A stretch of 64,000 nt of DNA from Anadara kagoshimensis (taxonomy: Eukaryota > Mollusca > Bivalvia > Arcoida > Arcidae), in assembly GCA_021292105.1 (NCBI GenBank), contig JACFYK010000022.1:295501-359500 (forward strand). Direction: 5' to 3'. Shown in pieces: positions 1 to 64,000 of this stretch; positions within the stretch are counted from its first letter, which is position 1, and each line of letters begins with the position of its first letter. Made by a program: the position numbers and the translations under genes. The notes beneath the pieces are model-generated. The model was not told where the DNA came from. It did not search any database and saw only the letters and a list, made by a program, of their open reading frames with translations.

Positions 1-628
1 CCCGAACGATCCTTTTGTATTGTGTACATGGCAGTCATGGTTTTTACACCATATAACATGCAGGATTGATTTGTGGTACCACTGAATATATGAAGTTTGC
101 ATGGATACCAATACACTGGCCTGCATGTACTCAGGACACATTGGCCTGTAGGCTTTGTAGGCCTTCAAATTATTTGGCTGCTAAATAACAATCAACTGTC
201 TTATTTTATTTTATTTTATATTAAATACATGAGGGATGGGTTTACTCAAATATTTACCATTAACATTTGACCAGGAGTGTGGATTTCTACATGAAATATT
301 CCTTAGATGAGGGACTTAAATTTAGCTCAATTCATGTACATTTTGAATTTCATCACAAGATTGGCACTACTGTAGTCTTAATTGTAAATTTTTTTCAAAT
401 TCTAATGTAATAAAAACCCCGGCTTCCTTACTTTGGTACAAAGCATGAATTCATGGGTTATTATACAGTCCCATTTAATTGTTTAATCAAATTTTAACAG
501 AAAAAAATTAATTTGAAATCCTATACAAATTGAAAATTTGCATATAAACTGGACTCATAGTGATCTAAGCTACCCTGTAAACATAGAATGACACATGTGG
601 TCCCATTATTGTTATTTTTATTGTTATT
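1..628. other. AT-rich non-coding stretch
   Basis: No convincing coding signal, RNA gene or long repeat is visible on either strand. Confidence 0.5.
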
Positions 629-766
629 AGCTCTAGCATGTGCTACTATTGAATTTTAATAAAATTGTCATGTGCTGATTAAAGTGATTTTGAATTTTTA
701 TTAAAATAATGCATTCAAAGTCAGTACATTTGAATTATATTATTTTAGTAGCACATGACAGCTCTA
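629..766. repeat. Short inverted-repeat (MITE-like) element
   Basis: The left arm at 629-650 (AGCTCTAGCATGTGCTACTA) is matched by the reverse complement of 746-766 (AGAGCTGTCATGTGCTACTA). The arms are about 20 bp, imperfect, and separated by about 95 bp of AT-rich DNA. The size suggests a small non-autonomous DNA transposon relic. No target-site duplication was established. Confidence 0.4.
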
Positions 767-1987
767 TTTTTTTGCTCTGAAACTTTAGAAGAGACAGCAT
801 CTTTTTGCTAATGTAATAATTGAAATTGCTAGATAATGAAATGACACTATAATTTATTTTAAACCATAAACAGATAGGTCTAAAATATTGCAAATTGTCC
901 ATTATAATCTTGATTCACCCCACATTAAAGTCACTTTGACAGATTTGTTTAGATGCCAGTTACAGTCACATAGTCATACCATACCTGTCCATCATCTGAT
1001 GTTGACTTAAAAGCCAGAGTATCTCAAATTTAAGCTAACATGGCCCAACATAAGTTGTCATTTAATTCAGATGATGAACAAGAAAGATCCCCCATACTGA
1101 TTATTTCAATATGAAAAAATGATTTCACTTTTTGTGAAATTTGGACAGAAGTCCTGCAACTAGGGTGCATGATCAGTTGGCACATGCAATGTAAGGCACT
1201 TATTCAGCAACAAACACCTTATTTCACTTCTGGTATGTTATATTATTCCTTGCTGATTTTGTTTCAGTCCATGGATTTAACAAGTTTTCACTGATAACTC
1301 ATGACTTGTGCATTTTTTCATTTATAATTATGATAAAACCCATTTTTTAGACTGGTAAAATTAGTATTAAAATTAAAACTATATAAAATAAACTAAATTG
1401 ATGTGGAATTATAATAAGTTTTTGATGTAAATCTTATTTACACTTTCATTTGTTTAACATTCAACCTCAAATTAACTCTCATAAGTTGAAAATGACCAGG
1501 AAAGAATAAAATTCATGCTTGAACACTGAAATTACACATTAAACAACTAAAATATATATGAAATTTTGTGATGAAATATTGAAGCAATGTCTAAAGATGT
1601 TAATCCACAGCTAAGCTCAAACCCAGGTTAATGAATATTGTTTTCACAAGCACTGCCTCAACATAATACAGTTTATGCTTTTCCCCTCATTAAAATGTCA
1701 AGTCCATGACTACTTCACATGTACAATTAATTTTGAAATTAAAAAAATGAGATTTATCTTTGGTTAGTTTTAATGCAGCATTCTAATTATTTAATGTATG
1801 CATTCCATTTTCAATTTATAAATACTTTCTTGCACACCTCCATATTCTGGTGTTGGTTTGAAATAAGTCAAATATTGTGGTAGACTACTCATGTACATGT
1901 ATATATCACATATGGCTTGTAATGGGTAAATCTGTTGCATAGTCATGCAGTATTAAAATTCTTCAAATCCTACCCTCCATAACACAC

Positions 1988-1988
<1 letters not shown>
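767..1988. other. AT-rich non-coding stretch
   Basis: Nothing beyond AT-rich unique-looking sequence is visible; no ORF resembles a known protein. Confidence 0.5.

Positions 1989-2071
<83 letters not shown>
1989..2071. repeat. Compound (CT)n(CA)n microsatellite
   Basis: About 27 CT units run directly into about 14 CA units. The Ser-Leu/His-Thr reading through it is only the translation of the dinucleotides. Confidence 0.97.
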
Positions 2072-2072
<1 letters not shown>

Positions 2073-2149
2073 TAATGCTGATTATTTGGACCAGCAAGAC
2101 ATATTGCTTTGAGTGGAGGTCAACATCAGAGATCCTACCATTCCTATAT

Positions 2150-2345
2150 TTTCCTACACAGTTAAACATGTCTATAAAGGCCACCCAAAGGAACCAGTAA
2201 TTTTAAGTGGCCTTAATGGACAGGTGCCCTTTGTATACAGGTTCAAATAATATGAATAAAGAACAATTAGGATGCAATTATACTGGCCTTTATAGGCAGG
2301 TGACCATTATATAGATGTGGCCTTGAGGGCAGGTTGGACTGTATT
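2150..2345 (+). repeat. Dispersed ~190-bp repeat, family A, copy 1
   Basis: Several short blocks of the type CTTTATATACAGGT and GGCAGGTGACC alternate here. The reverse complement of 51172-51362 aligns along the whole length, including a central stretch beginning GGTTCAAATAATATGAATAA. A shorter related piece lies at 14310-14395. This is an interspersed repeat; its class (MITE or SINE tail) is not clear. Confidence 0.75.
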
Positions 2346-2690
2346 TCCTATAATTTTTTTTACCCTTTTCTTGTATTTTCCTATATTTTTGTTACTGGAA
2401 TTTAGAATGGGGACATTTTCTTACATTTAGTACATACATGAAACAACATTCACCAGTAAGTTTACATTGCAGCCAGTTGCCAATATTTTATGTTTGTTAG
2501 TAAAAGGGTGAACAGAAAATGCTGTAGGAGAGGCCATGGATGTATATTTTTGTGCAAATTATTTAAAATATTCCTATAATTTTAGTGGAAACTCCTATAA
2601 TTTTCTATAAAACCCCTATAATTTTTTATAAAACTCCTATAATTTTAATGCCACATTCCTATTTTTTCTCTATGTTGGACCTCAAAATGG
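2346..2690. repeat. Low-complexity block with CCTATAATTTT repeats
   Basis: The motif CCTATAATTTT recurs at roughly 22-bp spacing, most regularly at 2570-2650, with degenerate copies before it. It is AT-rich and non-coding. Confidence 0.6.
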
Positions 2691-2799
2691 TAGGATCCCT
2701 GCAACATGTAACGATTAGAAGTCAGCGCAATATGTAAACATGCTGGGCAGCTGACAGTGCATGTAGGTAGAAAAATCGATAATGCATGCAACAGTCATG

Positions 2800-4060
2800 A
2801 CTGTGTGATGAAGCGAAGCACGATATTGACGTCACTACGTCAGACGTATGTACAATGTATGAGTACATTGAAGGTCACGGCCATATTTGTTTTTATTGAC
2901 GACAAATGAAGGCTCTTGGTTTTTTGCTTTTTTCGGATATTGACACCGCATGCACCAGGTATAATACTTTGTTAAAATAAATTACAATAATATTGTAATA
3001 TTATGTCAAAATTTCAAAGAGAAAAGACCATGGTATAAAAAACGTACAAGTTTTAAAAATCGAGTCGAGTTTCATGCTGAATAGGCTACAGTGATTTTTA
3101 AGAAAATCAGGTGCCGTCAGAAAATAGAGTTTTTTTGTAAGTATGCATGTCATCCAGGATTTTTTCATGCATGCGTAATTTTAAGTTCATAACAAATCTG
3201 CTAATAATGCGTTTACACCCATAAATGTAAATTTTACCGTTAAAATACGACACTGGATTTAGTGTACACTGAAGCTCGCGGCCATATTTGTTTTTATTGA
3301 CGACGAATGAAGGATCTTGGTTTTTTGCTTTTTTCAGATATCCACACCTTATGCACCAGGTATAATATTTTAAGAAAATAAATTTCACTGATATTGTAAT
3401 ATTATGTCCAAATTTCAAAGAGAAATACTCATGGTACAAAAAACGTACAAGTTTTAAAAATTGAGTCGTGCTGATTAACAGTGATTTTCAAGAGAAACCA
3501 GGTGCCGTCAGAAAATCGCGAATTTTTTGTTTGTATGCATGTCATCTGGGATTTTTTCATACATGCGAAATTTTAGGTTCATGACAAATCTGCTGATAAT
3601 GGTTTACACCCATAAATGCAAATTTTAACGTTAAAATACGACACTGAATTTACTGTACACTGAAGCTCGCGGCCATTTTTGTTTTCATTGACGACGAATG
3701 GAGGCTCATGGTTTTTTGCTTTTTTCAGATATCTACACCTTATGCACCAGGTATAATATTTTAAGAAAATAAATTTCACTGATATTGTAATATTGTGTCC
3801 AAATTTCAAAGAGAAATATTCATGGTACAAAAAACGTACAAGTTTTAAAAATCGAGTTGAATTTCGTGCTGATTTTCAAGAGAAATCGGGTGCCGTCAGA
3901 AAATCGCAATTTTTTTATAATATGATATGTTATCTAAGATTTTATAATACATACGAAATTTTAAGTTTATGATACATGTGCTTTTATTGCGTTTTCACCT
4001 AAACATGCAACTTTTACCGTTGAAATAGGAAACTGAATGTGACCGATTGTTTTCCGGTTT
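2800..4060. repeat. Tandem repeat of ~395-bp units, three copies
   Basis: The same segment starts near 2869, 3271 and 3662. Each unit contains GGCCATATTTGTTTTTATTG followed by a TTTTTTGCTTTTTTC run and TGCACCAGGTATAATA. Spacing is 402 then 391 bp and the third unit decays by about 4060. The near-identical minus-strand readings at 3107-3439 and 3579-3830 are a consequence of the repetition. This looks like a short satellite array. Confidence 0.85.
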
Positions 4061-4139
4061 CGGACACTTGACAAAAAATAATCCCGTTTTTTCGACCGCG
4101 GAAGGTTTCAAAAAACAAAACCGAAACACAATTTGCTCT

Positions 4140-4450
4140 TGGCGTTTCCCCTGAAATTAACGTAAATTTCACATGAAAAATTTCACGTGAAATTTACGTT
4201 AATCGAGCTTATACGTTAAACTCACGTGAAAAAATTCACGTGAATCTCACGTGAAATTAACGTTTATATCATGTGAATTTCACGTGAGATTCACTTGAAT
4301 TTTCTTACGTGAGTTTTAACGTATAAGCTCGATTAACGTTAATTTCACGTGAAATTTTTCACATGAAATTCACGTTAATTTCACATTAAACTCACGTGAA
4401 ATGTTGGTTCACGTGAATTTCACGTGAAATTTTTCACATGAATTTCACAC
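4140..4450. repeat. Foldback block built from TTCACGTGAA palindromes
   Basis: About 300 bp consist of variants of AATTTCACGTGAAATT and ACGTTAA. The left half, around ACGTTAATCGAGCTTATACG, is the reverse complement of the right half near 4310-4345, so the block folds into one large hairpin made of smaller palindromes. Every unit carries the E-box CACGTG. Class unknown; a foldback element or a palindromic satellite seed fits best. Confidence 0.8.
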
Positions 4451-4960
4451 GAAAGGAGCTATCATATCAAAATTTTATTGATAGGAAACCAAGTGCATAT
4501 TGCTTTAGATTGCTCATAAGTACACTTGTTAAGACTTTTTGCTACATTTTCAATTATGCCTTAGCTAAGATTTACTTTAACTTATGTTTAGCAAATTTTG
4601 GTAATCTTTTTTTTCTTGGTCAAAACTAAATTCAAATGTTTTAATGTGGAAGTTTCTTAAAATGAAACTTTAAATTTCTGAATATCTTAAAAATTAACAA
4701 AATTATTAAAATTTTAAATTTTGAAAGATTTAAGTTAAGGAAAATCCTGACCAAGGAATGATAGTGAAACCGGGCAATGCATTGCCTTTTAAGCACTTCC
4801 TTTAATTCAGATTACACTGCAATCTGAAAACAGAGTAAATGGTGCTCATGGTTACTTGCATTAGGACTTTTTAAATAATGCATACTATTTTTCATGACAC
4901 AAAGACTACTTCATGTCTCAATATCAAACAAAGACAACTGTAATTTTCAAACGTTTTAAT
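4451..4960. other. AT-rich non-coding stretch
   Basis: No coding, RNA or repeat signal can be supported here. Confidence 0.5.
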
Positions 4961-5375
4961 AGCGTATTAATTGGGAAACAAATACACCATAAGCAGGAGA
5001 ATTAGGTTTATTGCTGCATAGAAAAGGAAAGTTGACGATAGAAAAATTGAAGTTATCACGTTTGTCATAAAGATTCAAATGTAGCATTACATGTGCATTA
5101 TAATTCAGGTATAAGTCTAAATATGAAGCAGGAATCAGTCGTGTCTTTTATTTCGAGCTCACTAGGATTGATGACATTCACATAGTCTCCAAATTTAGGA
5201 TTATTAAGAGACAGCACGGTATCTATATATCTGTATGTTGAGTTGAATGATTTGGCGACAATCTTCTCTTCAGATTTAACAAGGTTCTGCATAAATTCTC
5301 CTTCATAGGAATAAAGAAACAAATTAGCAAGCAATGATGCACAGTTTGTACCCATTGGTATACCGATTGTTTGCT
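4961..5375 (-). pseudogene. Reverse-transcriptase fragment (Penelope-like or related), copy 1
   Basis: The minus strand at 5098-5355 encodes an 85-residue piece with GTNCASLLANLFLYSYE, the block that precedes the polymerase active site, then YRYID and the spacer LSLNNPKFGDYV leading to NPSELEIKDTT. This order (PMGTNCAPLLA-type block, YIDD-type box, DTT block) belongs to a reverse transcriptase seen in many mollusc genomes. The bases at 4961-5060, downstream of the fragment, match 46105-46200, so the two copies also share 3' sequence. Only a small part of the domain remains. The clade is my inference from the motif layout; the family itself is secure. Confidence 0.75.
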
Positions 5376-5640
5376 GAAAAACTATATTTCACAACAAATG
5401 TTATTTATCAAAAACTTTAACATTTTGTTGACGGCATCTTCAGTATATTTTTGTTAGAATAGGTAAATTGACCTTTCTGTTGACTTTTCATTGGTAATAG
5501 TCATAAACGATAATCCACCTCATACATGGTTGGTTAATTGGAAAGGATTTTACGTCCCAGTTAAGAATATTTCACTCATATCAATACGACGTCAGTTACA
5601 GGTAAACTGGTAGAAATTTTAAAGTTTACTGTGCGCTTAG

Positions 5641-5865
5641 GCCAATGTACAAGGAGAGTTCTCTAACGTGTCACGCCTGCCGTGATATATTGCAGCGGTT
5701 TTTAGGTATCTTCAGAAGGACTCCGTGACCTCGTTTTTAAATACAGACTACTTCTTTTTGCAAAAGAACAGCCAGCACTACCTTTTTTCAAGTCTAGGTT
5801 AGATCTGACGGAGTTCGAATCCACGACCTTGCACATACGGAGCGAGCACACTACCAATTATGTAT
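5641..5865 (-). repeat. tRNA-headed SINE, family S1, minus-strand copy
   Basis: Read on the minus strand it starts with a degenerate tRNA head (A box near TTGGTAGTGTGCTCGC, B box GATTCGAACTC). The body contains GTCACGGAGTCCTTC and an end like GTACATTGGC. The same order occurs on the plus strand at 21966-22176. A shared head, body and 3' end on opposite strands marks a genuine SINE family. Confidence 0.8.
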
Positions 5866-6623
5866 TGGTGACAAAGTAAAGTGCAAAAGATATTCAGTAA
5901 GTAGACGCCCTTTGTCCTGCAAACTATGCTGTATTGTAAGACAACAATCATTAAGATATTTAAAATGATATATATATAGGTAAACAACATTGATCTGTCC
6001 TCTTGACCTTTGTAATATAAATATACGACGATCCACCAAATACATTGGTAGCGTTAATATTCACATTTAATAATAATTCATCCTAGTTTCCGATCATGTA
6101 GATAAAATAAAAACACATATTTTCGCTACATATAAATATACCAAATCATAATAAATATTTGAATTATAAGTCAAGTACACAGGTGAATTCGTTTGCCTAT
6201 ATATGTATGTATTGTATATGGGACATACACCAATTAACTAATATACTTAGGGTATTTTTTATTTAATGGTATAACATAATACACAGGAATTTACATAATA
6301 TATTCAAATATCTAACAGTTTATATAAAAATTCTTAACTTTCACGTAACATTTTCATCTATGCCTTTATGTATAATTTTGTTTAAGTAATGAACTTGAAT
6401 TATTAACTTGACTGTTCAAAGTGAAGACATTGTTGATAGTACACATTTTGAATATTCTGCTAATAGAAAATGCGTATATAATTATACAAGAAAATCTTGT
6501 AATGTATATGAATTTGTAGATGGTATAAATGAACTATATCTGTTTATTTAGCCTATTTCGGAGAAAGCAAGATAGCAAAATACTCTATAAATTTCAATAC
6601 GACAGGTACAATTCAATGACTCT
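5866..6623. other. AT-rich non-coding stretch
   Basis: Very AT-rich with no supported gene or repeat structure. Confidence 0.5.
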
Positions 6624-7167
6624 TTTACTTACATGAGCCGAGTCGTAACTGAAAATTTCTGTTTCGGTTCCATCCTTGCTTAATATATCATTTTATGCGA
6701 CAAAATATAACCTGGGTGGGTGTTTACAATGGTAATCTTTTTTACAAAATGGCGGGGTTCTTTATGATACGTAGTCATGACAAAAGAGTCGACTATTTAC
6801 GTAGGTTAGTGCAGCTAAACAACGGATTGATTTTTGCGTAACCGGGATGACCAAAATCGATTTAATAAAGTTATAAAGTGAACTACCTTTCTACATTTTC
6901 AAACTTTTGAAAAAAAATTGACGTAAATTTAAACTTTTAAACTCAACCCGACCTTTGAATTACCCTTCATTGTACCACTAGCGAACCTACGTAAATAATA
7001 AATTCTTCCGTCATCATTACGTCACACGAAAGACTCCGCCATTTTGTCAAAATTTTTACCATTGTAAACACACATCCAAAACACGTTTTGGTGCATTAAA
7101 GGAGTTATAATGCACGGATTAGATCGAAATAAGGATTATTAGCAACGACTCGGCTCATGTAAGTAAA
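6624..7167. mobile_element. 544-bp non-autonomous element with long inverted repeats
   Basis: TTTACTTACATGAGCCGAGT at 6624 is matched by the reverse complement of the end at 7167, with about 23 of 24 outer bases identical. Inside the ends the inverted similarity continues for about 150 bp. For example, TGTTTACAATGGTAA and ACAAAATGGCGG occur in both arms. There is no coding capacity. It fits a MITE; the target-site duplication is ambiguous. Confidence 0.8.
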
Positions 7168-7578
7168 TGATTATTTGATTTTTAACCGTGCCATTCAAAT
7201 CTTTGAGATATTAGCGTTATTCCTTTCTCTCCAGCACAGTAAACGGACAATAAAATTTCTTTATCGCAGAAAACCAATTGTATTATGGTATCTACAGACA
7301 TTTTGAATGCCTCATAAAAGTATTTAAAACAAATTATGCACGCTAGTGATATTTCACACTCGATTTGATTCAAAACGATGATACTATCAACAGTGTATCT
7401 CTATGTACCATATCTAAGTAATTACTCTGGGTTATTATTGAGACTTAGGTTCAAATTTATTGGTCACAAGGACTGAATTTTGTTATATTAAAAGCATATT
7501 TCGAAATAAAATGAAAATGACAGAAGAATCGTTATATTTATCTAACTTCAAACGTATAACTGACTGATAATATTATAC
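7168..7578. other. Non-coding stretch
   Basis: No supported gene or repeat. Confidence 0.45.
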
Positions 7579-7722
7579 AATAATTGCCCTCTAGGTATGT
7601 GGACATCCAGAATTGCCACCTGACAGAAGGGTTGTCACCCGAGGGCATCGCCCGAGGGTGAAAACCCTTCTGAAGGGTGACAATTCTGGATGTCCACATA
7701 CCTAGAGGGCAATTATTATTTT
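7579..7722. repeat. Long near-perfect hairpin
   Basis: The left arm AATTGCCCTCTAGGTATGTG and following bases pair with CACATACCTAGAGGGCAATT on the right. The outer stem is about 38 bp, and an inner stem of CAGAAGGGTT and AACCCTTCTG closes around a GC-rich centre (CCGAGGGCATCGCCCGAGGG). The centre resembles that of the hairpin at 56142-56284. Confidence 0.9.
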
Positions 7723-8843
7723 ATTATACCGAAACAAAGCTTACCATGTCAAATGACTCAAACAATATATAAATTTTAAATTAAATTAAATGCAGCCAGT
7801 TTACACTTTCAACCACCCTTTACTGGCGCTCGTCTACATACTTTAGATTCCGCAGAACCTAGGTTTATCTCTCTTTCCGTTTCCATCAAATACATTTTAA
7901 GTATTTTCACTGAAGCTTGGGTGTCCCTTTTTGTGTTTTCTGCATTTTTGTCATGCATAATTAACTCCAAGTTCGCTTCCAACGAACTACAAAAAACGAC
8001 TGGCCGCCATTGTTATTGTTTACAAAAATGACAACACGGTCCAGTTGTACGAGTTATTTCCCTTGTACCGGGTTATCACCGGGTGATAATAGTATTATCA
8101 CATGGCTGTGAGAGGTTATCACATGGCAGTGAGAGGTTGTCACACGCTGACAGTGACTCTGTGAGCAATATCTCATTAATTACATGTCATGTGATTCGAA
8201 AACATCCAATGAAAAGTGTTTTAAAATATGTGAGGTATAATAATTTAGATTATCTACACTCAGAAAGCACCCAATCTGAAAAATGGGTTTTTATTAGAAC
8301 GGATTGCAGTTTCAGAAATAAGAGACTTTTTATCATAGTTTTGTTGAAATAAAACATGTTCATTTCTAGTATTTATGAATTTTTCACATGAATGTGTAGA
8401 ATATTTATTGTCACAGTAATGGTTTGAATACTGAATTTTACCATCAGACTCAATTACGTTGTGGTATGCACACTGTGATGTAATGACACGATAAACATTT
8501 TTTTCAAAAAATACGACTTTAAGTGGTAAACGGCAGTACATTTTTCAAATTAAAAAATCATTTTAATAAAACTAAAAAATAATCAAGATTAAAAAAAAAA
8601 TCATCTGGCTGCAATCCGAAAATTTCGTAAAGTGAATGAAGAATTTTATAGCAACTATGAACACGACATTAGACAAATACATAAAAAGTCGTTAATAAGT
8701 TCCCATTTACATGTAGTAAATACTCAAAAAGAACAATTCAAACAAGCCTTTCATATACAAATGATGAACAAACAACATTTTCAAACTCTCCATTACACTT
8801 AAGTTCATACAGGTTAGGAGAACATTTAATATAAGTTACATGT
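7723..8843. other. Non-coding stretch with a short tandem repeat
   Basis: A 22-bp unit, GTGAGAGGTTATCACATGGC plus two bases, repeats two to three times at 8095-8145. Otherwise no gene or repeat is supported. Confidence 0.5.
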
Positions 8844-8947
8844 ACATGGTTTGTAAGTGTCCGGTACGGAATGATACAGGGTCAGTAGCAAAGATACCGG
8901 GTGAGGCTGACCCTGTATCATTCCGTACTGGACACTTACAAACCATG
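8844..8947. repeat. Near-perfect hairpin
   Basis: ACATGGTTTGTAAGTGTCCG and the bases to GGGTCAG pair with CTGACCCTGTATCATTCCGT and on to AACCATGT. The stem is about 42 bp with one or two mismatches and a loop of about 20 bp. Confidence 0.9.
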
Positions 8948-10440
8948 TTACTTTTTCACCCTAACGATGACCCGGCGCTATTGAAAAATAGTTTTAAAAA
9001 ATGCTGCCGATGTCGATGAAAGAAGTGAATAATGATTATCTGTCTGCAATAAATACCGCTGTAACAACAAAATAATACAGATACTAAAATACAGCATACT
9101 AACGAGGTTTAGAAGTCTTTTCTTTGACTTTCAATGTTTCAAAATAATACTTTCATACGGTTTAACTAACTATCTTCAGCAGAAAGTTCCGCGAACCATT
9201 TATTTACGGTTGCCATTTTGATTGACGTTTACGTTAGAGACAGGGGGCGTTACTCTGACGCACCCGGCATGAGCCTCACTGACCCAGTATTTTTGCGCTT
9301 GCGGCTATGTACGAAATGATACTGGGTTGGTCATGTGATTCGATTTAATCAATCATTCCCATAGATTTTAGTCAGAGGTAGGGTAATATATCATATTACA
9401 TATTACACCAGTTTTTACTTCAGTAGACGGATATTTTAGAATAAAATGCCTCATCAGTGTTGCTTGGACCAAAATTGTGAAACCAAAATGGTTTTCGAGA
9501 TGTTGAAAAGATATCTAAAGGACCAATTCGGAAATAACGTAAAAACTAATATTTAAATCACACCCATTGATCTAACTTTATTCAATTTATTTTCCTAATA
9601 AAATTAGCTTGTTTTGTTTAAATGTACCTAACATGCATCGATTGTGGGCTTTAGACAGTCTGTTAATACAAGGTTGCTGAACTAAACTGTGTGCATTAAA
9701 TTGTATTTTTGTAAATCTCTACTATTTAAGCGCACTCATAATAATTTTATCTTAAACGACTAAAAAGCTTCCTATCAGACGTTTATCATAACACAAAACG
9801 AATGATATATTGGAATAACTTAAGAGTTTATTTTCTATTATTCCACTTCTTATGCATCAATTGTTTGCCTTATAGATTGAGGTTGCTATAGTGACAAGAC
9901 ACCAAGGATAACAAACTTGTGGTATTAGGAAGAAACTAACTGATTAATAGAAAGTTACAAAACCCCATGCTAAACACTTAACAGTGATTATAAATTACCA
10001 AGCATTCAAAAATGGGAGTGGTTGGTAAAAATAGAACACGTTCTGCAAATTCGACATGTGTAAATAAAACTGGTAAGTAATACTGCCGAATTTAATGATC
10101 CAGATATTTAATGGTTTAGGTTTGGTAACACTTATGATGTGTAAAAATATGAAAAGCACCGAGTCAGATGACATAATGTTTATCATTTTAATTTTTATCA
10201 AACAATTTAAAAAGCAATTTATGAGTGAAAAACAGACAGTGAAAATGGCGGCTTGTTGCTTATATTTCACCTTTTTATGTTTCATGTGCCTATTTAAATA
10301 TTGTTTTATAAAATTATTGTCTGATGTGACTTTACTTAATATTTTGACAATTTTGTTAACTTTTCATCTGAATTGCAAAATGTCAGCCAAATTACTTACA
10401 AAAAAACCTGCCTGACCTTAGACACCATAAACAATTTTAG
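8948..10440. other. Non-coding stretch containing a hairpin-related segment
   Basis: At about 9260-9340 the sequence GAGCCTCACTGACCCAGTAT ... GAAATGATACTGGGTTGG is a diverged relative of the hairpin just upstream. The remainder is AT-rich with no gene seen. ORFs near 9995-10415 overlap on both strands and resemble nothing. Confidence 0.5.
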
Positions 10441-13400
10441 CAGACTGGACAATATGAAATATCCATCGAAACACATATCTAAGGTAACCCTACATACAAA
10501 ATAGTCAACCATGAATAAATCCATAAATATTAAGAAAAATTGAAATAACCTTACATATACCAATAGTGAACCATTAATAAATACATCAATATTAAAACAC
10601 ATTAAAATAAGCTTACATATACAAATAGTGAACTATTAAAAAATACATAAATATTAAAACACATTGAAATAAGCTTACATATACAAATAGTAAACTATTA
10701 ATAAATACATAACTATTAAAACACATTGAAATAACCTTACATACACAAATAGTGAACTATTAATAAATACATAAATATTAAAACACATTGAAATAACCTT
10801 ACATACACAAATAGTGATCCATTAATAAATACATAAATATTAAAACACATTGAAATAACGTTACATACACAAATAGTGAACTATTAATTAATACATAAAT
10901 ATTAAAACGAATTCAAATAACCTTACATATACAAAAAGTGAACTATTAATACATCCATAAATATTAAAACAAATTCAAATAGCCTTACATATACAAATTG
11001 TGAACCATTAATAAACCCATAAATATTAAGGCACATTAATATAATTTTACATATACAAATATTAAATATTAATTCAAACATTAATTTTAAAACACAATAC
11101 AATAACCTAACATACACAAATAGTGAATATTAATAAATCCATAAATATTAAAACAAATTCAAATAACCTTACATATACAAATAGTGAACTATTAATAAAT
11201 ACATAAATATTAAAACAAATTCAAATAGCCTTACATATACAAATAGTGAACTATTAATAAATGCATAAATATTAAAACAAATTCAAATAGCCTTACATTT
11301 ACAAATAGTGAACTATTAATAAATACATAAATATTAAAAGAAATTCAAATAGCCTTACATATACAAATAGTGAACTATTAATAAATGCATAAATATTAAA
11401 ACAAATTCAAATAGCCTTACATATACAAATAGTGAACTATTAATAAATACATAAATATTAAAAGAAATTCAAATAGCCTTACATATACAAATAGTGAACT
11501 ATTAATAAATACATAAATATTAAAACGAATTCAAATAGCCTTACATATACAAATAGTGAACTATTAATAAATACATAAATATTAAAAGAAATTCAAATAG
11601 CCTTACATATACAAATAGTGAACTATTAATAAATACATAAATATTAAAACGAATTCAAATAGCCTTACATATACAAATAGTGAACTATTAATAAATACAG
11701 AAATATTAAAACAAATTCAAATAGCCTTACATTTACAAATAGTGAACTATTAATAAATACATAAATATTAAAACAAATTCAAATAGCCTTGCATATATAA
11801 ACAGTGAATTATTAATAAATACATAAATATTAAAACGAATTCAAATAGCCTTACATATACAAAATAAAAACTATTAATAAATCCATAATTATTAAAACAA
11901 ATTCAAATAGCCTTACATATACAAATAGTGAACTATTAATAAATACATAAATATTAAAACGAATTCAAATAGCCTTACATATACAAATAGTGAACTATTA
12001 ATAAATACATAAATATTAAAACGAATTCAAATAGCCTTACATATACAAATAGTGAACTATTAATAAATACATAAATATTAAAACAAATTCAAAAAGCCTT
12101 ACATATACAAATTGTGAACTATTAATAAATACATAAATATTAAAACGAATTCAAATAGCCTTACATATACAAATTGTGAACCATTATTAAATACATAAAT
12201 ATTAAGGCACATTAATATAGTTTTACATATACAAATATTAAATATTAATTCAAACATTAATTTTAAAACACAATACACTAACCCAACATACACAAATATT
12301 GAACTATTAATAAATACATAAATATTAAAACAAATTCAAAAAGCCTTACATATACAAATAGTGAACTATTAATAAATACATAAATATTAAAACAAATTCA
12401 AAAAGCCTTACATATACAAATTGTAAACTATTAATAAATACATAAATATTAAAACAAATTCAAATAGCCTTACATATACAAATTGTGAACCATTATTAAA
12501 TACATAAATATTAAGGCACATTAATATAGTTTTACATATACAAATATTAAATATTAATTCAAACATTAATTTTAAAACACAATACACTAACCCAACATAC
12601 ACAAATATTGAACTATTAATAAATACATAAATATTAAAACAAATTCAAAAAGCCTTACATATACAAATAGTGAACTATTAATAAATACATAAATATTAAA
12701 ACAAATTCAAATAGCCTTACATATACAAATTGTGAACCATTATTAAATACATAAATATTAAGGCACATTAATATAGTTTTACATATACAAATATTAAATA
12801 TTAATTCAAACATTAATTTTAAAACACAATACACTAACCCAACATACACAAATATTGAACTATTAATAAATACAAATATTAAAACAAATTCAAAAAGCCT
12901 TACATATACAAATAGTGAACTATTAATAAATACAGAAATATTAAAACAAATTCAAATCACTTTACATATTATACAAATAGTGAACTATTAATAAATACAT
13001 AAATATTAAAACGAATTCAAATAGCCTATCATATACAAATTGTAAACTATTAATAAATACATAAATATTAAAACAAATTCAAATAGCCTTACATATACAA
13101 ATTGTGAACCATTAATAAATACATACATATTAAGGCACATTAATATAATTTTGCATATACAAATATATATTAATTCAAACATTAATTTTAAAACACAATA
13201 CAATAACCCAACATACACAAATATTGAATATTAATAAATACATAAATATTAAGACACATTGAAATAACCTTAATATACAAGTTGTAAACCATTAATAAAT
13301 TCATAAATATTAAGATAAATTCAATTATCCTTACATACACAAATATTGAATAATAATAAATACATAAATATTAAAACACATTCAAATAACCGTACATGTA

Positions 13401-13520
13401 CAAACACTCAACCATTAATACATAAATATTAAGACACATTTTAAAATACATAAATATACAAATAATGAACCAATAATAAACCATTAATATTGAAACACAT
13501 CAATATAATTTCACATATAC
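10440..13520. repeat. AT-rich minisatellite, 62-bp unit, ~50 copies, with higher-order repeats
   Basis: The unit contains CTTACATATACAAATAGTGA followed by ACTATTAATAAATACATAAA and TATTAAAACAAATTCAAATA. Consecutive copies are 62 bp apart. A variant block (TTAAGGCACATTAATATA ... AATTCAAACATTAATTTT) interrupts the array near 11030, 12190, 12500, 12750 and 13130. The repeats starting at 12099, 12408 and 12655 show higher-order periods of 309 and 247 bp, that is 5 and 4 units minus one base. Units decay at both edges and are homogeneous in the centre. The 64-residue minus-strand readings are artefacts of the array. Confidence 0.97.
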
Positions 13521-16500
13521 AAATCACTCTGAAAGACAGGTCTGCAATTTCCACAAAATGTGTTTTGGTTTTAAAATTTTGTAACCTTTCACCGTTTAGA
13601 AATTTGAGATATCTTTTTGACAAGTGTCTGAAGACCGAAATTACCCCCTTTTTTAAAATCATCGTAGACCATCATGAAGTTAAATTATGAAACGTATGAA
13701 TTTTATGCCAAAAAAACTACATTTTCAAATTTAATTTTGAATTGAGAGATACGCTACTGAGCATAATTTTTTTGATTTCTGACAATATTGAATACTTGGA
13801 CATATTTTTCGTACAGAAAATTATCACTTGATATTTTGTATGTGATAGTACACTAAAGAGATTGAATTGAATCAAAAATGTGTTTTGTGCATCGGGTGTA
13901 AATATCTTTAAAAACGAGAGACGAGTGTGGTACATTTTCATTTGAATGAAAAAAATATTGCTGCCCCAACGATGATTGATGCGTCAATGTCAAGTTTCAT
14001 TGACGTTGGAACTAGTTCTAATAAAAACCAATGTAATAACGATTTAAAAAATATTTCATACACATAATCAAGTTTTAGTTTATGTTAATTGTATCAATTG
14101 ACAAACTAAACGGATAAGTTACATTTTTCATTGGTCAGTGACAAAGAACGTTTTATTAAAATGAGAGTTGTCTCTCTTTCATTGCATTTCATTTCTAACT
14201 GGAGCACAATGATTGCTATACTAAAAGAATTATTTTGTGATTTTAGGGAAAACATTAAGCACTGAAGATCAACTGAGAACAATCAAATCCTCCTCTTTAT
14301 AGAATAAATACAGTAAAACCTGTCTATAATTTTAAACAGCTAGACCAGGTCAAAGTGACCCGTATATAGACAGGTGACCACTATGAACAAGTTTTCACTG
14401 TTAAAATTTATCTACCATTGTATCATGTTCATGTACATGCATTTCATACGTATGTAGACTAAGAGCTTTTATAAAATATTAAGAATGTACTATTTTAAGG
14501 AAATTTTTAATGGAAATCGTAAACAAGTGATTTTGAATTGATATAAACATTTAATTTTGAGATACTAAATTAGTTTGATTCTTTTAAATTTTAATTTAAA
14601 ATCTTAAATAGACATACCAGCTATATATGTTCAAATTTCATCTAAAACATTATGTGATCCAATGTTAAATAATTATGTTACCTACTGTATATTACGAACA
14701 ATATCACAACAAAATAACATAATTAATACATAGAAACAATAGAACACATTTTTTAAAAAATAAATAAAGAATCCGTTTGTTTTGATAAATAACGTCAAGC
14801 TCAATGATCTGATACGGCATCCTGATGCGTCAATTGTCGCGTCGGGCAATAACAGACGAAATGGACAAGAAAGAAAAATCTAGCACTGTTGATTTTTCTG
14901 TCCGAGATACGAGAATTTGAAATCTTGCCCGTCATACATTCTCTAAAATGGTATTACACAACATAAAAAGCTTTTACATTCATCATGTAAATTGCATTGG
15001 TAAGAGACTCTTTCTGAAATCAACTGTAAACATAACATTTTATCCAGAATGTGAAATGGTTTTAAAAATTTAATATAGATCTTTATACGGTTGAAATAAC
15101 CGATACACCTGCACACACGAATAAAATTATACATCATCCAAAAATATTAAACATTGACATTAAACACATATTTAAAACAACCATGTATATGCATAATATT
15201 TCATAATTAAAATATACCTTCATAAACAAATAATCAAACATCATATATATATATTCTATCAATAAAAATTAAAATAAAGCACAAATATACCGGTGCTTAA
15301 AACTATGATCTTTAAAAATAATTTCTTGCACCAAGGTATATGGCATGGTGCTCCGAACATGAATGCAACCCCTTTTTCGCTAGTTTCAACAGACATATCT
15401 GAAATTACAATTGAGATAAAAACAGACGTGGAAGTCTATTCAGGATGTCCTAGTAAGAATGAAACATAAAATGCTGCTGATTAAGTTTCGATATTTTATT
15501 GCAAAATGTTCACTACATATTGAAACGTGGTACATCACCCAGTTTACCTTTTTAAATTATTGTGAAAAATTAAAACATAATGAAGTTTATAAATATGATG
15601 TCTCTGTATTCAATATTATCTTGAGTGTATTTGACGTTCCATAATTTAATTTTCCTTTCATTCGTAATATTGAATATGGTGGATGTAGCTTGTAAAACAA
15701 AGGTTAGTGATCATTCCAGAGAGTGCGGTCTTACTACATTGATGAAACTTAATTTGAAGTTTATGATTCGGCCATAGATTACAATGTTCGATTTTAATTT
15801 AAATGAAGAAATATCATACTTATCAACAATACTATGTCAATTTTTATAATAATGTTTAGACAACCATAAACTCGATGTCGTTTCGCAAAAATGTATCACG
15901 CTTCAAGAACTAGTTAAAGAACATTGTACAATATCGATCGAAACTTTAAATAATGGTTTTTCTTTTTTTCGAAATATCAAATTATTTGCTTAGATTTTTG
16001 GAGTGAATATTGGAATACAGGCGATCAGTGAAGTTGGGGAATTCGATTAAAGTAATGTTTTAGACATATCCTAATTTATGTTCAAAGATTCACTTCTTTC
16101 TTTGTCTTTTTATATAAACAAACAGGTTGGACCAGAATATTTGGAGGCTCCAACAAACGCTGTTAATAGCTAGGCAATAGTTTTCCAGCTATGGCAAATT
16201 TTGAATATTGTATCAAGAATGTTCATAGAAACTTATAGGTGATAAACGACAAGTTTATTCAAATGTAAATTTAACTCATCAATAATTTTGTTGAAACTCA
16301 TAGTTATCCCCCTTTGTAAAATCTGTCTTTTGGAAAATATTTAAACAATGAGTATTGTCTATTTTATTAGTTCATATTTCAGGAAATTTATTTAATCTAA
16401 ATCGTTTTATATGTTTTACGACTCGCACTTCACTTGAACTAAACTTTAACATTTGATTAATATGTCGTAAAAATAGTCGTTTGAAAAATTAAAATTTACA

Positions 16501-17369
16501 AAACATAAAGTACTACGAATATCAAATTTCCTGCTTTACAAAGGTAATATAAGGCTAGGGGGCACCGACGTTTCGGGTTTGACCTGTATTTTAGTGTTTG
16601 ATTTAAAAAAAGAGCAGTGATGCTGTCAGTATTTTTCTAGTCACACATATGTATCCCCTAGGCAAATTGATGCGTCAGTATTAGACAACATTTGAAAAAT
16701 AATATGTATTAGTACCTGTATTAGTGTCTGTAAGTGTCTAATGATGGCACAAAGTTACAAAACTGGCACATCCTCACATGGTAGCATTTGTTCTGTTGCA
16801 CACGAAATCACGCAGAAGGTTTATTATATAGTAAAAATTATAAAATCGTCATCGACAATTTCTTTTGTGGTCAAAATAAATCATTGGCTTAAATATTACC
16901 TTCATCTCTGATTAAGTTTCCATATAACATCTTACTAGTTAAACATTACACAGGTGTTTCCTTTGTTCCTTCTTTGGTATTCCTCTTTATATACTTGGCG
17001 TTTTCTTTACTTGAATTTTGTCTCATTCTTACTGCCCTTCGAATTACCTTCAAAGACAAAAATATGGATTTGAATAAATAACAAAGAATAACGGTTGGAA
17101 TTTACCATTTATGGGCCAAAAACTAATAGTGGTGGATATTTTATTCCAAAAAGGGCGTCTAAGGCTGCACAATTAAGACAGCTTTGGTAATAACTTATAA
17201 TTGTGGTTTGTTCCTAAGTTTGCATCGATGATGATGATGATAAAAGAATACTAACAAATAAATTAACAACGAGCCTTATAGGATTATTGTGAATAGGATT
17301 ACCTAATTACCTAACTTTTTATAACAATCGGTAAACGACTAGAACGTCATTGATTAGATTTAATGAAAC
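13521..17369. other. Long AT-rich region without a supported gene
   Basis: Apart from a short family A repeat relic at 14310-14395 (ACCTGTCTATAATTTTAAAC and on to ACAGGTGACC), I see no gene, RNA or mobile element. Small ORFs here lack recognisable content. Confidence 0.5.
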
Positions 17370-17650
17370 CAAAAAACAAACATACGTAACCATGTCCGAA
17401 TTCATAAGTCAGGATAGATATGTGAACTTCCATTAATGAGTGAGGCCGTGTGTTCCAGAAGAGTAAGCACCTCCTGTTTAGCTAGTTTCACCCTTCACCC
17501 GTCAAGACTGTAATCAAAATTGTGTAAAAGGAACATGGAACTATGGACGTCAAATATTCCCAGGGCAATCCTGGACAAAGAGACATCAAACTTATCAACC
17601 ATACTGTGATGTCGGCCAAAAAATTGTTTGAAGGCCTTAAATTATTTTAA
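17370..17650 (+). repeat. Dispersed repeat, family C, copy 1
   Basis: The segment with GAGTAAGCACCTCCTGTTTAGC, a GTAATCAAAATTGTG block and ATACTGTGATGTCGGCC recurs at 39920-40210 (+), 38390-38600 (-) and 45900-46100 (+). The last copy lies directly beside a reverse-transcriptase fragment, so family C may be a terminal or untranslated part of that retroelement. Confidence 0.75.
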
Positions 17651-18109
17651 ATGCAAAATTATATCCGGTTAAGTTATAATATTGTATATGATATATGTTG
17701 GAACAGGACATACGTCAGCAGGTGTCATATAAAAACGTTGTCCTATAATAAGTAAAAAATGTGACAAAAAACACAAAGTGCATGTTGGTATGGTCAATAT
17801 AAAAAAAAATATACTTATTCTACAACTCAATATTTTTATTTTTGAAAATAAAAACAGGTCGCTAACCTGATAACAATGTGCATATAATAATGTGCATGTA
17901 CTGAAAATATAATCTATAGAAGGTTAACCATAGTCTGAAGCAACGTCTTACTTATTGGTATAGCTTTTTCAAAGTGTACAAGTGTGATGATTAATAATTA
18001 TCTACAGTGTTTACAATTGCTTATTAAGAATGTTAACAGCCTATTTCTATGTCTTGATCTAAAGTGGCTACTGTGTTAATCTAAATTTTGTCAAGAAGAC
18101 TTTAAAATT

Positions 18110-19510
18110 GACTTTATCTATGTTGACTAGATTTTCTATGGTATGACATAGTACCTGACATGTTGATGTAACATAACCCATATGCAAACATTATCTCGGA
18201 TTTGTCAATAGCACTATTATTGATTATGTTTCGTGTATTTTGGCAAGGTTTTTGAACAATTGAAACTAGATACCTACTTATTGACAAAATGTGACCCATA
18301 TACAAACTTGACACTGCTACTGTAAGACAAAGCTTATTTATGATTCGACCCAGTGGCCTACATGATCCATATACACATTTGACCTCGCTTTTGCCACAAA
18401 AACAATTGATTAATTTTATTTCAAATTTGGGAAAACTTGAAGAAACTTGGGGGAAAATTAAGACTCTTTGTGTGTTAACCAGTTAAAAAGATTTTGACGA
18501 TTGGACATAGTGACTTACTCATTGACAAAACATTGCCAACATACAAAATTGACATAGTTTTGTAAAAAGGATCTTTTTTGTTAACAGTTTTCATGAAGTC
18601 AAGCTATAAAATTAAAACCCTTAAGAATGAATTCATGATTTAATTTCTATGGTTTGACTCAGTTACGTACACATTATTTTTCAGTATTTAACAACAAAAT
18701 CATTCTGATAAAGTATGATAAGGATGGAGTTAAATTGTTGTATATGGTGTGTTATCGAAGGTTTCTATGATTTGACTTAGTTGGTGAGAAGTTTGGAATT
18801 AATCTGAGGGTTTAAAAGTCGATGTTTTGGCTTTATTGACTAATGACAGACCATATCCCATGTGACCTTGTTTCTGCGATAAAAATTGACAAAAATTGGA
18901 CCAATACAGTGACTATTGGTGTAAGTATAGTTTAACTACGATTTGACTTAATGACCTACTTAATGACCATATGAAACATAACTCATAAAGGAATTTGACC
19001 TTAAGAAACTCGGATGATTTTTTGTCAACATTTTGGATTTAGGAGTGTTAGAGATTTTACTTTGAGTTGAGTAATTGTAACGTCCTAGTCAAGACTATTT
19101 CACTTAAATCGAGACGTCGCAAGCTATAGGCGAAGATGCTGAAATATTTTTTTCTGCGTTGTGATAATGACATCATACAGCAGAATTCATTATCACGCCA
19201 TGTTTAGTGTGACACGGAACCTCGTTTATTTTAAGTTCCGAAAGAACCGTTCCTGTCATTTTCGTATTGTTGAGTGCTTAGCAAAAGAACAGCAATGATA
19301 GATATTTTTAGTTGATCTAGTGACCTACATATTTACACAATATACTCATATACCATCTTGATTTTTTATTTGACATTATAAAATTCTGATGAATTTTGAA
19401 TAAGATATAATTATAGTTTTGGCTTGTGTTGTTATACCTAGTGACCTACTTAATGACCAAATATAATCCATATACTAAATTGTCCTTGCTGTTGTTAAGC
19501 AAGTTATATG
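18110..19510. repeat. Degenerate tandem array with AGTGACCTACTTAATGACC motifs
   Basis: About nine diverged copies of a phrase like AGTGACCTACTTAATGAC ... ATCCATATAC ... TTGACCTTGCT occur at irregular spacing (for example 18270, 18508, 18955, 19319, 19440). It resembles the better preserved TGACC arrays at 25160 and 36900 in style but not in sequence. Confidence 0.6.
19085..19165 (+). repeat. Dispersed repeat, family D fragment
   Basis: AAGACTATTTCACTTAAATCGAGACGTCGC is close to the reverse complement of 52125-52200 and to segments at 36520-36580 and 40655-40700, all centred on TTTCACTTATATCGAGACG. A short conserved core in otherwise diverged copies suggests an old SINE-like family. Confidence 0.55.
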
Positions 19511-19600
19511 TTTATGCTCATTAATTTATAGAAATCTTATATTTAAATATATTTCTTTCATAGTTCATGTGTGTTATATTTAAAGTAAAATTAACTTAAA

Positions 19601-19632
19601 TGAGCCAGTGCATGCGAAAACCTACAACTTGG
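19601..19632 (+). repeat. Inverted copy of the receptor C-terminal coding segment
   Basis: Thirty-one of 32 bases match the reverse complement of 23783-23814, which codes for SRCMRKPTTW at the tail of the GPCR gene. Weaker similarity continues towards CAATTGAG. Either a dispersed repeat was recruited into the exon, or a piece of the exon was copied in inverted orientation. Confidence 0.75.
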
Positions 19633-19639
19633 CAATTAC

Positions 19640-20380
19640 GTCACAATTGAGAAAAATCGCGACAAAGTTACGTCACAAACACGGAAGTCAACTGCAAGTA
19701 TTGTGCGTCAATTTACAAGTTTGACGTTTTAACTTTTAGAACGAGTTGAAGTTAAAACTGATTTTAACGGAGTGATTTTAAGTGTTGGGGTGGTAAGATA
19801 TGGTAACTGAAGGGAAGACAGATGAGGTTGAGTTTTTCAATTCATCCATATGTTTTTACAGCATTTATACGGGCTTAAGGGTCATTTAAGTAGGAAAATT
19901 CAAGTGAAAACCATTTGGTTGAAAAGCGTGAAAGAGGGGTATAATTATGAAATTACCTACACAAGTGTAAAGATTTATAAATAAAAATAAAATAGGAATT
20001 GATAATTTAAGAGTTTATAAAATATTTATTGCATTTTTTAAAGAAAATTGTGCAAAAATACACGTGTTGGGGAAAAAAGCTTACACCTTGTATAATGAAT
20101 TAATTTAAAAAAATGAAAAGATATTAAGATAGTCAACGTCATAGAGCAGTGCAAAGGGGGCAGAGTTTGTTAAAGAAATACGAGGTTTTTGAAAACTCTT
20201 AAAGTAGCTGTGGACGAGCACTCATTTTCGGTCATGTATCTTCGGAGTATGGAGATGGTTGTATTAAAAACATTTCGAAACTGATATTGGTCACGTTTTA
20301 TAAATATTTATATCAATATTAATAATATAATACAAACTTATAAATTATAATAATAAACATTTTCCCAATTTTATCTCAAT
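19640..20380. other. AT-rich non-coding stretch
   Basis: No supported gene or repeat. Confidence 0.45.
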
Positions 20381-20406
20381 GAGAGAGAGAGAGAGAGAGA
20401 GAGAGA
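20381..20406. repeat. (GA)n microsatellite
   Basis: About 13 GA units, ending in GATATGACCCGGG. Confidence 0.95.
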
Positions 20407-20671
20407 TATGACCCGGGAAGATTAATTATGTGTGTATCACCCGGGTTTACTTGAGTTATTGAATGACATACATATTTAATAATATGTGTCTTACGATTTT
20501 ATATGTCTTTTCAATGGCGATATAACAACTACATTAAATATTAGCCTATCGGTAACAAGATCCAGAAACAGTACCGTGGGTACGTCTGTGAATGTAAACA
20601 AATGAAGAGTTACTGGCCTAAGCGGTGACATAACAAATTTTATACATTGTATAACATTGCGCTGCATATGT

Positions 20672-20755
20672 GGTTGTCGTGGTGTAGTGGATACGACTTT
20701 GGATTTACACTTTTTATCTAACACAGGCTCCGGGAGTTCGAATCCCACTGACGTT
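20672..20755 (+). repeat. tRNA-like SINE head
   Basis: GTGGTGTAGTGG fits an A box and GAGTTCGAATCCC is a good B box, spaced for a tRNA with an enlarged variable region. A T run follows. The acceptor ends do not pair convincingly, so I read it as a SINE head rather than a functional tRNA gene. Confidence 0.55.
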
Positions 20756-21020
20756 TTTTTTTTCTTCACCATAGCGGGAAGATTGCATGATAGGGTCCAT
20801 TAGTATGAAGTATAAGACAACCAAAGAATACAAACAAAACGAGGAGAGAGACAGAATTAGCACCATAATTTCACCTTAAACGTACAGTAATTTAAGATAC
20901 GGTATGCCATCAGAGAAATTGGTTAAAACTTTATCATCCGTCATGTGAAGAATAATTTAAATGATCCAAGAACACATGGGAACAGGGTTAAAAAAACCTC
21001 ATAATGACTTCAATATTAAT

Positions 21021-21400
21021 AGCTTGGTTGGTTGAATGTTGCTTAACGTCGTATCAGCAATTTTTCAGTTATTTGCGACGAGAGCTATTTTATTAATCTC
21101 TATTTTCATAACATTTTCAGAACAATTTCATGTTTGCATGCGAGTTGCAAGTGTGTTGTATGGTCTGCCTTGTACTAGCGCGCACTCAGGACGGCTTTTA
21201 GGTGCTAGCGCGCCGAGTACGTCGCAGACAAGCGTACCATTCCCCCAGTCCATAAACTCATACCAGGTTAACCAGTAAAGGCCAACAGCAAAGAAAACTT
21301 ACTTTCCCACATGTGGTCTAAGCGGGACTCGAACTCAGAGCGGTCAGAGACCCTGGATTTGTAGACTGACGTCTTATCCATTAGGCCACCGCGGCCTCTT
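21021..21400 (-). repeat. tRNA-derived SINE, family S2, apparently full length
   Basis: On the minus strand the tRNA-like head starts near 21398 (GGCCGCGGTGGCCTAATGGA, B box GAGTTCGAGTCCC near 21325). The body then runs to a tail containing AAATTGCTGATACGACGTTAAG that ends near 21021. The tail is homologous to the 3' end of the LINE at 48482-50245, the usual sign of a SINE mobilised by a partner LINE. Confidence 0.8.
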
Positions 21401-21959
21401 AATCAATATTAATGGCGTTGAAATAATTGTGAATTACATAATTAATTATGCAGATGAGAACGAGGTGCCATTTCCTTCCCCACTTAGAAGTCGAGATGAT
21501 ATATCACCCTAATGAAAGTAGAAGGTCAATTCACGAAATATATCAGAAAACGCGTTTTGCTAAAGGATAAAGTGCCATTTGCCTATGTTATTCATATAGT
21601 TGATGTTTAAACTTTATATATTTAATTTTAAACTATTTGTTTTAAATACCACATGTATGTACTTTGTATCGGCGGGGAAAAAACTTGGTCACTTGCGCAT
21701 GCTATGCTAAGAAAAGCATTAGGGCATTTTGAACATTCCTTGACCAAAAACCCAAAACGCCCACATCTTTATGTTTTGTTTTTAATTTTGGATATAATAG
21801 GCAAAACAGAAGGATTACAGCTTTTCTAAAAAGAATTTCCGTTTCTTTTTCCCTCATTCTTGTAAAAAAATACCATACCAATACCAATTGCAAGTGTACC
21901 AGTTGCGCCTTTGTACAAAAACAAAATGTTTCTTTTGACGTCGCACAGAATGTACGTAT
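21401..21959. other. Non-coding stretch
   Basis: No supported gene or repeat. Confidence 0.45.
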
Positions 21960-22176
21960 ACAACGGATGCTTAGTTGGTAGAGTGTGCGCTTCTTATGTG
22001 AGAGGTCATGGGTTCGATTTCAGACAGGGTTTGACAAAAACTTGAAAAAGTTCGCCAAGCATTCGGCATTTAGAAATGAAAGTCACGGAGTCCTTCGGAA
22101 GAGACCTTAAATACCGATGCCCCGTGCCATCGCAGGCATCATTAAAAAACCTTCCTGTTCATTGCACTTGGCAATT
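21960..22176 (+). repeat. tRNA-headed SINE, family S1, plus-strand copy
   Basis: The A box TTAGTTGGTAGAGTGTGCGC and B box GGGTTCGATTTC form a Lys-like tRNA head. The body includes AAGTCACGGAGTCCTTCGGA and the end is CATTGCACTTGGC. It matches the minus-strand copy at 5641-5865 along its length. Confidence 0.85.
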
Positions 22177-23755
22177 CAATTCAAACTTTTTTCAATCTAA
22201 ACCAATGGAGATGGTACAAGGGGTTCGTCACATAACATAACACACTACAAAGGTAAAATAATAGTGTACTACTTCACTTATAGCTGGAAACGTCCTCAAT
22301 ATAAGTGTAATATTCTTGACAAGGACGTAGATCGCCTTTCAATCAATCAATTAATTAATCAATCGATCAATAAACCATATTTTTATAGACAGATGGGTGC
22401 ACTTTATTTTCTGACACCCTGTAAAATCCAGTTTTTTTATGTACGATTATGTTTTCAATTGCATCTGAATCACTCAATGAACGAGAACCAGGCACTGACA
22501 AACAATACCGAACTCGTCTGTATTTTTAATAAATGTATTAATTCTGATGTCTTATATTAATAAGGGCGAATTCCAAATATACAACAGTTTGTGTTTGCTA
22601 CTACAGAAATTTAAAATATTTTACAAGACAGAACAAAAATATGTATACAATGACTTATTTCGAATGGTGCATTTTGGCAGGACTCAACACTGCAGTCACT
22701 TTTTTAATAAATGCAGATTGCAGGACATGCACAATGCTTCATAGAGAGGAGTTCTATAGGATTTGCGCAATTAAAGCGTCAATGCTGTCGGATCAATGTT
22801 GGCACTTTTGGATACTAGTACTGTTACAAAATCGGCATATAACAATACAAAGCATTGCATACAATCTTTATGGTCCCAGAAACTGGGAATTGAAAGATTG
22901 GAAAACATTTTAATCAGCTCATTTTTGATCAGTACTAGTCCTGTATCATTTTGGATCATTTTATCAGCACATTTATAAAATATATAATTTAACTGAGATA
23001 AAATAGGTCAAAGTATCAAATCGATAGGATGTTTATTGGAATGCACAAGCACCAGAGCATTCAAGAAGTTTATTTATTTATTTATTTATTTTTAAATCTA
23101 GAATTATAATTCACTCGCTTCATTTAAATGACCGCTTAAGTCAAGAATTATAAAATACAATGGGTTTCAAAAATTGTAAACAAAATATTTTTAATAATTG
23201 AAACTACTTTCCTTGTAAAATGACCAATCATAACTAAACTTTATGGTGGGTGTCGGCATGATATTGAGTTTGTAGGGAGATTTAGAAATGTAATAACATT
23301 TATCAGTAATAAATATTCTGAATTTTTATACACAAACATCCAATACATTTAAGATTTTCAAGTACAAAACCCGATAAAATTTTTGTGAAGATTAGGGACC
23401 GTAATATCGATGATTCTGAGACTACCTTTACACTTGTAAAGAGGTCTGTTGGTCATGTACCTTTATGGACCGACCAGATCAAGTCGAACCAAGTCTATAC
23501 AGCAGAGACCGATAATTAAACTCGGTTACACCATATATCAGGTTAATGTATCAAGATATCACATGTCCAGCACCGTCGGAAGAGTGACAATCATTTTGTT
23601 AAACGATGTTCGAGTATTGAAAATTAAATGCAAAATTGAAAGCACGCATGAACACTTGACCAATAAATTGTGACGTCATTTTTACATTTTCGGATTTGTG
23701 TTTTACTTTATAAATTTGTTTAAACGTATAAAACATTATGGACTTTCATAATATG
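22177..23755. other. Non-coding stretch downstream of the receptor gene
   Basis: It contains a (TTTA)n run at about 23066-23092 and otherwise nothing that can be assigned. The 3' UTR of the receptor gene should lie just left of 23756, but its end was not identified. Confidence 0.5.
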
Positions 23756-23958
23756 TTAAAATCTCAATTTTGAAAATTTTGACCAAGTTGTAGGTTTTCG
23801 CATGCACCGGCTCAAATAGAAACTTCTTACCCATTTCTTTATTTCTGGTCCGAGTGTGTACAGAAAAGGGTTAATTGCAGAATTAATAGGCATTACAAAT
23901 ACAATAATCCACGCATACACAACATTCGGTGTATTTATTCCACAGAGCGCCATGATTA
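23756..23958 (-). CDS. LDLa/LRR G-protein coupled receptor, last coding exon (TM7 and tail)
   Basis: This exon begins after a TTATAG acceptor (AG at 23960-23959) with two bases that complete the codon split at the donor at 34310. The joined reading is ...PIGIL-V-IMALCGINTP. It encodes the seventh helix, VVYAWIIVFVMPINSAINPF, with the NPxxY-type motif NPFLY of rhodopsin-like receptors, and then a short basic cytoplasmic tail ending at the TAA at 23756. VFVMPINSAINPFLYTL is diagnostic of the LGR/relaxin-receptor/GRL101 branch. Phase, splice sites and the missing TM7 of the large exon all fit. Ten tail residues, SRCMRKPTTW, are encoded by sequence also present inverted at 19601-19632. The predicted product from the ATG at 36006 is 632 residues. 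The last part of the tail may therefore be repeat-derived and variable between species. Confidence 0.88.
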
Positions 23959-24979
23959 CTATAATAAATTAAAAATAAATAGATAAAACTTAATACAAAA
24001 TTTACCAAAAAATACATTTTTACACCACACTTAAATAACGTTATCATTGATGTATTTAGTATATATTAGTCATAACATAAACTGTGTTTTAATATTAAAT
24101 ATTATATATTATTTTATACCGGCGCGCCACTAGAAGATAGTGAAAATTTGAGAAAGTTCAAGACAGTCAAACACTTTTCACGAGAGGGGCGTATTTTAAC
24201 ATAGGTATATAATTAGAAAGAGATAATTCCATTTTACCAAAAAAAGGAAACAGATTTTTTTTTAAAAAAAAGATTGTATATCACGGGATTCAAGCAAAAT
24301 AACAGTTTTTGACAATATAATTTTCAGTGTAAAAAATCAACAGTCCGTTCATAACAACCAAAATTATAGAACGGTATTTTCCAAGCTTTAAATTTTAGGT
24401 AACATGGTCGAAAATTTAAAAAAATGTTGATTTGTTTTTCATGAATAAAACTTCAAGCACAGAAACAAAATCCAGAGACCAAATTTTCACCTAACTATTG
24501 ATATAAGACCCCCCCCCCCTCCCCAAAAAAATAAAATAATAATCAGAGACATGACTTACCAAACAATTTAAATAAATCCCTAGAATGATAAAAAATTAAA
24601 CAATATATATACTATTGTTACCCGGCAAGTGAACCAAGCGGCCCCAACAGAGGCACTTGACCATCCAATAATCAATGTCTGGGACAATACAAAAAGAAAT
24701 TACCAAAAGAAAATTCACCATTTTTTCTTTCATTTGATATGGTTTTGAATATGTTTTAACGTCTTTATTACATTTTAATTACCGTGTGAAGTCACGACCT
24801 AGACGCAATAATTTTAGAAAAATAGTGGTAAAAATGGCCCATAACTTTCTTATAGATACATGCTGCTTGTCGTGTCACTTTGAGATTGCCACAGCTCAGT
24901 AAATATTCTATAAAGCTTGGCAAAAATCGTACCAAAATAAACATACTTTAATTTATTACACTTTATGTAAAGAAATGTT

Positions 24980-27872
24980 GATATGCCTATGGGCCTTAAC
25001 GCTCACCTGAGGAAGAGTACATATCGTATGCAAAGGTTCAATGACCTTAAAAAAAAGAGAATATCAAAATATTCATCAGTAAGGGCCAATTGCAAGCATT
25101 TTTGCAAGTTAATCATTATAATTTTTTTATAAGTATGCTATATATAACATATCTAAAGTCTAGCTAAAATATATTTTTTATAAACAGCTAAAACATCTAT
25201 ATATTAAAATGTGCATTAGGCCAATACCTACAATATTCTAAGATACATACCTACACAAAAAGTTTATAGTTTTTGAGATATTTAACCATTTAAGTATTTG
25301 TTCCTGTCTTTGACCTTGACCTTTGAAACTATGACCTTTATTCATATATCAAAATGATCGTTAGGCCAATATCTACAATATTCCAATATGTCCAATACAT
25401 GCCCATACAAAAAATTTATAGTTTTTTTTAGATAATTAACTATTTCATTATTAGTTAACATCTATGACCTTGACCTTTGAACCTATGACCTTTACTCATA
25501 TATCAAAATGATTGTTGTGCAAATGCCTACAATATTTTAATATACATGCCTATACAAAAAGTTAATAGTTTTTTAGATAAGTATTGGTCCGCATCTATGA
25601 CCTTATCCTTTGAACCTATGACCTTCATCCATATATCAAAATGATGGTTAGGCCAATGCTTACAATATTCAAATAAACATGCTTATACAAATGGTTTATA
25701 GTTTTTTAGATAAAACTATTTGAGTATTTGTTCACATTTACGACCTACCTTTGAACCGATGACCTTCATATATCACATTGATCGTTAGGCAAATACCTAC
25801 AATTTTCTAAAATGCATGTATATACAAAAAGATTATAGTTTTTGAGATAATTAACCATTTAAGTATTGGTTCGTGTCTATGTCCTTGACCTTTAATCTAT
25901 GACCTTCATTTATATATCAAAATGATCGGTAGGCCAATACCTACAATATTCTAATATACATGCCAATACAAAAAGTTTATAGTTTTTTTAGATAAATAAC
26001 CATTTATGTATTCGATTGCATCTATGACCTTGACTTTTGAACCTATGACCTTTATTCATATATCAAAATGATCATTGTGAAAATGCCTACAATATTTTAA
26101 TATATATGCCTATACAAAAAATGTATAGTTTTTTAGATAATGAACCATTTCAGTATTCGTTCAATTCTATGACTTTGACTTTTGAACCTATGACCTTTAT
26201 TCATATATCAAAATGACCGTTATGCCAATACTTACAATAAACCAATATAAACTTTATAGTTTCTGAGATATTTAACCATTTAAGTATTCGTTTGCATCTA
26301 TGACCTTGATTTTTGAACCTATGACCTTTATTCATATATTAAAATGATCGTTGTGCAAATGCCCACAATATTCCAATATACATGCCTATACAAAAAGTTT
26401 ATAGTTTTTGAGATAATTAACCATTTAAATATTTGTTCGTAACTATGACCTTGACCTTTGAACCTATGACCTTCATTCATGTGTCAAAATGATTATTAGG
26501 CCAATGCCTACAATATTCTAATTTACACGCCTATTCTGTAGTCCGATCACATTTTCAGTGATGAAAAAACATGTTTTAAATGGGTGGTGTGATTCAAACT
26601 TAGATATCTCACTTGATTTAATTTTAATATATTTGAAATTTCACAGGTGTTAATGGAACATATTTTTTGATATTTTGAATATTTTTTGCAAATATTCTCG
26701 ACTTTTTCAATGTTTTGCTTTTAATTATGAATACATTTTAATAAACTTTTTTCGCTGAGAAGTAAATACTCATTCGTTTGCAGTCTTGTTTTAAAGATAA
26801 GTATTTAAAAACACTATTTTTCTATCTACATGGTTAAATTATTAATATTCACTGTAATTTTTTAGTTTTTAAGAGTCAAAATTTAGTAATAATTTGAAAG
26901 GTAGCTGTTGTCCCTCTCATATGTTGATATGGCATATTCGACAGTTCCATTCACACAAGTCATTCAACATTGGGTTCTGATTGGCTAATACGTATTCACG
27001 CGATACGGGTTTATACAGGTGTTTCTATTCCTAACCAGTATACGTCACGGTCTATCCCATTGAACTTGTTTATGAATAAACAACAGATAAAACAGCACAC
27101 AGATCAAAATTATGAATAAAATTCATTTATTACACATGTTTGGCCTAGAACGACACAATTTTTAAATTCTATGTTTTAAAACTACAAAACCTTCAAGCTC
27201 ATCTAACAAAGCCGCGACTTTGTCTCAAAAGATGTAGTTATTGGCGATAATGCCTTTTACTACGTGATACGCATTGTCTGAATTCAGGTGCGCGTCTGAT
27301 AAAAACCAGTTTTATTTGATTTTAGACTAAAAATAAGAAATATAATCAAATTATTTAAACACATGTTATAAAAATAACAGATCTACAAATAGCATTAATG
27401 AAATTTGAGGCAAGTAATTCACGATCTTTTTAAGGCCACATCGGTTTTCATCACTGAATAAGTGATCGGACTATAAAAGTTTATAGCTTTAAAGATATAT
27501 TGACATATACCTTAATTTTAGAGATTGTCCCCTTAAGTACCTTGCTATTTCCCTTATTTTAGCCTCAACAGTTACGATTTGTGCAAATCTGAAACTAGGT
27601 GATCTAAGTATGTTTCACATGAAATATCTAAGCTATATCTCTTGTAAGTTCAGAGGAGATGATTTTAAAAGATTTTTACAATTTCCCTCTATATGGGACC
27701 CCAAGGGGAAATAATCCTTTCATTTGTGCAAATCTGTATGGCCTTCACCTAGGCATCATTATCACTAAGTTTCATCAAATTTGGCTTGGTAGTTTTAGAG
27801 GAGATTAAAATGTACTAAGTTAATGCACGACGAACGACACACAACGCACGACGCACGACAGACGACGGACGG
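24980..27872 (+). repeat. Composite mollusc-type repeat, copy 1 (142-bp tandem array plus tail)
   Basis: It opens with GCCTTAACGCTCACCTGAGG. About ten units averaging 142 bp follow at 25160-26535, each with TATGACCTTGACCTTTGAAC, ATATATCAAAATGATCGTTA and ATACAAAAAGTTTATAGTTT. It ends in a GGAGAT-rich tail and ACGCACGACGCACGACAGAC near 27840. The 931-bp TIR element interrupts it between the array and the tail. A second copy in the same orientation lies at 36750-39060. Confidence 0.85.
26541..27471. mobile_element. 931-bp non-autonomous TIR element
   Basis: The left end GTCCGATCACATTTTCAGTG (continuing ATGAAAA) equals the reverse complement of the right end with about two mismatches over 28 bp. 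TA dinucleotides flank both sides. It splits a tandem-repeat unit whose two halves resume at 26538 and 27474, which proves insertion. No coding capacity. Its terminal GTCCGRTC, with flanking TA, is shared with the 4.4-kb element at 29149-33533. Confidence 0.88.
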
Positions 27873-27985
27873 CGAATCATTGCAACCATACATTGGAAGT
27901 CCGAGTTTGTCTTCTATTTCATCTGTAAAATATTTATAAATATACAAAAATAGGGTCAAATATTAGACAGTTGTTTGAAAAATCA

Positions 27986-28013
27986 TTTTATTTATTTATT
28001 TATTTATTTATTA
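27986..28013. repeat. (TTTA)n microsatellite
   Basis: About seven TTTA units. Confidence 0.9.
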
Positions 28014-28259
28014 TCTTTTTGTGTCCAGTATTCACTACAGACTGTTTTAACAAGTATTTTTATCATTTACATTATAAGGTGTATGGTTACGATGTAATGG
28101 TCTTGGTGGTCACAGCGTTAGCTCTTAATCCCGAGACCTGTCATCGCTGTAGGTTGTGTGATCCAAGCAGATTGTGATTTTTTAAAACAAATGATCCGAA
28201 CTACTATCATCTGAATGTAATGAACAAGACATGAAAATTGTTTTTGATTATTATTGGTA

Positions 28260-28945
28260 TTTTGTCTAGTACATGTACTCATCACGAATCGCTGCTTATG
28301 CAATTCTTGACTTGTGCACAGGAACATTGTCGTGCAGCATTCCAGCAGGTTTATAGTTGATTAACAGAACACCCTAATCCCAAAACACAGTGGCCATGAC
28401 TTTGCCAGCTGATGGTTGGGTTTTGATTTCCTTTGGTGGGGGTGAGCCAGGGTGCTTCTATTGCATGGACTCTTTTTGGGTTTCTAGGTCCCAATGATGA
28501 ATCCATATTTCATCACCAGTTACTAAACGTATATGGAAGCTCTCCGGGTTATCATTATAAATGCAGAGACGCTCCCGACTTGACTGGAATGTTTGGAAGC
28601 CATCCTGCACATTAAGGTTTCTGGGGACCCATCTTGCGGATACTTTTGACATGCCAAGATGATCGTGGATAACCGTGTATATACTTCCATGTGAAATGTC
28701 ACACTCCCTAGCTATGTCATCAATCCTAATTCGACGATCATTCATGATGAAGGTGCCCACAGATGTGACAATTTCATTTGTGATGGCATCAGCTGGCGGA
28801 CCTGAACGTGGGTCATCTTTCAGTGAGTTGCTCCCACGTTTAAATTCAGCTGAATATTGTGCCACTGTGGAATAGGCAGGACCAATGTCACCATACACCT
28901 CGGTATTTGGCCGGAACTTTATTACTGCCCTAAAATCATTAAATT
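28260..28945 (-). pseudogene. Mariner-type transposase, internally deleted
   Basis: The open part (28458-28898) reads YGDIGPAYSTVAQYSAEFKR, then SLKDDPRSGPP, the helix-turn-helix region RRIRIDDIARECDISHGSIY, VSARWVPRNL, and the first catalytic Asp in VTGDEIWIHHWDLETQKESMQ. Downstream, in broken frame, KHPGSPPP, INYKPAGM and LHDNVPVHKSRIA are recognisable, so the second Asp block (HDN) survives. The bases between the KPAGM and LHDN blocks are missing (about 40 codons compared with full mariners), there is an internal loss near the N terminus, and the third acidic residue region was not found. A canonical product is about 345 residues, so this cannot be active. Terminal repeats were not identified. 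It lies in the receptor intron on the same strand as the receptor. Confidence 0.93.
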
Positions 28946-29586
28946 TTCAATCATTCCTTAATGGTCACCAACATTTAATGCTTTTGAGAATTACACAAAT
29001 ATGTTGTGACAAATAAACTTGATATGTTTAAAATGGTGGAATGTTGTGTTGTCTAAATAAGTAAAAAAATATTTGTTACGCCTGACTAAATACGCTGTTC
29101 TATGAACATTCTGACTTCCCCTCGTATTTCAGCATGAAAGTTCCCTACTAGTCCGGTCTGTTAGCAACATAAATATGTACAATTGTGCAAAGTATGATAC
29201 CAACATGAAACTTTCCATGAATACAGTTTGTTATGTCCTTAACAAAATTAGATATAGACCCAATCTCAAAAAGTCTCCGATTTCCGGTATGACGTCATCA
29301 ATATTCCTCCTTTATACAAGAAACTTCTTTAATTGTCATAAATTAAGTGTGGGCAGATGTGGCTTACTTGGCGGTTTACAAATGCATTTTTATAGAAATA
29401 TATATAGATAATTACATTTTCAACACATATGAATAAATATTTTAATTCAATTTTACACAAATTATTCATTTTTGCAAATTTTAATACCATTAAAATACTA
29501 CAAAGTATTATAATTATATTGTTTTGTATAGATAATTTCACCTGGTGATTACACAGAATATCCTTGGCGGTAATACTTAATTCTCA

Positions 29587-29702
29587 AAAAAAAAAAAAAT
29601 AAATAAAAATAAAAAATGAAATAAATAAAAAAATTAATTAGTCAATCAAATAATTAGTTAATTAATTAACAATTTAATAATAATAATAATAATAATAATA
29701 AA
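29587..29702. repeat. A-rich/(TAA)n low-complexity block
   Basis: An A-run with TAAATAAA repeats passes into about nine AAT units at 29676-29700, inside the 4.4-kb element. Confidence 0.85.
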
Positions 29703-30420
29703 CAACTAAAAATATCCACCATTGTCATACGTGGCGCACAACAATTTAAGTGACTCTGATCTCAATATTTACTATATTTGCCATATATTAATTGTTACAA
29801 TTTTTAACCTGTCTAGACCTCGTGTATCTGTATAATAGAAACTAGAGAAAATGTTGTTAATGTCAAGAAGATTTAGCCAAATCTCTTGTTTGTCCTGCCA
29901 ATAGTAAGAGGCATGATAAGGGGCTGGATATAGAACATTGTCACGAGACCTCGAGAAATGTGCAGAAATGGGTCCCCTAGCTAGTACCATAGTTTTTTAA
30001 ACCGTTTTGATGGTGGTAATGGTATAGATGAAATTTATAAATAACTCCGCAAAATTTCAAAAATCATATGGAAATAAATATGATTTTTGAGAGATTAAAA
30101 ATGTTGGACACAAGGAAAGTAGGCATGCGGACAGTTTTGGTCACGCCTTCAAGAAAATATATTTGATTCTTTTGTGAAAAAGATGATGACTTCAACAACC
30201 TTGTATCGGCTCAGACTCTAGGCATAGATGAAAGAGTTTGCTTTCCTGCTTTGAAGCTAGGGGATAAAAAATTCTTGCTTAAAGTGAGGATGATATGATC
30301 GTAATTGACACATAATATTACAAAGTGTTTCTAATGGGTCTCTATAATAGGCTATGGAAAGTACAAGAAAGTTGTTAAAGTGAACAAGACTTCGATAGTC
30401 TTGTGTATGGCATAGCTACT

Positions 30421-32860
30421 ATGGATGTTTGCCATGTTAACTATGCTAGATGGTTAGATACCATTTTTTCTCAAAACACTCAATGAACTTAACATTAGAC
30501 ATCCAGCAGTATTTGAAACGTTCAAGAAAGGGCACTGTGTCACTCAGACAACTGTTCGACCGTTTTCTGCCATGTTAGATGGCCAAGCACATGAACAAAA
30601 TAACAGAAATGTCAAATCAGAAGGAGGAACTATAGGATTACTTAGCAATCCACAAGCCCTGCTACAATGGATGGTTGATGGGTCAGAAATTGGCAAGATT
30701 ATTTCTGAATTTGAAACAGGAGCAGGGATGGATATACCAAATGACGAATACCAACACCATCACGAGGCTTTTGATAAAAGATTCCAAAACCATGTTTTAA
30801 AAGTTGAAGAGGTAATGACTGATGAAGGAATCCTTTTGAACATTAGACATCCAGCAGTATTTGAAACGTTCAAGAAAGGGCACTGTGTCACTCAGACAAC
30901 TGTTCGACCGTTTTCTGCCATGTTAGATGGCCAAGCACATGAACAAAATAACAGAAATGTCAAATCAGAAGGAGGAACTATAGGATTACTTAGCAATCCA
31001 CAAGCCCTGCTACAATGGATGGTTGATGGGTCAGAAATTGGCAAGATTATTTCTGAATTTGAAACAGGAGCAGGGATGGATATACCAAATGACGAATACC
31101 AACACCATCACGAGGCTTTTGATAAAAGATTCCAAAACCATGTTTTAAAAGTTGAAGAGGTAATGACTGATGAAGGAATCCTTTTGAAGAAGGTTCTCTC
31201 TGCTATCAGTTGCTTGTTAAAGAATTGTAGATGAAAAAGCATGTGATTCCGTAAAAACAGCCACAAAACTCGGGCAAAAACAGTTTTTGTCATATTATAG
31301 AAACCGAACAGTTGGAGGGAAACATCTATCCATGATCCATTAAAAGAAACAATATCCAATTTTTCAGAAAAAAAACTACCTTAGGAATGAGCAAAGGAAA
31401 TGCAAAAATGTTTCCATTGAGAAAAGACTGCCAAGTTTTTTCTCATCTCTTAATTGCTTGCCAAACCAGACAAGGTGGTCTTAGCGATTTTTTCAGTCAC
31501 GAAAATCATCCATATCCACCATTTATATCTGAATATGAACAAATAAGAAAAAGGAATAAATCAGCTGTTTGATTTGTCTATAAAACTATGGTAAAACTGA
31601 ATTTACTACTCCAGCGGCATCTGTTGTTATTATTGACGGGCCAGCAATTGTTCTCATGACAAAGCCTAAAACCATGTGAAGTTTCAAAAACTATAGCAAG
31701 AATGTCTTTCAGTGGCCTTATGTCCCACCAGGGACGAAGAGGATAGGTAGGTCTTTCAGTCCCTTATTTTGACTTATGTGAGAAATGCTGATAGAGTGGA
31801 TATCATTTTTGATCTGTAACTTGACCATAGTCTTAAATCTGAGACAAAGGAACGACGTGGGACAGGAAGAAATTAAAGTGTCACCAACAACAATAATACC
31901 AAAAGACTAGAATGCATTTCTGAAGTTTAACAGAACCAAGGAAAACTTTTTAAGTTGGTAGCAGAAGATTTAGTAAAGATAGATATTGAAAACAATGATA
32001 ATTGTATGCACATATCTTGATAAAGTTATTTCATTAAACGCTTGGCACTTCAGCTTCATCACCTTGTGGACACAGGAAGGCTGACACGAGGCTATTATTA
32101 CATTCCAAGGATGCAGCAAGTATTTGGCATGATAAAATTCTCATAAGATCAGTCGACTCTGATGTAGTTGCAATAGCACTGTATGCATTCCATTCGTTAA
32201 ATGTAACAGAACTATGGATCGAAATTAGTACGGAAAACACAGGCGGCATTTGCTAATACATCAGTCCTGTCATACACTAACTGCTCTTCAGTTTTATTCC
32301 GGCATGCATTTACTAGATGTGAGACCGTGTCTTCATTTGTTGGACGTGGTAAGAAAACAGCATGGGGTGTGTGGGAAGTTGTTCCTGAACTAACATTTCT
32401 GTTCATGACTTTGTGTAGCTGTCCGCATAAAATATCTAATCAATTATTTACCTTGTTGGAAAACACATTGTCTTGTTGTACGGTAGAACAAGTTCATCTG
32501 ATTTGTAAATGAATGTTGCTAAACGTAAGTCAAAAATGAATCGTGCAATCGAAAACATACCACCAACAAAAGCAGCTCTTTTGCAACATTCGAAGTAAGC
32601 CATTTTGCAAACAGGTTTTATCTGGAGTCAGTGTCTTGTGAGAATGCCAGAAATACCAGATTTATGCTGCTGGAGTTAAAATAAAGGCGATGAAAGGTTT
32701 GTTCCCTCGTGGACAGATCTAGCTGAAGCTTCTCGTCACTGCTAAGAACTTATACACTGTTATTGCAAAGTAAGATGTGCAAAAAGATGTAAATGCATCA
32801 AATCTTCTTTAAAGTGCATACATTTGCGTGACTGTGGCCCTCAAGAGGATGATATTTAGT
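30421..32860 (+). pseudogene. Large transposon-borne protein of a widespread unnamed invertebrate family, broken
   Basis: In order along the plus strand are NYARWL (near 30437), HPAVFETFKKGH and RPFSAMLDGQAHEQNNRNVK (30500-30620), ALLQWMVDGSEIGKIISEFE (30658-30715), then IACQTRQGGLSDFFSHENH PYPP (31460-31520). Further on come SVDSDVVAIAL and SLNVTELWIE (32150-32220), SFVGRGKKTAWGVW (32330-32372), PPTKAALLQHSK (32560-32596) and a Cys-rich end with ELIHCYCKVRCAKRCKCIKS (32740-32810). I recognise this order from very common multi-copy genes of cnidarians and molluscs. They are usually annotated as uncharacterised; I cannot give a catalytic function. The copy has several stops and frameshifts and an exact internal duplication. 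Its position between terminal inverted repeats argues that the family is mobile-element cargo or its transposase. Confidence 0.75.
30493..31188 (+). repeat. Exact 348-bp tandem duplication (two units)
   Basis: 30493-30840 and 30841-31188 appear identical by eye, each starting CATTAGACATCCAGCAG and ending CCTTTTGAA. The length is 116 codons, so the reading frame stays open through both copies (30572-31234). Confidence 0.95.
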
Positions 32861-34310
32861 ATGGGATTAGCCATGTGGAACATAATCTTTAGTTGCTAAA
32901 AGTACTGGTTTGTCTAGTTATCTGTTTTACCTGCTTAGATGCTTACATATTCTAACTATATGTTCTTTTATTCATACTTGTGATATTTGATAACTATAAT
33001 AGGCAAAATCATTCCAAAAACTATGTCTTTGTCAGGGACAGAATTGTTTTATTACAACAATTTGATTAGAATCTCGCGCATGCGCATTTATTTAAGTCAA
33101 TATTTTTAATGGTTATGAACATCATTTTGTACTATTAAACTTTGTCAAAGAAGTCTGCATTTTCTATCGAAATACGATAGTCGTAAACAATTATTAACTT
33201 TGCGGCAGCCATTTTGAATTATGACGTCATACTAAAGTATAGGAAGTACCTAGATACAACCAGTTTAAAATTTTGTTAAAAATAACTTTGTTTAACAATC
33301 CTGAAAACACTCTATAAAGCGGAAAAACATTCTATATCCACTGAAATGTGATATTTTCAACTGTGTTTCCTTTCGACGGCAGCCATTTTGAAAAATGACG
33401 TCATACGGAGAAATATGGTGCGAGCAAGTTGGGTCTATATCTAATTGTGATTGCAATAGTGCCAACTAATATTCCTGTAAGTTTCATGCTGGTATCACAT
33501 TTTGCACAATCTATGTGCTAACAGACCGGACTATACAGCTCATCTTTTAGTTTTTACATAACATTATTACAATTAATGTAGGCGTTAGTTGACAGGTATC
33601 TTTATCTTAATTAAAACACCTTTTTAGCTTGGAATTTGGTAAAAAGTGCTCGTGATCTTTGACCTTCGTGTTGCTATTGCCAGTCTATTTTTTTAATTTC
33701 ATAAGTAATGTTTTAGGACTTAATAGTCAAGAATAAGAATCACTTGGGCTTTATCGTACTCATGATTACAAGAATTAACATATTTGTTACGAAAAAAAAT
33801 TTCTACTTAAAATCGTGATTTTTCTTGACTTTTGACCCTCTAGATCACGAGACCTATTAGCTATTTTTAGTAACGGCTATAATTTAAAATCTTTTCGGTC
33901 ATATATGCTCAATACTGGTATACACAACGTAACACTGCATAATTATGTAATTTGCATGTATTAGACTGGCACTGAAATCCCATGTTAACCTTGCGTATTT
34001 TTGTCCAGAACGGGAAAGGGTTGAAGAATGACCATAGACTATATAACATCACATTGTGTCATCAAAGTTTAGAAGATTTTCCCAACAAATTCCTAAACAA
34101 ATTATCAACTTCCATCATTTTAAAAACTGTCGGAGAACATACTATGCAATATGATATTTACAAAACCATTAATAAATTATTACGGGTTTTTATTCAAAAT
34201 TAAAGATGTTCTGAAATAAATGCCGAGCATAACGTGCCAAAAATATCCATTAAAACCTTTATAATCTCTATACGACTTATAATTTAATAAAATAACTTGA
34301 GCTCACTTAC

Positions 34311-36006
34311 CAAGTATACCAATAGGCAACCAACAAAAACAATCCGTAATGACTACCATAAGGAGCATCGTCGCGGCATCTCGGTCTCTAGATGTAAGAG
34401 TACTTCTTACACGTCTTGATGACATCTGGATTTCTCTGAAGATGACAAGCTGTCCAATAGCAATCACTAAGAATACTACAAAGTTAAATCCAAGGAAAAC
34501 AACAACACTGTAAAGTTTTCCTTCAACGTAACCGACAGTCAATGGTAATGCTATACAAACTCCTGAATACGAGTAGAACGTGTGATACAGTTGACCCGGG
34601 ATAATAGCTGATGCAGAAGCAATGGCCCATGCAAAAAGTGACATCAAATGTGCCTGTTTTGTCGTGATTCTGGGGCCTCCGATTGGATACTTCACAGCAA
34701 GAACCCTGTCTACTGTAATAAACAATATAAAGAGGACAGAAGACTCACTCGAAACAAAAGAAATTGTTCCAGACAGTTCACACAGCAAGTTGTTTTTCCA
34801 GTCATATTCACGCCAAGCATACTGTCCTTTGAACTTTGCGTCATGAGCAGCAATTATCAGCATGTAAAACCCCATCAATGCATCAGATACACTGAGATTG
34901 GTTACAAACGTAATAAATGTTTCATTTGTTGTTTTTGCTCCTCCCGTAAATCGATACACTACAACAAATATATTGCCTAATGCTGCCATTATCCCGATTA
35001 TCCAGAGAAAAATTCTTAAAACACCATCTTCAATCAAGTCATTGCAACCCGAGACAGCATCTTTTGGAGCATGACAGTTCCCCGTAGTTATTAGTTTCGG
35101 CTTCATACAACAGACACTGTATGAGTCTGTGTAAATAAGATTTAATTTTCTGTTTTCTTGGAAGTAGTTATTCCTAATACGCAAATCATTCCCCTTTAAG
35201 TCTATGGACTTTAAAGATGTAAGATGGTTGAATGTATCACCGTTAAATTCAGTTAGAGCGTTATTACTTAAATCAAGGTGTTCTAAGGAGGCAAGGTCAG
35301 ACATTGCTTTACTGGAAATCTTTGTCAAAGCTTTGTTATCAGTAATAGTTAGATTGATTAATTTCCAGAGTCCTCTAAATGCATTGTCTTCAATATTTCT
35401 CAGTGTCGTGTCTGCAACTACTAGATCTGTAAGCGTACTGAATTTAATGAAAGACTCCAATTCCAATGACGACAAATGTGTACCATTTAGATTTAAGTAT
35501 TTTGTAAAGTTAACCTGTCTAAAAACACTTGTTTTCCCATTGAACTGTCGTAAAATATGGGACTCTCTCAAATCATTTATGTAAAATTTTCGCCCTTCTC
35601 CATTCTTATCTATGTAATCACCTACTACATGGCAGATTGAAAAAGCAATTGATTCGTTTTTAACCACTTTGGAAAACGGATGGGTTTCCCAATCAAAGAC
35701 ATCCTTATATAGATCAATCAGATACTGTTTATGAGGAACCCTCCTTAGACAATTGATGTGAATACCACTGATACCACAATTACTGGCCTTGTGGCAACAA
35801 TAAAACTCATCAAATCCACCATAACAGTCTATATTTTGGTCGCATATCATTTCAGCTTTCAATTGCTTGCAGCTACCATCTACACACAGACAATGAGTCA
35901 CATTATTTGGGCAAATCTCTGAAAAATTAAACCGTGGATGAGAAATATTATCCAATAATTTAAGCTCAAACAAAACATAATTCGCAGTTAACGACCTAAA
36001 AAGCAT
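34311..36006 (-). CDS. LDLa/LRR G-protein coupled receptor (GRL101/relaxin-receptor-like), main exon
   Basis: This is a plasma-membrane receptor of the LGR family. Numbering from the ATG at 36006, residues 39-71 form one LDLa module (CLCVDGSCKQLK ... CDQNIDCYGGFDEFYC). About five leucine-rich repeats cover 165-290 (LEHLDLSNNALTEF is typical), and hinge cysteines lie at 299, 300, 311 and 321. Helices are TM1 330-352, TM2 363-387, TM3 410-436 with the DRV motif (433-435), TM4 452-470, TM5 494-524 and TM6 543-565. The exon ends mid-codon at a GTAAGT donor; TM7 is in 23756-23958. There are fewer LRRs than in vertebrate RXFP1/2. The ATG may not be the true start: the frame is open upstream to 36034, just after a TTTTCAAG acceptor, and no signal peptide is encoded, so an upstream exon is likely. 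Glycosylation sequons (NFS, NVT) sit near the LDLa. The ligand is unknown; insulin/relaxin-like peptides are the ligands of related receptors. Confidence 0.92.
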
Positions 36007-36034
36007 CCAAAGTTTGCTGATGTATTTGTATTTT

Positions 36035-36400
36035 CTTGAAAATTAACTGAATGAATTAACGCCATTAATGATGTTTAAAAACGATACTTTGTCGATTCAA
36101 TTATGAAACATTTAAATGCCACTGAAATATAAACATTAAAACAACCATTTATAAACACCCGTATTGGAAAGAGAAATATCAGGATAAATATGAATCTTTC
36201 AAAAGAGACTACATTGCGATATCTTGACTGGAATTGACCAATATTGTGGCTATCTAATATACAGAATTATCATCAATACCAGAGACGCCGTAGTTAAAAT
36301 TGCAACATAATACAAGGTTGGATGTTTCTTCTCTATACATACAATCGTGATATAGGAAAAATATACCGAACATGTGGCGAAAAAACAGGGTCAACCTATT
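36035..36400. other. Sequence upstream of the receptor exon
   Basis: It is probably intron or 5' flank of the receptor gene; no signal-peptide exon could be recognised. Confidence 0.4.
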
Positions 36401-36490
36401 TTCTAGTGTTGGTCAGATAAGGGTTGCGATTCAACCACGACCTCAAACATATAAAGCAAGGTCTAGAGCTACGAAATCAATATAGAGAAT
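36400..36490 (-). repeat. Degenerate tRNA-like SINE head
   Basis: The minus strand reads GTAGCTCTAGACC ... TATGTTTGAGGTCGTGGTTGAATCGCAA, a decayed version of the S1 head at 21966. Confidence 0.45.
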
Positions 36491-36504
36491 AGTTATTTAA
36501 GGCG

Positions 36505-36665
36505 AGAAGAGGTGTGGAAAAAACACTATTTGACGCCCCAGCAAAGATTATTTCACTTATATCGAAGTGGTCAGTTCTTGGATGTTGGAGGAAACGGGAG
36601 TCCGAAGAAATCCACCTATCTTCGGTAAGCGAGATAAAAAAACAAAGAGACCCAAGGACCTTTGC
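36505..36665 (+). repeat. Dispersed repeat, family D
   Basis: AAGATTATTTCACTTATATCGAAGTGGTCAG with TTCTTGGATGTTGGAGGAAA parallels 40650-40705. It is an old dispersed family, non-coding here. Confidence 0.55.
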
Positions 36666-36749
36666 ACTCATTTAACAGTATGTAAATATATCATGCAGTG
36701 GTCCAATGGTCAATTACATAAATTATAAAGAATATCCAACTTTTCAGCA

Positions 36750-39060
36750 GTTAGAGCCAATATTTAAGGTATTTTTTGCAAATTATAATTCGCCCAAAGA
36801 GTACTCTATCTAAAACATTTAAGGTCTAGCTGTAATATATTTATAAACAGCTAAAATAGTAGCGACAAACGTAAAACTTTAAAACACTATGACATTTCAG
36901 TATTTGATTTAAACTGTGGACTTGCTTTACTCTTTAAAGCCATGACCTTCATTCAATATCAAAATTCTCTTTATTCCAATGCCTACAATATTCTAATATA
37001 CATGTCCTTACAAAAAAAATAATGTTAGAGATAATTAACCATTTCAGTATCCGTTTGCATCAGTGATCTGAAACTTTTTACTTATGACCTTCATTCACAT
37101 ATCAAAATGACCATTACACCAATACCAACAATCTTCTAATACAAATGCCTATACAAAAGTTTATAGTTTTTCAGATAACTAATCAATTTAGTATTCGTTT
37201 TGTGTCTGTGATCTTGATTTTGGAACCCATGATCTTAATTTGCATATCCAAATAATCGTTAGACCAATGCCTATAACATTCCAGTATACAAGCTCGTACA
37301 AAAATTTAAAGTTTTTTTGATCATTACAATTTCAGTGTTCATTTGCACCTTATGACCTGCATTAATATATCAAAATTATTTTTGAGTCAATATCTACAAT
37401 ATTATAATATTCCTGCCCCTACAAAAAGTTTATAGTTTTGGCGATAATTAACCATTTCAGTATCCGTTTGCATCTGTAATTTAGATCTTTGAATCCATGA
37501 CCTTGAATCATATATAAAAATGACCATTTATCAATACCAACAATATTCTTACATAAATACGTTTACAAAATGTGTATAGTTTGTGAGACAATAAACCTTT
37601 TTCAGTAATATTTTGCATTTGTAACTTTGGCCTTTGGACCCATGACCTTTAAACATATATCAGAATGACCATTACTTCAATACCAGCAATATTCTAATAT
37701 TCTATAGAAAATATTACTAGTTTTAAAAAAATTAACTAGTTGAGTATATGTTTGCATCTATGACCTTGACCTTTGAACCCACGACCTTCATTCATATATT
37801 CAAATGACCATGACATCAATACCAAGATTCTAACATACATTGTTGTTTTTGTCAGAAAAACATTAAAAACATAATAAAACATTAAAACGTCTTGTTATGA
37901 ATGTACATGGAAACATCATAATTATTACACTTTTATCTTCATTCAAATAACTACTAACACTATTAGTTCTTTTCTAATGTACAAGAGAGCCACCATTTGG
38001 GTGACTTTCCCCGAGATTGACCCCTGCTCAAACACGATTTCTTGTTTCAATCATCCATTCCTATGGCAACAATTACATCCAATCCATATGTACTTACACA
38101 ATATGTGAATGACATCTATCCTTGTGAATTGAAAAAGAAGATACAATGATTCCTCAAGTTCTACTTTGTATACCCTAATTACGACACCCAAAAGAAGGGC
38201 TACGTTTGAAACTTTATGGCAAACATGACGACTTTAATTTTTATATTGTCAACATTCTGTTTCTATGCAGCAATATATTGCTCCTCCTGCTTAAAGTGTA
38301 TTTGTGTCCCAATGCATACGCTTGGTAGTGCGTGTACCTATTACAGGGAATTTGTACAACGAAGCAGGCTGCTTGCAAATTAGTTGTTGACATGGAGATA
38401 TTGCAAGCCTAGTCTAAACAGGGCAGACCCTAAAAGTTTTATGGCCGTCACCACAGTATCATCGATAAGTTTGATTGTCTGTATCCAGGTTTGCCATTGA
38501 CATATTTGACGTCCAATATTTTCCTTTGCACAATTTTGATTACACACGTTGTGGGTGTAGGTAGCTATACAGGAGGTGCTTACCTTCCGTAGCAACCGGC
38601 AAAACTTCTCTGGTGAAATCGAAGTCTAACCTAATTTGTTAGTTTCTAAGTTTTTACTTTACTTCTGAATTGCGATTCGGACATAGATGAGTATTTTCTT
38701 TTTTATCTAGTACATGCATTGTCCCTGGTTTTGACCTCTATAGCTACATTTTGTAGAAATCTGAAAACTAAGTGCCCTAAGTACGTTTTACATGAAATAT
38801 CTAAGCAATGTCCCATGTATCTTCAGAGAAGATGATATTCACAATTACCTCTTTATGGAACTCCAAGGGTACAAAACCCCTTTATTTGTGCAAATCTGAA
38901 AGTTTTTTACCTAGATATCATTATTGCTAAATAAAATCAAGTATTGGCCAGTAGTTTTGGAGGAGATTATTCCAATGTGAAAAGCCTGTACAAGACGGAT
39001 GACAAAACACTGACTACGCATGACGAAGTAACATAGATGGCAATTCACACTCGAATCTAG
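36750..39060 (+). repeat. Composite mollusc-type repeat, copy 2
   Basis: It has the same order as 24980-27872: a lead-in (AAGGTCTAGCTGTAATATAT), about seven diverged units of about 140 bp at 36900-37860 (CCATGACCTT ... ATATATCAAAATGACCATTA), then the tail with ACATGAAATATCTAAGC near 38790 and TGACGAAGTAACATAG near 39030. It is more degraded than copy 1 and is interrupted at 38390-38600 by a family C repeat. Confidence 0.8.
38390..38600 (-). repeat. Dispersed repeat, family C, inverted copy
   Basis: The minus strand reads GGTAAGCACCTCCTGTATAG, GTAATCAAAATTGTG, GACGTCAAATATGTCAATGG and GATACTGTGGTGACGGCC, aligning with 17450-17640. The 71-residue ORF in it is incidental. Confidence 0.8.
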
Positions 39061-39919
39061 CCCGGATGGTATTCAAACATTTGCGGTTACAGGTCCCCAT
39101 TACGACAAGAACAGGCGGGCATCAAGTGGGTTCTATGAATATATATATTATGGTAACCTATGCCACCAAATGTACGTACAAGCTATCAAGGAAGTAAAGA
39201 ATGAAGTTCTGATATTCAAGTATCATATAGACAGTTATTTATTTTTGTTCCAATAGCTTATGGAAATTTTGAGTCGTTCTGGATCTAGGCATTTTACAAA
39301 ACATATAATAATTACTCTGCAGACTACGATTTATAAGTAATAAGTCTCATCTGCTACATTTACTTGAGCAGAAACAAATTAGGCCAATTTTCAAAATTTT
39401 GTGTGATAGTTGTGTTATAGTCACTGAATACAAATTTAACGACTGAGCACAAATTTAACGATGTAACAAACAAAATAACCAAGATGGCTGCCATATGTTG
39501 ATAAAAAACCACGTTTTTTGTATTGAATAGCATTATTACTCTATTTAAAGAAAAAAATAATGAAAATAGGCATTGCCTATCCCGGGAAATGTCCATCTCT
39601 TTTTGGGGTTATTGTGTACACCCCCCCCCCTAACGGAACACGTTGTTTTGTCTTACCCAATACTAGTGGGATTGACTATAGTTAACTACCGCCGAGTTAT
39701 TGCGTCGTCTTTCAGTAAATATACTAATCCATACCACGACAACATTTTCACGTTGTAATGTCTTCTCATTTTGAGTCACCATTTACCATACCATGTAAAT
39801 AATTTAATCTACTGATTTATGGATTGCATAAATAACTGCTCCTGTTTCTTAAAACAAGATGTGTATCATTTCACAGTTCAAGATTGCCTCCCCATTCAAT
39901 TAATGAAGCAGTTATACCA
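39061..39919. other. Non-coding stretch
   Basis: A poly-C run at about 39621-39630 and no supported gene. Confidence 0.45.
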
Positions 39920-40210
39920 ATGAAAAACAACATACTAACCCATGTCCAAATCACAATCCAGAAGTAAAGTAAAAAACTTTGAAACTGACAAGTTAGGTTA
40001 AACAGGCGAACTTCTACCAGGGAAGTAAGACCGAGTTTTCTGGGAGGGTGAGCACCTCCTGTTAGCTAGCTACACCCGCCTCTTGTGTAATCAATATTAA
40101 GTGAAAGGAGCATGGAACAATACAGTGATGACAGTCATAAAACTTTTTAGGGGCCTAATAAGCCTAGGCTTGCAATATCCCTTGGTCAACAATCTATTTT
40201 GTTTGTGACC
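39920..40210 (+). repeat. Dispersed repeat, family C, copy 2
   Basis: GGTGAGCACCTCCTGTTAGC, AGTGAAAGGAGCATGGAACA, ATACAGTGATGACAGTCATA and CCTAGGCTTGCAATATCCC line up with 17370-17650 and with 45940-46080. Confidence 0.75.
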
Positions 40211-40276
40211 GCCTTGGTCGCTCAATGGTATAGCGTCCTCCTGGAGTGGAAGGTTTTTGGTTCCAACCTGACTTGT
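40205..40276 (+). repeat. tRNA-like SINE head
   Basis: GTCGCTCAATGGTATAGCG is a good A-box region and TTTTTGGTTCCAACCTGAC a near B box. It abuts a family C repeat. No pairing acceptor stem, so it is not called as a tRNA gene. Confidence 0.55.
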
Positions 40277-40900
40277 GTTATACATGATAATACTTTAAAA
40301 TTTGAGTTAATGCTTTCTCATTTTGCAAGCCACATTTGGCTTAGAGGGTAGATTATCGACTGGTTATAGACTAATATTAATTGGGAGTGGAATGCTTGTC
40401 TGTGGCGTGCCAGCACCTTTAACCCACAACCCGATATGAATACAGTAGTATGAGCTGAGGTTAAGCTCCTCTTACACCTTCAACATTCACAGGCATATAG
40501 TATCATGATGAAAATTTTCTAAAGCACAGGCCATTGCAAGTAACAAATGATGATTAAAACTTTAAATGTTTGTACTGAAATAATGTTAATTTTAGCCCAG
40601 TCCCTTTAATTAAGTTTCACTGCATAAAGAGCCCCAGCCCCGGAGAGCTGAAGATGCCTTTTTACTTATATCGAGACGGTTAATATTCTAGGATGGTGGG
40701 TTCCGAGTTCAAGTTGTTTTAACCCCCAGTCAAGATTATTCATTACAACTAAATTAAAATGTAACATTCTGGGATGATATACTGGATAGATGGTGCTTTA
40801 AGATTTTATGTGGATGGTGGAGTGGAAATGTATATCAATTTTTTTTCGAGAACCAAGTCTGGGGTATTGAAGAGGGGTAATGTTAAAATTTTTATATTCA
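40277..40900. other. Non-coding stretch with a family D repeat fragment
   Basis: 40640-40745 contains TTTTTACTTATATCGAGACGG and ATTCTAGGATGGTGGGTTCC, a family D relative. Nothing else is supported. Confidence 0.45.
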
Positions 40901-41030
40901 TTCCGAGAACTTATTGGAATCCCCTGCCAGCATCAGTAGTCCGGTCGCCATCCCTGGAGGTTTTCAAGGATTTCAAGTTTTCAATTCAGACCTTACCCAA
41001 GTGGATCTCAACTACAGTTAGCTGCTAAAC
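40900..41030 (+). pseudogene. C-terminal fragment of a non-LTR retrotransposon ORF
   Basis: The reading FIPRTYWNPLPASVVRSPSL followed by EVFKD is the phrase found at the very end of reverse-transcriptase ORFs in jockey/CR1/L2-type LINEs (consensus FxPRTxxDWNxLPxxVVxxxSLxxFK). The fragment ends TLPKWISTTVSC and a stop. Only the 3' tip survives, as expected from 5' truncation. Confidence 0.6.
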
Positions 41031-43609
41031 TTAACATGAATGTTTTATTATTGTTATTTTCATCAAAACTTTTTGGGACAGCGGTCCATCTCATTGCACA
41101 ACATGTACAGTTTCCTCATCAGTTATGCCCAAGCTAGATTTTTTATGAGTGCAGTCATTGTAGTTGAAGTCAGTTCTAGTCAGCACCTAAAGTCAAACTG
41201 TCCTAGCTCGATCAGCTGTTCATATCCACGTCACATATAAACTAACACAGGATTTCATTTTGTCAATATTTACATTCAATTCGGAATAAATGTCAATAAA
41301 TTTTATCTGTATTTTCATAAAAATGATTATTGCGACGATGTGTTAATTAATTCTTTCGAAAAACGCATTTTATTATTTTTCTTAAAAATCGATCGTTTGT
41401 GAAAACGTTTTCCCGTCCTGACGAACGCCATTTTTGTTTACACTGCATTCAGCGAGGGTCACATATGCACTCAAAATTTCCATTCAATTAAGTATTAATA
41501 TGAGAAAAAGAGTTACCGTAAAAGTCATGTACTGTGGTTATGCTAACCTCGTAATAGTTTTGTGTCAGGTAACTATGGTTATCAATTTATCTAACTTGAA
41601 ACCGGCAAATTTTGTATCTTCCCGCATTGTATACTGTGTGCTCATGGTTGATGCGCATGGGAATGCCGATCGCTGATTGGTTATCGATCTGAATTGAACT
41701 TTGACCCCATGAAAAGAAATCACGTCATCGTGAATCTTGAAACGCTACACTTGAAGATCAGCCAGGATGGCAAAAGAAACGTAAATATTTGGTATTTGAT
41801 CAACCTATTTAAGTTATTACTTGTTTCAATGAATTATTTTCACGATAATCGTTTTTTGGTTTCATTTTTGATGTACGAGACGGGCGAGATTTCCCCCCAT
41901 ATGGAGCTCACTTCCTGTCGATTTGACCGCTTCAATGACCTTGAGAAAAGTGGTGCACGCGCGGCGTCAAATAATTTGGACGTATGGTCTATGTAATTTT
42001 TCTACAATTTTCTATGACGTCATAATACATACGTGTTACCTATAGACGGGACATTTCCCGTATTAGTAATTTGACTTATATAACACAAAAGCTCTGTAAA
42101 TAATTTTTCTTGTAAAATAGCCTCCATTATCCAAGATGGCCGCCAATAATATGTATAATTACATCAAAAGTTAACAAAGCCTTTATTATAAAATGATATT
42201 TTTAAATAGAAATATTTTTAAAAAACTATTTACAAAGAGGACATAAAACATAAAATTAAATGTTTTCAAATGTGTGTCGTGTACAAATTAAAAAAGTGGC
42301 CGATATAGCACTACCAGAGCGCACCGATATCATGACTGCTGTGAAACTCAGCATGGGGTACAGTGTCGGGTAAATTTATTTAATAAATATAATTAGTGTC
42401 CCAAATAATGTCTAATTTGCCCCTTTTATAGGCCTAAATTGACAGATTGTGCTAGCGCCGGAGAGCCGAGCCAAGGATGGTTGGGCTTTAACCATTTGGA
42501 AGGTGTATAGATCGCAGAGTACTTTAAACGACATTGGATGAACGATCAGGCTCTGTGTAGGGAAAAATTTTACTTGATCCTAGTTGTATCCCATACAATA
42601 AACGACGTGCTTATAACGGTGAAAAAGGACGAAGGATATTCATTCCATCAGTCCTCCTTATTACAATGGATGAAACCGATCAATTAAGTTTAAACCTAAT
42701 TAGACAAATAAGTAGACAAGAGATAAAATCAATACCAGTGTCATAAAAATCAGAACATGATGGCTATAAAACTTTGGCTACTAATACATAACGATTTTAT
42801 AAACTTAATGCAATATCAATTATTCTTGATCAATCAAGGTTAGACGTGACCTTAAAGTTATCGGTAGACCGATTACATTTTAACATTATGACATTACATG
42901 ACATTATAACTTGTTGATACACCATGAATGTTCCCTGTAATATAATTCATATTTAAGAGTTAAGGTTTTGTGAAATACATATAGAAAAAGAAAAGAACAA
43001 TTATGAATTGGCTTTTCCATGCAGATATAAAAAATCTGAAGATGTTAACTTAACTTAAGGACCTTTTTCTCATGACGAAAGCATATATTATATGTTTTTT
43101 CAGAAATGTATTATCGAATTAAAAGAATAGCCACATGCTTTCGTGAGTGAAATAAAATAACAGTAAGATAAGATTCAAAATAAGTTATGACGTAATACCA
43201 TTGTTACATGGCTTAAAAACATTACCTCCAGCATCATGAAACGTCTTTAAGGTTCCGACTGCCATAGCCTGTATTTTCTTTTGCGATGTCACAAGTGTTT
43301 TCACGGAATAGTTTGATTTGTCGTTTTTCCAGCGCTTTTTTATTATGTTTTTATTTGAATACTTTTTGGCTTCAATCCAATATAAAGCGTTCCCTGCAGA
43401 AAGAGATAATCAAGTGTGTAAGAATAACACAGTTAAATTTTGTTATTTATTATATTCATGCCCCTACAAGAATTTTATACTTAAGAAAGCTAACGTTTTG
43501 TTTCGATTTTTTGCTTATAAAACAAAACATTAAGACGTCAAATGGCCTTAACGCATACATTAGTTTACGCTATATCTAATGGAGGAATTAAATTACTGGG
43601 ACCGTTAAA
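41031..43609. other. Long stretch without a supported gene
   Basis: ORFs such as 41434-41676 and 43286-43579 show no recognisable domain. No repeat was matched within the window. Confidence 0.45.
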
Positions 43610-43690
43610 ATTTGCAGCAGTAAGGGCATAATCGACATTTCCAACCTACCAGTATACGCTGACTATGACCGTGAATGTGAACTAAATAGG
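43610..43690 (+). repeat. Left half of an inverted repeat pair flanking an exon
   Basis: GACATTTCCAACCTACC, TACGCTGACTATGACCG and TGAATGTGAACTAAATAGG match the reverse complement of 44522-44610 at about 75-80 percent. The pair brackets the exon at 43951-44096. Confidence 0.65.
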
Positions 43691-43950
43691 AAGCGCTTTC
43701 AAAACTTAACTTTGCTTTATACCAGTAAACATAATATATAACGTGTGAATAAAATATCATTGCTTGGAAACTAGAATGTTCAGATAATATTGTTCAGTAA
43801 ATAGGTGTAAAATTAGCAGTAGTTTTCAGTAATTACATGTATTAACTGAATATTTCAGTGATTTTGTGAAATCACTAAATATGCCAGTAATTACATGTAA
43901 TTACTGACTCTCTCAGTATAAACACGTAATCCCTGGTTACAACTATTTAC

Positions 43951-44096
43951 TGTAACATAGAAGTTACATTCTTGGTCATCAGAATGACACCCGTTTCCGT
44001 TATTTGGATTATTAATTCTGAACTTCAATTGCCTGCGGAATGTTTGATTTAAGCCGCTAAGATTTTTCCACGTATATATAATGTAGTTTTCTTTTA
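43951..44096 (-). CDS. LDLR class B (YWTD) propeller gene, third recognised exon
   Basis: The exon starts after a TCTCTTTAG acceptor (AG at 44098-44097) in phase 1. That completes the GTG codon left open at 44981, so the blade reads ...FDIVTG-V-KENYIIYTWKNLSGLN. It then passes into RINNPNNGNGCHSDDQEC, which resembles the EGF module that follows a YWTD propeller but with some cysteines lacking. A possible donor is ACA/GTAAAT at 43950. Alternatively the frame reads on to a stop at 43891, inside a palindrome (CAGTAATTACATGTAATTAC). The 3' end is therefore uncertain. Confidence 0.55.
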
Positions 44097-44521
44097 CTAA
44101 AGAGATCAAATATGAGACATAAATGTGAACGTTCAATGAAGTTTTAAATTGATATATAGTACATATCTACTGAGTACTTGGTTAATGAGTTAGTGTCCAG
44201 ATTATGTCAACCCTATGTCGCCGACATGTTCGTACTGTAGTGTAATCAAAGAAGTGACAATCTAAAAGGATGTTTGAACGCTTATGAGATTGCCGAGACG
44301 TAAAGTAACGTCCATTGTTTATTTTTCAGCATTTTTTTCGTCGTAAACGCCTCTTTAGTTTGTAAATAGAGACAATACGTATATAATTAATCTAACCGTT
44401 TTTTAATTAACATTTTAAGAGGAAAATAAATACGTCACATATTGTATGTTTATTTTCTCTCAGGTGTTGTCACAAAGCAAAGCAAGTTTAGGATTTTGAA
44501 TTACAAAGGTAATATACGAAA

Positions 44522-44610
44522 AGACGGAGCTTTTGATATAACTCCTAATTTTGTTCACATTCGCGTTCATAGTCAGCGTAAACAGGTAGGTTGAAATGTC
44601 TAATGCAGAA
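44522..44610 (-). repeat. Right half of the inverted repeat pair
   Basis: This is the reverse-complement partner of 43610-43690 (GTCAGCGTAAACAGGTAGGT). It could be the end of a mobile element or an independent inverted insertion. Confidence 0.65.
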
Positions 44611-44980
44611 ATAATTAAAAATTAATAATTGCTTGTTCTAAAATGCTACCATATATTTTTATACCTAAAGTCCAGATAAAATAAATTTATGGACAGCTAG
44701 TTAAAAGAACTAATCAATCATTAGTTTAGGGTTTTTTTCAGCCCTAGTTGAGCTGTGTTTGTTTTAACAGCCATTACCAATTATAAATTCCACTGTGAAT
44801 ATACACTCGCAACAGATTCCCATTGACGTATATCGAGTAGATACAGCGGATACGCAGATACAAACGGTCCGCTATTCTGTAAGCCCACGTGCCCTTGGTC
44901 AGGTGAATTTATCAATGAATATACTTATTAATTATATAAAATTATATAACATTCTCCCAAATATTAAACATAATATTCAC

Positions 44981-45300
44981 CACCAGTAACGATGTCGAAT
45001 ATGAAATTATCTTCTTCTTGTATTTTTCTTTGCTGGCTATCTTTAAATACGTATAGTGACCATTTTGTATAACAATACAGCAATCCCTCATTGGCATCAA
45101 TCGCTAAAGAACGTATACGGTTTCTCGTTTCAAATAGAATCTTCCCATTAGTATATATTTTTTCACCGCTGTGACATTTAACGTTTGCTGTAGGTAAGAA
45201 ATTAGTTCCGTGGCTGTGTATGTCTTCAAGTGCATGGCAATCAGTATTCATTTGTATGATTTGGCTTAAGTTTGACCTTTCATTCAACATATACAACATA
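44981..45300 (-). CDS. LDLR class B (YWTD) propeller gene, second recognised exon
   Basis: The exon begins after a TTTGTAG acceptor (AG at 45302-45301) in phase 2, matching the AG left over at 50493. The join gives MAVDVFH-S-MLYMLNERSN, a blade in which the usual YWTD is LYML. Further blades follow: ETRNRIRSLAIDANEGLLYC with YTKWSLYVFKDSQQ, then FIFDIVTG. The preferred donor is GTGAAT at 44980-44975, leaving phase 1. An extracellular or lumenal beta-propeller of the LDL-receptor/LRP kind is indicated. There is no signal peptide or membrane segment in the recognised exons, so the whole protein is unknown. Confidence 0.7.
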
Positions 45301-45704
45301 CTACAAATATAGACAGTATATTTAATGCAAAAATATTACAAATGTAGAATGGCCTACGACCATGCCTGTTATAGACATCGACAATTTTAAAATGACGACA
45401 AAGGTGAAATAATTTTAATTCATTTTATTAAGTTAAAATCAAATTCAAGATAATGTTTTAAAATAATTTAAAATTACTAATCACTTATATTTAAATTTGT
45501 GATGTTTTAATGTATTAAACTTTGTTTAAGACCAGATTGCAGTTATAGGAGTATAAATGCCATTGCTAATGTGACGTCACTCATCTCTTCCTTGCGGCTA
45601 TACGCGTGATGTCATTGATTGGCTGTTCCAGCGATTGGAAACACATGTCGTACAAGACAGTGTGTTAAAGATTTTTTAGAATCAAAATATGGAAAATGTA
45701 AATA

Positions 45705-45821
45705 TAACCATTGCACTGTCTAGAAATGGCGTTTATAGCTCTATAACTGTCGTTGCAAACTAATCATAGGCAACGACAGTTATAGAGCTATAAATGCCGT
45801 TTCTAGACAGTTCAACGGTTA
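45705..45821. repeat. Near-perfect 51-bp-arm hairpin
   Basis: TAACCATTGCACTGTCTAGA to ACTGTCGTTG pairs with CAACGACAGTTATAGAGCTA to TCAACGGTTA, with only a few mismatches around a 15-base loop. Confidence 0.92.
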
Positions 45822-45899
45822 AATAACATATTGCCTCAATTCTAAATATGCTATTAAGGCTCGAAAGAATAATTCCTTATTGTCAAGTTAATGCATTTG

Positions 45900-46490
45900 T
45901 AAGAAGTTGTTGTCCGTTGATTACTTCCGAAACTATGTATATAACCCCATTATGTAAAGGAAACATGGGACTATGGGACATCAATTATATCTGGATCAAG
46001 CCTGGTCACTTGTCAACAATACTGTGATGACGGCAATATAACTTTTGACGGCCTAGATGATCCTATGCTTGCAATATTCCTGATAGTGGGAACAAACTCT
46101 ACCATAGCGTATTATTTGGGAACAAATACACCATAAACAGGAGTAGCAGGTGTATTGCTACATAGAAAAGGAAAGTTGACAATAGAAAAAGTGAGGCCAA
46201 CACGCTTGCCATAAAATTTTCCAATGTAACCTTTCGCGGGCGTCATAATTACGATATACGTCTATATATGAAGCAGAACTTGAGGAACCAGTCGTATCTT
46301 TTTTCAACTCACTAGGATAGATGACATCCACATACTCCCTAGACTTATGTTTGTTCAGAAACAGAACGTCATCTATATATCTGTATATATGTGGAGTTAA
46401 ATGGTTTTGCGATAATCTTCTCTTCATGTTCTGTTCATATGACCAATACGAATTTATTTCACTATACCAAAAACGTGAATACAATCGTTA
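45900..46490 (-). pseudogene. Reverse-transcriptase fragment with adjoining family C repeat, copy 2
   Basis: The minus strand at 46158-46484 reads YRYIDDVLFLNKHKSREYVD (an intact YIDD active-site box), then VIYPSELKKDTTGSSSSASY, and a C-terminal reading through the stretch shared with the 5' part of copy 1. Next to it, 45900-46100, is a family C repeat (AAAGGAAACATGGGACTATG, AATACTGTGATGACGGC, CTATGCTTGCAATATTCCTG). It is the only place in the window where repeat and RT are joined. Same family as 4961-5375; Penelope-like is my best guess. Truncated and decayed. Confidence 0.75.
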
Positions 46491-47189
46491 AAATAATGTC
46501 TTTGACAATAAACACAGATTGATGTTGTGAAAGATTGTCCAAATAAAAAAATTATAAAATTTGGGTTAACATAGAATGTACAAAAAGGGCTAGTTGAAAA
46601 CCTCCATAATTAAATACAGACACTATTCTTCAGATTTGATTGTAAGCAGGGAAAGAAAGTATTCAATACTTAAAAGAGGATCGGTCACGACCTGACATGA
46701 TCAAGAAACTGACCTAAACGGTAAAAATATGTTATACTCGTCATTAGTTATGTGCTATACAATAAAATATTCTCCTTAACAAACACCAACATTTCAGGAG
46801 GAATCTCCTAATAACAAACATATTGTTTAAAAAGTTGAGACAGCAACAAACCCGTTATTATGTGATATATTTAGAAATCTCGGGGTAAGTTGGCACTGAA
46901 GAAGGTTTTGAACTGATATATCCTTACAACGTGGCAATGTATGATTTAATAAAAGACTAAACAGTCTTTAACCAGTCGGATAAAGTATTAAGTGTCATAT
47001 CTTCTTATTTAGCTTTCATGTATAACACATAATAGTCTGATTGCTTAAAATGCAGACAATACTTGCATTTAATCTTTTTTTTCGGTTTCACCCATATATA
47101 TGAGTTGATATAATCTTATTATTATATGGTCAATGATTTTACATTTTTCTGATTGGCTGGGAAGGCGTTTGGCGAGCCTGATGAATCTA

Positions 47190-47342
47190 TATGTTCACCG
47201 CGCAATTACGCACGAGATGTTTATATGACGTAACAATGGGCAATTTTTACCGCGCAAAAACGAACGCGACATTACGTGACGTAACAATAGGTAATGTTCA
47301 CCGCGCAAAAACACACGCGACATTATTTGATATAACTTTGAA
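47190..47342 (+). repeat. CpG-rich ~55-bp tandem repeat, about three units
   Basis: TGACGTAACAATGGGCAATT, TTTACCGCGCAAAAACGAAC and GCGACATTACG recur at about 55-bp spacing, with CCGCGCAA at 47199, 47251 and 47302. The CpG content stands out from the AT-rich surroundings. Confidence 0.75.
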
Positions 47343-48481
47343 AAAAACACATTTCTAATGAAGAAATTTTTGTAATTTAAAAACTAATAATATGGTGATA
47401 AAATGCATTATTCATATAATAAAACAATAATTGAATTTCGATTCGGTAGACATAAGGATTTAACAACCTCAAAAACATAATATTAACTTTGGCTATTGGC
47501 CTCGGTGAATATAATAGTTTTGAGGTTAATAGATCCTAATGTTTACCTCATCAGTAGTAAAAAATTGTATATAAATATGATAACCTTTACTTCTCAAATT
47601 GAATGCTTAAGTTCAGTGTTTGATTTGCTTGACATGAGATCAATTATCATTATTTTAATTAATAATTATACTTACTGTAATGTTTAACGCAATATATAAA
47701 TATAAATTCGGGTGACGGCTTTATTAACAATTTCAAATAGAGGTAATAAAGGATGAAGGCAATTTGTTAAAACTCGATTTTGCATCTTATCTAATCAAAA
47801 TGATTTTTGAATTAATAATTTGACCATGCTTTGTTATACGAGATTTTAAACATTATTATAAATATTGGTTCAGTTTCTAATAATAACATATTCATATTAT
47901 TATACCATTGTTGATTTTACAACACTAGACAGCCATTTAGAAAATCAATTCCTCATCAATAGTGCTTCGGCCAAAATAGTGAAATTAATATTTTTTCAAG
48001 ATGTTACAAAATATAATATACTTTGTCTGACATTCTTATAAATAAACCTAATATGTCATACAAACTCGTATCAAAATAAAAAATACCAGACTATCAAAAC
48101 ATAATAACCAAGAATCTTTTGTTAGCCCGCTACATTGTAACATTAAAATGTGGCTATACACGTATGCTGGATATATTTTATATACAGATAAATCATACTT
48201 AACAAATATTTCATGGCATAGCATAGTTTTTTTTATCTCACTCTTACCATTTAATGCATTTCGCATCTCATCATAAAATGTTCACAAAACAGTGTCCAAT
48301 TCTGACTTTTCAAAGTTTTCAAAATCTTGTGACACACGCCTTTCTTGTAAATATGACCTTAAATTTTACCAGCATTTTGGGAGTCTTTGGCATTTGTAAC
48401 ACTAGTTAAATCTTCTTCCCTGAGGTGTACAAACCTTTCAGCAGACAACATTTTCGCAGATAAAATAGCGAAAGAGTATAT

Positions 48482-50245
48482 GAGTGGGTGAATGATTGTT
48501 TAAAGCCGCATCAGCAATATTGCAGCTATTCGCGGCTAGAAAAAGTAAAAGATATGATAGTTTCAATAATACAAACTATTAAAATGTAAAACTAAAAATA
48601 AAAAAAAATTATATTTATTATACAAGTTAATAACCCGAAGGAAGTTTAATATTTGATGTCCACTGACATTACTAAAAAGATCATGCATTGATATTGCTGA
48701 ATAAAGAATATCCATTGTAGGTGCAAAGTTACCACAATCCAGCAAAATTTGCTGGACAGATTGGTGACCTTAACAAGGAACACACTGGGAAGGTTGTTCT
48801 CCTTTTAATATAAACGTATGTGTTAAATAACTATGGCCGATTCTACACCGCCGAAAAACAATACTTTCATGCCTATTGTACTGGGGTAAAGGTGTAAATC
48901 CCAGACAAGGCTGAATTGAAAATGATTTATTATGTTCTTGACTATTCCAATGATTCGACCATTGATCATTGATATAATTGTATATCAATGGTTTCAAATC
49001 ATAATGCGGAATTAAGCAAGCTGTTATACTTTTAGACAATGCTACTTTAGCAGCTGAATCGGCTTTTGTGTTGCCTTTAATGCCAACATGGAAAGGTAAC
49101 CAACAATAATGTATTGTTTTAATAAAATCTGAAAATGCATATGTAACTGAACTATGCATATTCCAGAATTTCACAAATGAGAGGCTGATCAAATGTTCTG
49201 CTCTTTATTTCCCGAAGGACATATAAAGAGTCCGAGCATATAATTAAATTGTTATGAGGCGATTTTGAAATAAACTGTAAAGCAAGCAATATTGCTTTAG
49301 CCTCAGCTGTGAATATGGAGCTTTCATTTGGAAGACGAATACTTATTGTTTCCAATAACTGCGGCCGCTGATACCCGACCAGCAGTTTTTGATCCATCAG
49401 TATAAATTGAATGCCACTGTCGTAGTTCCTCTCTTATAATTGGAGGAATCAAACGACTATATCTATCTTTAATAAAAGCAAATTCCTGCTGATATACATC
49501 TTGGCTTTTTATAGTTTGTCTTGGCCTGTTTCTGACTTTTTATAGTTTGTAAGATCCAAATTGACCTCTGGTTTATCAAGAAACCAGGGTGGATCATCTG
49601 TTAATTTGTGTTTCTTAATAACATCAAGTTTTTAATTACATTTCTCAAAATGTGGTTTTAAACGGATTCCTAAAGAAGCAATAGCATTGACCTTTTAATA
49701 GTAGAGCTCTTAATAAGGAGGATTAAAACACAATGAAATGCCGGATTGGATGGATTTGCAAATAATTTTGTGGCATACTGAGAGAATTTAGTGCGCCTTA
49801 AGTGCAGTGGAGGTTCATTAGCTTCCACGTATAAAATATCAATTGGAGACGTTTTAAAAGCTCCTAAACCTATTCGTAGACCTTGGTGATGAATTTTATC
49901 AAGTCTTTAAAATATGATTTACGGGCAGATCCATAAATAATAGACCCGTAATCCAGTATAATCTGATAAGTGACCTGTACAAATGAAGTAATGTTGGTTG
50001 ATCACCACCCCAGTGTGTATTAGATAAAACCTTTAATATATCCAATGCTTTAAGACATTTAGCCTTGATGCTTTTAATATGGGTAATAAAAGATAAAAAG
50101 ATAATTTGGAAATCAAATAGGATTCCTAAAAATTTAGCTTCTTTTGCAACTTTATTAATACTGCCATTGATATACAGTTCAGGGTCATTATGCATTTAAC
50201 GTTTATTGCAGAAATGGATACAGGAAGTTTTATTTTTTTAAAAAT
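48482..50245 (-). pseudogene. 5'-truncated LINE of the I/Nimb type (RT end plus RNase H)
   Basis: On the minus strand, in order: the RT C-terminal region (49899-50195, EAKFLGILFD, IKAKCLKALDILKVLSNTHW, GGDQPTLLHLYRSL), then HHQGLRIGLGAFKTSP and LYVEANEPPLHLRR near 49880-49780. RNase H follows at 49397-48940 (FTAEAKAILLALQFI, ICSDSLYVLREIKS, WLPFHVGIKGNTKADSAAK). After that come QPSQCVPC (48770) and a C-terminal MHDLFSNVSGHQILNFL (48690-48640). RNase H after RT is the hallmark of the I/R1/LOA group. Frameshifts and stops separate the blocks, including one between the IKSRTFD and LPFHVGIKG parts of RNase H, and everything 5' of about 50245 is lost. The 3' terminal 60 bp (48482-48540) is homologous to the tail of SINE S2 at 21021. 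Confidence 0.9.
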
Positions 50246-50492
50246 AGCGAAAGAAAAATCAAATCAAAATTGTTAATTCTAACATGGACAACGATACGGA
50301 AATAATATACCGGATCAGCCCTGAGCGGCGGTCTTAATACGATTATATTGGACTGGAGTAATCCAGTTGATTTCTATTTAAAAAAAATTTTAGGTGTATA
50401 ATATCTATGTACTGTTATTAGCGCAGTAAAACCTATTGAGAACATTGATATGCCTAGGTTGTAATATAACTAATTATTTAATAGTTTATTAC

Positions 50493-50661
50493 CTGTGAAA
50501 AACATCAACAGCCATATTGTGAACACCTCCGAATCGAGAAGCAACCAATTTTGCCTCGAGCTCCTTGTTCGATAAATTTATCTTCTCAATATTTCCTATC
50601 AACTTTGCAATGTAGACTATTCGACGAAGCCAATCAATCTCAATAGAGTAAATATAAGTGT
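50493..50661 (-). CDS. LDLR class B (YWTD) propeller gene, first recognised exon
   Basis: The 169-base exon is cleanly bounded by TTTGTTTTAG and CACAG/GTAATA, phase 1 in and phase 2 out. It reads TYIYSIEIDWLRRIVYIAKL followed by IGNIEKINLSN and GVHNMAVDVFH. This is the YWTD-blade pattern (IDWLxRxxYxxxxxxxxIExxNLxG ... xxMAVDxxH), with YIAK where the family has YWTD. Upstream exons should lie beyond 50661 but I could not recognise any up to 64000. Expected role: extracellular ligand-binding propeller; the specific protein is unknown. Confidence 0.75.
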
Positions 50662-51171
50662 CTAAAACAAAGAACACAAATAGAAATCAATCTCAGTATA
50701 TACAGTATACTTCTTTTATTTATCATGTTCATAATCGACTGCATGTTTATTATTCTCTAAGAAATAACCTAAGAACAAGTTCGTGCATGCATGAGGCGTA
50801 CTTTATCGTCTGTTGTATACTCGCACGTATTTGTACAAGTTTTTAGCTACAGCACAAGTACTCCAAAGACTGGCATACAGAAACCAAAACCCTAATAACG
50901 TCGAAATCATTCGATAATCTGTCCTCTAAATACGAAAGTCTTTTGGAGGATAAAGTATCTTAAATAAATAATTGTCTATATTTACTGTTATTTAAGATTT
51001 AAAATTCACCAAAATATAAAGACGTCCGTTTTAGAATACAATTCCTCATTAGTGGACCAACTTGTTTCACAATTTTTTCATGGGCTTTTCAAAAGAACGG
51101 AATATATTTAATCAAGTTTAGCTAAGGAAATACTTTGCAGTCCAGCTTAAAACTTTTATATACAGGTAAAC
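50662..51171. other. Non-coding stretch (probably intron)
   Basis: No supported element. Confidence 0.4.
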
Positions 51172-51362
51172 CTGCCTTAAAGGCCATATCTATGTAAAGA
51201 CCATCTCTATATAAAGGTCAACTGTTTATAAAGGTCAGTAGAATCGTATCTCATTTGTTCTTTATTCATATTATTTGAACCTGTATATAAAGGTCACCTG
51301 CCCATAAAGGCCGCTGGTTCCCCTGGGTGGCCTTTATATACAGGTTTCAATCTACAGTAATA
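51172..51362 (-). repeat. Dispersed ~190-bp repeat, family A, inverted copy
   Basis: This is the reverse complement of 2150-2345 over its length, with multiple CTTTATATACAGGT-type blocks. It is better preserved than the other copies. Confidence 0.8.
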
Positions 51363-54300
51363 ATTTGCCTCTACATGTTTGCTATGTTGTTGGCAATAAT
51401 GTCAAGTGTTTTGTAGACACTGTAAGCCTACATTGTGCTGAATTGAGAAAAAGGACATTGAAACGACGATAACAACATAAGTCAGATCGGTTTAAATTTT
51501 TATCAGACTGATATAGCGGAAGACAAAATAACAACAAAATCAAATCATCAGTTAGGACCTAAATTATGATTCAATCACTCATTTGTTGAGGACTACCGAT
51601 GTTGCCCTAAAAGATCATGGATTACTTAACTAATATTTTATTAATCGTATATGTAGATCTGTTATTTTTATAATATGTATTAAAAAAACATTGGTGAAAT
51701 TTCTTATATTAAGTCTAAAAAAAACACCGTTAAGCGGAGCAAAATACGTCTATACTATGTGGGCAGTTAAGGGAAAAACGTAAATAGATTGATAAAATAC
51801 TAATAATATGAAGTTGACTTCTTTTTAGAGAAAATATTACTGCTTACGTCCAGTCATGATTATACATTATATAATCATCAATTTATCCATGCACGATATA
51901 TATTATAATCTATCCCTGCACTATAGCCGATTTATAATGTATAATAATGAAAAATACAATCTTATGACTAGAAATATATTTTGAAGTTCCCACATGATAA
52001 CTATAAACCTTATTATCTTTTAATACATGTATATGTATACAGAGAAAAAAATTGGCTAAAAGATATAGGTACGTGTAGGAGTATTAAGACTTACTGTTTG
52101 ATGAATAAATGGGCCAATTGAACATGCAAAGTCAATATTTCGACCGCTTGGCCTAATGCTGGTGACGTCTCGATATAAGTGAAATATTTATCAAATTCCA
52201 TTTGAGCCGCTCCATGACAAAACGACCCTTATGGCACAAAATATCGATTTTGAGTTTTTATCAAATCCTGAAAGTACATTTATTCGTGATTTCAAAAATG
52301 AAAATCTTGTCTTAAAATTCGAACATATTACGTCGCTATGGTAACTTTTACACGCAGGTGTTCCTTAAGTTGTGACGCAATCGTAACGTCACTGTAAGAT
52401 AAACGTAAAGAATAAACTATATTCTTAGATAACATTTACTGTCAAACATGTATATTTATTAATTTTATGTTTCCAGCCATTTTATTCTCGGAGCGTATTC
52501 AAAATCCTGTTTTATTGAAAAGGGAAAAAATATTCCGAAATGCATTGATATAAAATAAATTTGAATTATTTTGGTGATTTTCCAACTATTGGCACAGGGA
52601 AAAACTTTTTTTCTTATTTTTCCTTCTTTATTTCATTTCATTTTATTTTATTTTTTTATTTTTATTTTTTTTTTTGAAAAAAATCAACAAATTAGAATTA
52701 CCATTGGATTTTGGTGACCATGTGGTGCCATGGTTAGCGTTTCTGTTCACCACCAACCTAGTGCATAACCACATTTTTACGTGAACGTGAAAATGACACC
52801 TGGTTGGATTAACCCTAACCTCCAATTTTTCAAAGAAACTCTAAAATCCCGGTCAATAAATAGAATAAAGCTGAATTTTACTCTGGTTTCAGTTATTCCT
52901 TGGTCGGGAATATGAAATGTTGATCATTTATTATATTTTAATAGGTTTTTCACATGTTTTGATTGACATCAGATTTCGGCAAACGAGAATGACATATTTT
53001 GTTTGGGCAGTGTAATGATTTACTTCTTTGATTATTCCCCCGCCCTCAGGGGTGAGGGGGTTAAGTAATACAGCTGTGCGCGTGTGTGATTGTTCGTGAA
53101 TAATATGGTTTCCATGCATTTGAAAGAAAACAGTATATCCGATTGAGCTGAAACTTGGTCAGTTGATTTATTATGTTAGTGAGTGGTATGGAATTGTTCG
53201 ACAGCCTTATAGCACATCCAAGATGGCCGCCATTACTATAAATAGCAAACACCTATATATATGGCCATTAAAATTTTATTTATATACCGATTTTGTTAAA
53301 AAATTTACCATGGAAAATATAACTCTGGGCATTAAACATATATGTAACAGGTTTTTCGTTAAATTTTTAGTTTGCGTAATATTTATGCAAATAAGATGTA
53401 TTTATAGCCTAAGTATTCAATTCTTTGGTGTGGTATTCTACAACCAGTGGTCAATAAAAACATATTTCACTTTGGATTTCACTGATGTTCACCATTGCGG
53501 GGGAGGGGGGGGTAGTGTTCTCTGAACACCTTGCGTTGCTTCGCCGTATCGTGTGACCTTGTTAGATAAACATTAAGTTGTAATCAATTCACATCCTGGA
53601 ATAAAAAATCTGTGTAACATTAAAAAATATACCTAACTAACGGCTTTGCTTTATAACGAGACCTGAATTTTGAAATCTGAAAAACAAATAGTTTTATACA
53701 ACGTTGACTTAACCTTTGTAGGTGTGTATTTTTAAAAAAAATAGTTTCTGAAGCAATTAATTGCTTTAGATGTTTAACATACAATATTATTTAAATATTT
53801 TGAATGGTATATTACACCCCAGACAATATTATTTCATTTATAATAAGTAGCAGGTCCAGGACCCGAGGAAAACCCATATCACCTGAAGAAAACCCCTCAA
53901 TTTTAAGCAAAAACTTTTGCACTATTGGGTCAGCGAGAGTGGTGAGCGGCACCAGAATCCGTAAACTGCTGGTGTAAATAACCCAGCAATAATAGGAAAT
54001 CTATAGCTCACAGGGTTAATCCTCAGGGTATGTTGGATAATGGTCCCATGTTTCTGAAATAAGCATCACCTAATATGATCCATTACTTTTCTTTTTGCAA
54101 GTCTTCAAGTGACCGTAAAATGTGTGAAGCCTATTGGTGAAGATCACAACTAAAGCACATCTCTCACACATGAAATTATGACGTTAGGGAGCTACACCAG
54201 ATTTTAGTATATCATCAAGGTTTTAAATATGATGCAATATAGCCACACGCCCGATGCAGTACCTCTGCGGGTGTATTATTAACATAATTTGCAAGGGGTC

Positions 54301-54690
54301 CCTGAAAATGTTATCGCGACTGTCGTATTAACTTTGAAGCCCATGGAAAAATAATCATGTTTTTGTACATGTTAAGATGCTGCTATTTTAAGCGAAATGT
54401 CACGAGAGAGGAGAGAGATTGTTGTGGTAATGTTGTTTAACTTCAAATCAACATTAACAAAATAAATGTTTAACGATTACATGTAATCTAAAAACAAGTT
54501 CATGTATGCATGAGATGTTCAAGTGTGAGTTGTATTTTGTTCTAGTGTGAACACACACGTGGCCACTTTATGGTGCAACCTCACTAAGTGAGTATGCCAA
54601 TCTAAGTCATGTAATTCTGAGCTCATTCGAATTAATCAATAATCTGTCCTCCAAATACTGAGCGCCAGGTGAGAAAGCAAAGTCTAAAAT
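51363..54690. other. Long stretch without a gene
   Basis: It contains a family D fragment on the minus strand at 52125-52200 (GACGTCTCGATATAAGTGAA), a T-rich low-complexity run at about 52605-52680, and a short G-run at 53498-53512. No host exon was recognised. Confidence 0.45.
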
Positions 54691-54694
54691 GTTA

Positions 54695-54775
54695 ACAATC
54701 TTGGGTATGGACCCGGCATGGGTTAAAACCTACAACCTCCCGCTATCAAGGCGAACGCCCCAAGAGAGAGAGAGA
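54695..54775 (-). repeat. tRNA-like SINE head fragment
   Basis: The minus strand reads GGGGCGTTCGCCTTGATAGC, GGGAGGTTGTAGGTTTTAAC and CCATGCCGGGTCC, a degraded A-box/B-box pair of the kind found in mollusc SINEs. GA-rich repeats flank it. Confidence 0.5.
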
Positions 54776-55706
54776 GAAGAGAGATTTCACCTACAATTTC
54801 TTGTCTCCACATTTACGGTTATTGATGACAAGATAAATGTTTTAAGTGTATTATAATGTAATAGGGTTGGTTTATATAAAGATATTTTACATGCCTTTAC
54901 ATAAAGATTTGATTTAATTCCTCTAAAAATGTGCTCAAATTTTGCCAGATTTTACTTGAGAGAGAAAATGTCCTCATATACTAGTAACTGAGTGTTATGC
55001 ACCCAGTCAAGATTCTTCCAGTTAAATAGAGTCAGGGATGGGGAAACCGGGGTGTCGGGGGAAACAACGGACAATGAACTGACAAACTAACATACAGTGT
55101 CCCATGTCGTTCATATCTAGTCAGTGAGAGGCACAACAATCATTAATTGAGTACTCAGCCGCTCAGAGACTCACATATTGCTGGATAAGGACCAACAAAT
55201 CTTTAGAAATAATGTACTTGTATTCAAAGATAGCAAGTGACACTTCAATCAAATTCAATGTATGAACATTTAATCTGTACTGAGTACTTTAATTACTGTG
55301 AAGGGTGGTACATTTTAGTACATTTTAAACGTATCTTCGCAAAAAAAAAAAAAAAGAAAAAAAAGAAAACACTAGTTACACGTCCTTATCTTGACACAAT
55401 ACGCACAATGTGAGTAAACCGTGTGTATGGTTTCAAATTTTCAATTTCAACCAACGGACGTGAATAAAATGTCCTCTTCTGAAACAAAACTTCAATATAT
55501 CATGGCAATACAACTTGACATTGTTACAACCGTATTATTAATTTTTCAGTCTCTGGAATTAGCAAAAGAAATCAAAATCAATACCATTTAAAAACAGCGA
55601 TTAAAGTCTGAAATTCAGCCCACTTTAATTTCAGTACATAGAATTTTGTTTTTAAATTTAAGGACACCACTTAGTTCAGATGAACTGATAAGAGCTATGT
55701 TCCAAT
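54776..55706. other. Non-coding stretch
   Basis: A poly-A run near 55341-55370 and nothing else supported. Confidence 0.45.
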
Positions 55707-56114
55707 TTGTACTGTCACATAAAATTTATAATGTCACATAGCAACGCGCGTGACTATGTGACAGTACGTTTGTTCGAGTCGCCTCCCTTCACTGGATCAC
55801 ATCAGCGCTTTGAACAAAACATGTTTTCAGTTGTATCTACGGCAAGCGTCTCATTGTTATTGATATTGTTTAAATTCGTCTGTAACAACAACGGTCGGAT
55901 GATGTTTGTCGAGGTTGGCAATGACTTTCTTGGCAATTTGTTAGAGTCTAAAGACTCTGCATCAACTAAGCGGATCATTAAGCGGACCGTGGATATGTTT
56001 CTTAAATTTCTTGGCTCAAATGACTTTGGATTTGAGGCATTCCCGGTCGATAAATTGGATGAAAATCGGTATGGGCATTACAAAAGACGAAGGATGCACA
56101 TCATGTATTGGTAA
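55707..56114 (+). CDS. ORF with Crypton/DUF3504-type N-terminal segment, partial
   Basis: The 135-residue frame contains MFVEVGNDFLGNLLESKDSA, STKRIIKRTVDMFLKFL and AFPVDKLDEN. This resembles the start of tyrosine-recombinase-derived proteins of the Crypton group (FxExxxxxLxxLLExKDSxxTKxxxKxAxxxFxxFL ... LDxLL), where an arm-binding SAM-like domain begins. After LDEN the similarity stops and the frame ends in HYKRRRMHIMYW. No recombinase catalytic part was found. The first ATG lies in a small hairpin (TACTGTCACATA at 55709, TATGTGACAGTA at 55755), so the true start may be the later Met in NMFSV or MMFVEV. It is either a first exon of a longer gene or a transposon remnant. Confidence 0.5.
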   Translation: MYCHIKFIMSHSNARDYVTVRLFESPPFTGSHQRFEQNMFSVVSTASVSLLLILFKFVCNNNGRMMFVEVGNDFLGNLLESKDSASTKRIIKRTVDMFLKFLGSNDFGFEAFPVDKLDENRYGHYKRRRMHIMYW

Positions 56115-56141
56115 AATAAAACAAACATTCGGTGTAATAAA

Positions 56142-56284
56142 ATAAATATTACATTTCTGACAGGGTGCCAGTACATATTGTCACCTCTCGAAAAGCATTG
56201 TCAGCCTCGGCTATCGCCTCGGCAAACAATGCTTCCTCGAGGTGACAATATGTACTGGCACCCTGTCAGAAATGTAATGTTTAT
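56142..56284. repeat. Long near-perfect hairpin beside the Crypton-like ORF
   Basis: ATTACATTTCTGACAGGGTG to TGTCACCTC pairs with GAGGTGACAATATGTACTGG to AAATGTAATG. The stem is over 40 bp, and an inner stem AGCATTGT/ACAATGCT encloses a centre of CCTCGGCTATCGCCTCGG. The GAGG/ATCGCC-type centre recalls 7579-7722. Confidence 0.9.
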
Positions 56285-59199
56285 ATAATGATGTTCGTTG
56301 CCTGCTGTTGTTGCTTTTATGTCTACCAACATCCGTTGTAACTTTGAAAAGTTGTTGTTTGAGTAACGCAGATAGAGAACGCGTTAATTTTTCACTTTAT
56401 CACATATAAACAAATATACATATCTTAAGACTTTTTGATTTTATATCAATAATGATGTTTTTTAAACAAATATCAGGTTAAATTTACAAAAGGAAATAAA
56501 ATAAATATTGATATTTCTTAAGTTTGTATGTTTCAACTGAAGGTCACATAAAGGAAATGCTCTTATCGTAAGCCTTACATATCTACATTATCATTACCAA
56601 TGTAATATAGTTGATGCTGAAAAAGAATTTAGAAAGAAAGAGATGAGAAACAAGTATCTAAAGCAGCTGTTCAAAGGGTTTTCATATCGCTTCGATTTCA
56701 TTTGTTTTAATTGCTATATGATTCTGAATGATTAAAATGGGCTAGATAGTATGAACAAATTGTTAAATGTTAAGTGTTTTACTTCTGACTTTTAATCTAA
56801 AAGTAAAATTTGTAAATAAAATACATCAAAACTAATGGGGTTGTTTCTTTGTTAAATTTCAAAATTTTAACTATTGCTTCTTTTTTATTTATGTATAATC
56901 ATTTTTTGATTTTGCTTTATTAAATGTGTTATTTTCATCCAAAAATCGTTAACCATTTGGTATTTCCAGAATAAATAAGTGGTTGTTACACAGAAGTTTT
57001 GCAAAAGGTACAATTCTTATTTATGTTTATATGTAATTTTTCCAATAATTGTTTGTGGCAAGTATTTCTTTTTGTAAAAAGTGCGAGACAATTAATATCT
57101 TTCCATTCTTTTTCACTTAATAAAAATTCATTTGTCCACTTTCATTCGTCCGCTGTAAACTTATTTAATTTGATTTTTCAGATTTTTTTCTTTTTAATTT
57201 CAAAGACATGTGAATAAAATCAGTGTATCAGTTCATTATTTTGCTTTGAAATATTTTTTAAATTTGATATTTAATTTAGTTTTTTTCCTAGATATTTAAA
57301 AAAAAAGATTTTTATTGAAACGATTTTTCAGGTATAAGAACAAATCTCCCAACTATTCTTCATTTAACCGCTAATAAACATTTCGCGTTGTTGTAATCAG
57401 TGTTTTGAGGATACTACTTTGTTGCCAATTGTAAACTTGGAATTATTCCAAATACAAGATTTTTAATTATTTAAACAATGTTTACAACATTTTATGCCAT
57501 TTATCTAAGTAAACGCTTTCAAAACTTGTTGTCGAAAATTGTTGATTTCGTTACTTGTAATTGTATTTGTTATTAGATTGTTCAGTGTGTCCCGTAAGTT
57601 TTTGATTTACCTAATTAATATAGACTTTTGTGTGTGGTACTTTTTTTCGAATCCGTTTATGAGACTTTCCAGGTCAATCATTTTTCAGTTCCCCATTTAT
57701 AGAATTTTCATTAAAGCTGAATGTTTAAATTTGTCTGGCTTTAAGTTCCATATAAAAAAACTAAGCTGCTGTGTAGATATTTTATAGTCTATTCAGGAGG
57801 ATTAGGGCGTGACAAATATATGTAATTAAAAATATTACAAGTGTTTATAATTGTTTTTATTCCAAAAGGTGTAAGATTCTTAGACGACTAAACTTTTAGA
57901 ATTGATTCTATTTTTTTTATTCGTTTGTAATCATTCAAATTTATCATTTTGTCTATGAAGAAAATAGGGTCAAACCAACAGAAAATATATTTATGTGATT
58001 TTTTTTTCAGAAATGGTGTTTTTATTCACCATAAAACATCTTCCAATTTCAATCCAGAGGAATTTTAGTTAGTTTTCGCCAATTAAAGTTACGAAAAACT
58101 GATTTTATTTACCAAAACAAATAAAGAAAGTAAATAAAATAATTTAAGACAGCAGATTTTAATTTTCATGTATTGTATTGTTATTTTAACCTACATTGTA
58201 CATGGTCAATTTGACATGTTAGAAGTCAATTCACTCCAGCCATTTAGTTTAAGATTTATTACTCTAATTTAACCGTTATATTTTAAAACTCTGGATGTAC
58301 ACACTGATGACCACCCGGTTGGTCAATTTGTTTTTAATTGTTAGTATTATTTACGGACACGGTACTTTCCTTAGTGTATCAGCTTATTAACCTTGAACCA
58401 TCAGATTCTGACAACCTTCCATCAAGTACAGATCTTTGAATTGAGGGAATTTTAATCGAAAAATAACGCTGTTGCAAGGTAAAGGCGAACCATATTTAAT
58501 TTATATTTATATACATATAATATATATTTTTTATTTATTACATATATTATATTTGTTTTTCTGTGGTTGATTTAATATATTTGTTACACGTGCACTGTTT
58601 TTTGTTATTCTTTTGTCCAGTCTTAGTCATTTTATTCAACATAACAAAACATACTTACTGACTGGTTTATTTTATCTAAATAATGTCTGTTCGCACTACA
58701 GATGTGTTTTCAGACTCTATATGACATTATTTCTTCGCACTAGAGATTATACTAGTCGATAGTAATGATATTCGGTGTCATAAGCTAGTTCGGAATATTA
58801 TTCCCTTTACCCGGTTTATCATTCATGATTATGGTGTTACTCATGTTATTATTGGCAAGTATTTCGTCGGGTAATTGTATCGGTTCAGTTTATACTGTAT
58901 GTTTTACTACAACTGTTCATCTAAGGAGTCTTCGGGCTATCCTACTGGCATCTTCAATCCATGTGGCTTGTTACACAATCATTTATAGCAACGGATGATT
59001 CCCATTTATATGATTATATACTTAATATAACAGAAACCGTGTTTGTTTAGCCCTTGGTATATCGATGAGTCGTGTCTTATTTATCACAGTATCATTTTGC
59101 CTTTGCCTCTATATTTTTGTAGCTTACTTGCTTTAACCATTTGTGTTTGATGTTTACAATCCAAGCATATTTCTTCATGCATTTGGTGGCAACCTTTTT
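56285..59199. other. Very AT-rich stretch
   Basis: T-rich runs throughout; no coding similarity seen. The right part may belong to the 5' non-coding end of the DIRS-like element. Confidence 0.45.
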
Positions 59200-62100
59200 A
59201 TTTATCTGCCTTATTCATGACAGTCGGCCTTTCGTCAATTCCTTTGTGGTACCACTTTATCTTTGTGATTGCGTCATATTGTGAAGTGTTCCATTGTTTT
59301 TTCTACTTATTTTACATAAACTCGCTCTGTTATAGTGGCTTATTTTATTTTTATTTTGTTATTGGTATATCTTGATTGTCTCTGGGTATCAGTATTTTGC
59401 TGGTATTTTTATTTGTGGTGTTTTGTTTATTATTACTTATTTTACATAATCACTGCTATGGTACAGTGGCGTATCAAGTTGCATTATGTACTGATCGCCG
59501 CTAGGTACCCGCTTTTGTTGTGGTGTTTTATGTATTTTCATTTATTTGTTGTTACATAAACGCTACTATGGTACAGAGCGTATCACATTGCATTTATTAT
59601 TATGTATTGATTAGCTCTGGGCGGGTATTTTTAGTTTGTTTGCGGTGTTTATGTCTTTTGTTTATCACCACTATGGTACAGGGCACATCAGTTATATCAT
59701 TTTCGCCACTGGTTTCTTGCTTTTGCAAGCTTTTATTTTTAGCGTTTTTATGTATTTATTTATCTTTCAATGGACACTTTTGGTTCTTAGCAGTCACCAT
59801 ACGTGGTGCCACATGAGGATTGCCTCTGTCTGATATTGTCATTATGCTACTTTCTTTTTTTTTGTTGTTGTTGAATTGGGTAATTTTTTCTATCCATTCA
59901 TAACAATTTAAAACACTTATATATAGTGTTTATTTATACGTTGTCATTATCTCTCACTTTAATGTCTTGGATTGTAATCTGTACTTCTGGTCTTACTATA
60001 ATAATGACCTTATACTTATCCCTCATTCTGTTTGTTCCTATGTTGTTTTTGTGGTCTGTTTCTTCTTCTTTCTGACTTTCAGAGATTAAAATGCCTAGAA
60101 CCGTTCGACCGAAGCGAACGGCAGCTACAAGTGATCCAGTCGGTTTCCGCCATGAAGCCTGTTCCGCAAAGACCAATGCCTACGCTCCTGATTCTTCCAG
60201 GACAGTTCAACACGATAAACAAGGACACCATGTGCTAACTATGCCTTCTGCGGAAGAGATTGAGGCTACTTTGCTGTGGATGCAGTCAACTGGCAACCAT
60301 ACACAGTTACGGGCGATGCCAATATATACCACAACAACAAACCATATTTCGATTACATCTGCCATTAAAGCTTGTATCTACACCCGAATGTGCGTCTATT
60401 CCACTTAGCAACTACCTGATCACCTGTTATGTATTTCGACAGGCTTCACGTCGCCTAATTTTGTGTCCGCTCATCCAGCTGGGAGTGCAAGTAACATTAA
60501 CATTTAGCTTAGTTAGTTTTATTAAGAGGTCTTAGCCGCTGGCGTATCATGATTAATATGTTGTCTTTGCTGCCTTGTTGCCACAATCACAACCCAATGA
60601 AACAATTTAAACATAAAATCTATTAATAATATAAAATGCAGCAGTGGACTGACACATTTCACATATATTTATTTGTCATATATGTCAATTTATATTACTA
60701 AATAAATAAATTTCCGATTTTAATGCTCGATTTTATTAAAGATGGTAGTACCATGCATAAATTTGGTTATGAGTTTGGCTTCAAGGCGGTGAATTTTTAT
60801 GATATTTAGAAAGCTAAGAGTTTATCATAAATTGAATTGGCACCTTGTACACGACGAGTTGTATCGTCTAGCCATTAGTTCTAAAGCTTCTGTTAACGTT
60901 CCTTTCAATAATGTCAAAAATACAAGGCTTTCCTTTTGCGGTGGAATCCACAAAAAACTAACTAGATACCCCAGAGGTTTTTTGTTGTGAGTACTGCGAC
61001 ATTGGGGCTTACGCGAATCTCTTTTGGAAACTTAGACACTTAGGTCGTTTTCGGGTAATACATGACTTATCATTTCCTAGGGGCAATTCCGTCAATTCTT
61101 CTATTCCTGTAGAGCAGATCTGTGTATCCTACTAGAATATAGAAACTGGCATAAGCTTAGTTTAAAATATGGGATATAATGCATTAATGGCCAAGGCGGA
61201 CATTAAGGATGCGTTTCGCCTATTGCCTATTTGTCCACAGGAACATCTTTTGTTAAGTTTTATATGTGATGGACAATATTACTATGACAATTGTCTGCCT
61301 ATTGGTTGCTCTTCTCATTGCCAATTATTTGAACGGTTTTCATCGGCCCTTCAATGGATTCTATCTCATTGTTTCGGATTTGCGGCCGTTTCTCATTTAT
61401 TAGTTGACTTTTTCTTTGTTGTCAAAGAAACTTTCAAAGAGTGTGATTTTGATCTTAATTCATTTTTAAAGCTCTGTAAAACATTGGTGTTCTTATCAAA
61501 CGTTACCTACCGAGGTTTTGACTATTTATTGATTCCACTGTCATGTTGGCCAGATTACCTCATGACACAATTGTAAAAATTTCACAATGTTTAGAATTTT
61601 TTCAAACGTAAACGTAGTAACAGCCTGTGGGATTTGCAGTCATTAATTGGTTTGCTGAATTTTGCTTGTAGTGTAATCACACCCGGGAGGGCTTTTCTGC
61701 GAAGACTTATTGACCTCACAATAGGTCACACTTGTGCTTATTTTGCATCTGAATGCTGTATCTGGAGCTGACTTACTTGCTTGGTATCTATTTATTCAGC
61801 ACTTCCATTGTTTTTTATTTCATCCCTGGATTACTACCGATACTTTAAGATTTTCAGATGCTGCTTGAATCCATTGGGTTTTTGCGGTGGTGTTCAGTTG
61901 TCACTGGTTCACTGGTTGTTTGCCAGCTAAATGGAATCTCTCCACATTACAGTAAAAGAGCTTTTCCTATTGTACTGGCTGTTGAAAGAATTTGCTTACT
62001 TATCAAAAATTTTCTTTTTCACTGATAATTCTGCAGTAATGGAAATTATCAAGAACACAATAGATCGCGTAATTATGCGACTTTTCAGGCGCTAGTTTTG

Positions 62101-63040
62101 GCATCTTTGCGTTATAATACTTTTTTCGCGCAAAACATATCCCAGGCAATCATAATGTTGTTTGTTATCTCCTGTCTCAATTCTCTTTTCAGAAAGTTCA
62201 TCATATTTTTACAATTGTTTAATGCATCTTTATCTGATGCTACTCACAAATCTTACACTAGAATGATTAATTGTTACATACAATTTTGTCATATTTATTA
62301 CCTGAATTGTAGTCCATTTCCATCTACTCATGTTCTCTTCTCTTATTTTATCGCTCGTTTGTTTTTACAAAAGTTAAGTCCATCAACTATTGCGTCACTT
62401 ATTTCAGCCTTAAGTTTTATTCTCATATCTCATAATATGATTGACCCTACCGATACGTTTGTCATCAAAGAGATAGTAAAATGTATTCAAAATGTAACTA
62501 AAAAGAGTGTTAGACTCCCTATTGCTAAAGATATTTTGACCACATTGCTTGATTCTGTTGCTTACGTTATCGTTAATAGTGACAACCAGGTACTTCTGCA
62601 AGCTATGCATGCCTTGTCCTTTTATGCTTTTTACAAGTAGGACAACGAGCTCTTCTAACCCCGCTAAGGTACTCCAAACACGTGACATATCATTCGATTT
62701 CGTTACTTGTTTTTAAAAGGTATGTCTTTGGTGATTACTATCTACAATCTCAGTGATCTCCACCCAAACTATCTATATTTCGCATAGTACCAGTAATACT
62801 ACTTGTCCAGTTGCTGTTATGTTTACTTATTTGTCAGTTTGGTCATAGAACTGGACCTTTGTTTCAATTTAAATCTGGCATCCTAGTTTCTTGTTCTTAT
62901 TTCACTATGTCACTTATTTTTGGTTTAGACTCACAGCATTACTAGACACATAGTTTTTTCGAATTGGGGCAGCCTCTTCTGCTGCCGGTAGGAGAGTTCC
63001 TCTCAGTTATTTAGAACATGGGCAGAGATTTCTCCCCACC
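59200..63040 (+). mobile_element. DIRS-like (tyrosine-recombinase) retroelement fossil
   Basis: Parts occur in the canonical order on the plus strand: a 5' tandem-repeat leader (59225-59800), a gag-like start (60091-60408), a gag end/linker region (60799-60990), reverse transcriptase (61169-61576, KADIKDAFRLLPI block), an RNase H region (about 61750-62060), and a tyrosine recombinase beginning at 62098-62640 with a recognisable C-terminal box near 62940-63000. The absence of a DDE integrase and the presence of a recombinase distinguish DIRS/Ngaro-type elements from ordinary LTR elements. It is broken, with several breaks, and terminal repeats were not resolved, so both ends are approximate. 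The decay suggests an old insertion. Confidence 0.85.
59225..59800 (+). repeat. ~118-bp tandem repeat in the retroelement leader
   Basis: About four diverged units contain TTACATAA.CGCTACTATGG, TACAG.GCGTATCA and GTATTGATCGCTCTGGG. They lie just upstream of the gag-like region. Confidence 0.75.
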
Positions 63041-63819
63041 TTTGCTAATATTTTTATATTTATCCTATTGTTATTTTTTATATTATGTAATGTCATACAA
63101 TTATTCTTTAATTGTTATATAATTTTGTCATTTATTCAATTGCTATATAGTTTGTTATAATAATTACGATATGTTATGTAATATTGTGAATTTTTGATTT
63201 TCAATTAAGCTTTGAATAAATGACCTTTTCCATCAAGATGTTGTTTACTTGTATCTTAATTTGCAAACATAGCTCGGATTCTGGCTTGAATTTGTATGTC
63301 ACTTAGTTTTCGGTATTATGTATATCTGCCTGTCTTAAAGCATTTTCTATAGAAAAGAGAGATAACTGTGTATTATGATCCTAAATTTTTCAGAGAAATT
63401 TTTACAAACTCTGCTACTATTACAAGAACAGGCTAGAAATCAGATTGGAATTTATTTTTAAAAAATCAAATAAATCATTTAAGACAAATGAGAATGTTAA
63501 ATGTAAATGGAATGTAAAAAATAAATTAGTTTGTTAAATGACTTTATGCAAAACGCTAAATAAGACCATGTTGAAGAGATAATGTACTTTCAAACTAAGT
63601 CTCTTCAGAATTGTCCTCATGTATGGCAAAATCTATATAATGAAAGAAAATCACTGATCCATCGAACCTAGGTCACAATGATCTTTTCTGTGTAGCAACA
63701 TGTAAAGCATAAACAGTCGTAGATATGAACCAAGTTTGATCAAAATCAGTAATATCATTACATTCTATGAAATTTTTTCTAATTTTTTTATGATAGTTTA
63801 TTCAATTATTCAACTGTGC
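63041..63819. other. AT-rich flank
   Basis: No supported gene or repeat. Confidence 0.45.
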
Positions 63820-64000
63820 ACTGTTACAACCGCTATTGAAATAACGACCACTATTGAAATAATATTTCAATAGCGGTTGAGAATGCACTGAAATAACGAC
63901 CACTATTGAAATGATTTCAATAGCGGTTGAGAATGCACTGAAATGACGACCACTATTGAAATTGGAATAATTATTTCAATAGCGGTTGAATCTGCACTGA
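63820..64000. repeat. Palindromic tandem array at the window edge
   Basis: Units of about 55-65 bp each hold ACCACTATTGAAAT and its inverse ATTTCAATAGCGGTTGA, joined by GAATGCACTGAAATAACG. Three units are visible and the array runs to the window end, so it probably continues. Confidence 0.9.

Follow-up and report, generated by a model that had tools for sequence, protein, structure and literature searches.

A protein family described as common in cnidarian and mollusc genomes, and as left unnamed in many invertebrates, is represented in this stretch of DNA by a broken gene lying between inverted ends. The locus raises the question of whether that gene is the core gene of a DNA transposon and, if so, whether the transposon belongs to an unnamed group, as the first-pass annotation supposed, or to one of the named superfamilies.

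Results

The element occupies positions 29149–33533 (4,385 bp) of the window, the 64-kb stretch of DNA analysed as a whole, with inverted ends at both borders, exactly where the first-pass annotation had placed it. The perfect match that it described at the termini also holds, at a length of 18 bp (29149–29166 and 33516–33533) and not the 16 bp first given. Its longer imperfect repeat of about 150 bp aligns 150 bp of the left end (29149–29298, plus strand; first 18 bp perfect), which terminates at the palindrome TGACGTCA, with 139 bp of the right end (33395–33533, minus strand) at a score of 92. Among 300 pairs of simply shuffled ends the mean score was 22 and the maximum 37, so the terminal inverted repeats (TIRs) exceed chance, as expected of a class II transposon. 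When the window was searched with the element by blastn, the same pairing came back (E 9e-13), and neither blastn nor inverted-end comparison revealed a second copy of the element in the 64 kb. The palindrome TGACGTCA recurs in two subterminal repeats on the plus strand (33203–33232 and 33377–33406, the second copy 93% identical), which are putative transposase-binding sites.

Could these ends belong to a different element, into which the gene arrived by secondary insertion? The neighbourhood is repeat-rich, and two inner inverted pairs span the gene, one at 29849–29874 and 32800–32825 (26 nt, 73%), with its right arm within the gene end, and one at 29988–30009 and 33004–33025 (22 nt, 77%). 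However, these pairs are short, imperfect and of the same kind as others listed elsewhere in the region, and of the 38 inverted pairs, the 25 longest include nothing like the outer ends, so we consider such a nested structure very unlikely.

The flanks can be read directly as CCCTAC-TAGTCCGG...CCGGACTA-TACAGC, where the hyphens mark the element borders. They contain a possible 3-bp target site duplication (TSD), TAC, at 29146–29148 and 33534–33536, and they fit a 2-bp TA with GTCC...GGAC ends as well as a 3-bp TAC with TAG...CTA ends; the flanking TAC or TA repeat noticed earlier is present on either side. Flank agreement spans 3 bp only, in a single element copy. At the element's spacing, a 3-bp match arises by chance in 186 of 8,513 site pairs in the window (2.2%), and for this reason the TAC duplication by itself is weak evidence.

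Between the ends lie the remains of a single gene (30421–32856, plus strand), comprising in order NYARWL, QAHEQNN, FFSHENHPYPP, a set of nuclease-like motifs, GRGKKTAW, PPTKAALLQH and a Cys-rich tail. All five protein motifs and the Cys-rich stretch of the first-pass annotation were found, spread over two of the three forward frames. The C-terminal Cys-rich segment (32701–32856, plus strand), which has no Pfam match, may on sequence reading form a zinc/DNA-binding knuckle. That annotation had called the copy broken, and a hand-chosen read-through of the gene indeed runs through 11 frame changes and 5 in-frame stops; its frames were picked visually, guided by relatives, and two stretches of about 30 bases were omitted. 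The gene also holds a 348-bp in-frame tandem duplication of the QAHEQNN region (30491–30838 and 30839–31186, plus strand), with copies that are 100% identical. The gene seems to lack its front, and the copy is probably 5'-truncated. In four frames upstream of the gene, Pfam gave nothing credible and no DDE domain (Leader_Erm, E 0.012, was under its cut-off and was dropped as chance). The earlier caution that a DDE core cannot be told from this broken copy is right; no such core is visible. Overall, the element copy looks dead and ordinary.

Genuine termini thus surround a single gene remnant, and no other gene was recognised between them. The simplest reading, and a probable one, is that this gene served as the core gene of a TIR transposon, and this part of the initial interpretation stands. 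Alternatively, a non-autonomous TIR element, mobilised by another transposase, may have picked up part of an unrelated gene of this family, which would make the gene cargo. The gene is broken with its front seemingly absent, its remnant makes up 56% of the element and lies between spacers of unequal size, and the association of gene and ends is a single observation from one copy, all of which would suit captured cargo. On the other hand, it is the sole gene recognised between the ends, the upstream frames hold nothing credible in Pfam, and its GC content of 37% against 29% and 30% in the adjoining AT-rich spacers is as expected of an element's own gene; we judge the cargo explanation quite unlikely.

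The downstream half of this core gene candidate has a motif order and a rough spacing like those of FEN1/XPG nucleases, and the AcademX nuclease domain is of the XPG type. By motif reading on the plus strand, VVIIDG (31623–31640) is a candidate first acidic motif, which no profile confirms, and DIIFD (31799–31813), followed by one residue, a stop and LDHSLK...RRG, is a candidate second (compare FEN1 VFDG..P.LK). RKAD (32074–32085) stands at the place of the FEN1 ExEA motif with H and K at the two glutamate positions, RSVDSD (32146–32163) is a candidate DxD motif, and HAFTRCE (32303–32323) stands at the place of FEN1 G-T-D-Y with E as its acid. The order in the read-through (D, D, ExEA site, DxD, C-E) is that of FEN1, although three of the seven acidic positions carry a different residue (H, K, E), and the match was noticed after the fact. 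Motif spacings are 49, 80, 26, 2 and 55 residues in the read-through, or 59, 87, 26, 2 and 53 codons when counted on the DNA, compared with 53–70, 72, 19, 2 and 60–61 in archaeal FEN1 (11 of 31 sequences, the other 20 having been dropped for failing at least one motif expression). Some spacings thus lie beyond the FEN1 values (26 vs 19, 80–87 vs 72 and 53–55 vs 60–61).

Profile and structure methods did not detect this likeness. Pfam gave no XPG, PIN or DDE match on the element gene. With a profile made from 31 FEN1 sequences, taken from 31 loci, the nuclease portion of the read-through scored -3.2 bits, under its shuffled copies (best 2.1), and the full read-through had no reported match; hhalign against the FEN1 profile gave 0.5% over 16 columns, none of them the motifs. 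Two gene pieces and the joined nuclease part had no PDB match at E up to 10, and AlphaFold single-sequence models of 131 and 123 residues were unusable (pLDDT 34 and 36).

Searches for the family itself were also negative. PHROGs and NCBIfam gave nothing credible on four single gene pieces (phrog_10529, E 0.061, was dropped as chance). The duplicated open reading frame (ORF) matched DUF5675 (PF18925) at 28 bits against a gathering cut-off of 26.7, but with a single duplication copy the score falls below the cut-off (13.7 bits, E 0.058), so this match was rejected as most likely a product of the tandem duplication. Twelve Pfam rows for a 258-aa ORF were all under their cut-offs (best Cas_Csm6_CARF, E 0.0026) and, like DUF7086 (E 0.039), were attributed to chance. 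The duplicated ORF had no match in the phage collection, and an IMG/VR protein scan with the 116-aa unit gave two pattern matches, neither confirmed. The QAHEQNN codon pattern matched nine times in IMG/VR and 45 times in GTDB genomes (one exact pattern only in GTDB), and the HAFTGCD codon pattern matched seven times in IMG/VR. When 61 pattern loci were compared by tblastn with eight window pieces, two of which (D and T) were out of frame and uninformative, the best E was 0.18 and none was called related; with the database limited to the initial nine loci plus the window it was 0.062. Literature searches with the protein's motif strings, with DUF5675 and transposon, and with HAFTGCD and uncharacterized returned no match, and no paper pairing Academ with XPG was among the matches listed.

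Discussion

We consider it reasonably probable that the element is a DNA transposon of the Academ superfamily, from its nuclease-encoding AcademX lineage, present here as a decayed copy that has probably lost its 5' part. The Academ name proposed for the protein family draws on TSD length, element size and domain type. In PMC10045372, AcademX elements (Kojima 2020, cited therein) have TSDs of 3 or 4 bp and AcademH elements of 9 or 10 bp, and TSD length seems tied to the encoded nuclease or helicase. According to PMC10294476, Academ among molluscs is found almost only in bivalves, with 100 curated bivalve elements of mean length 5,565 bp. The element resembles AcademX in being a several-kilobase TIR element, with a possible 3-bp TSD and a single large gene that looks XPG/FEN1-like in its downstream half, and Academ is common in bivalves. 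It differs in being broken, without a recognisable DDE core, and shorter than the bivalve mean (4,385 bp), which is compatible with a shortened copy. AcademH would be of the same superfamily if the assignment holds, yet its helicase and its 9–10 bp duplications, as given in PMC10045372, are not seen here: the flanks agree over 3 bp only and the Pfam scans found no helicase, although in a broken copy that absence carries little weight.

Kolobok duplications are TTAA, and none was seen at the element's flanks. KolobokE and KolobokD, the latter reported from molluscs, likewise combine a DDD/E transposase with an accessory nuclease, but according to PMC9587614 these nucleases are lambda-exonuclease-like or of the DnaQ type. 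The protein could instead be the transposase of another or undescribed TIR superfamily unrelated to Academ, given that neither profiles nor structures link it to Academ or to a DDE family, and that a 2-bp TA duplication fits the flanks too. We hold this to be unlikely, as the element matches the described AcademX lineage in size, in its possible 3-bp TSD and in its apparent nuclease half. The same three features point to Academ and away from the unnamed group first proposed, though no profile confirms this, and the element is probably one more member of an already named superfamily.

For an AcademX-type element, an intact copy would encode one long protein, in which a catalytic region of the DDE type would recognise the TIRs and the subterminal repeats, bind them and excise the element. 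Joining at a new site with a 3-bp stagger would produce the TAC duplication, while the downstream XPG/FEN1-like nuclease and the Cys-rich tail may process cut strands or flaps and aid DNA binding. We infer the DDE chemistry, the nuclease activity, the front truncation and the superfamily name alike. It is highly improbable, in our view, that the sole enzyme was a FEN1/PIN-fold nuclease, never accompanied by a DDE domain, so that a structure-specific nuclease would mobilise a cut-and-paste TIR transposon.

For a so far unnamed invertebrate protein, the element points to an identity that can be tested. If the AcademX assignment is true, the family would consist of Academ-type transposases that include a flap-nuclease-like half, which would help to clean gene sets and make it possible to study why such a nuclease is part of a transposon.

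The element at window positions 29149-33533 is bounded by 18-bp termini, the left reading TAGTCCGGTCTGTTAGCA and the right being its exact reverse complement. The matched inverted ends described in the first-pass annotation are borne out by local alignment (150 bp left versus 139 bp right, score 92, where 300 shuffled end pairs averaged 22 and peaked at 37), but the perfect stretch is 18 bp rather than 16. The TGACGTCA palindrome forms the inner limit of both arms, and the 30-bp motif around it has a second copy in the right end, 174 bp further inward. Three of the seven CRE-like TGACGTCA palindromes in the window lie in these ends (29290, 33222 and 33396) and are possibly transposase- or host-factor-binding sites. 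Matches to the ends elsewhere in the window are all short, namely TAGTCCGG at 40937, which blastn with the terminal sequence did not extend, and 14 bp at 42013-42026. Short inverted pairs also span the gene remnant inside the element. TAC flanks the element on each side, and because 3-bp matches at the 4385-bp spacing occur by chance at 186 of 8513 site pairs in the window, this candidate target site duplication (TSD) is suggestive only; an alternative reading is a TA duplication around GTCC...GGAC ends.

The sole recognised gene-like content of the element lies at 30421-32856 (+), 56% of its length, with a GC content of 37% compared with 29% (1120 bp) and 30% (270 bp) in the spacers. All the protein motifs listed previously were recovered, spread over two of the three forward frames. 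The joined read-through has 657 positions, switches frame 11 times among all three frames and crosses five in-frame stops; its segments were picked visually with known relatives as a guide, which means that it does not amount to an independent reconstruction. The 348-bp unit containing QAHEQNN is duplicated in tandem and in frame (30491-31186), and since the copies are 100% identical inside an otherwise heavily mutated gene, the duplication is either younger than much of the gene's decay or an assembly error. The gene seems to lack its 5' front; the stretch before NYARWL gave no credible Pfam match in four frames, and intact members of the family are longer. Given the frame changes, the stops and the apparently missing front, autonomous activity of this copy is very unlikely.

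AcademX, the nuclease-encoding lineage of the Academ superfamily, carries an XPG-type nuclease. Downstream of FFSHENHPYPP, the read-through contains VVIIDG, DIIFD followed by LDHSLK...RRG, RKAD, RSVDSD, HAFTRCE and GRGKK, with acidic motifs in the same order as in FEN1/XPG nucleases. For comparison we used the consensus (avDaf, VFDGkpPelK, APsEgEA, SQDyDsL, GTDY) of 31 FEN1 sequences (L062-L092), taken as archaeal given their origin in a Woesearchaeota archaeon genome (L047) and in genomes of its phylum. Along the read-through the motifs are spaced by 49, 80, 26, 2 and 55 residues (59, 87, 26, 2 and 53 when codons are counted on the DNA), compared with 53-70, 72, 19, 2 and 60-61 in FEN1, as measured in the 11 of 31 sequences matched by the motif expressions. 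Of the seven acidic positions, three differ from FEN1 in the element: the ExEA site reads H and K, and the last D is replaced by E. Intact relatives have HEEADTR and FTGCDT at these places. The downstream half scored -3.2 bits against the FEN1 profile (best shuffled copy, 2.1), the full read-through was not reported as a match to that profile, and hhalign gave 0.5%, over 16 columns outside the motifs. Searches of the gene against Pfam, NCBIfam, PHROGs and PDB returned nothing credible, and two single-sequence folds of gene pieces reached pLDDT values of 34 and 36. The putative nuclease identity of this half is therefore a post hoc argument from motifs.

Relatives were sought in virus, prokaryote and phage collections, in which animal relatives are not expected among the matches. 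The IMG/VR protein scan confirmed 0 loci, the 61 pattern loci (9 + 45 + 7) showed no significant match (best E 0.18), and the phage collection gave no match.

About 0.8 kb to the right of the element, a 579-aa stop-to-stop open frame (34303-36042, -) combines leucine-rich repeats with a 7TM domain of the rhodopsin type (Pfam 7tm_1, E 8.9e-25) and resembles relaxin/glycoprotein-hormone receptors. A 162-aa open frame (28458-28946, -) resembles the N-terminal region of a mariner-type transposase and had no Pfam match at E 0.01. Further away, the frame at 62029-62640 (+) matches a phage-integrase SAM-like domain (E 1.4e-5; 25.9 bits, just below the 27-bit cut-off). The frame before it (61166-61576, +) looks reverse transcriptase-like by eye and has no Pfam match; together the two are possibly a DIRS-like retroelement. 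Satellite-like tandem arrays lie at 10485-13524 (spacing ~62 bp), 25199-26534 (~145 bp) and 36893-37840, the last 70-76% similar to the second.

Likened to published descriptions, the element is probably a decayed Academ-superfamily DNA transposon of the AcademX lineage, probably 5'-truncated, a reading in which confidence is slightly reduced by the manual choice of the read-through segments and by the short inverted pairs across the gene. The association of gene and ends comes from a single copy. According to PMC10045372, TSDs are 3 or 4 bp in AcademX and 9 or 10 bp in AcademH, a difference that seems tied to whether a nuclease or a helicase is encoded. Of the DDE/D groups found in PMC10294476, Academ comes after TcMar and hAT; its 100 curated elements have a mean length of 5565 bp, and within the mollusc sample of that study it occurs almost solely in bivalves. 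The repeat table of PMC8905726 gives the values 2833 and 3377 for Academ-1, which appear to be copy counts, and the word Academ also occurs in a paper on an aplacophoran mollusc (PMC10810820).

The termini, flanks and motif order are the observed part of a scheme whose chemistry we infer from the superfamily. An AcademX-type element would likely be excised and integrated by a DDE-type reaction with cuts staggered by 3 bp, and the FEN1-like half and Cys-rich tail of its protein may process branched or flap DNA and help with DNA binding.
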